The notes beneath the pieces are model-generated. The model was given only the letters and a program-made list of their open reading frames with translations, was not told where the DNA came from and did not search any database. Of a stretch of 64,000 nucleotides of DNA, positions 1-64,000 are shown piece by piece. The translations under genes were made by a program, and so were the position numbers. Source of the DNA: Periplaneta americana (Eukaryota > Arthropoda > Insecta > Blattodea > Blattidae); contig NC_091122.1 of assembly GCF_040183065.1 (NCBI RefSeq), positions 158,931,455 through 158,995,454 of the forward strand. The letters are read 5' to 3'. Positions within the stretch are counted from its first letter, which is position 1. Every line of letters begins with the position of its first letter.

Positions 1-1022
1 TAAATCGTTTAATATGTTACTTAATTTAAATTGCATCCAAATAATTAAAATGCGATCATTTTGGTCCAGAGACCACTCATTGGTGCAATGACAATTCCTT
101 TAACATGTTTCTAATTTTTATTACATGCAACCATAGTTTAATGAACATTGACATCATTTAGATTTAATGTGTATACTTTATTTTACTTGTTATAGGTTTC
201 CATTGAATTATGGTAATAACTTAATTTTAACCCTTGTTTTCTACGTATTCAGTAAATGGCATTTGGCCCACTATGGTTCTGAACCCTTCAAATAGCTTAA
301 ATTATATTATATAATATTACATTACATAATATAATATATTATATTATATCAGAAGTTACTGTAATAACATTATAGCATTATGGCTATCTAGAGAAACTAC
401 ACTTTCCAATGGTGAAATAATAATTAATTATACAAATCGGTTAATTTAGCTTCCGATAGGCTATTACTTCATACAAACACAGAAACATTCTCTGTAGGCT
501 ATCTTTCATAGCTTTCGATTGTTGCTGTCCAAGGCCCCTTATAGACGAAGTCATTTGTTTTTTATTTCATTATACGGCCTTAGATGGCAGTTATTTTAAT
601 TTTAAAACTCATTTATCTCATTAAATATCAGTCCTATCAAAATTTTTCAAGGAATAAAACTTATCGCAAATTATTTTTAAAGAAACTTTTGTTATGTAAC
701 ATTTTTCACAAAAATCAATAATATTTATTTAATTCAGACCCCCTTATAACCCCCCTTTTAAATAATGTATTTTGAATGCCATATAGCCTAAAATCTAAGT
801 TACAACGAACATAATTTACAGTATATTCCAATTTTCATCGAAATCCGTTCATCCATTTTCACGTAAAAAGGTAACAAACATACAGACAGACATACAAACA
901 AAAATTTCAAAAAAGCGATTTTCGGTTTCAGGGTGGTTAATTATATATGTTAGGACCAATCATTTTTGGAAAATCGAAAATTACCAGAAAAATTTCGGCT
1001 ACACATTTATTATTAGTAAAGA
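1..1022 (-). mobile_element. Helitron-like non-autonomous element (partial, cut by window edge)
   Basis: On the minus strand this starts at 1022 with a TC end followed by TTTACTAATAATAAATGTGT and runs off the left edge. It matches the full-length copy at 57418-58390 along its length, including a conserved block rich in TTGTATGTCTGTCTG-type motifs. Only the CTAG end is missing and should lie about 115 bp left of base 1. There is no coding capacity. The Helitron assignment rests on the ends of the two complete copies. Confidence 0.65.
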
Positions 1023-1345
1023 TATATGTCATATGATGTGTTATATAATTTATTATAATTATATTATATTTATTTATATTACTGTGTTGTTTTTCTCTTT
1101 TATTGAATACAATCAGGTATTCCTTATGACTGAAACTGTATCCAGTACAGAATGTTATTGAAGTAGCATTCATTACAACAATGGGTTTAAGTACCAGCTG
1201 CATACTGTAACGACATCTGGAGCTAGTACTGAGTCATAAGAAAATTTAAATTAACTTCAGATGAACAAAACGAAATAAAATGAGAAGTAGCGCACAGCTT
1301 AGCTGGAGTCTTTTCTGACCCCAAGTCCAAATATTCGAAATTCAA

Positions 1346-2046
1346 TCTATACTAATAATAAATCTGTAGCCAAAATTTTTCTGGTAATTTTCGATTTTCC
1401 AAAAATAATTGGTGTTGATATGTATAATTAACCATCCTGAAACCGAAAATCGCTTTTTTTGAAATTTTTGTTTGTATGTCTGCCTGTCTGTATGTTTGTT
1501 ACTTTTTCACGCGATAATGGCTGAACCGATTTATATGAAAATTGAAATATAAATTAAGTCTGTTATAACTTAGATTTTAGGCTATATGGCATTCAAAATA
1601 CTTTATTTAAAAGGGGGATTATAAGGGGGCTTGAATTAAATAAATCGAAATATCTCCCTTATTATTAATTTTTGTGAAAAATGTTGCATAACAAAAGTTT
1701 CTTTAAAAATGATTTCCGATACGTTTCATTCCAAGCAAAATTTTGATGGGACCAAATTGCACCAAAAACAGATGTTCTCTGAACCAAATGATCATATTTT
1801 AATTATTTGCATGTAATAACAATTAAGAAATATGTTAAAGGAATTATCATTGCACTAAATGAGTGGTCTCTGGACCAAAATGATCGCATTTTAATTATTT
1901 AAATACAATTTAAATTAAGTAACATATTAAACGATTTATCCTTCTATCAAACACGAATGTTCCCTGGACCAGATGTCCTATTTTAATTATGTAATTACTT
2001 TAAATTTATTTCTAACAAGTGCAGCAGAGCGCACAGGTACAGCTAG
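1346..2046 (+). mobile_element. Helitron-like non-autonomous element (701 bp, complete ends)
   Basis: It begins TCTATACTAATAATAAATCT and ends GGTACAGCTAG. The 5' TC, the 3' CTAG and insertion between A (1345) and T (2047) fit Helitron rules. A short GTGC/GCAC hairpin lies about a dozen bases before the CTAG. It shares both ends with the minus-strand copies at 1-1022 and 57418-58390 but lacks roughly 270 bp of their interior. It has no Rep/helicase ORF, so it would depend on a partner element. Confidence 0.7.
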
Positions 2047-2422
2047 TTACAAATAAATATGTAAAATAAATAAATAAATAAATAAATATACATACAAACT
2101 AATTTAGAGAGTGTAATAGAAGCACATCAAGAATACTAAATGAATACAACTACATTCTGCCAACTTACAAGCTTATGTAAAAAGTACGGGGTCAGAAAAG
2201 ACTCTGGATAGGTTGCAAGGGTTAAAAATACAACAAAAATTGCTTTTTAAGAAAGTAATTCCAACTCACAGCATAAAGAAACCAATTATGCTCCACCTGT
2301 AAGATTTGGCAACATTAATTTTTTTCCCTCAGAGATCAACTTTGATTGTTCCCATTATAGCATTCTATTCTGAATTTTAACTTTAAAATCTAGGACGGTA
2401 TATGGACTTTGCAAACTATCAA
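2047..2422. other. Downstream flank of exon 7
   Basis: AT-rich sequence with an (AAAT)n run near 2063-2090. It may hold the 3' untranslated region or an intron of the gene on the minus strand. No coding exon is recognised. Confidence 0.4.
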
Positions 2423-4339
2423 CTACAAACATGCCTGTAAATGTGAGTAATCCATACTGGAAACAGCAGGACGAATAAGGTGACTGGAGTGGAATATGGG
2501 CTGTTGAAATGGAGAAGGTGTGCTTTTGTCTTCTTGGATGTTGACGTGGGATAGAGGAAATTGATTTGATCCTAGAAAACGACATTCTTCTGACAGCTGC
2601 CCTCTGTCTTGCTGAGAGCTCATGTAGTTCATTTCGGATAAATTCTGTTGTAATGGACGACATCTGGTTGTATCTTCATTAGTGCTGACATGCATGAAAG
2701 AGAACTGAATTGATCCTGAAGACTGCAGTCTGTCTTGCGGGTAAGACTGAGCATCCAATCTGGCATCTTGATGCGCGTCATCACAAAGTGGACTTGAAAT
2801 AGGAGAAACGTTCAGGGGATCTGTAACTCCCTGGGAAAGTAATAGCGGGCGACAGTTAATAGCAGACTGCCTCTCAAGCATAATCACTTCTTCTTCTTCT
2901 TCAATGCTTCTTGAAGGATTCTGTGGGTAAGGTAAGTTGTTAGTTTGTACGAATCTGGGATAATTCTCATTTACATGTTGTTTCTGTACAGAGTTATCGT
3001 GCACTGTATTATCATGACATGTTTCATCACAGTAATTGTTCTGTTGATTTGAAAACTGATCAATTCGAGGTCCATATTGATATTCAGTGTCTGTGCCCTG
3101 TTTCACATTATGTAGGACAGAGCATGATGATCTATTCTTAATAACAAAGCCATCATTTGAGATATCAATTTTTTGTGTTGATGATTTCTCTTGTTTATCA
3201 CCCTCCTTTGCTGGCAAGTGCATGTGCGAATTTGACTGTTTGCTGTAGCACACTTCAGGACAATCTGAAGCTACATTTGATCCTTGTCTATGTGATATTT
3301 TAGACTGGACGGAATATTCTGGTCGGTTTTGAGTAACAACCACTCTATTCTTACAGTTATTTGGTCTTATACAAGTAATTTGTACTTTCAAAGAGTTTGG
3401 TATTTGAATCTTCTTCACTACTAAGTCTTGTCCTCGTTCATGAACATCACAATCAGTTGATAAATTATTTCTCTGTGAACTTAAATTTTTTTCCTCATTT
3501 CTTGAAAAAGAAGGGTGAATTAATGGCTTAAAGTTAGTATTAGCAGCAGCCATCTCTATGGCATTTGCCGTTTTCTGTTGCACAGAGTTATTCTGTTGGG
3601 CTACAGGTGGAAATGCAGTGTTATTTTGAACTGGAGGATTTTTTTCTGTGTTGTACGTCTCTGACTGATTGCAGCTATTTTCCTTCAGAGAAGATTCATT
3701 CAGCGATACTGAAAAACGAAATGATGGGTATTGACATGAACTATTCTGTGGTGCAGGCATTCCAGTATGCATGATGTTTCTTTGGAACGAAGAAATATCA
3801 TTACATGTAAAATGTTCTGTTTGAAAATGAAAATTTTTCATACCAGAAATATTTTGCTTTCTTCTCTGTCGTTTAGAAGGCCTCACTCTTCTCGGTGGTG
3901 CCCACTTCTTATGTGTAGAATATGGATGAGTATTACTTACATGTGGTGATCTTGAACAGAATGACTGTTGTTGAGAGTAAGATTGATTATTATGTTCACC
4001 AGGTAACAAAGTAATTTGGGATCCATCATCCTTCTCATTGTGTTTATGCTCAAACGAAGCATTATTACTGGCTATAGCAGATGCACTTGGACATAAAGCA
4101 ATTTTATGATCCATTAACACAGAATGACAGCCTTCTTGGGACACACTGTTGGTGGTTGGTGGGACAGGAACTGATGGATTTTCATGGTTTATGTCCAGGT
4201 CATGACAATGTAAATGTGGTGTGGATTTAGATGGACTCTGGTACGATCTCTCTTGAGTCAAGGAGGAACTAGTTATTGTCACTGGCACAGGTGTTTGCTG
4301 AGATCTCTCCTCTACTGCTGAACTCTGATGAGTTTTTTG
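2423..4339 (-). CDS. Exon 7 of the SETDB1-N-like gene (long Ser/Gln/Asn-rich exon with stop)
   Basis: The acceptor is TTTATTTCAG|CAAAAA, phase 0; the frame stays open for 638 codons to TAG at 2425-2423. The sequence is low in hydrophobic core and rich in Ser, Gln, Asn and His, with a basic patch RRVRPSKRQRRKQ that could be a nuclear localisation signal. No known domain is recognised. A possible GC donor lies at CAG|GCATGT, just before the stop. No strong poly(A) signal is obvious before the repeat block at 2046. Confidence 0.72.
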   Translation of the reverse strand, partial: QKTHQSSAVEERSQQTPVPVTITSSSLTQERSYQSPSKSTPHLHCHDLDINHENPSVPVPPTTNSVSQEGCHSVLMDHKIALCPSASAIASNNASFEHKHNEKDDGSQITLLPGEHNNQSYSQQQSFCSRSPHVSNTHPYSTHKKWAPPRRVRPSKRQRRKQNISGMKNFHFQTEHFTCNDISSFQRNIMHTGMPAPQNSSCQYPSFRFSVSLNESSLKENSCNQSETYNTEKNPPVQNNTAFPPVAQQNNSVQQKTANAIEMAAANTNFKPLIHPSFSRNEEKNLSSQRNNLSTDCDVHERGQDLVVKKIQIPNSLKVQITCIRPNNCKNRVVVTQNRPEYSVQSKISHRQGSNVASDCPEVCYSKQSNSHMHLPAKEGDKQEKSSTQKIDISNDGFVIKNRSSCSVLHNVKQGTDTEYQYGPRIDQFSNQQNNYCDETCHDNTVHDNSVQKQHVNENYPRFVQTNNLPYPQNPSRSIEEEEEVIMLERQSAINCRPLLLSQGVTDPLNVSPISSPLCDDAHQDARLDAQSYPQDRLQSSGSIQFSFMHVSTNEDTTRCRPLQQNLSEMNYMSSQQDRGQLSEECRFLGSNQFPLSHVNIQEDKSTPSPFQQPIFHSSHLIRPAVSSMDYSHLQACL

Positions 4340-7300
4340 CTGAAATAAATTGATGAAGGATTCACAAATTTGGAATGATTTTGTGAGATTAGTACTTTAT
4401 TAGCCTTAAAAATGTCCCAATCCCTATATCTTTGTCTTGATCTTCGAACTCTTTTGTATATGATTATGATGAAGATTCTGAGGACAGGGAAGAAAAACAA
4501 AGTAAGTTAACAGAATAATAAAATCATTAATAACAACTGCGAGGGATGTAGCGTATGCGTATGCATGCATTGGTGTGAGTGCCCGTGTGGGAAATTTCAC
4601 AATATTTTACTCAAACAGTGACAAATTAAAAGTATTGCACTAAGTAAACTGACCAGCACAAAAACACAACGCCTGAAAAAGTTAAAAAAATTGGTACATA
4701 AATATTCATTCAACCAAGGTTCACTTTCTTATACAGGGTTAGTTAAAAGTCCCACACCACCTAAATAACTTTTGAAGCATATGGTTCAGTAACATGAAAC
4801 TTGGTATGTGAGGATAACCATATACTAAGAACTCAACAGTGGTATTACCGAGTTTTTTCTACTTCTCTTATTTTAAATGGAACACCCAATATATTATTTT
4901 ATTTTTGAATAGTACTCATTAAGAGCTTTTCAAAAATTACCCACACTTGATACTTCTGTACAAATTCAGTGCCTGAGTGAGAGGTAGGAAGCTGTGTTTA
5001 ATGCAAGAGGTGGTAATATGCGCTTTTTAAGGTAAAAGAAAAGAATCAATGAAATGCTGCAAACCAAACAGAAAAGAGTCAGTAACATTACTGAGTTTAA
5101 TAAAAAAAACTGTGAAAGTGTAAACATCAATTATATTATTTGAAATATTCTTGTGCAATTTGTTTAAGGGCAGCGGGCTATGAAAGCATACAAAAATTGT
5201 GGCAAAAAATGCACTGACACTTTTGATAATATCTACCATAATATTTACGACAGCCATACAGATATTTTATCACTGAATCTCGAAAGAAAGCTGAATTGAA
5301 TGATAGGCCTATATAGTTTACTTAATTTAGATTATTCATTTGTCCTAAATAATTTGTTTAATTGTTGCGACAAATCGAAAATATTTGAAACATAAGATCA
5401 CATAGGTACAAATTCCCGGTAGATTAATGATCTCAGATCTTACATATACTCACAGCTATAAGAAACTCACTTTTTATTTAATTTGAGAAAGATCTGCCAG
5501 TTTTGTGATATTTTAAAACATTAGAGTTTGGAAAAAATAATTTTCACAGCATGTATAAAATTATAAAACTAATTTAATTTTCATGTTATTAAAATAAAAA
5601 CTGAGTTTCATTATCATAAAGCAATATGTGAGATCTGGTACAAATTTGGGACCAATGGCATCATTAGTTTACGAAGAAAATGCACCTGTGTGTTCTTATG
5701 TTTAAGTATATTTTCGATTTGTTGCAACAATTAAATAAATTGTAAAGGACAAATTAATAATCTAAATTAAGTGAACTATAAGCCATTCAATTCAGTATTC
5801 TTTCAAGATTCAGTGGTAAAATTTATGTATGACTATCATAAATCTTGTGATAAATATTGTCAAAAGTGTTACTGCATGTTTCACAATAATTTCTGTATGC
5901 ATTCGTTACCTCTGCCCTTAAACTCTTATAAAAAAACTGTTTGTTTTTCAACTGATTATGAAGCTTAAAACCTAATATTAAACCATACAATTAAAAGATA
6001 ACTCTTCATGAAATTCATAGGAAAGTAAATAAATCATACTTTTTTTAATTTGAAGTGTTGCGTTTTTGTACCAGTCAGTGTAGGAAAAGAAATGACAATA
6101 TGACTGTAGAAAACATTTCATTTTAGGGGTTCGAAGTCCATTAAACATGAACTGTTGTTAAAGGTCTGTAATAATTTTTGTAATTGGGAAAAGGAAAAAA
6201 TATAGAAATTATGTTGCAGGTAGCATTACTAATTATTAAGAAACCAGGCATTAAGAAATATTAATCAAAACATAACAGAAGTAAACCAAATCATAATAAT
6301 TATATTATATACTCTCAAACAGTCCAACAATGAAATACCTTAATTTGAATACAATTCAGATAGGAGTTTCCTATGTCCATGTGTAGCTACATTTATTTTA
6401 CGTGACATCTGCAAATGATAGTATCTTTTCACATAAAGACTTACCATTTCACTGTTAGAAGTTCCAGGAAAAACAGATCGTTGAATCTGTGTGACTTTCT
6501 TCGTTGCAACACCTGCTGAGAAGAGAAATGTACACTGTATGTAACGGTATTAACATTGTTTAGTGCTTAAAAAAATAAAAATAAAAATATTTTTAGTTTT
6601 CTGACAAGAAATTTTCTGTGCCTATACAAATTACGAATACCAAATATTTCATTCAAATTAAACTTAAGAGGTAATGAATGATACATCGCATTTATTGAGT
6701 AATTTCTCCCCAGAAACTGAAAAATCTGGAGACTTTTTTTCGTAGCATGTATCAGGAAGTCTGAATTATCTACATATTGAAACGATATATTACCAATTTT
6801 CACTGCTGAGTGAGATAATGTAGGATCCCCAACATTTTTGAAGTTGCTGATTTAGCCTACTTCAGGAACATGGCATCAAAAGTTTCCTCAAAACACTTTC
6901 ACTTTTGTACAGATTTAACAGTCAATAGTTTTTCCACAGTGGCATTAGAAAGAGAGATTCTGAAATGTGTTTTGCTTACTTGGCTAAAAATCATTTCACA
7001 TTCCGCAATGCTGTGTGAAATTGAGACAACACCAAATTGGTAACAACAGGCCCTGGATCCATTCCTTTGTTCTGAGGCAGGCATAGAGGATTCTTGAATT
7101 CACAGTACTACTTCAGAACGCTTTCTAATCTCTGAAGGAATTTTACAAACGTAGATCTACAATCCTTCGAAGTTCAACAAACAAATTATCCCTAATTTGT
7201 ATATAACTCACAAAAGTGATAATGAATACTTACTGAAACTTTGCAGAAACCATAACATAAAAAGTCGCGTGGTTGACAATTGTCAATAAAATCTTATCTA

Positions 7301-10300
7301 CACGAGTTATACGAGCAACTTTAAGACTGAAACTACAGAATATTATTATGTGAGCTATGATCTACAGTGGACTATAGTGGACTTTATGTTGTCAGCAAAC
7401 AGCTGGATACATTAAGAAGATTGATGTGAGCTTTGTTATGAAGGTACCTAAAGCCTCACTGTTGTAAACCTTTTCTTGGAAATACAACAATAAAAAGAAA
7501 CACGCTGGTGGACAGTTGTTCCTCATGCAAGTACTCAAGGGTACGAATTAAGATTTCTGAGGAGGGGGGGGATAGAATCCTAGATAGAGAATATCATACA
7601 TAAAATTATTTGATATGGATAAACGCTTGGTCGCACTGAGTTGCTGCATAATGATAATAATAATAATTATATCCATAAGCAGGCTTAAGATAAGATGAGT
7701 AATTCCTAAATTATTGATTGTTGTCAGCTTGCTGGTGATGATAATACATCAGTATTATTTTCTTTGCTTACCGGTACTTTATATTGTACTTTATAAAATA
7801 TACTCGTATTAAAACAATTATATTCTGTGAAGGGGGGACAGAAGTTATCCCTGGCAGGGATGAAAATATAAATTTATGAGACGGGGATAACTTTCAAAAA
7901 AGGGGAAATTCCCCCATGCCCCCTGTTAATTCGCACTCTGACTAAAAATATGAAGTCTCCAACTTAAATACGGAAAGTTGGCAGTTATAAAAAAGGTGAG
8001 AGGAAGAAGAGTACAAGTCAGTAAGTCTCAACACCCTTGAACAATCATGACAACAAGAACCAATCTCGGTTAATGTGGTCATCCTGCTGTAAGTTTGTTT
8101 TAGATAGGAGCCTTGTCCTCAATAAAGGTAATTTGCTGTAACTTAGGTTACTAGTCAACAACTGGGAGAAAAGAACTGCCACTCTATCCCATTATCTCCT
8201 GGTGTGGTTGTCTCATGAGTGATGGTGAGTGATGCTTTACACATGCACGCACGCACGCACGCACACACCACCCATACACCCACACGCTCCCTACCCCGAC
8301 CCCCACCCCGACACCCACACACCCCACCCCCACACACCCGATCCCCACTCACAACCACCCCTACACACCAACCCCACACACACTACCCCACCCCCTCACC
8401 CACACGCCCCATCCCCACCCCCACACAGACACACACTCCATGCTCACTCACTCACACAAACATCAAACTTGACAGTGAAATTGCAAAACTTGTAAATAGG
8501 ATAGTGAAAGTGAAGTTTTGATAATTTTTAAATTATAATTTAGTGTGTTTCTATTCTTATTGTTGGGTTTGGTAATTTGTAATTATATTTTAAGATGACT
8601 ATTACACTTTTACTACTTCACACTACTTTCGACCAATAAAATGGTACGAAAGGACGTCTTTCAATCAATCATGGCTGCTTATCACACAATTTTATCGCGT
8701 CCCTAGCATTTGTTTAATTTTATCGCGTCCCTAGCATTTGTTTATTTTTATCACTACCCTAGCATTTGTTTCTTTGTTTGCCAATATTTCAAACTGCACT
8801 GGTCTGGACGTAAAAAAAACAGAAAATTACAAACCACTCCAGTCGATGCACAGCACTTTCAAATATGACTCGCATCGGCATTCAAGAACAAGAATTAATA
8901 AAGATATATGAAGAGCACCATTCGGAAATCCTGAATGAGTTGAGGGATTCACCATGTACATCAACGAGTTCACTTCTTTTACGCACACGTCCAATATAAC
9001 ATCAACTGAACCACCAACCACTAAAACATTCAAATTTGAAAATTGTACTTTCAATAATTGTTTCTTTTAAAATTATTCATGTTTATTTTTTATTTCATCA
9101 TTGTTAATTAAAACGTTTCTTGTTTATTTCATCATCCCTAATTAAAACTTTTCTAACACTTGTTTATATTATTTAGGTTATGTTTGTTATAGCTTCTGCT
9201 ATATTATATTATGGATAGTCATGTATCAGAGATTGTTTAATACTAAGATTTATTGAAAATCATCTGTCAAGTGACGTTGATTATTGGGATCCGGATGATT
9301 GAAGTGAAATGCAAATGTTTTAATAAAAATGAAACTGAATCAACAAAGCCTTCATGACTAGTAACAGTCCACAGAGTTCAATGATGATTCCATAGTTGGC
9401 ACAACTGATACTGGTAACAAGAAAACATAATCATAAAATACTACTGCCATCTAGCGTAATGTTGAGATGGTACAATAATACATTTGAAGCATAGACAAAT
9501 AAATAGAGATTAGAAGACAGTTGTATTTTCGTAAGCCAATTAATATTTTATTGTATTGGAGTACTTTGTTACTTCTAATCTTTATATACTTTCTTCTAAT
9601 CGTGTAATAGTCAATTAAATCCCACTCGAGTTTTGATTTTCTCTAGATAAATCTGCTCGTGTTCCACTCGCAGATTTATCGATAAAATCAAAACCTCTAG
9701 TGAGATTACTGTTGACTATTACACTCTTACTACGTCATACTACTTTTGACCAATAAAACGGCACGAAAGGACGTAATTCAACCAATCATGGCTGCTTATC
9801 GTACAATTTTATCACGTCCCTAGCATTTGTTTAATTTTATCGCGTCCCTAGCATTTGTTTAATTTTATCACGTCCCTAGCATTTGTTTCTTTGTTTGCCA
9901 ACATTTGAAACTGCGCTGGTCTGGACATCAAAAATATATATAAAATTACAAACCACTCCAGTCGATGCACAGCAGTTTCAAATATGACTCGCATTGGCAT
10001 TCAAGAACAAGAATTAATAAAAATCACTGAGCATACCTATGCATCTTCTGAAATCCCATTTACAAATAAATGAAGAGCACTATTCGGAAATCCTGAATAA
10101 GTTGAATACACCATGTAGGCCTAAATCAACGAGTTCCACTTCTATTACGCACACGTCCAATATAACATCAATTGAACCACCAACCATATTCAAATTTGAA
10201 AATTGTACATTCAATAATTATTCCTTTTAAAATTATTCATTCGGAAATTCTGAATAAGTTGAATACACCATGTAGGCCTAAATCAACGAGTTCCACTTCT

Positions 10301-13300
10301 ATTATGCACACGTCCAATATAACATCAATTGAACCACCAACCACATTCAAATTTGAAAATTGTACATTCAATAATTATTCCTTTTAAAATTATTCATTCG
10401 GAAATTCTGAATAAGTTGAATACACCATGTAGGCCTAAATCAACGAGTTCCACTTCTATTATGCACACGTCCAATATAACATCAATTGAACCACCAACCA
10501 CATTCAAATTTGAAAATTGTACATTCAATAATTATTCCTTTTAAAATTATTCATTCGGAAATTCTGAATAAGTTGAATACACCATGTAGGCCTAAATCAA
10601 CGAGTTCCACTTCTATTATGCACACGTCCAATATAACATCAATTGAACCACCAACCACATTCAAATTTGAAAATTGTACATTCAATAATTATTCCTTTTA
10701 AAATTATTCATTCGGAAATTCTGAATAAGTTGAATACACCATGTAGGCCTAAATCAACGAGTTCCACTTCTATTACGCACACATCCAATATAACATCAAT
10801 TGAACCACCAACCACATTCAAATTTGAAAATTGTAACTTCAATAATTATTCCTTTTAAAATTATTCATGTTTATTTTTTATGTCATCGTCGTTAATTAAA
10901 ACTTTTCTAACACTTGTGTATATTAGTTAGGTTATGTTATAGCTTCTGCTCTGAGAGGATAAAAAGAACTTCTGCTATATGATATTATGGATAGTCACGT
11001 ATCAGAGATTGTTTAATATTAAGATTTATTGAATAGTAATCATTACAGTGTCTGTATCTGTCTGTATGAAGACACTACTGCTATCTAGCATGCATCTAGC
11101 ATCTGCTCGTGTTCCACTCGCAGATTTATCGATAAAATCAAAACGTCTAGTGAGATTACTGTTGATTATATTCTAATTGTATGTGTAATTTATAAAACTG
11201 ATACTGTGGAACTATGTCCATGTCCTTAATGTCTTTTGATCTATCTGTGTAACTTATTGGTATATTATCTTTATCCTTTTGTGTGTTTATTGCTTATTGA
11301 ATTGAAATCTGTAACTAGGAAAATGTTGTTGTTGTCTAATGCCAGACATTTGACAATAAAGTCATTTGACCTCTTGCACTCCAATATTTTTCAAAGATAT
11401 TATCATGACTAGCCACTGAAGCACAGATTTTGAGGTGTTCCGAATCCATTTCTTGGTTTGAGTTGCACAATGGGGAGTTAGGGGACTGATATATTCCAAT
11501 TCTATGCAGGTGTTTGGCCAAACAGTCATGGCCTGTTGCCAATCTAAATGCAGCTACAGACGATTTTCGTGGTAAATCGGGAATTAACTGTGGATTTTGA
11601 TGCAGAGAGTTCCATTTTTTCCCTTGGGATTGAGTTATCAAATTTTGTTTGTTGAAGTCTAAGTATGTAGATTTAATAAATCTCTTCACAGAGTAATACG
11701 TAGATTTAGTAACAGGTCTGTAAGTAGCAGTGCTGCCCTTCTTTGCTAAAGCATCCGCATTCTCGTTTCCCAGGATTCCACAATGGGATGGTATCCATTG
11801 GAATACAATTCTTTTATTGAGTGATAATAATTGAGAGAGCATTTTAGTTATTTCTGCTGTTTGAGATGAAGGTGTGTGTTTAGAGACGATTCATGGAATA
11901 GCTGCTTTGGAGTCTGACAATATAACTGTGTTCCTAAATTTATTGATGTGGCATAGAAGATTCCTGAGACATTCACTTATTGCAATGATTTCTCCATCAA
12001 AGCTTGCTGTTCCATATCCAAGAGATCTACAAAGTGAGAAGAGACAGCACATAACACCTGCACCGGCACCTTGTTCTCTGGAGATCAAGGATCCGTCGGT
12101 GTATAAATGAAGCCAGTTTTGTGGAGGGTACCTAATATTAATTGTCTCTAAAGACAATTGTTTCAGTATTTCAGTGTTTACTTCTGATTTCAGTATTTCT
12201 TCTGTAGGAAAATGTAGGAGTGATATATACGTAAATTATTATTTAAAATTGTAACTAGGGAAACATAGGGTCTTATAATCTTGAATTAATAATGCTAATG
12301 TAATTTGTAAGTTTGTAAGTAGGAAGGTGTAAGGATTCATAATTTGGAATGGTATTGAACTATAATTTTATTGTCATCGTATATCTTATCACACAGATAT
12401 TTATTGATTACACAACTGGTAAATTTGCAATCTTAAAAATGTAATTATCTAGAAATGTCAAAACATGTAATATTACAACCTATGTAATGGAGCATGTTGA
12501 AATATATACTGTAAAAAAAAAAAAAATACTCCACCCCTACACACAGACAAACATGACAGCCCGCCTGCCCATCCACCCACATACCCACACATAAATGTAA
12601 CTTACCAATTGGTGACTTCCTAAGCAAATCAGATGGAGAAGAGCTAGCAGATGATGTAGGTGTGATATGCCTCGGCCTCACAGGACTCGTAGCAGCACTA
12701 ACAGGGGTGGTAACAGTTCTTTGTATTGCCTGGTATTTCTGTTGCCTGTTGTATACAGTTGATGGTCGTATGGTCTCCATTGATCTCGTAGGAGACAAAC
12801 GAATTATTGGTGGTCTAGTACCACACTGGCTGTCATCAATAGTTAGTGAAGGCAGTTCCTATTGAAAATGAATACCATATTTATTTACGAAATTAATCCT
12901 AAACATATTTCTGTCAAATGTGTACATTGGATGGGTACACCACACGATCCTATAATTTTGGAAGTGGAAGTCTCATTGTCCAAACAAAAAAAAAAAGAGA
13001 AAACTCCCTAAAATAGGAAAGTATCAATGGCTCTCAATACTTCTAAGCATGGATGGTATTGAGGTATCGTGGACTCAACTATAATTTTTAATTATATTAC
13101 TAAAAGAATTTTAACAATTTCTTATTATACAGTACACCAATATAATTTCCCACTACAATAGGAACTAAATAAAGAAGTTTTATATCCATTTGAATTACAC
13201 CTTTCAACGTGCTTAGTTTATTTTCTTCTATGTCTAATAAACAGTGAACTCTTATGCCCAATCATTTCTGGCTGTTTTCTTTTTTGTAGCTTGTTGCTTA

Positions 13301-15043
13301 ACGATGCTGTATCAACTACAGTGCGTCAAGCTCAGGCTCAAACTTGGGTTGGCCCATGTAGGCAGATGTGCAGAATCACAATGGGTGGAGAGTGGATGAC
13401 TCACTTCAAGGACACGCAGCATGGCCTTAATGTGAGTCACCCACTCTTCACCCCCTGTGATTCTGCACATCAGCCTGCCAAAGGCAGCTGGATAAACACC
13501 GTGACCTACTACAATGCACATGGAACATGCATACAAGCTATCGTCAGCCCAAGTCTACACTGGACGCACTGTACTAGGTTGTTTATCGTCAATGAGAAGG
13601 TAATAACAAGATGCTATTAGGGGAGATGAGGTCAAAGATTCATCTGAGATTACCTGACATTCAACTTATAGTTTGAGGAAACCTTCCATAAACAATCAAG
13701 TACAGTAGAATCCTAGCATGCAGGCTTTCACGGCCGGTGTCTAGTTGAAATGGAGCTTTCGGGCTAAGATGCCGTGGTCTACTGGTGCAGATTTTACCAG
13801 ACGTTTCTTCTACTACTGCAGCAGACATCTTCAGTGGTTAGGTATCCTCGGTCGAAGTCTTCCGCTCGGGATACCTGCTACAGGTATCCCGAGCGGAAGA
13901 CTTCGACCGAGGATACCTAACCACTGAAGATGTCTGCTGCAGTAGTAGAAGAAACGTCTGGTAAAATCTGCACCAGTAGACCACGGCATCTTAGCCCGAA
14001 AGCTCCGTTTCAAACAGTAGAATCCCTCTTATCCAGTACCAAAGGGACCAGGCTAGTTCCAGATACGAGATTTTGCCAGATAATTAAATAAATACCGGTG
14101 TATAAAAAAAGAAAGTTCGTATTTCATAATGCCAAATGTTGAAACTGCAACCATGTGAAGCTTATTTCTCTATCACTTGCTCATAACTGAATAAACATAA
14201 AAACTGTGTGGATTTTCTTTATTAAAATGCATCACACAACACAAAACATACACTAATTTTAGGTTCGAATATTTACGAAAACTAAAGTTTGTGCGAACTT
14301 CCTAATACGGCAACACTCAGCCCGAACATAATTAAATAAACATAACTGTGTGGATTTTCTTTATTAAAACGCATCACACAACACAAATAATACACTAATT
14401 TTACGTTCGAATATTTACTGAAAACGAAAGTTCGCGCGAACTTTCTAATGTGGCAAAACTGACGCTCAGACTGTTGCAATGTGGCAGATTTAAACATTTT
14501 TTTTGCACCAAGCAGGAATCGAACCCATGTTTGAGTGCAGGTCCAGAATGACAGGCAAATGCACTACGTTATTTCCTGAGCTATCCCAGTGGCTGTGTTT
14601 TCAAATTAAGTAATTCTCTAATAGAAAATAGTACTGAACCAAAAATTGTTGTACCATTATCACAATGGTGGTCAAGAAGAAAACCAATTAAACTAATGAT
14701 GTAATAATACTTAAGTAAAAGTTCTAAAACCAAAGTTTCAGTGTAACTAATAAACACAAGCAAAAGTCTCTAGTATTTCAGGGAAATAAACTGTCTCTAC
14801 AGACTGCCAAAAATGTTTTTTTCCGAAACATTTCTGTCTGCTATTAGTATTAGTCGTTTCCTTGCGCCATTTCTTTTTGGCATCCCATTATAAGTAATTC
14901 AGAAATTTCTTTTCCACTATCAAAATTTTTGTATATCAGAAGATATTATTAGTAGAAGGTATGATAAAAACGTATATTTTAGTCAAATACTTCTACATAA
15001 ACTTTTCGAACTACTACAATAATTCCTATATACATGTTAAGGG

Positions 15044-15074
<31 letters not shown>

Positions 15075-15460
15075 ATTGATGGTAAATTTACTACAAGCAC
15101 AATCAATTTTTAACATATTTAAAAACACATAAAATTTATAGACTAATAAATTTGACAGAAAAGTTGTAATTAATACTAACCCGAATTTTTGGTGCATAAT
15201 CCTTGTAGACATCATGCCGGATATTATCCATTTTTCTCTGTAGTTCATTTAGAAGATTATCTGTCTCCTTGAAAGCAACTAAGACACAAAAATCTTTCAA
15301 TAAACTCGTTCAGATAAATATGAATACCTTAAGGGCTTAAAAAATATAGTAATCCACCTGTATGTGTAGGATAAGTTCCAAAACTTATCAAGGATACACA
15401 AAACTGCAGATAATAGCAAACTCTATAAGTAAGTATTTTTTCAATAACATGCATAGCTAT

Positions 15461-15508
<48 letters not shown>

Positions 15509-15551
15509 GCTTAATTTAGAAATTACAAACAGTAAGACGTTAGGAGACGCA

Positions 15552-15622
<71 letters not shown>

Positions 15623-18600
15623 TGTTTACATTATTACATTTGTGAACACGTGTGTTATACAGAGTGTTTCAGAATTCAACCAAGAAAATTTGCCTGCTTA
15701 TAAAGGGTTGTAGACAAGCAATTTGAGATAGGGTATCCAGGATCTAAGTTATAAGTTGTTAAATTTGTTTACATTTGATACTCATAATACAGTATTAAAA
15801 TAAAATGGGGGTAAGGAATGGTAATGGGATGGTTTCGGATCTTATTAGGGATTGGATGAAACTCAACTAATTAACCGTGTTTTCAAAATTTAGCTTTCGC
15901 AGAATCTGTAAAATAATGGATAGTACACAACTGCATTGCTTTTTGTTTTACCCTGATTAATTTGGTTATCGTTTATATTCTAGGATGGAAGAATAGCTGG
16001 AAGAAGAGCAGTTTGGCTTCAGGAAGGAAAAAGGCATGAGAGATACAATAGGACTGTTATGAATAATTGGCGAAAGATACCTAGAGAAGAATAAAGGGTG
16101 TATATAGTATTTGTGGACCTAGAAAAAGCATTTGACAGAATGGATTGGAATAAATTGATGGGGATTCTAAAGAAAATTGGCGTGGATTGAAAAGAGAGCA
16201 GGCTCTTCAGTAATCTTTATATGAAACGAGTCAAAGTCAGGACAGGAGAATAAATGTCAGAAGGACGTGAAATAGAAAGAGGAGTACAACAAGGATGCCC
16301 TTTATCACCTATCTGTTTAACATCTGCTTGGAGGATTTAGTGAAAAACTGTTTTCAGAACACGGAAGGAATGATAGTAGGAGGAAGAAGAATAAAGTGTA
16401 TAAGATTTGCTGATGATATGGCGTTGTTAGCAGACGAGGAGATGATACTAAGGGATATGCTACTGGAGCTAAATGATAGCTATGAACAGTATGGAATGAA
16501 GATAAATGCCAACAAAACGAAGACCATGGCCATAGAAAGAAAAGTAAAGAAGGTAAACTTGCCAATTCTAAATGGGGCAGTAGAGCAAGTGGACAGTTTA
16601 AAATACTTGGGATGTGCTATATGCAGTCGTACTATATGCAGTAACATCAGCTGCTGCCAGGAAGTCAAAAGGAGAATAGCAATGGCAAAGGAAGCTTTTA
16701 ATAGGAAAAAGAACATCTTCAGCAGACCTCTGGAGGAAGAACTAAGGAAGAGATTAATGAAGTGCTTTGTGTGGTGTGTAACATTGTATGGAGCAGATAC
16801 ATGGACATTACGACGAAGTGAAGAGAAGTAACTAGAAACATTTGAAATGTGGATATGGAGAACAATGGAGCATGTGAAGTGGACAGACAGAATAAGAAAT
16901 GAAGCTGTGTTGGAAAGAGTGAATGAAGAAAGAATGATGCTGAAACTGATCAGAAAGAGGAAAAGGAATTGGCTGGGTCACTGGCTGAGAAGAAACTGCC
17001 TTCTGAAGGATGCGCTGGAAGGAATGATGAACGGGAGAAGAGTTCGTGGCAGAAGAAGATATCAGATGATAGACATTAAGATATATGGATCATATGAGGA
17101 GACAAAGAGGAAAGCAGGAAATAGAAAAGATTGGAGAATGCTGGATTTGCAGTGAAAGACCTGCCCTTGGGCAGAACCCTATGAATGAATGAATGAATTT
17201 TTACCTATTTTAGAAGAGAATTATTATCAGCATGAAGCTGTTGTGTTACAGATAATGCATCAGACCTCAGACCAAAAGGTATTACACTCGAGTCCCTCCA
17301 TGATAGGGTTTCTTTTTTTTTTAATCCCACTACTTCAATCAGTGGCGTACTGGTTTAAAAAATATTTCACGCCATTATGTGTAAGTTTGAACCCGTAGAC
17401 CCCTAGTTTCCTATCTCAAAATGCTTACTTAGGACCTCGAACTCATTTCACTGGCATTATCACCTTCATCTCACTCAGATGCTAGATAACCACATCAACT
17501 GATAAAGAGTAAATTAACCAATAAAAAGGAAACCTCCACAATTCCTTAAATTTCTTTGGCTGAATTCTTAAACACCCGGTAGATTTTAGGATCTTTCATT
17601 TTTTGCTTCAGTATACAGTTCCACCAAACCTTAACTTGTTTATTTTACTTTTTCAATATGGCGATAGATTCCCAAAAACAAACAAAAGAATTACTAGTCA
17701 CGAAATTAGTGAAATCTGCAGCTTGACGGGAGTAATTCGACTGCAAATGCATGTGCAATAAAAATTTTTATGCTCGACCATGCCAAAATGTAGTAATTAT
17801 ACACCTGGTAGCAGTCCTTTAATGCATGTCATTAAAGTACAGGTCTTCAGCCAATCACAAGTCAGCTTTGTACCGTTATATCGATTATTCTCGGATATGC
17901 AATCGACAGACAATTAGCGAAAAGTCACGGAGGCTGGAAATCCAATACTGTCGCAGAAGGTTATGTTCTGTTACTATAATAATTAGCGTTAATTGTAAAT
18001 AATATTCAAATAAAATCAATTTGTCGTCTCGTTTTTCAATTCTAAATCATTTTCCAGGTTATATCAGACTAATGTTCATTCTTATTCTGTGCCAAGGTCA
18101 ATGATATTCGGCCTCGGAAAAAATCAATACTTTCGCATCTGCGCACATCTCACAAGTCAGGTAAGTTCGCACATAACCATAAAAAGTCCTAATTTTCAAT
18201 ACTTTCAAGTCAGAAATATGGTCGAGCATAAAAAGTCGTATGAAACTTGCCTATAATGGTAATTAAGACGCTCGTATGAAAATTATGAAACAAGCGCTGC
18301 GTCTTAATTACTATCATTATAGGCTCATTGCATAATGTACTATACTTTGATGGGATCCAACAATATTCCTAAACGAAAATTAGACCTGTGCAATAAAAAT
18401 TCTGTATGCACAGAATCATTTAAGTCCATGCATAGCTTTGAGGAAACATTATCATAAAAGAAAGTGTACTATGGTATAAAACACATTATGAACAAACATT
18501 CCAAAGCTCACACTTTGTTCAACTTACCACTTAATTCATCCATTTTATTTGTAAGTATTTTTTTCGATTCTTCTATCTGAAAATTAAAGTCATAATTCTC

Positions 18601-21600
18601 CATTGTGGATTCCATAACTTCCTGCAGTTTTTCCTCGAGATCAGCAAGCACTTCCTCAGGCAGGACTTCTTCTACAAAATTAATAACAAGAATCCTCGAT
18701 AATCAAACATTGTAGTCATTTTGCAAAAACATCTGGCAATCGTGTATTTCAATTAAAAAACAAACACATCAATATAATAATTCTTAAGGGTCACAAAGTT
18801 TGAATACCTTCATCAGATCCTTCCTCATCAGAATCTGTGAGGACAACCGTGTCATTCCGAGGCTGGAATTTGACTGTCAACAATGGTTTGTGTTCTGAGA
18901 GAACGTAAGACAAATGCTGGAAATAAAATAAAAAAAGACACCTGCATATTACATGCAAAAATTAAAAAATGATTTAGCACAAGAACACTATTGTACACAA
19001 TACCATCAATGGAAGTATAATATGTGTGTCCATACAGGGGTGTGCATAAGTAGGTATCCAGTAATACAATATAGTTTTATTAAGTACAAATGAGGATTAC
19101 CACTTACCGTTACAATCAATGTGACCAATCGGCAACATCAATTTAACTGCCTGATCAATCCGTGATCGATTCTAATCCTCATTTGTACTTAATAAAACTA
19201 TATTGTATTACTATATACCTAATTACTTATGTACCACCTTGTAGTAGGTATACGTAACTTTTAACGAAGTTAAACATTGAATCCACCATAATTTAAGTCA
19301 TAAAGGCAAAATAAATTTCTTCACATTTCTAACTAATGCTTATACACAGCAGTACCCAATCCGCGAAATGTTTTTTCACGAATTTCTGCTAATTGAGTGA
19401 GAGAGTTAAAAATATTTATAGGTATGAATGAGACTCTGTCTGTAGACACGTTTTACGATGGCAGTTTGTTGCGAACTTTGCTCGTTTTTTTGCAAATTTG
19501 GCAATTTTTTACATTAAAAGCAATTTTTATGAATATCAATGAATCGTACATTCATCGCTCACGAAATTCCATTATTTTATTTCCGACAATGAAACATTCA
19601 AAATAAGTACGAAAATGGGTTTAATATTTTATCATGTAGAAAGCATGGCTGCTCAGAATCTTGAATCTCTTTATATAAAACATTTCAGACTAAATTTTTA
19701 ATGTTAAATTCAAATGAAGATTACAGCGGAAAAGGAAAGTCATAATTCTCATAAGGGTGATGCCACCATATAATTCAGTATAATACTGCAAAATTTATGG
19801 CTGTTCCTAATGAAAAAGTAGGAAAGAATGACTGTATCTGTGATAATAAATCTCCTTTAACAGTTTTGATAATAAAAACATTTCTAGTTTGCAGTAAATA
19901 TACTGAAGTAGATGATGACCTCACCCTTAAGAGAATTGCAACTTTCATTGTTTTTCCTGTGTACTCTTCAAATATGTAAAAGGGTTATTGTCAAACACAG
20001 GAAGGAGACCCATTAATTGCCCATATTGAGGACTTAATGGAACCGGCCTGAACAATAACCTAGTGTCCAATCCCTACCTTCTCGTGGTGCAGCTGTTACC
20101 ATTTTGCTTATGCAGAATGAATTAATGGGATGGGCTACCCACCAAACAGCACTGGTCAGCTTGGTGGGCTTATGACTGAGACTGATCCTTTTTCTATTCT
20201 AGTATCAGCCTCCCTTTTCTTTCATTTTGCTCTTTCCTATCCAGCCTCCCTTGGCTAACTCTTGTTCTTTTCGACTCTGATGGTATTACAGCACTTGGAG
20301 ATCATTTCTTCTATCCTTTTCCTCTATATCTATCAATACTTAATAAACCCTCGTAGGTACTCACCTAGTGATGGTGAGGTAGCTTCTATCCTTTAGATAT
20401 GTTATGTTTATTTAACGACGCTCACAACTGCAGAGGTTATATCAGCATCACCGAATGTGCCGGAATTTTGTCCCGCAGGAGTTCTTTTACATGCCAGTAA
20501 ATCTACTGACATGAGCCTGTCGCATTTAAGCACACTTAAATGCCATCGACCTGGCCAGGGATCGAACCCGCAACCTTGGGCATAGAAGGCCAGCGCTATA
20601 CCAACTCGCCAACCAGCTCGACAATCCTTTAGATTGAGTTAATAAATAATCAAGAGGTACCTACATAAGCTGTAAAAACATCTACTACAGCCCCACTCTT
20701 TTTCACTAACAATGATGGCTGATCTCAATGTAAAGTGTTCCGGAGATAAAATAGTCCCTCGATTGGATCTCCGGGTAGGGACTACACTAGAGAAACTAAA
20801 AACTATATTTTAAAACATGTCATAACAGACACAAATTTAGCCTATTCTACAAAAAGCAATTAATATACTATTCTAGCACAACATCAGCAGACATTATTTT
20901 ACAAAATTCATTACCCAGTACAAAGAATGCACAAGCCATTTTATGAATTTCTCAATACAAAATTATTATTTAATATATACATCTTGATTACACAACTTTT
21001 AACACTGTATCACTTCGGAATATGTATGGTAAGACTTTCCTGTGTTAAATTTCAATGTACCTCTTTTACATGTTTCGACCTATTTATGGGTCATTTTCAG
21101 AACTGGTCGTTGTAGGTCTTGGCTCCACTTGTTCTGTTTCTTGTGAGGGTGTGTTCCTGTGGTATAGTGTACATCACACTAACATACGAAAACAAAAACA
21201 CACACAAAATTGCAACCTCATTCAAGAAATTAAATTACAACATCACATACAGAACAAATAACACTCTATAAAAACATCTCAACAACACAAACAAACAAAT
21301 ACAACCACACAGGCGTATACAAACTCAAATGTAACACCTGCAACAACTTCTACATAGGACAGACAGGCAGATCATTTCAAACACGTTACAAAGAACACAT
21401 CACAGCCATAACAAAATTACAAAACACCTCCACATATTATGCAGAACACATCACAAATGCTAACCACACACAGAGAGACATCAACACAGACATGGAAATA
21501 CTACACATCCAACCAAAAAGCCAGAAACTAAACACACTAGAATAATATGAAATATACAGACACACAAAAACACACCCCAAACGAAATTCTCAACACACAA

Positions 21601-23974
21601 CTCAACTTCAAAACACACACACTCTTTGACTCTACACTATACCACAGGAACACACCCTCACAGGAAACAGAACAAGTGGCGCCAAGACCAACAACGACCA
21701 GTTCTGAAGATGACCCATAAATAGGTCGAAACATGTGAACGAGGTACGTTGAAATTTAACACAGGAAAGTCTTACCATACATATTCCGAATATTATTTAA
21801 TATTCAGGAAAATGCTTTTAATTATGAATAAGTAGGCCTACTGTCACAAGTTATCAAGAGATAAAAACTTTATTAATAACACGTTATTAACAACTTTATC
21901 TCTTAAAATGTATATCAGTCATGCAGAGAAATACAGTCATATGAAAAAGGCCAGACTGAACTGCCTGAAGATAGAATTTGTCTGCGACAATCAATGCTCT
22001 TTATATTACTTGACAATCAACAATACCATGTAGTTGCTATCTGTGCACTAATTATCTATTACTCTTAAACACTGTTATTACTGTACGTACCTCTTGATGC
22101 TCCATAGCTTTTTCAAAACAAGCCTGACACACCTTCTCTGCCTTCCCCTTTTTGTATTTACGACCATAATAAGTTAGAACAAACACAGGGGCACTCCTCA
22201 ATTCTTGTCCAGGAGGAGATGCACACTCAATATTGCAACAATTCACACCTTTTGGTGCGTTTGATTTACTCTTCTTTCTCTTCTTTATGGTCTCAATTTC
22301 TATGTCGTCATCATCATCATCTAGATCAATAATAATTTCTTGGGTTTTCTTTCTCGTCTCTCCTTGAATCACAACCTCTGGACTACTATCACGGTTACTA
22401 CTCTTATCAGTTCCTTTCTTTCTTTCAATCATTACAATCTCATCATCGTCGTCGTCATCATCAATGACCATAGGAGAATCGATATTGGTGGCATTAACGT
22501 CAACGAAGTTAATCTGGTAAGTATCTGGCTCATCAACATCCATTTCATCCTCATCATCTTCTTTTGACTGTGATTTCCTTTTACCATCATCTGACTGTTT
22601 GTCAGAGGAGTCTTTGTCTTCATCATCTTTATCATCTACGGATTCAGTTGCATCCGATGTTTTAGTAAGTTCACTTTCTTTCTTATTACTGGATGTATCA
22701 TCTTCCTTCTTATCATTGGATGCATCATCTTCCTTCTTATCACTGGATGCATCATCTTCCTTTTTATCATTGGATGCATCATCTTCCTTCTTATCACTGG
22801 ATACATCATCTTCCTTCTTATCAATGGATGCGTCATCTTCCTTCTTATCACTAGATGCATCATCTTCCTTCTTATCATCAGATTCATCAGTTTCCTTTGT
22901 CTCCTTCATTTCACTGTCCTCAATATTTGAATCTTTTACTTTATCATTATCCATTTCATCAGCATCTTTTTCACTGTCCTCTCCATCTTCCTTTTTTTCT
23001 TTTTCAGTATCTTCATTCTTCTCTCTTTTAATATCTTCATTTTTCTCTTTTTTAATACTGGTACCTTCATTATTTTCTTTATCAATGCGTAAGTCATTTT
23101 CCTTCTTTTTTATGTCATGAACTTCTAAAATATCATCATCTGTTTCACTACTACTTGATTCATCCTTCTTTGTTTCATCACTGATCTCCATGTCATTCTT
23201 CTGTTCGGTTTCTTTAATTTCTATGTCTTCCTTCTCTTCGTTGTCACTCACGTCTAAATCTTCCACCTTTTTACTGTCACCTTCAACACATTCGTTCTCT
23301 TCCTTATCACTAATTTTTGTGTCTTCAATATTTTCAATATTACCTTCCACACATTCTTCTCCTCTTTGGTCAGTAACATCAAAACTCTCTTTTCCTTTAC
23401 TAATTTCTCTGTCACCCTCATTCTTTTCTTCGTCATTTCTTTCTTTACAGTCCTCCCTTTCAATGAATAAGTCATCACTTTCTTCCTTTTCTTTATTTTC
23501 CATTATTTCACTTTCTCGTTTATTGCTATCTATTTTTGATAATTCTTCCTTTCCCTCAATATATTCTTTATTTTCTGAAATCAAATCATTCTTTATCTCC
23601 GATTTTTCTTCACAGTCCTCATCCGAGATAACTTCATCTACTTCCATCACAGCATCACCACTTTCGCTGCATCTGTTGGTTTTGTTTTCTTTTTCTTTTT
23701 CTTCTTCTTCTTCTTCTTCTTCTTCATCATTTTTGATGTTGCTTTCAGTTTTATTTTTATTATTCAATTCACATAATTTATCTACAGTGTCACTGTCTAC
23801 TGAGCATTTGTTCTCCTTATTATCAACACCGATATGCTCAGATTGAGATTCGTTATTATCCACAGAAACAGGAGACTTATCAGTGCCTAGTTGTAGGGCT
23901 GACAATTCTAAAACAACATCATCCTTTTTTCCAGACTCTGTCTTTTCGGCATCAGTGTCATTATCACATTCCAT
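2423..23974 (-). CDS. Seven-exon gene: acidic, zinc-like, coiled-coil protein resembling the SETDB1/eggless N-terminus
   Basis: Seven exons splice in frame with matching phases: 23974-22091, 18916-18808, 18671-18528, 15278-15181, 12858-12606, 6515-6445 and 4339-2423, giving 1,491 residues. Residues 1-570 are very acidic with a Glu run and 9-residue KKEDDASSD-type repeats. Residues ~578-628 form a Cys-rich segment (CCNIEC, then VCQAC) and are followed by TVVLTDSDEEGSDE. Residues ~667-744 are a predicted coiled coil, and ~745-1491 are Ser/Gln/Asn-rich with a basic patch RPSKRQRRKQ. From family knowledge, the Cys-rich, DSDEE and coiled-coil order resembles insect SETDB1/eggless N-termini, which act in H3K9 methylation in the nucleus. 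No Tudor, MBD or SET domain is seen. A GC-type donor (CAG|GCATGT) sits just before the stop, so the catalytic half could lie left of base 1. ATG 23974 directly follows an acceptor, so an upstream non-coding exon is expected. Exon structure is well supported; identity is moderate, and an ATF7IP-type partner protein is an alternative. Confidence 0.62.
4643..6087. repeat. Large foldback element (~1.45 kb, imperfect inverted arms)
   Basis: The outer arms at ~4643-4695 and ~6036-6087 are inverted copies (CTGACCAGCACAAAAACACA on the left; CTGGTACAAAAACGCAACAC when the right arm is reversed). Inner arms at ~5030-5400 and ~5700-5965 are also inverted copies, sharing an unusual TTTTCGATTTGT-GCAACAATTAAA block. 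The left arm has an extra insert at ~4735-5010. No transposase ORF is visible. It lies in the intron between exons 6 and 7. Confidence 0.6.
6445..6515 (-). CDS. Exon 6 of the SETDB1-N-like gene (71 bp)
   Basis: The acceptor is CTTCTCAG|CAGGTG and the donor is GAAATG|GTAAGT. The one base carried from exon 5 plus CA restores the frame, giving IAGVATKKVTQIQRSVFP and ending TSNSEM in phase 0. Both splice sites are strong and the phases match on both sides. Confidence 0.72.
7538..7945. repeat. Possible MITE with short G-rich inverted ends
   Basis: The left end AGGGTACGAATTAA matches the reversed right end AGAGTGCGAATTAA, and G-run/C-run tracts sit just inside both ends. The rest of 6516-8150 has no recognisable gene. 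Support is limited to the end match. Confidence 0.35.
8240..8460. repeat. C/A-rich simple-sequence tract
   Basis: Long run of CACGCA, CCCCAC and CACACA motifs on the plus strand. Open frames here on either strand are pure consequences of the repeat. Confidence 0.9.
9603..9727. repeat. Inverted repeat ending GTGTAATAGTCAA / TTGACTATTACAC
   Basis: The two halves are near-complementary: GTGTAATAGTCAA at the left and TTGACTATTACAC at the right, with inner arms around AAATCTGCTCG...CGCAGATTTAT. It may be a small foldback transposon or the shared end of the flanking satellite-like blocks. Confidence 0.6.
10076..10862 (+). repeat. 157-bp tandem array (five units)
   Basis: Five head-to-tail units with an exact 157-bp period; each contains TTCGGAAATTCTGAATAAGT and a downstream ACGTCCAATATAACATCAAT block. 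Inner units differ by only a few substitutions. A single diverged unit is present in the neighbouring block near 8905-9065, so the array expanded locally. Confidence 0.92.
11330..12209 (-). mobile_element. LINE fragment: RNase H domain and 3' end of ORF2 (broken)
   Basis: On the minus strand it encodes an RNase H-type region (NWLHLYTDGS, ILSDSKAA, WIPSHCGILGNENAD) followed by a C-terminal IPDLPRKSSVAAFRLATGHD and a C-x2-C...H-type segment (PLCNSNQEMDSEHLKIC). These features are typical of I/Jockey/R1-group LINEs. The frame breaks near 11880. It is nearly the same sequence as 47510-48395 but in the opposite orientation, and it is 5'-truncated. Confidence 0.85.
12240..12533 (+). other. AT-rich stretch ending in a poly(A) run
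   Basis: Non-coding sequence ending with 14 A at 12513-12526. It looks like the 3' end of a retrotransposed sequence on the plus strand, but I cannot name the family. Confidence 0.3.
12606..12858 (-). CDS. Exon 5 of the SETDB1-N-like gene (Pro/Ser/Thr-rich linker)
   Basis: The acceptor is TTTTCAATAG|GAACTG and the donor is CCAATTG|GTAAGT, phase 0 to phase 1. It encodes ELPSLTIDDSQ, then a Ser/Thr/Pro/Arg-rich, probably disordered linker with several S/T-P sites (LSPTRS, TTPV, ATSPV, ITPTSS). Confidence 0.78.
13287..13600. repeat. Foldback MITE (~300 bp)
   Basis: The outer arms pair (ACTACAGTGCGTC on the left; TAGTACAGTGCGTCC when the right arm is reversed). The inner arms GTGCAGAATCACA...GACTCAC and GTGAGTCACC...TGTGATTCTGCAC are nearly perfect over ~37 bases. 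The complementary arms explain the open frames on both strands. Confidence 0.7.
13717..14012. mobile_element. Near-perfect palindrome, probable Penelope-like terminal repeat pair
   Basis: Arms at ~13747-13877 and ~13881-14011 are almost perfectly complementary around a 3-base centre; I noticed only a substitution and a one-base indel at the outer edge. The left side extends into GCTTTCACGGCCGGTGTC. Each arm, read outward, carries CTGAAGA, a short hairpin and GAAAC (13924-13955 on plus, mirrored on minus). That is the conserved core order of hammerhead ribozymes reported in Penelope-like elements. No reverse transcriptase is present. Assignment to Penelope-like elements is inference from this core and from the similar element at 21016-21789. 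Confidence 0.6.
13915..13968 (+). ncRNA. Hammerhead-ribozyme-like core (right arm of palindrome)
   Basis: CTGAAGA at 13924-13930 fits the CUGANGA core. It is followed by a hairpin TCTGCT/AGTAGA with one wobble, then GAAAC at 13951-13955, then GTCTGGT...ACCAG that can form a third helix. I could not confirm the cleavage-site base or helix I by eye. Confidence 0.4.
14180..14466 (+). repeat. Two-copy 142-bp tandem duplication
   Basis: The segment with CTGTGTGGATTTTCTTTATT and TTCGAATATTTAC recurs with a 142-bp offset and a few substitutions. No gene. Confidence 0.75.
14500..14592 (-). repeat. tRNA-derived SINE head
   Basis: On the minus strand there is a box-A-like ATAGCTCAGG and a box-B-like GGTTCGATTCC with ~50 bases between them, longer than a normal tRNA. 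It is therefore read as a SINE remnant rather than a tRNA gene. Confidence 0.55.
15037..15073. repeat. Poly(A) tract
   Basis: Run of more than 30 A in the intron between exons 4 and 5; possibly a retroelement tail, with no recognisable body. Confidence 0.8.
15181..15278 (-). CDS. Exon 4 of the SETDB1-N-like gene (coiled coil, part 2)
   Basis: The acceptor is TGTGTCTTAG|TTGC and the donor is AAATTCGG|GTTAGT, phase 1 to phase 0. It encodes FKETDNLLNELQRKMDNI followed by a V-Y-K-D-Y-A-P-K-I-R segment. The end resembles the stretch that closes the coiled coil in SETDB1 N-termini, from family knowledge. Confidence 0.8.
15460..15620. repeat. (TA)n and (AAT)n microsatellites
   Basis: A TA dinucleotide run near 15463-15504 is followed by an AAT trinucleotide run near 15553-15619. 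Confidence 0.95.
15984..17200 (+). mobile_element. RTE-type LINE fragment (reverse transcriptase, multiply broken)
   Basis: Frames in sequence encode an RT palm: EEQFGFRK, VFVDLEKAFDRMDW, a GVQQGCPLSP turn, then IRFADDMALLADEE near 16408. A C-terminal stretch typical of insect endonuclease-reverse transcriptases follows (MKINANKTKTM, VKYLGC-like, RNWLGHWLRRN). Several in-frame stops and frameshifts break it. It ends at 17200 in a GAATGAATGAATG tail and is 5'-truncated. The fragment at 51722-52055 belongs to the same family. Confidence 0.85.
17433..17535 (+). repeat. SINE family 1, 3' fragment
   Basis: ACTCATTTCACTGGCATTAT and the following TCACCTTCATCTCA segment match the 3' body of the SINEs at 28471 and 53952. 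The tRNA-like head is missing. Confidence 0.7.
17765..18335. mobile_element. TIR repeat with adjacent hairpin (copy 1)
   Basis: Inverted ends TTTTTATGCTCGACCAT (17765-17781) and its complement (18218-18234) bound a ~470-bp segment. It is followed directly by a hairpin: TAATGGTAATTAAGACGC pairs with the later GCGTCTTAATTACTATCATT. The same arrangement, reversed, is at 49920-50590. There is no coding capacity. It looks like a MITE, superfamily unknown. Confidence 0.65.
18528..18671 (-). CDS. Exon 3 of the SETDB1-N-like gene (coiled coil, part 1)
   Basis: The acceptor is ATTTTGTAG|AAGAAG and the donor is TTAAGTG|GTAAGT, phase 1 to phase 1. It encodes a helical segment beginning EEVLPEEVLADLEEKLQEV and ending NKMDELS. 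Heptad-like Leu/Val/Ile spacing indicates a coiled coil that continues in the next exon. Confidence 0.82.
18808..18916 (-). CDS. Exon 2 of the SETDB1-N-like gene
   Basis: The acceptor is TTTATTTCCAG|CATTTG and the donor is GATGAAG|GTATTC, with phase 0 in and phase 1 out. It encodes HLSYVLSEHKPLL, then a P-R-N-D-T-V segment, then LTDSDEEGSDE. Joined to exon 1 it gives CFEKAMEHQE-HLSYVLSEH. It looks like a continuation of the Cys-rich module followed by an acidic SIM-like/DSDEE motif. Confidence 0.82.
19048..19234. repeat. Foldback MITE (~187 bp)
   Basis: Arms of ~50 bases (AATACAATATAGTTTTATTA, and its complement near 19195) flank a ~70-base centre. Nearly perfect complementarity suggests recent origin. 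Confidence 0.75.
20399..20623 (-). repeat. SINE family 2, copy 1 (tRNA-derived)
   Basis: Minus-strand head: box-A-like TTGGCGAGTTGGTATAGCGC and box-B-like GGTTCGATCC; the body ends in a short AT-rich 3' end near 20399. Direct repeats ATCCTTTAGAT at 20388-20398 and 20624-20634 are its target-site duplication. Confidence 0.85.
21312..21545 (+). pseudogene. GIY-YIG endonuclease domain of a Penelope-like element
   Basis: The frame reads GVYKLKCNTCNNFYIGQTGR followed by SF-x-TRYKEH, then continues to a TAA at 21543-21545. It shows the GVYKL (GIY) and FYIGQTGR (YIG) motifs, the conserved Arg and the EH pair. The C-x2-C before the YIG motif matches the zinc-like pair seen in Penelope endonucleases. 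The reverse-transcriptase part and start are absent. Confidence 0.85.
21700..21756 (+). ncRNA. Hammerhead-ribozyme-like core in Penelope terminal repeat
   Basis: CTGAAGA (21704-21710), then the helix GACC/GGTC with loop CATAAATA, then GAAAC (21728-21732), then ATGTG...TACGT that can pair. The mirrored left arm has CTGAAAA instead of CTGAAGA and is probably inactive. Helix I and the cleavage base are not resolved by eye. Confidence 0.5.
22091..23974 (-). CDS. Exon 1 (coding) of the SETDB1-N-like gene: acidic domain and Cys-rich segment
   Basis: The acceptor is CTCATTTACAG|ATG and the donor is CAAGAG|GTACGT, ending in phase 0 after 628 codons. It carries a Glu run (near residue 85), the KKEDDASSD repeats (near residues 365-433), acidic clusters such as IIIDLDDDDDDIEIE, a KKRKKSK basic patch and the CCNIEC...CQAC cysteines. 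Reading beyond the donor adds only 12 residues before a stop, which supports splicing. Confidence 0.8.
22676..22885 (-). repeat. 27-bp coding minisatellite inside the acidic domain
   Basis: About seven in-frame copies of a 27-bp unit encode variants of DKKEDDASS. Copies differ mainly at the last Ser/Asn/Ile positions, so the array expands by whole codons without breaking the frame. Copy number is likely variable between individuals (inference). Confidence 0.85.
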
Positions 23975-24423
23975 CTGTAAATGAGAAAAAAAAAAAGTAT
24001 ATTCTCAAATTAATGTGAGAGTTTTGTATGCAGTGAACATTAAACATTCAAACAACAAAATCTTTCCTATGTTAAACTTTTGAAGGAATGGGAGTACAAT
24101 CACTGAAATGAAAAAGGAAATACAATATATGAAGCAGTTGAAAAACTAATAAACATTGTCAAGAAAGAATGTGATTTTTAGGTGGAGTCGAGCACAGTTT
24201 GTTGGCATTGAGGAGTGAAAACATAACAGAGAGGTTGGTTTTGTATTTATCTACCATTGCATCAGCACTCAAAACCCTAGCCCAAACACAGAGATGGAAA
24301 TGATGTTTGATCAGTTGGCTTCTGTTACTATCTGCTTCTTGTACTGTATTAGAATATGGTGTCAGCGTTGTGCTGTGTTAAATTGCATGTTGTTAACATC
24401 CTGTGACATATTGTAGGTCTATA

Positions 24424-25790
24424 CAGGGCTGGGCAGTATTTGAAATACATGTATTTGAAATACATTTGTATTTTGTAATTTGTAAGAATTTTCGAAAGTA
24501 TTTTGTATTTAAATACATAAAATTGATGTATTTTATATTTCAAATACTAAAAATACTTTTTTCTTCTTCTTGTCCTTTAAGTTTTGGATTTGGATTTGAA
24601 GAATGAACTTCTGTCTTATTTACCAACCCATTTCAGATGTGCTAGCCATACACTTAGTTTTCTTGCCAAAACTGATTTCCTTAATGCCATAAAAAAATCT
24701 CCAACAGCATCAAGGATCCATCACCCAACACTTCCTAAATGTTCAGCATTATGGAATGCGTCTAGAAGACCCAAATCCTCAGAAATTATATCAGATGTCT
24801 TGAAATATTCATTGAAGTTTCCTTGCCCAACTCGATGGAATTCTCTTTATGACTCAATCTCTCAAAAATTGCACTTTAAAGATGTTGAGTTTCAGTACCT
24901 TGAAGAATATTGTACAGTTCTGAAACCCATTGCCGTAGCCCTTGATTTAATGCTAAATGAGAAGACATGCTATTACGGCCAACTTTTGTCCACATTAATT
25001 TCCCTCAAAAACAGATTACATATTCTGTTATCTAGTAATCTATCCCATCTATTCCAAGTAACTCCAATTTTAATAAGTTTGCTTTCATCAAGATTTAAAG
25101 CGATGTTTGATCTGACTCCAGAAGCAAATTGAGCTATTTTGGCAGCTTGCTTGCACCCATCATTTAGTATGAGATGGCTACCTGACACTGCCTCACCAAA
25201 TGATAAGAAGAGGACACAGAATAGGATGTGTGAAACCAGTTGAGCAGTTCTCTGTTACACCTTTGGTCAGTTCAGACTTTGAAGACGACGAAAACAATTT
25301 TTATGTTTTCAGCTCAAGTACAACACACTTTGAAAAGCAAAACGAAAAGAACTTGTCTACTGAGGAGTATGAGCTCATACAATTCTTCAATGGCAAAGGG
25401 ACAACCCTGTGCACTCTAGAGAATTACCCAACAGTGAAACAAGCTTTTATAAAGTATAATACAAATTTGTCTTCCTCTGCGCCTGTAGAAAGACTGTTCT
25501 GTTTTGCAGGATTTATTCATTCACAAGCAAGGGGATCCTTACCTGATGAACTTTTTTGAAAAACTATTTTTTTTTTAAGGGAGCAGTAATTATTCATATG
25601 TAGCATAATTTCATTGCTTACTGGGAAAGGAAGAATGTTCAGTTACAATGTTTATATAAAACTTCGAGGTAAAAATACTTTTAATGTTAATATAATATTT
25701 TAGATTTTCAGTAATATTCTTATTTCTTTATGCCTATATATTGTATCGAGTATTTGAAATACAAATGTATTTTGAGTATTTGAAGCCTAA
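24424..25790 (+). mobile_element. hAT transposon remnant
   Basis: The left end CAGGGCTGGGCAGTATTTG is a typical hAT inverted end; the right end is degraded but keeps GAGTATTTGAAATACAAATG. Between them, broken frames encode the C-terminal half of a hAT transposase: HCASH-like RCASHTLSFLAK, PCPTRWNSLYDS, and the dimerisation motif LSSSAPVERLFCFAG...RGSLPDELF. Stops and frameshifts lie around 25132-25320. It sits just upstream of exon 1 of the SETDB1-N-like gene, in the opposite orientation. Confidence 0.85.
24584..25559 (+). pseudogene. hAT transposase pseudogene (C-terminal half)
   Basis: Two open segments (24584-25132 and 25200-25559) belong to one transposase broken by a stop and frameshift. 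The first has the RW motif region (TRWNSLYDS) and the second the hATC dimerisation motif (SSAPVERLF-FAG). The N-terminal BED finger and the first catalytic Asp are missing. Confidence 0.85.
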
Positions 25791-26929
25791 ATCAAACCAT
25801 TTCCACCACAGGATAAGACACACAATGCATGATGAACGCCTCCAAATATTAAGGCCTAAATAAGTATATATATATTGCAATGAATTTCTCATCTTGCGAT
25901 CGGAGAGTTAAGCTATTCCATAAAACGCTACTGTACATAAGCTTTTGTTATGGTTTCAGTGCTTATTTCAAAGTTGATACAATTGACAACTATCAATCAT
26001 ACACGTCGAAATTTTTAATTTTACTTCTCTGAACGTTATTATGCACATATAAGACTTACTTAGAACTTCTAAACGATATAATATCTATGAATTTATTTAA
26101 TATATAGTATTATAATACAGGAAGCTAAAAGACTGTTTTAAAATCCTTTGTAGAGCCTCGTCTGGTGCTTAATTTGAAGGCAAAACAGCACAGTGTGGGT
26201 AGGCTAAACATTCGTTCGAATAATACATATAATCATCTAAATGCACATCAACGTTTTATTATAGTTTCGTCAAATAAAAACTATACCTTAATTAAAACCT
26301 TATCCTTAGCATTAGACGCTTAAACACATTCAAAACACGGACATACACAGCAGACAACATAAATAAATACCAATTTCACCAACATTTCAGCGTCAAATTC
26401 TCTGGACTCAAATAACCAAACAAATGCCTTACCAACCCTTAGAAATTTAAGTCGTTATTTGTTCATGTTAGAAAAATACATTTCACATAATTTTAAATAA
26501 AACTCGAAAGCATCTTGAGGACCAACCATTGAATGGGAAGTGAACCTTCATTACCTGAATATACATAAATATATCACAGTAAACTTCAAAGCCCAAGTAA
26601 TGTATGTAGATTTAAAAAATTAATACAAATTATTCGACGCGATCCGTATCACTTAAGCCTAGATCATAGAAGTATCCTTAAAGAAAGTGAGTGAGTCTCA
26701 AAATTAATCTTGTGATAACGATTTCTGAAGTCATTAAATACTGCATGGATTAGAGAGCAAAATATTCAAGCTCCATCCGCTTTCATTCCATAGATGAACA
26801 CCATTCCCGCGTCTTTATTGCAAGGAATAATTATTTAAGACTATTGGCTAAATAAATAGATGATTGTATACATTAGGTAAAGAGTGAATGAGGTATTTTT
26901 AATTTAATCTCTGCTTTGTATTCTGGATC
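25791..26929. other. Intergenic/5' region without recognised gene
   Basis: AT-rich sequence upstream of the SETDB1-N-like gene. It could contain an untranslated first exon, but nothing in it lets me place one. Confidence 0.35.
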
Positions 26930-26936
26930 CTAGTGG

Positions 26937-27119
26937 CACAGTCTAGTATATACAGTCGCGAAGCTCAATACGTAGTAAATATGCAAAGATTAGGTAGTTG
27001 CTCACCACTAGGATCGCTAATATCGCCTCATTACAGGCAATGCAAAATAGTACCGTCACAGTCTATTGTTTCTAGCACCCTCAAAACTCAACCTTCGTGA
27101 CTGTATATAGTAGACTGTG
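26937..27119 (+). mobile_element. 183-bp MITE, copy 1
   Basis: Inverted ends CACAGTCTAGTATATACAGT and complement, with the internal segment TAGCACCCTCAAAACTCA. It is flanked by a perfect 7-bp duplication CTAGTGG (26930-26936, 27120-27126). There is no coding sequence. Confidence 0.85.
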
Positions 27120-27267
27120 CTAGTGGTCAGCCGTAGATATCAGCCAGATGTCCCAAATTGTGGAATTTGTGTGTTCTCGATGGTTCATAGGTCGCTAAAC
27201 ACAACGATATTATCGATATCAATGAGCTATGAGTCACTGTTGCATTGCAATGTGGCATACCTAAATC

Positions 27268-27435
27268 CACAGTCTAGTATATACAGTCACAAAGTTCAAT
27301 ACGTAGGGAATATGCATCCATAGATAGTTGCTAACCACTAGGATCGCTACTATCGCCTCATCACAGAGTATGCGAAATAGTACCGTCACAGTCTATTGTT
27401 TCTAGCACCCTCAAAACTCAAGCTTCGTGACTGTG
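27268..27435 (+). mobile_element. 183-bp MITE family, copy 2 (right end shortened)
   Basis: Same order of sequence as copy 1, but the right inverted end lacks the TATATAGTAGACT part, and no target duplication is seen. Confidence 0.8.
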
Positions 27436-27599
27436 GCAAAACTATTTCATTACCAACGTAGAAAACTAAATTTCTAGTATGTGTCACCAAAAATATTATT
27501 TTCTCTTTTATTTTAAGAGGAAAGATGTTTTATTGTATACAGATAAAATAATTGTGTTTTTTTTTATATTTCGGATATTTCTTTACAACTGCGTTACCA

Positions 27600-27945
27600 A
27601 ACAAAGGTAGGTATATTCACATACCTCAAGTGGGTTGACAAACTGTCAGAGCCAGCATTGAGTGCACACTTACTGTGTGACTTAAATTTGTGATTTTCTG
27701 TTATAAAAATAGTACCGGTAACACATATTATACAAATCTGGCTTTTCAGGTACAGTATGGCTCCCTGTAAAGCTGACTTAAATAATTTCAAGGGAAAAAA
27801 TTGTTCCAGAGCTGGCTATCGAACCTGTGACCTTTGGCTAAGCACACCAATACTCTACAGACTGAGCTACCCACTATACCTGGCTTTGGAACTATTTAAG
27901 TCATCTTTACAGGGAGCAATACCTGAAAAGCTAGATTTGTATAAA
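27600..27945. mobile_element. tRNA-cored foldback repeat, copy 1
   Basis: A minus-strand tRNA-like core (GTAGCTCAGTCTGTAGAG, then GGTTCGATAGCC) at ~27812-27895 is flanked by ~65-bp inverted arms sharing GCTCCCTGTAAAG and CTTTTCAGGTA. A further ~110-bp flank (27600-27720) is also present, inverted, next to the copy at 30026-30380. It is a SINE-like or MITE-like repeat of unknown family. Confidence 0.65.
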
Positions 27946-27948
27946 GGT

Positions 27949-28232
27949 ACAGATGCCTCAAACTAGGAAACTGCCTGGAAAGGGGAAGTAGTAGAGCTAA
28001 CGGAGGGGGCCCACCTAGGCTCTGATACCCAGGTATAGTCATATTATCTGAAAAGTTGACCTCTTGACAATGTATTCAAGATGTACCCTCCCTATGCAGC
28101 CTTCTCAACTGTTATTAGACCTGAGCTGTACCGTTCTAGTCCACAGTGCACAGCAGTAGGCGGACAGTGGTAGGGGAGAAGTGCTCTATGCGCCTGCGCG
28201 AACGAGACAGCTTGCTAGTTTGAGGCATCTGT
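27949..28232. mobile_element. 284-bp MITE with perfect 18-bp inverted ends
   Basis: ACAGATGCCTCAAACTAG at 27949-27966 and its exact complement at 28215-28232. The interior is GC-richer than its surroundings and non-coding. Superfamily not assigned. Confidence 0.75.
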
Positions 28233-28470
28233 AAGATGTATTTACGTATTTGGCTTCTAATCGAGTCATAGTACCATAAACAAAAGACAAACTGAGCAGT
28301 GACACCAATGAAAAACTGAACTTGTGTATCAAAATATAATTATGCAAATTTGGTTTCATTATAGTTACCTTACAATAGGACAAGTGTTCGAATTAAAAAC
28401 ATAGGAAGCTAAAATTATATACCTAAATTTAATTGCAGATACTGATATAAGTTTGATTTTACATATTTGA

Positions 28471-28743
28471 GTCCACACCTGTGGCGTAATGGTCAGCGCG
28501 TCTGGCCATGAAACCAGGTGGCCCGGGTTCGAATCCCGGTCGGGGCAAGTTGTCTGGTTGAGGTTTTTTCCGGGGTTTTCCCTCAAACCAATACGAGCAA
28601 ATGCTGGGTGCTGGACCCTGGACTCATTTCACCGGCATTATCACCTTCATTTCATTCAGACACTAAATAACCTAGATGTTGATACAGCGTCGTAAAATAA
28701 CCCAATAAAATAAAAATTAAAAATAAATAAATAAATAAATAAA
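28471..28743 (+). repeat. SINE family 1, copy 1 (tRNA-derived, complete)
   Basis: Head with box A (TGGCGTAATGG) and box B (GGTTCGAATCC), body with GTTTTTTCCGGGGTTTTCCC, and an AATAAA-rich tail. The direct repeat ACATATTTGAG at 28461-28471 and 28749-28759 is its target duplication. Confidence 0.9.
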
Positions 28744-28759
28744 AGAATACATATTTGAG

Positions 28760-30020
28760 GTAGAACAATCTTTCAAATGCTGCCAATGGAGCAACAGCTG
28801 TAAAGGCATATTATGTTACCTTTTCAACTATTTTAACATAATGAAGTGGTACTTTAAAGTATTTTGATTTTTAAAACTTTTATTATATATTAAATAATTA
28901 TTGTTATAAAGTGAATCGAAAATAAATTAGATTTTATTATTGAATTGAATTTCTTGCATTACTAGTAAAATATGTAGTCAAGTATTTGGCTACATTTATA
29001 TAATAAAATGATATAAATGTTATTTTACAATTTCGATACAATTATGCCTACTTTACATACTTTATGCCCTTCAATAAAGTAGTCATTACAATTAACCTAA
29101 AAAAATTCCAAACAAAGACGTATTACAAGGTATCATTAAATGATGATTTTGATGAATCTTGATGGATTAGCTTAAATATGGATTATAAACACAAGATTAG
29201 ACTTTTCAATAAATAATTTTTTAGAACTGACATTTTCACCAAAAACTATCAAGGTTGGGAAGTTTAATGCAAGTCTTGAATGCTAAGTTAGATCGGTCAA
29301 TATTTGAGTTACAAAACTCATAAAATCCATCACACAGATGAGGAAAGATCGGGAAAGCTGTCTGGGATGTGGAGAGAAAGAGGTAATCCAGATGGGGATC
29401 CAATCTGCCAGCAGAGTTCACCATATATGAACCTCATGCAATCCCTCATCTGTACTGAGAGGTGGAGAGCAGGGAAAACAGCACGGCCTGTAAACAAATT
29501 ATACAGCGGAAGCTGAGTCATTTTATGTTACCAGCACTTGATTACATTCTTTAATTTATGTATCACTTTATGCAATCCTCTTCCAATTAATTTTAGTTTA
29601 TTCATTATCTCTCTTCAAAATCTTGATTAATTAATTTTCTTATCTGAACTGTACCGTAACCATTTCCGACATACCTGCTGGATATTAAAAGTGTTTATAA
29701 ACAAAATAATACAAATTGGATAACTAATTTGTTTTCGTAGAGTGAATCAAAACAGTCGAAATTTCATATTACCGGTAAAAGGAAAGTCGTGAATTTCAAA
29801 GCACTCTTTGTTCCATGCCTGCTAAACACCAATGTCTGAAATCTATTAAACCTAAAGAGGTTGGGAATTATAAAATTAAAAGGGCTAACTGGTCTTTTCA
29901 CTGAAATAAGTATATTATTTATTTTGCTAATAAGTGTAACATAAAATATAAACGTGTATTTTTCTCAAATTCGTGTAGAAAGCAAATTTCTCGAATTCAA
30001 GTAGAAATAAAAAAATTACA
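28760..30020. other. No gene recognised
   Basis: AT-rich intergenic sequence. Short open frames on both strands near 29236-29516 show no motif and overlap each other in antisense, so I do not call them. Confidence 0.35.
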
Positions 30021-30025
30021 GAATC

Positions 30026-30380
30026 AGTTGCAAATCAAGCTTCCAGGTATAACTCCCTGTAAAGTTAATTTGAATAATTTCAAGGAAAAATTGTTCCGGG
30101 AAGAATTGGATCAGTGTCGGGTAGAGTTCCTGGGTAACTCAGTTGGGAGAGCGTTGATACATTTAACCAAAGGTCCCAGGTTCAATACCTGGCCCCGGAA
30201 CAGTTTTTCCCTTGAAATTATTCAAATTAACTTTACAGGGAGTTATACCTGGAAGCTTGATTTACATAATACACGTCACTGTACATAACAGAAAACCACA
30301 ATTTAAAGTCACACAGAGTTAGTGTGCACTCAATGTTGGTTGCTTGACAGTTGTCAGCCCACTTTGAGGTCTGTGGATAT
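30026..30380. mobile_element. tRNA-cored foldback repeat, copy 2
   Basis: The plus-strand tRNA-like core GTAACTCAGTTGGGAGAGCG...CAGGTTCAATACCTG (~30127-30200) lies between inverted arms of ~70 bp (AAGCTTCCAGGTATAACTCC and complement at the right). A ~110-bp flank follows that recurs inverted at 27600-27720. The arms and the core are fused so that the whole unit folds back. Confidence 0.7.
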
Positions 30381-30382
30381 AG

Positions 30383-30515
30383 AGGGAAGAATTGGATCGG
30401 TGTCGGGTAGAGTTCCCGGGTAACTCAGTTGGGAGAGCGTTGGTACGTTTAACCAAAGGTCCCGGGTTCAATACCCGCCCCGGAACAATTTTTCCCTTGA
30501 AATTATTCAAATTAA
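30383..30515 (+). repeat. tRNA-cored repeat, partial copy 3
   Basis: It repeats the core of copy 2 (GAATTGGATCGGTGTCGGGT, the tRNA-like body, and the right arm AATTATTCAAATTAA) without the left arm. Core bases here are closer to a tRNA than those of copy 2 (matching CCCGGG/CCCG stem). Confidence 0.65.
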
Positions 30516-31483
30516 TCAGAATCAGTTAATTGTAAAATTTTAAGAAGTGCCTTTAAGCCATATCTTAATATATAAAAGTGAAATGTGGTTATGTATGTAT
30601 GTTGTCTATACAAATCTACATGCTTTGACTGATATTTACCAAAGTTTGCACATTTAACCTTAGTAACTAGGCGAAAAACATAGACTACATTAATATTGGA
30701 CAAATGAATGTTAAATTAATAAAAAGAAAATAAATACAATCAAACATTCATGTATAATATTAAAATGCAATCTTCTACAGTCAATTATCTGTTGTATAAT
30801 AGGTTTGCTTCAGCACAGTTCAGAATCGATTTTGAACTGCCTGCTCATGTGCAGTAGCTCAGTTTGAGTTCCAACAAGACTAGAACTGATTCCCAATCGA
30901 TACTGAACTCTCAGTTACCTGTTTCAATGTAACATAGACAACTCTTTGATACTGAAGCTACAATGCACGAGATATATTCTTCCACAATAGTTCACTTAAT
31001 AATTTGTAAACAATCTTGAGCAAATATACATGCTCACACATCACATAATGCAGTTCAGACCATGTTTTGTCTTTAGTATACTCACCGTGCTAATCACTAT
31101 TGTTGATATGAGACATGACACCAGTATATCAATTCAATTTGTAGAAGACGATAAACAAACATCTGTTAGCTCGTGGTGAGAAACATTTACAATCACCAGG
31201 AATCATCCGAACACAAAAATCACACTGACAAAATCGCTATCATCTGTCAGAGCAATTTTTTCCTAAGCTGTCTAATTTGTAACTGTGACGACAAAATCCT
31301 GTCACACCCCAGTTCTACTAGTATTTTGTCACATTCAGTGTGACTGCAAGTGAAGCTGCTTCTATTACAAACTTTCCATTAATAGAAGTAATGCAGTCCA
31401 TCGAACGAAAATCTATGTGATGTTATAAGTAAAAATGCCTTCTTCTGCTGCAAATTTTAATTATTTTCTAGCAACCATTGGCT

Positions 31484-31485
31484 TG

Positions 31486-31516
<31 letters not shown>
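31484..31516. repeat. Poly(A) tract
   Basis: Run of ~32 A next to SINE copy 2; no body recognised. Confidence 0.8.
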
Positions 31517-31517
<1 letters not shown>

Positions 31518-31556
31518 AATTTTATTGAAGGATAATTTAAAAAAAATTTTTTTTAG

Positions 31557-31801
31557 TAGGTTATTTTACGACGCTTTATCAACAGCTTAGGTTATTTAGC
31601 ATCTGAATGAGATGAAGGTGATAACGCTGGTGAAATGAGTCCGGGGTCCAGCAACGAAAGTTACCCAGTATTTGCTCATATTGGGTTGAGGGTAAACCCC
31701 GGAAAAAACCTCAACCAGATAACTTACCCCGACCAGGATTTGAACCCGGGCCACCTGGTTTTGCGGCCAGACGTGCTAGCCATTACTCCACAGGTGTGGA
31801 C
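31557..31801 (-). repeat. SINE family 1, copy 2
   Basis: Minus-strand copy of the SINE at 28471, with the tRNA-like head at the right. Imperfect flanking repeats ATTGAAGGATAA / ATTAAAGGATAA mark the insertion. Confidence 0.88.
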
Positions 31802-31923
31802 ATTAAAGGATAAGGGTAAGGTAGAGTTACATTTATAATAATAATAATTATAATAATAATGATTTATTTTAGTTGGCAGAGTTAAGGCCATAAGGCCTTC
31901 TCTTCCACTTAACCAGCATTTGT

Positions 31924-32150
31924 TAATGTTATGTTTTATTTAACAACGCTCGCAACTGCAGAGGTTATATCAGCGTCACCGGATGTGCCGGAATTTTGTC
32001 CCGCAGGAGTTCTTTTACATGCCAGTAAATCTACTGACATGAGCCTGTCGCATTTAAGCACACTTAAATGCCATCGACCTGGCTCGGGATCGAACCCGCA
32101 ACCTTGGGCATAGAAGGCCAGCGCTATACCAACTCGCCAACCAGGTCGAC
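31924..32150 (-). repeat. SINE family 2, copy 2
   Basis: Same sequence as 20399-20623, with the head at the right and the box-B-like GGTTCGATCC. Direct repeats ACCAGCATTTGT at 31912-31923 and 32151-32162. Confidence 0.88.
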
Positions 32151-32288
32151 ACCAGCATTTGTATCCTTGTTTTTGTTGATATGGTCACTAATGTCTGCTC
32201 TCCCATCATGTGATAGTGAAAATGTCGGGTTACACAGCATACACTCAACTTTGTCTTCCCACTTCAATTTCTGAATGTACGGAAAGTG

Positions 32289-32289
32289 T

Positions 32290-32324
<35 letters not shown>
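32289..32324. repeat. (GT)n microsatellite at the LINE 3' end
   Basis: A TG dinucleotide run directly abuts the 3' end of the minus-strand LINE at 32326. Confidence 0.9.
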
Positions 32325-32325
<1 letters not shown>

Positions 32326-33238
32326 CTAATGCTCTGGATTTAACAATGAAGTCATCATCCTTCTTGCTTCCCAATATTTTGATGGAAGGTCCACAAATGT
32401 CCTAAGAGTTTCACAATTAGCCAGGTGCTCCATCTCCATGTCCTCTTCTCTGGTGCACAGTAAGCATTTAGGTGAATTCAGTACTCCAATATGATGGAGG
32501 TGTTTACTGAGGCAATCATGACCAGTAATCAATCTAAACATGGCCACGGCAGATTTTCGAGGTAGATCAGGAATTAGTTTTGGATCTTTGAATGATTCTT
32601 TCCATTTTGAATTTTGATGTTTTGCCTGTTCGCTGTAACTTATTCTTTTTATGACTCGCTTTATTGATTCATATGGGAACTTGAAATTTGTTTTTAAGTT
32701 GATATAAGTTCCTTTCTTTGCTAACATATCTGCTTTCTCGTTACCGTTCAGTCCGCAGTGGGCCGGGATCCATTGGAAGACCACTTTTTTATTTAGCATT
32801 TGAATTTGTTTTACCATGCAATGAATTTCTTTTACTTTTTCCATTTTAGGGGATGTAGTTGAGCTGATGGACTGGATTGCAGCTTTGGAGTCAGACAGGA
32901 TGACTATGTTTTTGCACTGGTTTAGCCAAACAAATACATTTTGAAGTGATGTATAAATGGCTTCAACTTCGCCATCAAAATTTGTTGTGTACTTGCCAAC
33001 ATTTTTATAAAGAGAAAAGTATTGGCAAGTAGCTCCTGCTCCAGCTCCTTCATTTTGATCCATGAGATCCATCAGTGTAAATGTACAACCAGTCTTTTTG
33101 TGGATATTTTCTATTAATTGTTTGTAGGGCAATGGCTTTTGCTATTTCTGGATTTACATCTTTTTTGTTGAAGACTTCATCAAGATCAAGGCAGCAATCT
33201 ACTTTGAAGTTATTAAGTGGATTATATCGATTCATCAA
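32326..33238 (-). pseudogene. LINE RNase H and C-terminal segment (frame-broken)
   Basis: WLYIYTDGS lies in one frame; the continuation EGAGAGATCQYFS, VILSDSKAAIQS and WIPAHCGLNGNEKADMLAKK lies in another, so a frameshift is present near 33060-33080. The C-terminus has LPRKSAVAMFRLITGHDCL and a Cys/His segment (C-x2-C...H-x4-C). Confidence 0.85.
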
Positions 33239-33295
33239 GTTTTCCTTTTCACTTGGTATTTCTAGAATTTGCTTAAGCGTTTCTCCCTCTTGTAT

Positions 33296-35038
33296 TTATC
33301 CGTTTTGGGTCCTCAATGTAAATTTAGAATCTTTGTATTTACTCCATTTATCCCAATTTGGAAGCCTTCTTAATTTTTCATAGGTTAAAAGGGCTTGTGT
33401 TTCAAGATCTGTTACAACTGGTTTATTAGATGTGATTATTTGCATGGCTTCAATTGGAGTAGTTTTAATTGCACCAGTGATGAGACGTAAAGCTTGGTTT
33501 TGAGTGCGTTCTAATATCTGTTTATTTGTGATTGATGAGGTTATTAGTGCTTCACCACAGTACGTTAAGATAGGCTTTATGTATGTGTTGTAGGTTGTGT
33601 TGAGTGTACTCCTTGAGCTACCCCATTTCGTTCCCGCCAGTCTTTTTAGTAATTTAAAACGATTTGTTGCCTTTGTGCTGATCTGTTCAATGTGATTTCT
33701 CCATGTGAGCTTATTGTCGAAATGTATAGCCAGGTATTTTGCATTTTCAGTTCTTTGTAACTTATCATCTCTATAGTTTAGATTTATTTTCACTGATTTC
33801 TTTCTTAATGAGAAGAGTTGAAAGTTTGTTTTTTCTGTGTTCACTGACATCATATTATTTGAACACCAAATTTCAAGTGCCACTAACGATGACTGGATAG
33901 AATTTTGAAGTTTCTCTACTGCGTTGGTTTTATGTGACGTCCAAATAACCAAATCATCAGCAAAGAGTGCTGTTTTAGTGTCATGTTTTTCCAGCTCTTG
34001 TGGTAGGTCGTTAATATATATGTTGAATAGTGTTGTGCTTAATACTGCACCTTGAGGTAAGCCCAAGTGAGTTTGTTTATATTTAGAACTTGCTGATCCA
34101 TAAGTTGCAGAACAAAATCTTTGGGTGATGAACTCAGATATCCATCTTAACATATTAGATTTTATGCCTAATTTCTGGAGCTTTGTAATCAGATTGTATC
34201 TCCACACATTATCATATGCTGATTTCAAATCGACGAATACAGCTAATGTATCTTTCTTTTTATTAAATCCATCCTTAATAGCTTGACTTAGTAAGATTAT
34301 TTGTTCTCTTGTTGAGTGGTCTCTCCTAAATCCGGCTTGCTGTGTTGATAGAAGATTGTTTGTTTCTAAAAACCAGTTTAATCGCTCTGATATCATCCTT
34401 TCCTTGATTTTAGCTAAGTGGCTTGTTAGTGATATAGGTCTGTAGCTTTCAATTTTGTCTGCTGTCTTTCCTGGTTTCAATATTGGAATAATATTGCTTT
34501 TTTTCCAATTTGCAGGTACGGAGGTGTTCCAAACATAGTTATAGAAGTCAAGTAATGCATTTCTTGCTTTAGTGCCTAAGTGTTTGATGAATTCTGGGTG
34601 GATATTGTCTGAGCCTGGGGCTTTTTTGTTACTAAGTTTGTTAATAGCAGTTTCTAGCTCTAATAGGTTAAAGTTGTGGTAGAAAATTTCATCACTAGTG
34701 GTAACATTTTGATTCTGAACCTGCATTTTCTTCTTAATTTCTAATTTCATCGACTTCTGTAGCTTTCTATGTTGTCTTGAGAGTTTAGGAGCAGAATAAT
34801 ATGTATTAAAAGCTGATGCAATTTTATAATCATCTGTTATATTTTTGTGTCCATATCTTATTGGTTGTTTATGTGTAGATTCTTTCCGTACAGTAGATAT
34901 ATATTTATAAACTTTGTTACTATCTTGTTTATAATCTAAGTTTTCTACAAACTTATCAAATGCATTTCTTTTGGCATTTAATATACCTTTCCTGAATCTT
35001 GCAGCTTTATTTTTCCAATCAAGAAAGTAATTTATCAT
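33296..35038 (-). pseudogene. LINE reverse transcriptase (580-residue open segment)
   Basis: It contains an RT domain in order: NKKAPGSDNIHPEF, IIPILKPGK, SYRPISLTS, QAGFRRDHSTREQI, VFVDLKSAYDNVW, LPQGAVLSTTLFNIYIND and the catalytic LFADDLVIW. The thumb and connecting region follow, ending at a stop after FTLRTQNG. The N-terminal endonuclease is absent. It would replicate the element by target-primed reverse transcription if intact, but this copy ends before RNase H because of a stop. Confidence 0.9.
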
Positions 35039-35449
35039 TCAATGTACACTTTCCTTTTGGCATAATAATGAAAACTTTAAGTTATTATACTCACAAATAT
35101 AGCATAAATAAGAAGCACATACTATCAAGACAAAGCACCAAATGAACAAACATTGGTTACATTTTCATCATTATGATTGCTGGAAATAGCATAGTCAGCA
35201 AATTTAGGTTGAAATGTAATTATTTTAAGTCAATCTTGATTGTACTAATCAAGAAGGCATTGGCTTTTTGGAGAGGGTTGGTATACATGTAAATTCGGCA
35301 CCAGTATAACTACTCTTATAATGAGCGAACAATAGACTTAAGGAACCAGGACATTTTGACATCACGAGAAAGTTTTTTGGGACTCTGGGACTGTCCCAAT
35401 AAAACTGGGACATCTGGCCATCCATCACCTTTATTACTCGTATATTCTT

Positions 35450-35650
35450 TTAATTGAATCGAGATTGAATTGTTGTTATTTCTCTCAACAGAATTTCAAT
35501 TAATTCTTTCTGAGCAGCAATTTGTTTCACAGCAACACAACATTTGTTTTCATCTAGTCCAGAGAGGTGTGCCAATTGTCCCCCCTCCTCTCCCTGATGA
35601 TCAGAATTCTTGTTTGTTTCTCGTGCAGATTTAGAGTAGAAATTTAACAA
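35450..35650 (-). CDS. Short unrecognised ORF with downstream AATAAA
   Basis: A 66-codon open frame ends KELIEILLREITTIQSRFN. An AATAAA lies 15-20 bases downstream (complement at 35430-35435). The C-terminal half looks helical. It has no clear start and could be the last exon of an unplaced transcript or a processed-gene fragment. I do not recognise it. Confidence 0.25.
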   Translation of the reverse strand: MLNFYSKSARETNKNSDHQGEEGGQLAHLSGLDENKCCVAVKQIAAQKELIEILLREITTIQSRFN

Positions 35651-35659
35651 ATGGAGCCA

Positions 35660-37110
35660 TTAAGCTGTGTATTGCAAATGGTGGTGGCAATCAGTGTGTA
35701 ACCTACTAACTACTGATACTATATGTAATTATATTAAAACTAGTGGCTTGTGCAGCAAGTGCTGCGAACTAAGTTCATTAGACGTTCAAATAAAAATTTT
35801 TCAGTTTTATTTTCATGAACCAGACATTTTGAAAGTTATCTGCTTCCATAATAATGATGTATATTCCCTCTGAATGCTTTTTCTTGAACATATTCACCTT
35901 CAGTTTTTGAGTTTCAATGCGAAAACGCAAGTAACAATGTCAGGACGATCAGTGGGTTTTTCATGTGGAAGTAAGGCAATAGCTATTTCAGGTCATTGTG
36001 GATTGTAAGTGAAAGTTAAAAAAAAAAAGTCAGGTTTGCTATGCTTTCGAACAATAGACATAGCATCTTGGTATAGCTGCTGGATGTATAGCTTGAAATG
36101 TAGAGGGTAAAATCATTTTATCCTGCTAAGAGATCTTACTGAAATGATCGGAAGACTACAAAATTTTGTAGGCCTCTTATTTTATCAGTAAGTAATACCT
36201 TTTGATCTTTCCTTAGGAACTGTTTTTTTGCGCTCTCTCGAGCCAATACTGAAAAGAATGACGCATATAAGTATCTACACCACACCATCATTAAGTATAT
36301 GAAAAAGACCCAACCCCACTTGATTAATAGCTATAAAATATTTAATTTTTAATAACAATATTATTATCTTACGTAAGTTTTGTAGTAATAGACTATATAG
36401 CTGCCACTCAGTAAATTATAGAAATGAAGATTTAATTTAAGATATTCTCTACAGCTACTCACATAACCCCCAAATATTTCACTTCCATATTATCAATATA
36501 GCATTAATATGTATAATTAATTAAAAATAGTCGCATGATGACATTAACTATAATAATATGTCTTTTCTAATGGTAATAATGTCATCAAACCACCTCACGT
36601 TTTGTAGATTTTAATATCCAATACACAGCTGTACTCAGAAAATTACACACCGCAGAATCAGACTTGTAAACTATTTTTAGTAAGTCTTGAAGTTTTTAAT
36701 AACCAATTGAATTTGAACTCTAAATATGTGAGCAATCCTTCGTGTAATAGTCTGTTGTTTATTGTAGTGTGTGTTTTGTTTTATTCTGAAATGCAATTAA
36801 TTAGTTCTCAAAACTGACGAAAGATGGATTTTGGAAAATAGGAAAATGATGTAGGAAAATTGACATTTCACTGAAAAGTACTATTTTTCTGAAAAACTTT
36901 GGGTTCCAAGCTTCAAAATGAGGGGTCATTCATTAAAATCCGTTCAGTCATTTTCCCGTAATTTCCATTACCAGTTCAAATTATATACATATATAGATAA
37001 TCGAAGTACGTTTTCAAAAAGGTATTGCCATCAAAACAAAAACATTGTTTCATAAAAGGGACAGGGAAAAGGGGTATATGGATTGCACCAGAACAAACTC
37101 AGAAGGGAAA
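35660..37110. other. No gene recognised
   Basis: AT-rich sequence downstream of the GCP5 stop. Nothing repeat-like or coding stands out beyond scattered short frames. Confidence 0.35.
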
Positions 37111-37238
37111 CAGTTTTAATATTTACTTTTACTGAATACTATGATAATGTACATGTTTTTCTGCATGATCATTTCTACAATATTGGTACACATTTACACA
37201 TTTTGACTATCGGTACTGTTTAAAGCTGCATACTGCTT

Positions 37239-37312
37239 TCATCTCTGATTAAGATAAGAAAGAAAGCGCTCAGGCAGTCGAATTGGATGAAAGACAGCAC
37301 ATAAACCCTCCA
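37239..37312 (-). CDS. TUBGCP5: GCP5 last coding exon
   Basis: The acceptor is CTTTTCAG|TGGAGG, phase 1. It encodes LEGLCAVFHPIRLPERFLSY then LNQR and TGA at 37241-37239. The join gives RSH-LEGLCAVF, which aligns with the last residues of vertebrate GCP5 (PHLESLALSL). A possible poly(A) signal ATTAAA lies ~120 bases downstream (complement at 37115-37120). Confidence 0.75.
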
Positions 37313-37754
37313 CTGAAAAGAAATTATGCGTTAGTAGCAATATCAATCTCATAAATATCAAATCCTGTTATAAATAGTACAGCAAATAGAAGAGTTTTAA
37401 CTTAAATGCATATAAATGTACAACTACAGCTTCCTTATTTTATTCTTGTTAAATAAGATGTATCAGAAAGATTCTGGAAATTCTAAAAACTATCGTTAGT
37501 TATAGCAGAAAGTTATGAAAACGCGTTTTGGATGGGACATACAAATGGGACATTGTCTAAAATCTACAAGCCATTCTGCAGAAGGTAAGAACATCCAAGT
37601 ACCAATATGTTGTTAAGACTGAAGTTAATGTGAATAAAGACAATGCAGAAAGTATTAATTTCCAACATGTTATCGTGCTGATACAAATTATTTTCTCTTT
37701 TCCATATTGAAGGTTCATAAGAGGAAGTTCAGCAGAATATCGTCATCTAGAAAT

Positions 37755-37797
<43 letters not shown>

Positions 37798-40700
37798 TTA
37801 TGATGATGATGATAATAATAATAATATTATATATATATATATATTGAAATGATAGCCGTCCAAATCTTGGATTTTAAATATCAGCATCCTAATCAATTCA
37901 AATGAACAAAAAAGAAAATGTAAATTAATAAATAAAAAATAAGATAAAATAAGAAGTGATGGATGTTAGCTGATAGCAGTAGGGGTGTAGTTAATATTAC
38001 AAATTGTTCCTGAAGTGAAGGTTTCAAGCATTCTAATTCTGAATTTGTTTTCAACGAAACAAATAAATACTATAATAATTATTATAAGCAACAAGATAAT
38101 ATACTTTTTTCTCGTTGCCAAACTTTCAGAACGGCCCCGAGGTTCACTCAGCCTCCTATAAAATTGAGTACCGGGTCTTTCCCGGGGGTAAAAGGCGGTC
38201 AGAGCGTGGTGCCGACCACACCACCTCATTCTAGTGCCGAGGTCATGGAAAGCATGGGGCTCTACCTCCATGCCCCCCAAGTGCCTTCATGGCATGTTAC
38301 GGGGATACCTTTACCTTTTTTTTTTTTTTACCTTTAACAAGATAATATACTTCTTTAAGCTTTAATTTCATGTATTATACAGGATGATGCGTGGAAACGG
38401 GAGATTTTGAATTGATTAGTGCAAAGTCATAATTGGAATTAGTTAAGACTGTGATACCACCATACTGTTCCTTAGGCCATGCCATTTCAGTAACCATGAA
38501 GCAGAGGATGGAAGAGCATCATGCATTCGCAGTAAAAACAATTATTGTTGTGAAGCTGCATGACGAAAATTTTGGGTGATCGATGCAATCTTGTCACGAA
38601 TGAATTTAGGGTGTGAGGACGACTAGCATATACACGACCCTTTAAAATCCCCCAAAAAACTACAAACTGAAAGATTGGTGATCGTGTGGCATAGTTATGC
38701 TGCCATTCTGCAACATGAGATGCTCTCCAAAAAGCTGTTGTAATGCAACGATGAATATTCATCTTCCTCACATTTTGCTAAAATTGGTTCAGCAAAAGTT
38801 ACTAGTCTATTGGCATCACTGGCTTGCAATTGTTGGACAGCCTGAATCTTGTATGAATGTAATTTTAGATCTGAAGACAATATTCTGGCCACAGTGTGGC
38901 GAGACAAACATAATGACACAGCAGGCTGCACTGCTTTGCACTAATCGATTCAAAATCTCCCGTTACCACAGGCCACCCTGCATCTTTAACACTTTTAGGT
39001 GAAATCAAATATCACTCCTTCAAAAATTTTAACACTTGTGAAGTTTTTAAAGTTTTATCACAGCCTACTATATACAGTCACGAAGCTTGAGTTTTGAGGG
39101 TGCTAGAAACAATAGACTGTGACGGTTCTATTTTGCATTACCTGTAATGAGGTGATATTAGCGATCCTAGTGGTGAGCAACTATCTAATGTTTGCATATT
39201 TACTACGTATTGAGCTTCGCGACTGTATATACTAGACTGTGGTTTTATTATACTGGTATTTTATATAATCAAACAACATGCCTCATGTCTGCTTTTATGA
39301 AATAGTTTATATGTATATATGTTAATGAATTTCACAAGTAGACTTATAATTGGTCTACTGATGTACAGTCGTTCCAGGAAAAAAATAACTGAACTCTTGT
39401 TCGAGTCAAAATCAAAGTTATAATGCCCAGTTCACTCATTGTCGTTTTTAAAGGAAGACAGGTATGTGACTTCAAATTGATAATCGAGGGTTAATCGAAT
39501 GTTCGTCACTCGACCAGCCTCATGGTCTAGTGGTCAGAGCTTCTGGCTATAGTTCATGAGGTCCCGGGTTCGATTCCCAATTAGAGCACAGGAATTTTTC
39601 CTTAAAGGGGATTATTCCTGTGTTCGCCCATGGTCTGGAATTTAGGTTAAGTTTAGATTTAAGACCTCTCCTGGCACTACATTATCATAATCATCCTATC
39701 ACATCATCGGGGTAATGTAACTCCGCCTTCCAGGCGCCCCAACCTCAGAAGTGGGTTACAATTAAGCCACAGCCAGGAGAGAAGACCAGAAATGTCGAAA
39801 AGACAACCTGGTGGCATTGGATAAAAAAAAAAAGTTCGTCACTCAGATGGTCTTCATAATGCTGTCTATGGTCTAAGGAGGGGGGGGGGGAAATGTTATG
39901 TTTTATTTAACGACGCTCACAACTGCCGAGGTTATATCGGCTGGTGTGCCGGAATTTTGTGCCGCAGGAGTTCTTTTACATGCCAATAAATCTACTGATA
40001 TAAGCCTGTCGCATTTAAGCACACTTAAATGTCATCGACTGGCCCGGGATCAAATCCACAACCTCGGGCATAGAAGGCCAGCGTTATACCAACTGCGCCA
40101 ACCAGGCCAATGGTCTAGTGGATATAACTCTTGTTTCATATGCAGTAGATTGGGGTTCAATCCCGGCTGGGAAGTTTTTATTTTTATTGTATAATTTATT
40201 ATTCTCTCTGATTTATTGTTTTAAGTTCATACCATTTTTTGCTGTATGGCACACCATGAACACCTGACAGTATTTTAAGAAAAACACTAGAACTATATTA
40301 CATAAGTAAAGTCTTTTTAAAGACAGGCTATTTCCTGAAATGTCTAAAAAGCGTTCTCCTCAATGCCTTGGAAGAATTGGCCATATGCTCACCTGGAAAT
40401 TGCTGATAAATTAAGACACAAGTGTACGAAGAGAAACAGCAAAGAAGTGAATTACTTAACCGTGGTAATATGGTAGAGTATAGGAAAATATGTCCAAAAT
40501 AATTATGCGAGTAAATGACTTGGAAAAAAAATAAGTGGATGTAGGTAAATGTAAGAGTTGCTAATAAGTAAAATGCACATAATTAAACAAATGTATACGT
40601 GATAATTGATAAGAAAGTCAAGAAATGGAAGTGAGACAGTATAGGTATGGGATAGAGTAGCAGAGTATTGATTAGGGAGGGGCAGATAGCAAAACAATGA

Positions 40701-43700
40701 ATTAGGAATAAATTAGCACATAAATTTAAAAATACAAGACAGAAGAGTGTAAAACAAATGATAAGATGATTAAATACAATTGAAGAAGAGGAAATGAACT
40801 TGAGCAGAAATGATCAACAATGAACTGAAGTGTGTAAGTGTGAAATAGTAATATGTGTTACAAGAGCAGTATGTTGAAGTTTTCATGTTCGAGGAAAAGT
40901 TTGAAAAAGCGAAATGTAGTTGAGCTTTTTTAATTTCCGAGAATTGAAAGAAAACATACCGCTCGTGTATCGTACATTATTTTGTGCGAAGATCGTTTAT
41001 TACATACCTGAAAGAGGAATTTCTAATTAGTTGCAATGAAATCTCCATCTTGGTTTCTGGCCAATGACGGCAAATTTGCAAAACAAAAATATCTATCTTC
41101 AACATTGTTGCTTTAAAATGTTTTCTGTGTTTACTATACTCCAGCAGGCCATGATATACGTCTGTCTTTTTTTCCCCCAGTCTATAAATGCGAACTTAAA
41201 ACAAACGGTAAGGTTATATAATGATTTAGAGTTTACTTAATTTTTGCAAATATTTAAAAACAATAATTAACAGTGCAATGTAGATGAAATTGCAGTGGTA
41301 AGTTTCCAATTTATAATTATTACTATATTGAACGTCTCTAAAAATAATATGTTAAAAGCCAAAAGCAGTAAAATCAATATGTCACTTAAGCGGTAAGAAG
41401 AGGGAAATTGTTATGTGTGTTAGGTTGGGAATACTGAATGTGGAATTTTACACTTTCCGCAGATTGGTTTTGTGCGGAAACCAAGCAAATACGCACGATC
41501 TCGCACAAAATATTTAAGTGATGGTGGACTGAAAAGTAGAAATGTAAAGGTCCATGATGACTAAAATTGTAAAGTTGTAAGTTGTCTGACAATAAATATC
41601 ATATCACATCATATCATAAAGATTTTTTAAACCACTATTCATCTTTGTTACAATACAGAATGATGGAAAGAAATGATTTGTCATTTATTAATGTAGTATA
41701 TCTAGACTGAAAATATTAAGACATAATTCTTTAAAGTTTAAACAAGTATTCTCTTGTGAACTCACCTCAGGACTTCCTGTATATGCACAAATTCACTTTT
41801 CTGAGACTTAGAAAATTCTAGCCGGCCATTTTTTTTGGGAATACTGTACCAGTACCTCGAATATGCAGTACATGTACGAGGGGGATCCAGGAAATAACGA
41901 CCATTTTGTTGTAATAATTAAAAAAAATATTTATTTGAAAAAACAAAGTCTGTTACATAACTGAAGCTTCCTTCACTTCTCTACATAATCACCACCTACA
42001 TTTAAACATTTGTCGTATCTGTTCACTAGCTTTAGAATTCCCGTGTTGTACTCCTCTGCTGCCAGTTCATTAAGCCAGGTGTTCACTGTCTTCTTCAACT
42101 CTTCATCACTTCCAAAACGCGTACCACCCAGAAAGTCTTTCAGCTTAGTGAAAAGGTGGAAATCGCTAGGAGCAAGGTCTGGACTATAGGGCGTACGATC
42201 AAAGATTTCCCAACCGAATTGATCCAGCAATTCTCGAGTTGAAGCAGCAGTGTGCGGGCGGGCGTTGTCGTGAAGAAGCACAACTCCTCTCGAAAGCATT
42301 CCTCGCCTCTTGTTTTGGATGGCTCGCCGTAGTTTTCGTAAAGTCTCACAATAACGATTTGAATTGATCGTAGTGCCTTTTGGCATGAAATCCAGCAAAA
42401 GAACACCTTTGCAATCCCAAAAGACAGTAGCCACGACTTTTTGTGTTGAGAGAGTCTGTTTGAATTTTCTCGGTTTTTTGGGTGATGAGGGATGATGCCA
42501 CTGACGTGATTGGCGCTTGGTCTCTGGGGTGTTGTGAGACACCCAGGTCTCATCACCAGTCACAATTTGATCAAGAAAGGCGTCTCCATCTGTGTGATAT
42601 CGCATCAAGAATGTCAATGCTGAGGCCATTCTCTGAGTTTTGTGTTGGTCACTCAGTTGCCGTGGAACCCATCGTGCACAGATTTTGTGGTAGCCAAGAT
42701 GTTGCGACACAATTTCACCAAGCAAAGAACGAGAAATGTCAGGAAAGGCAATATGCAATTCGTCGAGTGATGTGCGCCTGTCTTGCAAGATTCTATTGTT
42801 CACTTTAGTCTTCAGGTCTTCTGTGATGAGTGATGGGCGTCCGGGTCGAGTTTCATCGTGGACATTTGTTCGCCCATTGTTGAACATTTCGCACCATTTT
42901 CTCACATTTCTTTCATTCATTACAGTATCACCATACACTTCTTTCAATTGCCGGTAAATTTCTGCAAGTTTCAAATGTCGGGCATTCAAAAATCGAATCA
43001 CACTCCTCACCTCACAGTCGGCGGGATTATCAATCACGTCGTTCATTTTGAAGTAACACAAAATGCACAATGGCGACTTGTTGCAACCAGTACTCACAAC
43101 ATTATGAGAACACATGTTAAGGAAGCCAGTTGACCTTCAAACAAGAAAGGGGAGTCAGCTGTGCGGCAGGTATGCGCGAACGGTCGTCATTTCCTGGATC
43201 CCCCTCGTAACTTGTAAATACTTACAGTGTGATCTAGTATCATTCTCCACACAGTTGCTCAGTGTAACAGCCAAGAAAACATGATGTTTTGCATACAATT
43301 CTTCCAGTTCTTGAAGTCTGGCATCAGAAACAAAAATTGCACCTGTCGCCCATGCCTCACATAACCTCAGTGCTGTCCATACCATCTTGAAGGAATAAGA
43401 AGTGTACATTTTGTATTTTATTGTTTTCACTCACAAGATAGTTACTTTTCTATATAACTACAAATATTCTGATGCATACCTTTTTTAAGTAATAGATAAT
43501 TTAAAATACCAATGCATCAGTAAAGTATCCTGTCCAAATTCAACATCGCAAATTTCTAGCGCAATAATTAATAATAGATCCCTATTAGAAACAACAACAA
43601 CAACAACCAAATTTCTTGGCTTAAAAATCGATAGTGTGTTAAATTGGAAAAAGAATGTTAAGGAAATTACCCCCAAACTAAATTCAGCTTGTTTTGCTAT

Positions 43701-46700
43701 TAGATCTATGCAAAAGATAGTAAATATCAATACCTTAAAAACAATATACTTTGCATACTTCCACTCAGTAATGAGTTTTGGAATAATATTCTGGGGAAAT
43801 TCCACAGATAGTAACAATATATTTCTATTACAAAAAAGAGTAATTAGAATAACAGTAGGTGCCAAATCTAGGGAATCTTATAGGACTATTTTCAAAAAAC
43901 TACAAATAATGCCCATGGCTTGTCAGTATATCTTTTCATTAATAATCTTCCTCGTATGTAATCGTGAAAACTTTGTAACTAATTCAACAGTTCATAGCAT
44001 AAATACACGTCAAAAAAAATGACTTTCATACTCCATTGGCAAGTCTATCATGGTATCAAAAAGGAGTGTGTTATATGGCAGTAAAAATTTTTAATAGCCT
44101 CCCTATCGATATAAAAAATGAAACTCAAAACATAAAATTATTTAGGGCCAAATTAAAGAAGTACCTGATTTCTCACGCCTTCTATTCTTTAGGTGAATAC
44201 ATGACATTCAATAACACTTCATGAAATTGATACTAAAACTATGTGTTGTACTAGTAGACAATATTGTAAATCTCGTCTGTATATATTTCATCTAGACTGT
44301 GACTATAAATTAAGATTTTATACTAATATTAAGTTTTTTGACTTGTTCCATATTCTAGCTGTAAGCATGTATGAATACCATGGAATGTTAATAAATACAA
44401 TACAATACAATCAAGATGAAAAAACAAAGACAAAAAGAAGGTGCTTGTACACATACAAATAGGGTTTTGCAAGATCTAATGCATTTATCCTCATGTTGTT
44501 ATGTCACAGCACCTCTGAGTACAAATACAGAATTAAAATTTGCAGCGAGTCTTGAAGGGAGTCCATCTGTATGTAGGCAACAATTTCACACGACTGTTCA
44601 CAAGTAGCATATATAAAGGGGTTTGGTTTACTGCACATACACAGTATGTTGTAAGCAAAACTTATACAATAAAGAAGCTCCAAATTTTATTTCCATATTT
44701 GTACATGTGCTCAAAAAGCTGCAGCATGTGTGGACATTGTGCCACTGTCATACATCCATGACGCAGTACATGAGGGCGGCCACTAGAGGGAACCCAAGAG
44801 TTGGAACTTAATACTGAGACGATTCTTCCAACGCCGGGGTGGAATCCGGTGTGGCTTAGTGGATAAAGCGTCAGCACATACAGCTGAAAACCCGGGTTCA
44901 AATCCCGGCGCTGGAGAGAATTTTTCTCCGTTCCATTACTCTTTCATCGTATGATGACGCAGAATATCTGCATGGAAATATCATATGTACTTCGGTACAT
45001 TAAAATAATATATATGATATGCGTAAATCACATCGTGATTTAAGATGGCACTTATTCCGTCGGATCCCGGCCAACTAGTCACTCATTACGAGTGCACCTC
45101 AGCACATGTGTGGACTTCGGTCCTAGGTTCATAGATATCTATGATGTAGTGCAGAGGGCGGCCACTAGAGGGAACCCAAGAGTTGGAACTTAATACTAAG
45201 ACGATTCTTCCGACGCCGGGGTGGAATCCGGTGTGGCTTAGTGGATAAAGCATCAGCACGTAGAGCTGAAAACCCGGGTTCAAATCCCGGCGCCAGAGAG
45301 AATTATTCTCCGTTCCATTACTCTTTCATCGTATGATGACGCAGAATATCTGCATGGAAATATCGTATGTACTTCGGTAAATTAAAATAATATATATGAT
45401 ATGCGTAAATCACATCGTGATTTAAGACGGCGCTTATTCTGTCGGATCCCGGCCAACTAGTCACTCATTACGAGTGCACCTCAGCACATGTGTGGACTTC
45501 GGTCCTAGGTTCATAGATATCTATGACGTAGTGCAGAGGGCGGCCACTAGAGGGAACCCAAGAGTTGGAACTTAATACTGAGACGATTCTTCCGACGCCG
45601 GGGTGGAATCCGGTGTGGCTTAGTGGATAAAGCGTCAGCACGTAGAGCTGAAAACCCGGGTTCAAATCCCGGCGCCGGAGAGAATTTTTCTCCATTCCAT
45701 TACTCTTTCATCGTATGATGACGCAGAATATCTGCATGGAAATATCATATGTACTTCAGTACATTAAAATAATATATATGATTTAGAACATATAAATAAT
45801 GACATTTTGGTATCTCTTGTGGTTTAAAATATGATCGCATAAATGTAAAAAAAAACAGAACTGAAATAAATTAACATAGAAAGTATTTGCTGGAACTTCA
45901 AAAAAAAAAAAGTGTAAGTGTGAAAAACGTGTAACAGAAATGTATAAAAGAAGTTTTACTATAATTAAAATATGAAAATATCCCTTACCTGGAGAGTCGA
46001 CTGTTTTATGATTTCACAGCCTTCTGATTGTAAACAATGTGCATACACTGTTTGCACGTAACTATCGTGAGCTGCAACAAGATCAGAAAATTAGTCACAC
46101 AGGAACATGATGGAGAGAAATACAATTTGATTCCATACATACCTGCCACTCGCATGTGAGCACATTCAGCATCTCATGTACCATATATTCATAAATAAAC
46201 TTTGGAGTTTTAAGGTTATATAATTTCTTTCATCTGCGGTATAAAATAATAAACCATAAATGGGATAAAAAAACTTCAAATTTTTTTAGTTATTAGAACT
46301 CGCATTATAAGTTCTCAATGTGTACAGAATTTAAAAATTCTAAAGCTGCTCTTACATAATTAGGTCGTTACAACAATTTCTAAACAGCAGTATCTTAAAG
46401 ACAATATATTTTACCTATTTTCATTCCATTATGTCCTACGGAATAATATTTTGGGGAAATTTTGTAGACAGTAAAAATATATTCTTATTACAAAAAAGAG
46501 CCATTAGAATAATAGTTGGAGCAAAGGCTAGAGAATCATGTAGATTATTTTTAAAAAAATTAGAGATTCTAACCTTAACAAATCAATACATATACTCTAC
46601 AATAAATTTCCTCTTATGTAATAAAAAAAATTTTCCAACTAACTCAGCCATACATAGTATAAATACCCGCAGAAGGAATGATTTTCATACGCCATCATCA

Positions 46701-49700
46701 AATTTATCATGCTTTCAAAGGGGAGTACGTTACATGGCGATAAAAATGTTCAATAGTCTTCCTGAAGACATTAAGAATCATAGCCAAAACCCTGCATTAT
46801 TTAAGACAAAACTAAAAAATTACTTAATATCTCACACTTTCTATTCTGTAGATGAATTCTTGACATTTCACAGTACTGTGTAAATATTATAATACTATTA
46901 AATGGTAAACATATTACATTGTATAAAATATTATTGTTATTAAGGTATTAATTCTGTACATATTTCATATTTGCATTTTATATGTATTGCATTTTATTGT
47001 TAAACGTAAGAATTGGACATGTTCTTTATTCTATGCTGTAAACCTACCTACCTACCTACCTACCTACCTACCTATCATTTGAGATACAAACGTCTATTGT
47101 TACTTACAAACCACTTAAACTTCCAACATTCTTTTGTGCACAACTTGTATGAATCTGGGATCTATTGATCAGCTTCAGAGTTGGAGAAGTAGAGTGAACA
47201 TACCTTTTATAACAGCATCGAGTTCTTGAGCTTCTTCAAGGTTACGTTCTAACTCCAAATGCAGCAAGTGTAGAACTTGTCCCATGAGATAGCTATGCAC
47301 ACTGTTCACAGAATGCAACAGCCAAAACCGCAAATATTGAAGCCTCTGCATTCGTTCTTTCTCTTTCTTCCTCAGTGGGACTGATTTATTTTCTCTCTGA
47401 TCCAAATCTGATTGGAACACACAAATGTAGAATGCTATAATTAATAGAGAAACTTAAAAATTAAACCAAACCCTTTAACTCTATTAAATATAGAATATAA
47501 TCTAAATTTAACAGAAGAAATACTGAAATCAGAAGTAAACCCTGAAATACTGAAACAATTGTCTTTAGAGACAATTAATATTAGGTACCCTCCACAAAAC
47601 TGGCTTCATTTATACACTGACGGATCCTTGATCTCCAGAGAACAAGGTGCCGGTGCAGGTGTTACGTGCTGTCTCTTCTCACTTTATAGATCACATGGAT
47701 ATGGTACAACAAGTTTTGATAGTGAAATCATTGCAATAAGTGAATGTCTCAGGAATCTTCTATGCCACATCAATAAATTTAAGAATGCAGTTATATTGTC
47801 AGACTCCAAAGCAGCTATTCTATCAATCGTCTCTAAACACACACCTTCATCTCAAACAGCAGAAATAACTAAAATGCTCTCTCAATTAATATCACTCAAT
47901 AAAAGAATTGTATTCCAATGGATACCATCCCATTGTGGAATCCTGGGAAATGAGAATGCGGATGCTTTAGCAAAGAAGGGCAGCACTGCTACTTACAGAC
48001 CCGTTACTAAATCTATGTATTACTCTGTGAAGAGATTTATTAAATCTACATACTTAGACTTCAACAAACAAAATTTGATAACACAATCCCAAGGGAAAAA
48101 ATGGAACTCTCTGCATCAAAATCCACAGTTAATTCCCGATTTACCGCAAAAATCGTCTGTAGCTGCATTTAGATTGGCAACAGGCCATGATTGTTTGGCC
48201 AAACACCTGCATAGAATTGGAATATATCAGTCCCCTAACTGCCCATTGTGCAACTCAAACCAAGAAATGGATTCGGAACACCTCAAAATCTGTGCTTCAT
48301 TGGCTGGTCATGATAATATCTTTGAAAAATATTGGAGTGCAAGAGATCAAATGACTTTATTGTCAAACGCCTGGCATTAGAAAACAACAACATAATTAAT
48401 AGAGAATACTACCAACGATTTTATGAAGAAATGTACTGAGTGTTCAGTCTAGTGTGGACGACATGATGGATTTCTTGAATTTGATAATTAGCAAAATGCT
48501 CATATAGTGATCAGTACCAGGTTAAAGAAACAGTTAATGCAGACAGATATGTGAATATAATTTTACATATCTTTTTTCAAAAGTTGATAGAGATGGAATG
48601 AAATTACGTTTTCTTTCAATAGGATTCTTCCACCACTCATATAGCAAATGTTTATTTCCCTAAAAAAAAAAAATTAATCAAGTAGTCCAGGGCAGAATCA
48701 TTTGTGTTTATCTGTGGCCCCCTTGTTCCTTCGAACTGAACCCATCATTTTTATCTTGGGGTTCATTGAAAGATAATGTGTTCACGACAAACCCACGCAC
48801 CTCAGTAGATCTAAAGCATACTGGTAATGTCTATCAGGAGACTGATGCTCTTTCTTGATGGGAACTTAACAAGTGATGTAGAACAGCATGTTTTGGTTAA
48901 ATTCGGTGAGTACATAATATATCACCAGCATCCATCACACTGTGTGGCTGATAGGTATACCATTACAATTATAAGCCATTGTTAGGGCAGACCGTTTTAT
49001 ACTGAGAACACCCAGTATGTTTCAATTTACTCAGTATTTAATCCGTGTGTATTGCAACAGAAGTTACGCACCTGAAAACCTGAGTTTCTGCAAGGAAAAG
49101 AGAGCCCACTTTATCTTCAGAAGGAACTGAAAGACAGCATTGTAGTATTCCATATTGCGCTCATTTAATATTAATGTTATAGGCCACTCTACCTGCAAAA
49201 GAATCATCTTAAATGCAACACATTCTAAGTACACTAGTAACTTGAGTAGCAAATACTCTTAACTAAATTTAAACAAAAATTAATTATGAAATTAATATCT
49301 GTACAGTTTATTTTTCAGTCAGAATAACTTATAACATGATATACTTACTTACAAATGGCTTTTAAGAAACCTGGAAGTACACTGCCGCCCTCACATAAGC
49401 CCGCCATCACTCCCTATTCTGAGCAAGATTAATCCAGTCTCATATCCCACCTCCCTCAAATCCATTTTAATATTATCCTCCCATCTATGCCTTGACTTTC
49501 GCAAAGATCTTTCCCCTCTGGTCTTTCAACTAACACTCTATATGCATTTGTAGATTCACACATACATGCTACATGCCCTGCCCATTTCAAATGTCTGGAT
49601 TTAATGTTCCTAATTATGTTAGATGAAGAATACAATGCATGCAGTTCTGCGTTGTGTAACTTCCTCTATTTTTCTGTAACTTCATCCCTCTTAGTCCCAA

Positions 49701-52700
49701 ATATTCTTCCATTATTCTCTGTTCCCCTCTCAAAGAGAGAGTCCAAGTTTCACAACCATACAGAACAACCGGTAATATAACTGTTTTATAAATTCTAACT
49801 TTCAGCTTTTTCGAGAGCAAACTGGAGGATAAAAGCTTTTCAACCGAATAATAACAGGCATTTCCCATAATTATTCTACGTCTGATTTACATATAAATAT
49901 TATATTAATAGTACATTATGCAACGAGCCTATAATGATAGTAATTAAGACGCAAGTATTGATGTTTATGAAACGAGCGCAAGCGAGCTTCATAATATTCA
50001 TATGAGTGTCTTAATTACCATTATTGGCAAGTTTCATACGACTTTTTATGCTCGACCATATTTCTAACTTGAAATTATTCAGATGTATACATTTTATTTG
50101 TATCTGACAAGATCGGAAGTGACCTTGTTCTAGGTCGTGAATTGTGAGATGTGCGCAGACGCGAAAGTATTGATTTTTTCCGAGGAACAATAATGTCATT
50201 GACCTTGATGTAATCCCGTTAAACTTTATATGACCTTGATTATTGAATTCGACATTGAAAAACGAAATGACAAATTGAATTTATTTGAATATTATTTACA
50301 ATTAACGCTAATTATTATAGTAACAGAACATAACCTTCTGTGACAGTATTGGATTTCCAGCCTCCGTGACTTTTCGCTAATTCTCTTTCAATTGCATATC
50401 CGAGAATAATCGATACTTGCGGTTTTGTAACGGTACAAAGCTGACTTGTCATTGGCTGAACACCTGTAAGCTGAGTTGTCATTGGCTGAACACCTGTATT
50501 TTAATGAGTAGGTGTACTTTAATGACATGCATTAAAGGACTGCTACCAGGTGTATAATTACTACATTTCGGCATGGTCGAGCATAAAATATATTATTTAT
50601 GTGTGCAATTATAGATTTCATAACATATTTTGTACAACATTAAATTAAAATCGTAAAAGGCATCAAATACAATGGATTAATCCAGGGATTCTCAATCGGT
50701 GTATCCCATGGAGTGTATCGCGAAATTCTGAAATTGAAAAATAAATTTTATGCTGTCCAAAAAGGCTCTTTACAACGCATTTTTTTTATTTACAACGAAG
50801 TCTTTGATATGGTACATTTTATTTTGAGACAGACTTTAATGAAACGTGAACACCTCCAACAATGCTTAGTAATTCGTTTACTCTTCCCACTTAGTTTAGA
50901 ATCGTTAGAACATATTGGTCAGTTTCAGTATATAGTATGTGTGAGCAGGTGATGTGCGACTATTTTATCAAAAGCGCTTTATTTAGATTTATCATGGGCA
51001 AATTTTTAATTCGAAAAAGACTATCTGAATCAAATTCTGGGTTAGATGACGGCAGTGCTAATTCAAATAATGTGAGCAAAAATTCCCTTCAGAGTTCACA
51101 AAAACGTACTGTGATGAATACTTGCAATATGGTTTTACGTGGCTTGGCGATGAATATAAACAAAATTCCGAGTGTCTTATATGCGGAAATGTTTTGTCAA
51201 ATCAGTCGATAGTGCCGAATAAACTAAAAAAATTATTTATAACTGCTGTTTTCAACGTCATAATTGTGTGAATCAGCACTTTCTACTATGAAAATAGTAA
51301 AATCTAAACCATAAGACCATGCAGAGAGAAATTCTGTGCAACCCACAAAGCGCAGACTTCACATTAATTCAAATAGGTGAGTTTTCAAAAACGAAAATAA
51401 AAATCTTTTATGGGACATCCAGCATTAATAGGTCATGTAATATGCAGTGAGGTGGGCAAGACCTCATTCATATTCGATACATATATAATGTTAACAGTTC
51501 TCAGAAACTGTTGTTGAATATGGCCATAAAGTCATTTAATATGTGCTCCTGTATATATATATGACGTGTATTGTCTTAAATGCAGGTAGTAAGGCCGCAA
51601 CATAATACTACGAGAGGAGTTCAGCCGGCGTCGTGGATCATGTCCCGGCATGGCTCAGTTGGTTAAGAGCACTCAGCGCGCACAGCTGAGAGTTCCTGGG
51701 TTCGATTCCCGGTGCCGGTACGAATTTTTCTCGTACTTAATGGTAATAATAGAAGAGAAGATGTTACTAAGGGACATGCTACTGGAGTAAATGGCAGCTG
51801 TGAGCAGTATGGGATGAAGATAAATACAAACAAGACAAAAACCATGGTTATCGGAAGAAAACTAACGAAGGTAAACTTGCTAATTCGAAATAAGGCAGTG
51901 GAACAACTCGACAGCTTCAAATATTTGGGTTGTACTATAAGCAGTAACATGAGCTGCTGCCAGGAAGTCAAAAGGAGGATAGCAATGGCAAAGGAAGCTT
52001 TTAATACAAGACCTGACCTTGGGCAGAATGCTATGAATGAATGAATTAATTAATTAATACTTACAGCATATCTAAGTTTAATACTATTTATTGCATCCTG
52101 GACAGTAGTTGCATACTGTATCTTCTTATTTACAACAACTGAGAAACGTGAACTGAAGTCAGGGTACCGCTGATCTAGACAGCTCTCCAAATGTATTGTA
52201 AGTGAGAAAGAATTCGCTTCACATGCTTGCACCTGTAAAAGTAATTAGTAATTTAGCTTTACTTAATGTGACAGAAGTATCTTTATACACTTAGCAGTAA
52301 CTATGACACAACTCAAATCGTCTGTTTAATTATCTTAAGAAGAAGCAGAACCTGAGTAAAAAGTGAGGAATAGAATTGCTGCATAATATCATCACACTCC
52401 ATGAGGAAAACGCCTCTAATCATCTGGAAATGCAGGGGCAGATTGAATTCATTCTGAAAAATTGGCTTCACCATACAGCAAACTGCTTTCCACTTCTCCT
52501 CAACAAGGTTCAGAAGGTTGATTTCTAGTACAGGTTTCACTGGTAAGATTTTGTTCTTGAAGTGTTGCATCAACCTGTAGACATAAACCAATTGAATAAA
52601 ATAAAGCGCGCATGCACGACGCACACACATCATTATAAAACTATAAACCCTGCAATACCATAATGATATCCTGTGTCATGCAAGACCTTGTTCAAACATT

Positions 52701-55700
52701 ATTTGTAAGTCGTAACTGTGTGGGATAACAGTACCAAAAGAGTATGGCTTAAAAATTAACATTGAAAAAACAGTGGTTATGAAAATATCAAGAACACAGA
52801 GTTAAGACTGGAATATCAAGTTATCAGGAACAAATTGAAAAAGATAGAGAAGAGAACAGAAATTACTTCAAAAGGAAAAATTCAGCATGAAATTAGCAAA
52901 AGAATATAGAAAAGTTCAAATGTATACAATTTAATAAAACATTTAATTTTGAATAAAGATGTACCAGTACCAATAAAGAGCAAAATGGCAATGTATAGAA
53001 TACATTTCAAGCCAGTTTTGACATATGCTTCAGAAACCTGGACATACACCAAGAAAGATCTTTTATCAATTTTTCCGAGACTTACAGCTCACAAATAAAT
53101 TTCATTCAGTTCGTTATTTTAAATGCTTACTTTATGCATATTTGCTTCTTTCTTTTCAAATTGTTTCCCATGTCTTCATTACATTGCTGACTAGTCTGGT
53201 TTCCTTGGTTTAAATTTAAGTAGCTTTCAAAACCCTTCACTAAGAAAGGATCTCCAACTCGAAGCAAGTGATCCTTAACTTCTGACATAAAATTATCTCC
53301 ATTTTCCATATCACAGTGTGTAATTATATCATCATCATTAGTTTTTACTAAAGACTCATTTTCTGTGTCTGATGCAAATTTAGACAAATCGTGCTCAATG
53401 AGTGTAATTAATTCTTCATACAGATGACCTGCAAAATGGAAGAAGAATTTATTTTATCATCATTATTATTCTTGTTATAATCTTTTGGATTGTTCTTAAT
53501 AATGGCTAACTGCACAGAGTACAGGTGTATCTTTATCAAAGACTGTTCCACTGGTGAAGAATTATATGAATATTCAAAAGAGGATTCGTAATCAGTGGTT
53601 GAAAAGAACGCACACAAGGTCCAAAATGAGATTCATTGCAAATGGGAAAAAGGGGAGCTCACCACGATGCATTGAACCAGAGGAAAGGACCACTCCTGAT
53701 ACCACACCTGAAGGGGATTGGTCAGTATGGGGAAAAGAACCACATTACGACAGTAAACATAAAAAGGATTTTGTCACTAGTGACAGACTCCTTTGGCAGA
53801 GAATTTACAAAGTTGTGACTGATGGTCACATAGTGTTGTAACAAGGTAGATTAATTCCAATAACAGCACATGAATTTTTGAAGCAGGGAAGTTAATTGTC
53901 ATGCTTTTGTAATATCAACATCATAATAGGCAGACAGTTTTCATCATACTTGTCCACACCTGTGGAATAACGGTTAGCGCATCTAACCACGAAACCATGT
54001 GGCCCGGGTTCGATTCCCGGTCAGGGCAAGTTACTTTGTTGAGGTTTTTTCCGGGGTTTTTCCTCAACCTAATATGAGCAAATGCTGTGTAACTTTCGGT
54101 GTTGGACCCCAGACTCATTTCACCAGCATTATCACCTTCTTCTCATTCAGACGCTAAATAACCTAAGATGTTGATGAAGTGTCGTAAAATAACCTATTAA
54201 AATAAAAAATTCATCATACCTTGCCCTGGAACAGAAACCTGGCACACATTCAACATGTACATAACTACATAATTGATTACCACAGCCATGCTGCAATTTA
54301 TCAGTAGCTCATCTTCTAGTTAGTTTTTGCCTGATTTCAGAACCACACTCTTTGTGTACAATAACTTGTTTCAATGCCAGAGTAAAATTGCTCTGAAAAC
54401 TCATTACTGAATTATGCCATGCAGTAAAAAAAAAAAAAAACTACAGTAATACTATCCATACCTTGCTCATCACTTCTTTTACCCAATTCAGAAAGTCTGT
54501 CAAGTCTTCTCAGCAATTCGATGCTTCTTCCTGCATGTAAAGCTTTATTGACTATCACTTGTAATACTGGCAATGGTTTGACGCCTCCATTCAAAAGTTC
54601 TGATTCGTAGGGCTGGATTATAAATTCTTCGTCTGGCTTCTGTAATTTATCTTTACTTCTGAAAATGTAAAAAGTAGCTTTTTCATAACATCAACCACAT
54701 CAAATTCAACACATTTTCTCTTCTTGAGATTTAATTTCTGGGCCTGCAACTGATTAATCGAACATGTATACTATATTAACATAATATAAATGTATTCTTA
54801 AAAAAAGTCTGCTTGAATAACATATAACACACATCTCTTATCTTCTATTATGAAGCCCAAAATACAGAGGCATAAGAAAAGAATGATGAAGAAGAAAGTT
54901 TGGGGGAAGGGGGAGGGGAATATATAAAATTTACAAATCTCTGCTTTGGAATAGCACATCTTCAGTTTGATGTACAGCTGTCAAGAGAAAAAATGGCCGC
55001 TTTCTAGATACTAAATTCCCTTCTGGTATCTCCGCTACAATTCGGAGACAAGCGATGTTACAGGTTATTGAACCATGTTGCCTGATATATACAGTTATAA
55101 TTGAAGTGTTCTCCATGTTACAGTTTTAGCGTAATGGTAGCGTTTCGGGCTGGTATTCATGAGGTCGTGCATTCCAACACAACATAGTGCTTTTTATGTT
55201 TTTTTTTTTGAGAGAGAAAATATAATTGCTCCTTTCACTCTTATGACTATTTTAGTAATTAACATCAGGTTCATGAATGTATTACATGACTTTATCATTA
55301 TTTATTTTAACATTATGGCTGCAAACGGAAAGAAATAAAGATTATAGTCTCAGCAAAAATATCTTTCGTGGCATAAACAAAACAAACTTACTGGCGTCTG
55401 TCTTAGAAAATTCAAGCAATTAAAAGTTAAAAAAAACAAAAAGTCACGATTCAATATTTAGTCTATCTTCCTCCCAACTCAATCACATCTTGCAGTCGAA
55501 TGGGCATGAAATTGACTAATCTTTTCAGTTCTCAGCTATGGCATCCCAGGCATCCTGGACAAGCTTCCACAAATCATCAAGACGTCTTGGAAGGGGATAA
55601 CGCTAAAGAATGATAACAGAATATAAATGATAACTTGAATATATCACTAAAGAATGATAACAGAATATAAATGATAACTTTAATATTATTTATATCACTA

Positions 55701-56666
55701 AATAATGATTAAAAAAATAAAATGATAAGTTGAACTAGGCTCGAACTCACAACCTTCGAATCATTAAGCGAACACAGTACCGCTGCTCTATGAGACACAG
55801 ATGTGAATGACTCCTGCTTAAAATCTTAGCTCTGAAACTGCTTCTATAAGCACATGCATCATGTAACATCACCTTTACCCAAAGTGGACTTAGGAAATAT
55901 TCGCTGTTGATGAGTGCGGCCATTTTTTTTTTACAGCTGTACAATAGAAAATATTCGCTGTTCACGAGTGTTGCCACTTTTTTTTTGACAGCTGTACAAA
56001 TGTGAAAATGAAATATTTTCTGGTGACTTACGAGACTCTTTAAAGTTAAGTAAAATGAAAATTCGTCTGAATATGGTCATAAATAGCATCACACAATTCA
56101 TGTACTAAACAAATCAACACTTAATAAATAGCTACAAAAATACAGAGTGACCCATAAGTCTGGAACCATAGACGAATTACTGAAAATGTTTTTTCTTTGT
56201 TCACAGGACAACTGAGTGATGTCAAGTAAAGAGCAACGTATTGAATTGATCCTGCTTGTTGGCGGCAATAATCACAGGGACGTTTCCCATGAATTATCAA
56301 TAATTTATGGACAAATCGATAGTAATATTAGAACTACTTACTACTAAAAATAACAAACATATAATATTTTTATAGTTATTATTCAAGTGGGGTTGGATCT
56401 TTTCCATAGGCTTATACTTAATGGCGGTGTGGTGTAGATATTTATATGCCTGTTCCTGTTTCTTTATGTGTGCAATTGACAAAACTAATGTTCACAAATA
56501 TGGATATATAAAAGGTAAGTTAATGTTACTGTTTATGAGAGATTAGGCAATACATACCGGTAATAGATGCCAGAATATAATATTGCAGTTAATATAGTGT
56601 CAAATAATATAACAATGCAAATTTAACAAAATCTTAAAGAACAGAATAATAACATGTTACAAAGTA

Positions 56667-56702
<36 letters not shown>

Positions 56703-59700
56703 TTATATGGATTTTATTAATTTGTCCTACAGAATAACCTCTGTAACTCTTTATGCATTCCTTTTCTTGTCTCTCTCTCTTTCTCTTTCTGTCTGTCTCT
56801 TTTCTACTGTAGTTTATATTCAACTTTTTTTGTTTGAAATATCTCAAAGAATAACGCCCTGAGATTAATGAAATGCTTTGCATCCAGGAGTGGGAAAAAT
56901 CATTAAAAAATTCATTGAGCTGAGATCCATCGCAAACTGCGTAGTGGACCAACGAGGACAGTATCTGATGAGAAGACAACGTGCTGCTTTTCAAGATGTG
57001 CTGGATGCTGATTTTCGAGATGCCCATCTCTGAGAACATTCTGCGAATTGACTTGTTAGGGCTTTTCAAAAATGATGCCAGGACATTGCACAGTGGCCAG
57101 AACATGTGGTATTGTCAACTCACGAAGCATGTAAATAACAATGGTAAGTAGGGGAAGAAAGCATGATCGCCCAAGAAAGTATATTTTTGCGTGACTTGGT
57201 GAATGGTACACAGAAAGGAAGTAATTTCAAATTTTCTGGTGTATCTATTTTTTTTGTGACGATTTTCCTCTAGAAGAGAATTTTATTGTGTGTGCTGATC
57301 TCCTATGATGAAGAGATTGCATATTGAATGTTGATCTTATCAATGTTCTTGATGTTTGAATGGAGCATGAAATTTTGTACAATTTAAAATACAGATATCG
57401 TAGGAATTTATTTTGAACTAGCTGTACCCGTGCGGTCCGCTGCACTCATTGGAAATAAATATAAAGTAATTACATAATTAAAATAGGACATTTGATCCAG
57501 GGAACATTCGTGTTTGATAGAAGGATAAATCGTTTATTATGTTACTTAATTTAAATTGTATTAAAAAAATTAAAATGCGATCATTTTGATCCAGTCATAA
57601 AAATTATTTTAAGAAATACAGGAAACGAATGCATATCAAGTTTTCTGTGCATAAGAAGCTATTTTAATCTTACCTGTTCTCGATTCACTCAGAAGTTACT
57701 GTAATAACATTATAGCATTATGTCCATCTAGAGAAACTACACTTTCCAATGGTGAATTAATAATTAATTATACAAATCGGTTAATTTAGCTTCCGATATT
57801 ACTTCATACAAACACAGAAGCATTCTCTTTAGGCTACCGTTTGTTTCATAGCTTTCGATTGTTGTTGTCCAAGGTCCCTTATAGACGAAGTCATTTGTTT
57901 TTTATTTCATTACACCGCCTTAGATAGTGGTGTTATTGTAATTCTGAAACTCATTTATCTCATTAAATATCAGTCCTATCAAAATTTTGCATGGAATAAA
58001 ACTTATCGGAAATTATTTTTAAAGAAACTTTTGTTATGTAATATTTTTCATGAAAATTAATAATAAGGGAGATATTTTGATTTATTTAATTCAAGCCCCC
58101 TTATAACCCCCCTTTTAAATAAAATATTGTGAATGCAATATAGCCTAAATTCTAAGTTACAACGAACTTAATTTATATTCCAATTTTCATATAAATCGGT
58201 TCAGCCATTATCACGTGAAAAGGTAACAAACATCCAAAGAGACAGACAGACAGACATACATACAAACAAAAATCTCAAAAAAGCGTTTTTCGGTTTCAGG
58301 GCGGTTAATTATATATGTTAGGACCAATTATTTTTGGAAAATCGAAAATTACCAGAAAAATTTCGGCTACAGATTTATTATTAGTATAGATAATTTTAAC
58401 TGCTTGTTTTTTAACTTTCTGAACAGAGTCTTAAAAAATCATCAACATTTGCGAGAATTACGAATACAATCCAGAATTATTATTATTATTATTATTATTA
58501 CTGTCGTCACTAGCTGCCACTGTACAGTATACATACACTTGCTTTAATTTTCATACCTTGCTATTACAAATTCCTCCCGAGAGTCCTGGAGTTGACCCTC
58601 GGTTAACCACGTGTCGAAAATGTCCAGGTATACTTGGAAACTTGTTAGAAACAGCTTCAGCAGTGTTGCAGATTGTTTATTACTTGATGCATGTGTCAGC
58701 TGTTCGTATATTACTGAAAGAAGACTGTTTACACGCTTCATTAGTTTTGTGGCCAAATTACTTTGCAGCAACAAAATCTTAAATGCATCTGTATTTGCAA
58801 TCTTTTCGTTAAATAGAAGACAACTCTTCGCTCACATCTATTTCATGTTGAACGATCCTAGAGCTCAACAAGTTAATGATACTGTACAATATCATAAGTT
58901 ACACAATGTAGTGCAATTGAGGACCTGAATTCTAAAACATACTAACTCCTGTGCTTTCTAAATTCTGTATGTACTAATTACATGGACATAGAATGGTTTA
59001 GAATTTAGGTGGTTTCTAATGAGGCCAATAAACTTGACGAAGAACAAGTATGAGACTGTTTTTAACATATATCATACTCTGAGACATAACATTATCATAT
59101 CGTTGGTTTCTTGGTAAAAGTGACCAAGTCACATTCCAAGGCTTCCAAGCATTATGAAAATTTAAGACATAATTTTATATTAAAAACTAATAATATAGCA
59201 CATTTACCTTCAAAATAACTTATTACTAACATCTAAAGAGGTACATTAAACCTTTAAATGACTTTTCCAAACAATTTTGCATTTTGGACTTGGTCACTTT
59301 TACCAAGAAACTGACGATATATGTGCTTGACTCAATTTTCCATTTTTTGGAGTTAGCATGTTTTAGAATTCAGGTCTCAATTGTTTGAGAATCACATGAT
59401 AGTGGGCTTGTTTCATATTGCGAGAACTTAAATTAGAAAAAGAGTGTTACTAACCTATACTGTTTTCGCTGTAAGAAAAATCCTAATGTAAACATAAGCA
59501 CGTTGCTGTCATACCCGTGATTGGCTACCAGTCGAAACACTCACATGACGCAGGAAAATATAGTTCGTATTTGGAAACCACGATCTTGTATTATTTGAAA
59601 ATAAAAAATTGAATTCTAGTTGTTAAATACGATAAAACATTTAACTTTACTCATATGTAAAACGCTATGTAAAAGAAAAGCTACATTTATATTTTGTTAT

Positions 59701-62700
59701 GTAGTAGGTTATTTTACGACGCTTTATCAACATCTTAGGTTATTTAGCGTCTGAATGAGATGAAGGTGACAATGCCGGTGAAATGAGTCCGGGGTCCAAC
59801 ACCGAAAGTTACCTAGCATTTGCTCATATTGGGTTGAGGGAAAACCCCGGAAAAAACCTCAACCAGGTAACTTGCCCCGACCGGGAATCGAACCCGGGCC
59901 ACCTGGTTTCGCGGCTAATTTTGTTATGTACTATGAACGCGGATGAATACCAACAGTAATACCGAGGTAGTCTGTTCTTGTAACAAGCTGGCGTCACTTG
60001 AGCTCGTAGTTCACGTAAGTATGTGGTACTGAAGTATGGCTTTTGCATTCTCAACTGTCCATTGTGAAGACACAGGACTTAAAAATAATTTAATTACAGT
60101 AATTATAAAATAAATGTTTCCTAAGCAAACGAATGCATAGTAGTGAGGTTAGGCCTGCTTGACGAGTGACGGGAAATGTTTCACATGCAACAGAATGTAC
60201 AACAGTAGGCGGGAACATGTACTGAGACTCTATGGCACCAAACCGTGGCCAATGAAGCCTCACTTCAGTCACGTGCTATTGTTTACATTAGGATTTTTCT
60301 TACAGTGAAAAGATTATACTTCAAGCAAAGTGGTGGATGTCAATTGCCAAAGACAAAGGAAAATAGAGGCAGATGATTTTGAAGGCCAAGGCTCGAATTC
60401 GAGAGTCACATAAGAAGAATAATATTCTCTTAAGTCTTCTCTTCATCGCTTCTCAATTCTTTTTTCCATGTTGTCGTTGCTGGGTCCTAATCTGGTAAAA
60501 TTATATAATATCACAATACACGATGTTACATGTATCCTATTGTTATAAGAGGGGGATCCAGGGAATAACGACCGTTTTGTTGTAATAATTAAAAAAATAT
60601 ATATTTATTTGAAAAAACAAAGTCTGTTACATAACTGAAGCTTCCTTTACTTCTCTACATAATCACCACCTACATTTAAACATTTGTCGTATCTGTTCAC
60701 TAGCTTTAGAATTCCCGTGTTATACTCCTCTGCCGCCAGTTCATTAAGCCAGGTGTTCACTGTCTTCTTCAACTCTTCATCAATTCCAAAACGCGTACCA
60801 CCCAGAAAGTCTTTCAGCTTAGTGAAAAGGTGGAAATCGCTAGGAGCAAGGTCTGGACTATAGGGCGGATGATCAAAGATTTCGCAACTGAATTGATCCA
60901 GCAATTCTCGAGCTGAAGCAGCAGTGTGTGGGCGGGCGTTGTCGTGAAGAAGCACAACTCCTTCGAAAGCATTCCTCGCCTCTTGTTTTGGATGGCTCGC
61001 CATAGTTTTCGTAAAGTCTCACAATAACAATTTGCATTGATCGTAGTGCCTTTTGGCATGAAATCCAGCAAAAGAACACCTCTGCGATCCCAAAAGACAG
61101 TAGCCACGACTTTTTGTGTTGAGAGTGTCTGTTTGAATTTTCTCGGTTTCTTGGGTGATGAGGGATGATGCCACTGACGTGATTGGCGCTTGGTCTCTGG
61201 GGTGTTGTGAGACACCCAGGTCTCATCACCAGTCACAATTTGATCAAGAAAGACGTCTCTATCTGTGTGATATCGCATCAAGATTGTCAATGCTGAGGCC
61301 ATTCTCTGAGTTTTGTGTTGGTCACTCAGTTGCTGTGGAACCCATAGTGCACAGATTTTGTGGTAGCCAAGATGTTGCGACACAATTTCACCAAGCAAAG
61401 AACGAGAAATGTCAGGAAAGGCAATATGCAATTCGTCGAGTGATGTGCGCCTGTCTTGCAAGATTCTGTCGTTCACTTTAGTCTTCAGGTCTTCTGTGAT
61501 GAGTGATGGGCGTCCGGGTCGAGTTTCATCGTGGACATTTGTTTGCCCATTGTTGAATATTTCGCACCATTTTCTCACATTTCTTTCATTCATTACAGTA
61601 TCACCATACACTTCTTTCAATTGCCGGTAAATTTCTGCAGGTTTCAAATGTCGGGCATTCAAAAATCGAATCAAACTCCTCACCTCACAGTCGGCGGAAT
61701 TATCAATCACGTCGTTCATTTTGAAGTAACACAAAATGCACAATGGTGACTTGTTGCAACCAGTACTCACAACATTATGAGAACACATGTTAAGGAAGCC
61801 AGTTGACCTTCAAACAAGGAAGGGGAGTCAGCTGCGCGGCGGGTATGCACGAACGGTCGTTATTTCCTGGATCCCCCTCGTATTACATACTGATGGGCCC
61901 ACCAAAATACGAACGCAGTTTTGAGATTCGCCTTGTGTACAACACATAAAAAAATAAACAGTTATAAAACAGTGATATGCAGTTCTTCTCCTAGTTCTCA
62001 TCCTACAACTGATCTTTCTTTCTTACATTCATGTAATCTTCATTGCCATGTCGTATAGCATGAAATGTCTCTTAACACACACTACTACCTGTTCAGTCAC
62101 CACTTTCAAAATGAATGCGGGACACAGGGCAAATGCTGCTTGCAGTGAACTGCGAGTAGTAACGCTGCAAGGCGGGATTATGTCGCTGTGGTGTGAGTGA
62201 ATTCATATCCCACTGTACTCACAATAATTCGCGTTGGTATCGCTTTCGCGTTGGTGTGAGCAGACAATGTGACATACCAAGAAGCTGACAGCCAATTAGG
62301 TGAAGTCTTCCAGTCATATACTGCTCTTATATGAATCTCATACACATAAAGTAATTCAGAAAACTTCGGTTCCAAATCACTGAACAGATGCAGTAACGTA
62401 TATGTAGTTTCTGAAAATAGATATCATAGTACTGAGAATTACGAAATGCAATTTTTAAATTTAATTTCAACATTTCGATACTTTCAGTTAAGTTGTTAAT
62501 TACAAAACAAGTTTACAATACTTACCTTGTTTCTTTACCTTAGTTTCAATTTCAATTATGAGATCATTAAAATCACTGATAAAGTCCTTAATGGCAGACC
62601 AGTAAGCTTCGTATGTGTTAGGAGGTAGTTTAGTGTAACTTGGGTCTCTTCTACTCCTATCAAGATGTTCTCCAAAGCTTTGAAATTCCTTCAGGATTGT

Positions 62701-62742
62701 GAAATAATGACATATATCATTCAAGCATTCTGCAAAAGTATC
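37239..62742 (-). CDS. TUBGCP5: Gamma-tubulin complex component 5 (GCP5), C-terminal 658 residues
   Basis: Eleven exons splice in frame: 62742-62526, 58788-58557, 54658-54462, 53428-53131, 52574-52352, 52232-52065, 49192-49072, 47407-47204, 46071-45989, 43385-43226 and 37312-37239. GCP5 is a subunit of the gamma-tubulin ring complex that nucleates microtubules at centrosomes and spindle poles. Diagnostic segments, in order: PPNTYEAYWSAIKDFI; YLDIFDTWLTEGQLQD-x2-EEF (GRIP1 signature region); NKALHAGRSIELLRRL; RGVFLMECDDIMQQFYSSLF; LDQRYPD; FQFLLKIKWALFSLQKLRFS (GRIP2, gamma-tubulin-binding half); LLHSVNSVHSYLM; ELYAKHHVFLAV. The order and spacing follow vertebrate GCP5 from about its residue 310 to the end. 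Upstream exons lie beyond the right edge. Introns are crowded with transposons, yet every junction I examined keeps phase, so the gene looks functional. Confidence 0.93.
37756..37835. repeat. (AAT)n / (ATG)n microsatellite
   Basis: AAT and GATGAT trinucleotide runs followed by a short TA run. Confidence 0.9.
38380..38980 (-). mobile_element. Internally deleted Tc1/mariner-superfamily element (601 bp)
   Basis: Inverted ends of ~50 bp share GGGAGATTTTGAAT-GATTAGTGCAAA; the left end is preceded by TA. Minus-strand frames encode transposase fragments: HTVARILSSDLKLHSYKIQ (second helix-turn-helix) in one frame and GILKGRVYASRPHTLNSF in another. The catalytic middle is mostly missing, so it is dead. 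Confidence 0.75.
39059..39241 (-). mobile_element. 183-bp MITE, copy 3
   Basis: Reverse orientation of the element at 26937-27119 and the same length. The 7-bp duplication GTTTTAT is at 39052-39058 and 39242-39248. Confidence 0.85.
39512..39833 (+). repeat. SINE family 3 (tRNA-derived, complete)
   Basis: The head has box-A-like TGGTCTAGTGGTCAGAGC and box-B-like GGTTCGATTCCC. The body follows and ends in an A-run (39822-39833). An 11-bp duplication GTTCGTCACTC is at 39501-39511 and 39834-39844. Confidence 0.9.
39893..40109 (-). repeat. SINE family 2, copy 3
   Basis: Third copy of the family seen at 20399 and 31924, with several small deletions. A G-run precedes its 3' end. No clear target duplication. 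Confidence 0.8.
40110..40175 (+). repeat. tRNA-like SINE head fragment
   Basis: Box-A-like TGGTCTAGTGGATATAACTC and box-B-like GGTTCAATCC, abutting the head of SINE family 2 in the opposite orientation. The stem pairing is too weak for a functional tRNA. Confidence 0.5.
40180..41870. other. Intron sequence without recognised feature
   Basis: AT-rich stretch inside the last GCP5 intron. An (ATATC)-type tail at ~41603-41628 may be the 3' end of an old retroelement. Confidence 0.3.
41877..43207 (-). mobile_element. mariner element, copy 1 (complete, intact ORF)
   Basis: Inverted ends start CGAGGGGGATCCAGGAAAT, and a TA duplication lies at 41875-41876 and 43208-43209. It holds one uninterrupted transposase frame. 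The element is ~1.33 kb, the usual mariner length, and sits in the last GCP5 intron, 18 nt from the upstream exon. Confidence 0.95.
41973..43115 (-). CDS. mariner transposase (DD34D), apparently intact
   Basis: The 380-codon frame includes an upstream extension; the likely start is the Met in KMNDVIDN, giving ~357 residues, close to the family norm. The N-terminal helix-turn-helix has FLNARHLKLAEIYRQLKEVY and the linker GRPSLITE. The catalytic motifs are VTGDETWVSH (first Asp), LLHDNARPHTA (second Asp) and YSPDLAPSDFHLF (third Asp), with 34 residues between the last two. WVPRQLS matches the WVPHEL motif, with small changes. The enzyme would cut and paste the element at TA sites. No stop or frameshift is visible, so it may be active or only recently silenced. 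Confidence 0.93.
   Translation of the reverse strand: MCSHNVVSTGCNKSPLCILCYFKMNDVIDNPADCEVRSVIRFLNARHLKLAEIYRQLKEVYGDTVMNERNVRKWCEMFNNGRTNVHDETRPGRPSLITEDLKTKVNNRILQDRRTSLDELHIAFPDISRSLLGEIVSQHLGYHKICARWVPRQLSDQHKTQRMASALTFLMRYHTDGDAFLDQIVTGDETWVSHNTPETKRQSRQWHHPSSPKKPRKFKQTLSTQKVVATVFWDCKGVLLLDFMPKGTTINSNRYCETLRKLRRAIQNKRRGMLSRGVVLLHDNARPHTAASTRELLDQFGWEIFDRTPYSPDLAPSDFHLFTKLKDFLGGTRFGSDEELKKTVNTWLNELAAEEYNTGILKLVNRYDKCLNVGGDYVEK
43226..43385 (-). CDS. TUBGCP5: GCP5 penultimate exon
   Basis: The acceptor is ATTCCTTCAAG|ATGGTA and the donor is TCACACT|GTAAGT, phase 0 to phase 1. It encodes VWTALRLCEAWATG and ELEELYAKHHVFLAVTLSNC. A mariner begins 18 nt into the following intron. Confidence 0.9.
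43500..44411 (+). mobile_element. LINE 3' fragment (RT thumb region), copy 1
   Basis: It encodes TKFLGLKIDSVLNWKKNVKE, SVMSFGIIFWGNSTDSNNIF, LLQKRVIRITVGAK and later SLPIDIKNETQNIKLFRAKL, the C-terminal part of a non-LTR reverse transcriptase. One stop lies near 44022. It ends in an AATACAATACAATAC tail. Related to 46320-47080. Confidence 0.85.
44757..45782 (+). repeat. 382-bp tandem array with tRNA-like heads (about 2.7 units)
   Basis: Units repeat at exactly 382 bp (GGAACCCAAGAGTTGG at 44789, 45171 and 45553). Each holds a tRNA-like segment with box A (GGCTTAGTGGATAAAGCGTC) and box B (GGTTCAAATCCC), followed by a TTTTTCTCCGTTCC body. Units differ by scattered single bases. The tRNA-like part has ~CCGG/CCGG end pairing but shows no intact cloverleaf by eye. 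Confidence 0.85.
45989..46071 (-). CDS. TUBGCP5: GCP5 exon (83 bp)
   Basis: The acceptor is CTTGTTGCAG|CTCACG and the donor is CTCCAG|GTAAGG, phase 1 to phase 0. It encodes AHDSYVQTVYAHCLQSEGCE and ends IIKQSTLQ. This is the H-x-x-Y-L helix that precedes the last bundle. Confidence 0.88.
46320..47080 (+). mobile_element. LINE 3' fragment (RT thumb region), copy 2
   Basis: The 150-residue open segment 46431-46883 reads MSYGIIFWGNFVDSKNIFLL, QKRAIRIIVGAKARESC and SLPEDIKNHSQNPALFKTKL. It matches 43750-44235 in family but has a different 3' end with a (CCTA)n run at 47043-47074. It is 5'-truncated. Confidence 0.85.
47204..47407 (-). CDS. TUBGCP5: GCP5 exon (LLHSVNSVHSYLM)
   Basis: The acceptor is GTTCCAATCAG|ATTTGG and the donor is ATAAAAG|GTATGT, phase 1 to phase 1. 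It encodes LRFWLLHSVNSVHSYLMGQV and ERNLEEAQELDAVIK, matching the conserved H-F-V-N-S-L-H helix. Confidence 0.92.
47510..48395 (+). mobile_element. LINE fragment: RNase H and ORF2 C-terminus (frame intact)
   Basis: One open frame (47559-48380, 273 residues) covers NWLHLYTDGSLISREQGAGA, VILSDSKAAILS, WIPSHCGILGNENADALAKK and the C-terminal Cys/His segment PLCNSNQEMDSEHLKIC. It is nearly the same sequence as the minus-strand copy at 11330-12209, with different 5' break points. 5'-truncated, so not autonomous. Confidence 0.88.
48400..49071. other. Intron sequence without recognised feature
   Basis: Nothing beyond an A-run near 48662 is seen between the LINE fragment and the GCP5 exon at 49072. 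Confidence 0.3.
49072..49192 (-). CDS. TUBGCP5: GCP5 exon (FLLKIKWALFSL)
   Basis: The acceptor is CTTTTGCAG|GTAGAG and the donor is TTTTCAG|GTGCGT, phase 0 to phase 1. It encodes VEWPITLILNERNMEYYNAV and QFLLKIKWALFSLQKLRFS, a core gamma-tubulin-binding segment of GRIP2. Confidence 0.93.
49340..49870 (-). mobile_element. RTE-type LINE 3' fragment
   Basis: Minus-strand frames encode LLSKKLKVRIYKTVILPVVL, YGCETWTLSLR and, after frameshifts, a HLKWAGHVACM-like motif with a following R-W-E-D-N-I-K-M-D-L segment. This is the characteristic C-terminus of insect RTE/BovB-like elements. 5'-truncated and broken. Confidence 0.85.
49920..50590. mobile_element. TIR repeat with adjacent hairpin (copy 2, reversed)
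   Basis: Inverted ends around TTTTTATGCTCGACCAT at ~50043 and its complement at ~50573, with the GCCTATAATGATAGTAATTA hairpin at the left. It is the reverse orientation of 17765-18335 and longer because a ~30-bp segment (TTGTCATTGGCTGAACACCT) is tandemly duplicated near 50438-50500. Confidence 0.65.
50600..51590. other. Intron sequence with degraded coding-like frames
   Basis: Plus-strand open frames 50713-50952 and 50937-51212 overlap and may be remnants of a transposon protein: the second reads FLIRKRLSESNSGLDDGSAN. I cannot name the family. The rest is AT-rich. Confidence 0.3.
51595..51745 (+). repeat. tRNA-derived SINE head
   Basis: Box-A-like TGGCTCAGTTGGTTAAGAGC and box-B-like GGTTCGATTCCC, then GGTGCCGGTACGAATTTTTCTC. 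The following bases run directly into a LINE fragment. Confidence 0.65.
51746..52056 (+). mobile_element. RTE-type LINE fragment, internally deleted
   Basis: It encodes SCEQYGMKINTNKTKTMVIG, YLGCTISSNMSCCQEVKRR and IAMAKEAFN, then jumps straight to the element's 3' end (GACCTGACC...GGGCAGAATGC and a GAATGAATGAATTAATTAAT tail). Compared with 15984-17200 it lacks ~450 bp between AFN and the tail. The tail ends ~8 bases from the splice donor of the GCP5 exon 52065-52232. Confidence 0.82.
52065..52232 (-). CDS. TUBGCP5: GCP5 exon (LDQRYPD)
   Basis: The acceptor is ACTTTTACAG|GTGCAA and the donor is TATGCT|GTAAGT, phase 0 to phase 0. It encodes ANSFSLTIHLESCLDQRYPD and ends IKLRYA. The donor is immediately followed by the tail of a LINE fragment. 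Confidence 0.92.
52352..52574 (-). CDS. TUBGCP5: GCP5 exon (FLMECDDIMQQFY)
   Basis: The acceptor is TATGTCTACAG|GTTGAT and the donor is TACTCAG|GTTCTG, phase 2 to phase 0. It encodes LMQHFKNKILPV through MIRGVFLMECDDIMQQFYSS, the most conserved segment of the family. Confidence 0.93.
52700..53060 (+). mobile_element. LINE RT fragment (degenerate)
   Basis: Broken frames read EYGLKINIEKTVVMKISR, then FTSKGKIQHEISKRI-like, then IKSKMAMYRIHFKPVLTYAS and ETWTY. This is the same region as the RTE-type elements elsewhere in the window but a different subfamily. Confidence 0.7.
53131..53428 (-). CDS. TUBGCP5: GCP5 exon (acidic linker and DPFLVKGFESYL)
   Basis: The acceptor is CCATTTTGCAG|GTCATC and the donor is CATAAA|GTAAGC, phase 1 to phase 2. 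It encodes GHLYEELITLIEHDLSKFAS, an acidic linker, then GDPFLVKGFESYLNL. This is the variable inter-GRIP linker. Confidence 0.85.
53554..53841 (+). other. Unrecognised 95-codon open frame in a GCP5 intron
   Basis: Runs MKNYMNIQKRIRNQWLKR to TDGHIVL. No motif is recognised; it has basic and Trp-rich character but no neighbours of its own. Probably a transposon remnant or chance. Confidence 0.2.
53952..54207 (+). repeat. SINE family 1, copy 3 (complete)
   Basis: Same head and body as 28471-28743. The 10-bp duplication TTCATCATAC is at 53940-53949 and 54210-54219. Confidence 0.9.
54462..54658 (-). CDS. TUBGCP5: GCP5 exon (VNKALHAGRSIELL segment)
   Basis: The acceptor is TACATTTTCAG|AAGTAA and the donor is GAGCAAG|GTATGG, phase 2 to phase 1. 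It encodes SKDKLQKPDEEFIIQPYESE and the LPVLQVIVNKALHAGRSIEL helix pair. The F-W-containing stretch expected just before it in vertebrate GCP5 is not seen. Confidence 0.88.
55120..55200 (+). repeat. Degenerate tRNA-like SINE head
   Basis: TTTAGCGTAATGGTAGCG resembles box A and GGTCGTGCATTCC box B. It is too diverged for a tRNA. Confidence 0.4.
55456..55606 (-). pseudogene. Tc1-like transposase C-terminal fragment
   Basis: The minus strand reads LPRRLDDLWKLVQDAWDAIA, then KRLVNFMPIRLQDVIELGG, the typical C-terminal end of Tc1-group transposases. No ends or catalytic region remain. Confidence 0.7.
55600..55720 (+). repeat. ~52-bp tandem repeat (about 2.5 copies)
   Basis: ACTAAAGAATGATAACAGAA recurs at ~52-bp spacing with an extra TTATT in the last unit. 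Confidence 0.8.
55728..55812 (-). repeat. tRNA-derived SINE head
   Basis: The minus strand has TCTCATAGAGCAGCGGT (box-A-like) and GTTGTGAGTTCGAGCC (box-B-like) with ~40 bases between. Adjacent copies of GCGGCCATTTTTTT lie at 55917 and, inverted, near 55000. Confidence 0.5.
56146..56335 (+). pseudogene. Transposase N-terminal fragment
   Basis: Reads MSSKEQRIELILLVGGNNHR after a GTGACCCATAAGTCTGGAAC start that looks like an element end. It matches the N-terminal helical domain found in some insect Tc/mariner-group proteins. Truncated after ~30 codons. Confidence 0.45.
56660..56704. repeat. (AAT)n microsatellite
   Basis: AAT trinucleotide run in a GCP5 intron. Confidence 0.95.
56860..57105 (-). 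pseudogene. Tc/mariner-group transposase HTH fragment
   Basis: The minus strand reads FLKSPNKSIRRMFSEMGISK then ISIQHILKSS, a helix-turn-helix as in the R-S-x-R-R-x-S-x-E-x-G-I-S pattern of this group. It degenerates after ~60 codons. Confidence 0.5.
57245..57417 (-). mobile_element. LINE C-terminal fragment
   Basis: The minus strand encodes VQLVQNKFLRYLYFKLY, then FNMQSLHHRRSAHTIKF, the pattern of LINE ORF2 C-termini (VQ-x-x-FLRY...L-x-x-RR). Its 5' end abuts the Helitron-like copy. Confidence 0.65.
57418..58390 (-). mobile_element. Helitron-like non-autonomous element (973 bp, full length)
   Basis: Read on the minus strand it starts TCTATACTAATAATAAATCT at 58390 and ends GGGTACAGCTAG at 57418, between A and T. 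Near the end is a GC-rich hairpin built on GTGC/GCAC. It is the longest copy of the family here and the reference for the two at 1-2046. It lies in a GCP5 intron, immediately next to a LINE fragment (57245-57417). Confidence 0.72.
58557..58788 (-). CDS. TUBGCP5: GCP5 exon carrying the W-x-x-x-G-x-L-x-D motif
   Basis: The acceptor is TTGCAAATACAG|ATGC and the donor is GCAAG|GTATGA, phase 1 to phase 2. It encodes LLSVIYEQLTHASSNKQS, then TSFQVYLDIFDTWLTEGQLQ, then EEFVI. The segment before LLSVIYEQ is about 20 residues shorter than in vertebrate GCP5. Confidence 0.92.
58914..59383. mobile_element. 470-bp foldback MITE
   Basis: The outer arms CAATTGAGGACCTGAATTCT... and complement cover ~35 bases. 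The inner arms TTTCTTGGTAAAAGTGACCA and complement (59106, 59287) cover ~30 bases. Non-coding. Confidence 0.75.
59704..59917 (-). repeat. SINE family 1, copy 4 (5'-truncated)
   Basis: Minus-strand copy whose head stops after box B (GGTTCGATTCCC). A perfect 13-bp duplication ATTTTGTTATGTA at 59691-59703 and 59918-59930 shows it inserted in this truncated form. Confidence 0.9.
60548..61880 (-). mobile_element. mariner element, copy 2 (complete ends, frameshifted)
   Basis: Near-identical to copy 1, with TA at 60546-60547 and 61881-61882. The left outermost base is A instead of C. It lies between two GCP5 exons (62526 and 58788). Confidence 0.93.
60647..61788 (-). pseudogene. mariner transposase pseudogene
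   Basis: The frame of copy 1 is broken near 60961, where the CCTCTCG of copy 1 is CCTTCG here (one base lost). The upstream part keeps VTGDETWVSH; the downstream part, in another frame, keeps LLHDNARPHTA and YSPDLAPSDFHLF. Other differences from copy 1 are scattered substitutions. It could be mobilised only in trans. Confidence 0.9.
61890..62520. other. Intron sequence without recognised feature
   Basis: Unique-looking sequence between mariner copy 2 and the first GCP5 exon in the window. Confidence 0.3.
62526..62742 (-). CDS. TUBGCP5: GCP5 exon (first in window)
   Basis: The acceptor is TTTTTCAACAG|GATACT and the donor is AAACAAG|GTAAGT, phase 0 to phase 1. It encodes DTFAECLNDICHYFTILKEF through NTYEAYWSAIKDFISDF and IETKVKKQ. 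It matches the GCP5 N-terminal GRIP region just before helix bundles. Confidence 0.9.
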
Positions 62743-63009
62743 CTGTTGAAAAAGGGAGAAGAATCGATTAAATGAGTTATAAGCATCTCAGTAACATTAC
62801 TGTAATTTAATACTTGATAAGTAAAGTAAAAACGAACTTGTAACCGAAAGTTACAACCCAAGAATTCATTTTAATCATTTATTAGAGATAGTCTATCTAG
62901 TTTCGCAAATCAGATTCGTAAAATCGCAAATCACAGATTCGCGAAATACAGATTTTCAGCTGATAAAAGCAAAAATTTTATGTTTCAAGCCCTTCCAGGT
63001 CAAAATATA

Positions 63010-63757
63010 CAGTGAAACCTCTCCTTACAGACACCCCCAAGATACAGACACTTCTCATATACAGACAGATTTTTATGTCCCAACTGAAATAATATATAAA
63101 TAATGATACATTTAACTCTCGTTTACGGACACTCTCAGACATGGACATGGACAGCTGTTTCACAGTCCTAAAGCTTGCTTTACCTCCTGACTGTGGACAG
63201 AACTTGGATTTCAAGACTTAATGTGTTACAGAAATGGAAAATTTAGTACAGAAATTCCTTAACATGAAGGCCACTCCTTGTTAGCTGGAAGCGGGTGGAT
63301 AAACAAAGTCATAAAATTTAGCCTGTCTGATGCGTCCAAGGCTTCCGCGATTGTGAAATTGTATTGGACACATGATAGGGTTAGTAGGATTATTCTCTTC
63401 ACTTCAATCAATTGTTCTGTTTCGAGAGACATGGCACTGAACGTAAAGGTTAAGTTGAAAACTGTAAATTACAGTACTGCATAACTGTAGACCTAGAATA
63501 AAATTGCATGGCACAGTACTGTATTTTCCTTTTTCGGTCTTATCTACTGTAGTTCAAAGTTGCAAAGAATTTACTATAGTATACTGTATTCAGAATTAAA
63601 CTACAGTAATACATTTCATTTCAAGCATGAAGGGATACATAATGCATATTATAAATTTATTGTTAGATTGGGGAGCCTCCCTCTCAATAAAGGACACCTC
63701 CCAGAAGCGGACAGATTGTTACATCCCTTCGATGTCCGTAAATGAGAGGTTTCACTG
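63010..63757. mobile_element. pogo/Tigger-like non-autonomous element (748 bp)
   Basis: Inverted ends CAGTGAAACCTCTC, flanked by TA (63008-63009, 63758-63759). The CAG start and TA target fit the pogo/Tigger group. No intact transposase is present; short frames show no DDE motif. It lies upstream of the GCP5 exon 62526-62742, so probably in another GCP5 intron. Confidence 0.75.
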
Positions 63758-64000
63758 TAGTATGTTTATACTAGGAAAATTTTGTGTATAAGCAAAATGT
63801 TTGTTTTTAGCATGAACTTATTCGAAATTAGTGTTTTTTAAAGACAAATTTTTAATTTTTTTTTTTTTCAGCAAATTTTAATTTAAAGTGTCAAAATGTG
63901 GGTTTTTGTATCATATTCTACAGTTAGACAGCAGGGTTCTACTGCATTTTAGGTTATTAGATGTTAATTTTTCTTTCAAAATCAGTCCCTACCCAAAACT

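What the first reader, a model, noticed from the sequence alone, without database searches (positions are those of the whole stretch)
21016..21789. Penelope-like element: GIY-YIG endonuclease between inverted repeats carrying a hammerhead-type core
The 157-bp terminal repeats are inverted rather than direct, and between them lies only the GIY-YIG endonuclease tail with no reverse transcriptase. The right repeat keeps CTGAAGA, a 4-bp helix and GAAAC, while the left has CTGAAAA. A short unit with ribozyme ends and only a nuclease could be a non-autonomous Penelope derivative.
Basis: partly seen in the sequence, partly recalled or inferred. Interest (0 to 1): 0.72.

Follow-up and report, generated by a model that had tools for sequence, protein, structure and literature searches.

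The report
Truncated head-to-head Penelope retrotransposon copy
The inverted repeat is one of very many short, broken copies of a Penelope-type jumping gene in this genome, and comparing sampled copies suggests that such insertions usually start copying at two different fixed points, one at each end.

Summary
In detail: two 158-nt arms, 95.6% complementary, flank a GIY-YIG endonuclease remnant, and the right arm carries a hammerhead-type core. The reading as a special non-autonomous unit is not supported. The element is a 5'-truncated Penelope-like element (PLE) insertion, 20977-21790, bounded by a 13-nt duplication (20964-20976, 21791-21803). The genome search gave 2346 first-look candidates; all 40 scored match. 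In 28 of the 30 loci first fetched the element ends within about 440 nt of this copy's truncation point, at scattered positions; 15 of 30 carry an inverted piece. One relative carries reverse transcriptase. The hammerhead core is a family feature (6816 pattern matches, 0 reversed), with compensatory stem II changes. Here each arm has a damaging change, and Rfam scores it far below cutoff. Such inverted PLE structures are published. Worth keeping: in head-to-head copies one end is at the tail site and the other 37 nt away in 21 of 22 scorable pairs (2 more ambiguous), and in 13 of 14 pairs of a second sample (5 of these after allowing for indels; 1 unresolved). This favours paired initiation on both target strands.

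The parts
20964..20976 (.). left target-site duplication TATTATTTAATAT
   Evidence: exact 13-nt match to 21791-21803; 4 of 20000 shuffles of the flanks do as well
20977..21013 (-). 37-nt PLE tail on the left (inverted) arm
   Evidence: the same tail ends many other copies at or within 2-3 nt of the same base
21014..21171 (-). inverted pLTR arm with decayed hammerhead-type core (CTGAAAA)
21170..21171 (.). head-to-head junction: 2-nt overlap (microhomology) of the inverted arm and the sense part
   Evidence: gap -2
21172..21632 (+). 5'-truncated end of the PLE ORF with GIY-YIG endonuclease remnant; longest open frame 103 codons (21234-21545)
21633..21790 (+). 3' pLTR arm, ends at the no-tail site
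21692..21751 (+). hammerhead-like fold: long stem I with internal loop, short stem II, core CTGAAGA...GAAAC, no real stem III
   Evidence: MFE -17.8, z -3.0; Rfam 14.1 bits, below cutoff 34
21791..21803 (.). right target-site duplication

Best explanation
It is a dead, 5'-truncated copy of an endonuclease-bearing Penelope-like retrotransposon. The proposed formation: the PLE protein makes a staggered cut in an AT-rich target (13 nt). Both exposed 3' ends prime reverse transcription of element RNA at two fixed internal sites: the tail site for the left end, and a site 37 nt upstream on the RNA for the right end. The left cDNA stops within the pLTR (195 nt). The right cDNA runs through the pLTR and the end of the endonuclease ORF (about 620 nt). 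The two cDNA ends are joined head to head with 2 nt of microhomology, and filling the stagger gives the TSD. SHOWN here: TSD, tail, truncation, family membership, and unequal end sites in the sampled head-to-head copies. INFERRED: the order of events and that each target strand primes its own cDNA. The hammerhead is a family feature; in this copy neither arm keeps a complete standard core.
For: TSD and tail. 2346 first-look candidates, 40 scored, all 40 match, the window copy among them. In 28 of the 30 fetched loci the sense homology ends within about 440 nt of this point, at scattered positions. Relative L037 carries RT upstream: RVT_1 E=4.6e-10, 40 bits, cutoff 29.6. 24 head-to-head pairs in 70 loci; exact TSD of at least 10 nt in 17 of 24, against 7 of 552 at 9 nt or more with ends swapped between copies. 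Ends discordant for the tail in 21 of 22 scorable pairs; 1 of 200000 random pairings reaches this. Second sample: 13 of 14 fit, 8 directly and 5 after allowing for indels. Published: PAc cleaves and extends both strands and starts reverse transcription at two sites bounding the tail (PMC11167929, parts 1 and 2 of 4 and passages read); inverted pLTRs around 5'-truncated Penelope ORFs in Adineta vaga (PMC3846280, passages).
Against: PMC11167929 saw no difference in start site between the two strands in vitro, so pairing of sites is not predicted by it. One of 22 scorable pairs (L022) has the tail at both ends; L062 and L067 have an intermediate end and were left out. Seven of 24 pairs lack an exact TSD of 10 nt. 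L075 has an 8-nt repeat at distances that do not fit. Two of the 30 loci do not show plain truncation: L003 runs into Ns and L023 has further sense pieces upstream. The Pfam score of the endonuclease remnant is under the cutoff.
Confidence: 0.8

Rival explanations
1. Self-priming: one cDNA (or antisense RNA) folds back and primes its own copying, giving the inverted pLTR; this is the hypothesis of PMC3846280.
For: Inverted head-to-head arms with mostly short overlaps at the junction. Measured from the left arm, the partner arm differs less than the median other copy in all 22 scorable pairs. A 6-bp palindrome lies at the window junction (by eye).
Against: A fold-back copy should not end at a second fixed site 37 nt from the first in nearly all pairs. 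The tail is on the shorter arm in 16 of 21 pairs and on the longer in 5, so neither arm is always the primary one.
Confidence: 0.15
2. A non-autonomous short unit (ribozyme ends plus nuclease) that propagates as such.
For: L031 has nearly the same layout with its own 13-nt TSD. Eight loci of the junction-query set, besides the window copy, have a break at the same base.
Against: L031's junction differs (gap 3 against -2). Of those eight loci, L044 and L049 carry a TA-target DNA transposon inserted at that base, and L047 and L055 probably do, judged from one transposon end each. The junction query probably favoured such places. None of the 39 other places scored starts exactly there. The nuclease frame is broken.
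Confidence: 0.03
3. A longer PLE copy that lost its middle by deletion after insertion.
For: No reverse transcriptase was recognised between the arms.
Against: Scattered truncation points and TSDs are common in the family; a private deletion explains neither that nor the inverted arms.
Confidence: 0.02

Closest known systems
Penelope elements of Adineta vaga with inverted pLTRs (PMC3846280, passages)
   Same: 5'-truncated ORF between inverted pLTRs, optional 31-bp tail on one inverted pLTR, TSD in some copies
   Different: another PLE family in another animal; here the tail rule is counted over sampled copies
Poseidon PAc of Anolis carolinensis (PMC11167929, parts 1-2 and passages)
   Same: RT plus GIY-YIG endonuclease, hammerhead motif, tail between two RT start sites, AT-rich targets; the distance from the hammerhead cut to the RT start is 85-92 nt there (subtraction from the paper's numbers) and about 90 nt to the tail end here
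   Different: PAc is active in vitro; this copy is dead, and its ends are one of each kind
Minimal type I hammerhead motifs of PLEs (Cervera and De la Pena 2014, not held, seen only as cited in passages of PMC6155905 and PMC7229834)
   Same: conserved core, short stem II, stem III practically absent
   Different: this copy has G at position 17 on the right arm and A at position 8 on the left arm

Membership tests
Penelope-like element (endonuclease-bearing) | GIY-YIG endonuclease at the C-terminal end of the ORF | tested here: met
   Pfam GIY-YIG E=0.007 but below the curated cutoff; same motif and order in longer relatives, read by eye
Penelope-like element (endonuclease-bearing) | reverse transcriptase upstream in the same element | tested here: met
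   met for the family, not for this copy: relative L037 has RVT_1, 40 bits
Penelope-like element (endonuclease-bearing) | pLTRs, direct or inverted, with optional 30-40 nt tail | tested here: met
Penelope-like element (endonuclease-bearing) | 5' truncation and TSD in AT-rich DNA | tested here: met
Hammerhead ribozyme type I (RF00163) | match at Rfam's gathering score | tested here: not met
   14.1 bits against 34; relative L013 11.9 bits, so the model is insensitive to this family
Hammerhead ribozyme type I (RF00163) | complete core in this copy (G8, and A, C or U at position 17) | tested here: not met
   left arm A at 8, right arm G at 17 (numbering and the rule for position 17 recalled)
Hammerhead ribozyme type I (RF00163) | helices kept by compensatory changes in the family | tested here: met
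   one stem II pair left free: A-T 74, G-C 17, G-T 8, A-C 1 of the 100 listed of 6816 matches; other pairs not tested this way
Hammerhead ribozyme type I (RF00163) | self-cleavage | not testable with these tools
   needs an in vitro assay
Metazoan retrozyme | small tandem repeats with type I hammerhead, without a coding part | tested here: not met
   no second copy in the window and an ORF remnant present; definition from passages of PMC7229834
TIR DNA transposon / foldback element | TSD flush with both inverted termini | tested here: not met
   the left TSD lies 37 nt outside the inverted repeat

The most novel reading that the evidence does not exclude
In head-to-head PLE insertions the two target strands are primed in a coordinated way at two different fixed sites of the element RNA, about 37 nt apart, probably on the same RNA molecule, so that one end has the tail and the other does not. 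This would replace self-priming as the origin of the inverted pLTRs of Penelope elements.
Probability: 0.45. Interest if true: 0.6.

Novelty: new member of a known kind. Interest (0 to 1): 0.33.

Why it matters
The copy itself is ordinary and matters as a clear example. The genome holds thousands of matches to the PLE core, so both ends of many single insertions can be read. The near-exclusive pairing of tail and no-tail ends in the sampled pairs gives a direct test of how PLEs, a poorly understood retrotransposon class, make their second strand and their inverted repeats.

Tried and rejected
Propagating short unit: a query across the inner junction found one other place spanning it among the 40 candidates scored of 299 (L031). 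Breaks at the same base in eight loci of that query's set are probably an effect of the query: L044 and L049 have a TA-target DNA transposon there, L047 and L055 probably too (one end seen), and none of the other 39 places scored starts exactly there. Viral contigs: no match to a core pattern and no relative of the nuclease; prokaryote genomes: no relative. PDB: best E 0.37, the GIY-YIG intron endonuclease 1mk0, not significant. The Rfam model scores a copy with a complete core at only 11.9 bits, so a missed cutoff is weak evidence against the motif.

Same RNA for both arms: measured from the left arm, the partner differs less than the median other copy in all 22 scorable pairs; the only both-tail pair (L022) shares the fewest derived sites (1; the other 21 share 2 to 13). 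But the partner is often not the closest copy, and measured from the right arm L022 (25 of 37) and L036 (24 of 26) rank low. This is a hint only. The shorter arm has the tail in 16 of 21 pairs and, read by eye, in 9 of 14; together 25 of 35, two-sided p 0.017. That count includes the unresolved L075, and several arms differ little in length. One search also printed a probability for 35 of 36 discordant pairs; it counts L075 as fitting and I do not use it.

Full report
What is there. The inverted repeat is real: arms 21014-21171 and 21633-21790, 158 nt with 7 mismatches. Outside it, the 13-nt sequence TATTATTTAATAT lies directly right of the right arm (21791-21803) and again at 20964-20976, 37 nt left of the left arm. 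Shuffled flanks reach 13 nt in 4 of 20000 trials. Of 8972 placements of the same geometry along the window one reaches 13; it lies over the element itself, and the best elsewhere is 11. The insertion is therefore 20977-21790. The extra 37 nt on the left matches the tail known from Penelope elements: the same sequence ends many other copies in the genome at or within 2-3 nt of the same base.

Coding part. Between the arms lies the end of a PLE ORF with a GIY-YIG remnant (Pfam E=0.007, under the cutoff). The reading frame shifts and is stopped (read from the three frames). The longest open frame is 103 codons, while 12 of the 68 EN regions found in the 70 loci stay open over 145 codons or more. 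The TAA after LE is found in 21 of the 60 regions where that codon could be read, the window copy included, so it is not private. No reverse transcriptase was recognised in this copy. Relative L037 has one upstream of the same endonuclease part (RVT_1, 40 bits, cutoff 29.6), in a different frame because that copy is also broken.

Family. The genome (3.23 Gb, 91 contigs) gave 2346 first-look candidates, of which 40 were scored and all match, the window copy among them. The 40 are the best-scoring, not a random sample. In 28 of the 30 loci fetched first, the sense part ends within about 440 nt of the window's truncation point, at scattered places, a few of which coincide; L003 runs into Ns and L023 has further sense pieces upstream. 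Fifteen of the 30, the window copy included, have an inverted 3' piece upstream, of very different lengths. Such structures, including 5'-truncated copies between inverted pLTRs, are described for Adineta vaga Penelope elements (PMC3846280, passages), and inverted pLTRs and 3' extensions are mentioned in PMC8969392 (passages). The window copy is thus an ordinary member.

Hammerhead. The right arm folds as a long stem I with an internal loop and a short stem II around CTGAAGA and GAAAC (MFE -17.8, z -3.0, 3 of 200 shuffles as good). The left arm does not (z +0.36, 120 of 200 as good). The reverse complement of the right arm also folds fairly well (z -2.1) (all). The Rfam type I model gives 14.1 bits against a cutoff of 34, and 11.9 bits for L013, whose core is complete. 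In 45 arm segments from the first 30 loci position 17 is A in 38, G in 3 (window right arm, L009, L027), T in 3 and C in 1; position 8 is G in 42, A in 2 (window left arm, L025) and C in 1. By established hammerhead knowledge (recalled: cleavage follows A, C or U, not G) the right arm would be inactive; the left arm probably too, since a G8C change abolished cleavage in PAc (PMC11167929). In the whole genome the pattern CTGANGANGNCCN{2,12}GGNCGAAACATG matches 3381 + 3435 times; the reversed pattern matches 0 times. In the 100 matches listed, all on contig C1, the stem II pair left free by the pattern is A-T 74, G-C 17, G-T 8, A-C 1. These counts are not independent events, as the matches fall into a few families.

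Tail rule. Seventy loci were used: the 40 scored places and 30 stretches that cover 31 of the 41 other rows. They hold 24 head-to-head pairs. Twenty-two can be scored at both ends: 21 have one tail end and one no-tail end, 1 (L022) has two tail ends, none has two no-tail ends; L062 and L067 have an intermediate end and were left out. Random pairing of the same ends reaches 21 in 1 of 200000 trials. Exact TSDs of 10 nt or more are present in 17 of 24 pairs; with ends swapped between copies 7 of 552 reach 9 nt. Ends not found in such pairs are 29 tail and 21 no-tail (all).

I then wrote down a prediction and fetched the 14 adjacent minus-plus pairs among the 100 listed pattern matches, with at least three core types. 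No adjacent pair within 2 kb in that list had another strand order. In 8 of 14 the TSD lies 51-57 nt from the core on one side and 89-95 nt on the other. Four more (L074, L080, L081, L082) fit after allowing for indels visible in the arm alignment, and L073 fits after a deletion seen against the reference. L075 is unresolved: homology suggests one tail arm and one shorter arm, but no fitting TSD was found and an 8-nt repeat sits at 105 and 63 nt.

Mechanism. PAc protein cleaves and extends both target strands and starts reverse transcription at two sites that bound the tail (PMC11167929, parts 1 and 2 of 4, which hold the main text, and passages). From that paper's numbers the hammerhead cut lies 85-92 nt before the main start site; here the tail end lies about 90 nt and the no-tail end about 53 nt after the expected cut (my subtraction, cut after 21737). 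The simplest reading is that each strand of the target primes its own cDNA, one at each site, and that the two cDNAs are joined head to head (gaps of -4 to +9, mostly small overlaps). That paper reports no strand difference in start site, so the pairing is an additional regularity. PMC3846280 states that the tail is optionally present on one of the inverted pLTRs, so the fact is known in words. My searches listed no paper that by title or abstract start counts it, but only PMC3846280, PMC11167929 and PMC8969392 were opened for this, in part, and older Penelope papers are not held or were not opened. PMC3846280 favours self-priming for the inverted arms; two fixed outer sites speak against that, without excluding it.

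Verdict. Observation confirmed and extended; special non-autonomous unit not supported. The element is an ordinary truncated PLE copy, useful because its family shows an end-pairing rule that can be tested.

Noticed in passing
24 pairs in L001-L070; L071-L084: Head-to-head PLE copies nearly always have the tail at exactly one of their two outer ends (21 of 22 scorable; 13 of 14); the shorter arm carries it more often.
   Followed up: yes
L044 1360-2043, L049 1695-2048, L050 1391-1932; probably L047 and L055: TA-target DNA transposon insertions inside PLE copies; in L044 and L049, and probably L047 and L055, at the same TA of GTACATC.
   Followed up: partly
44754-45782: Tandem array of a 382-bp unit (2.7 copies) with three tRNA-Tyr genes, one of them with anticodon ata.
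   Followed up: no
13745-14013: Near-perfect 269-bp palindrome, 98% identical to its own reverse complement.
   Followed up: no
41875-43209 and 60546-61882: Two copies, 96.9% identical, of a 1.3-kb element with ORFs of 387 and 331 codons, mariner-like by eye.
   Followed up: no
22055-24004, minus strand: 650-codon acidic ORF with an internal array of 27-nt repeats, about 250 bp from the PLE insertion; no Pfam match at E up to 1.
   Followed up: no
10082-10868: Five tandem copies of a 157-bp unit, 98% matches.
   Followed up: no
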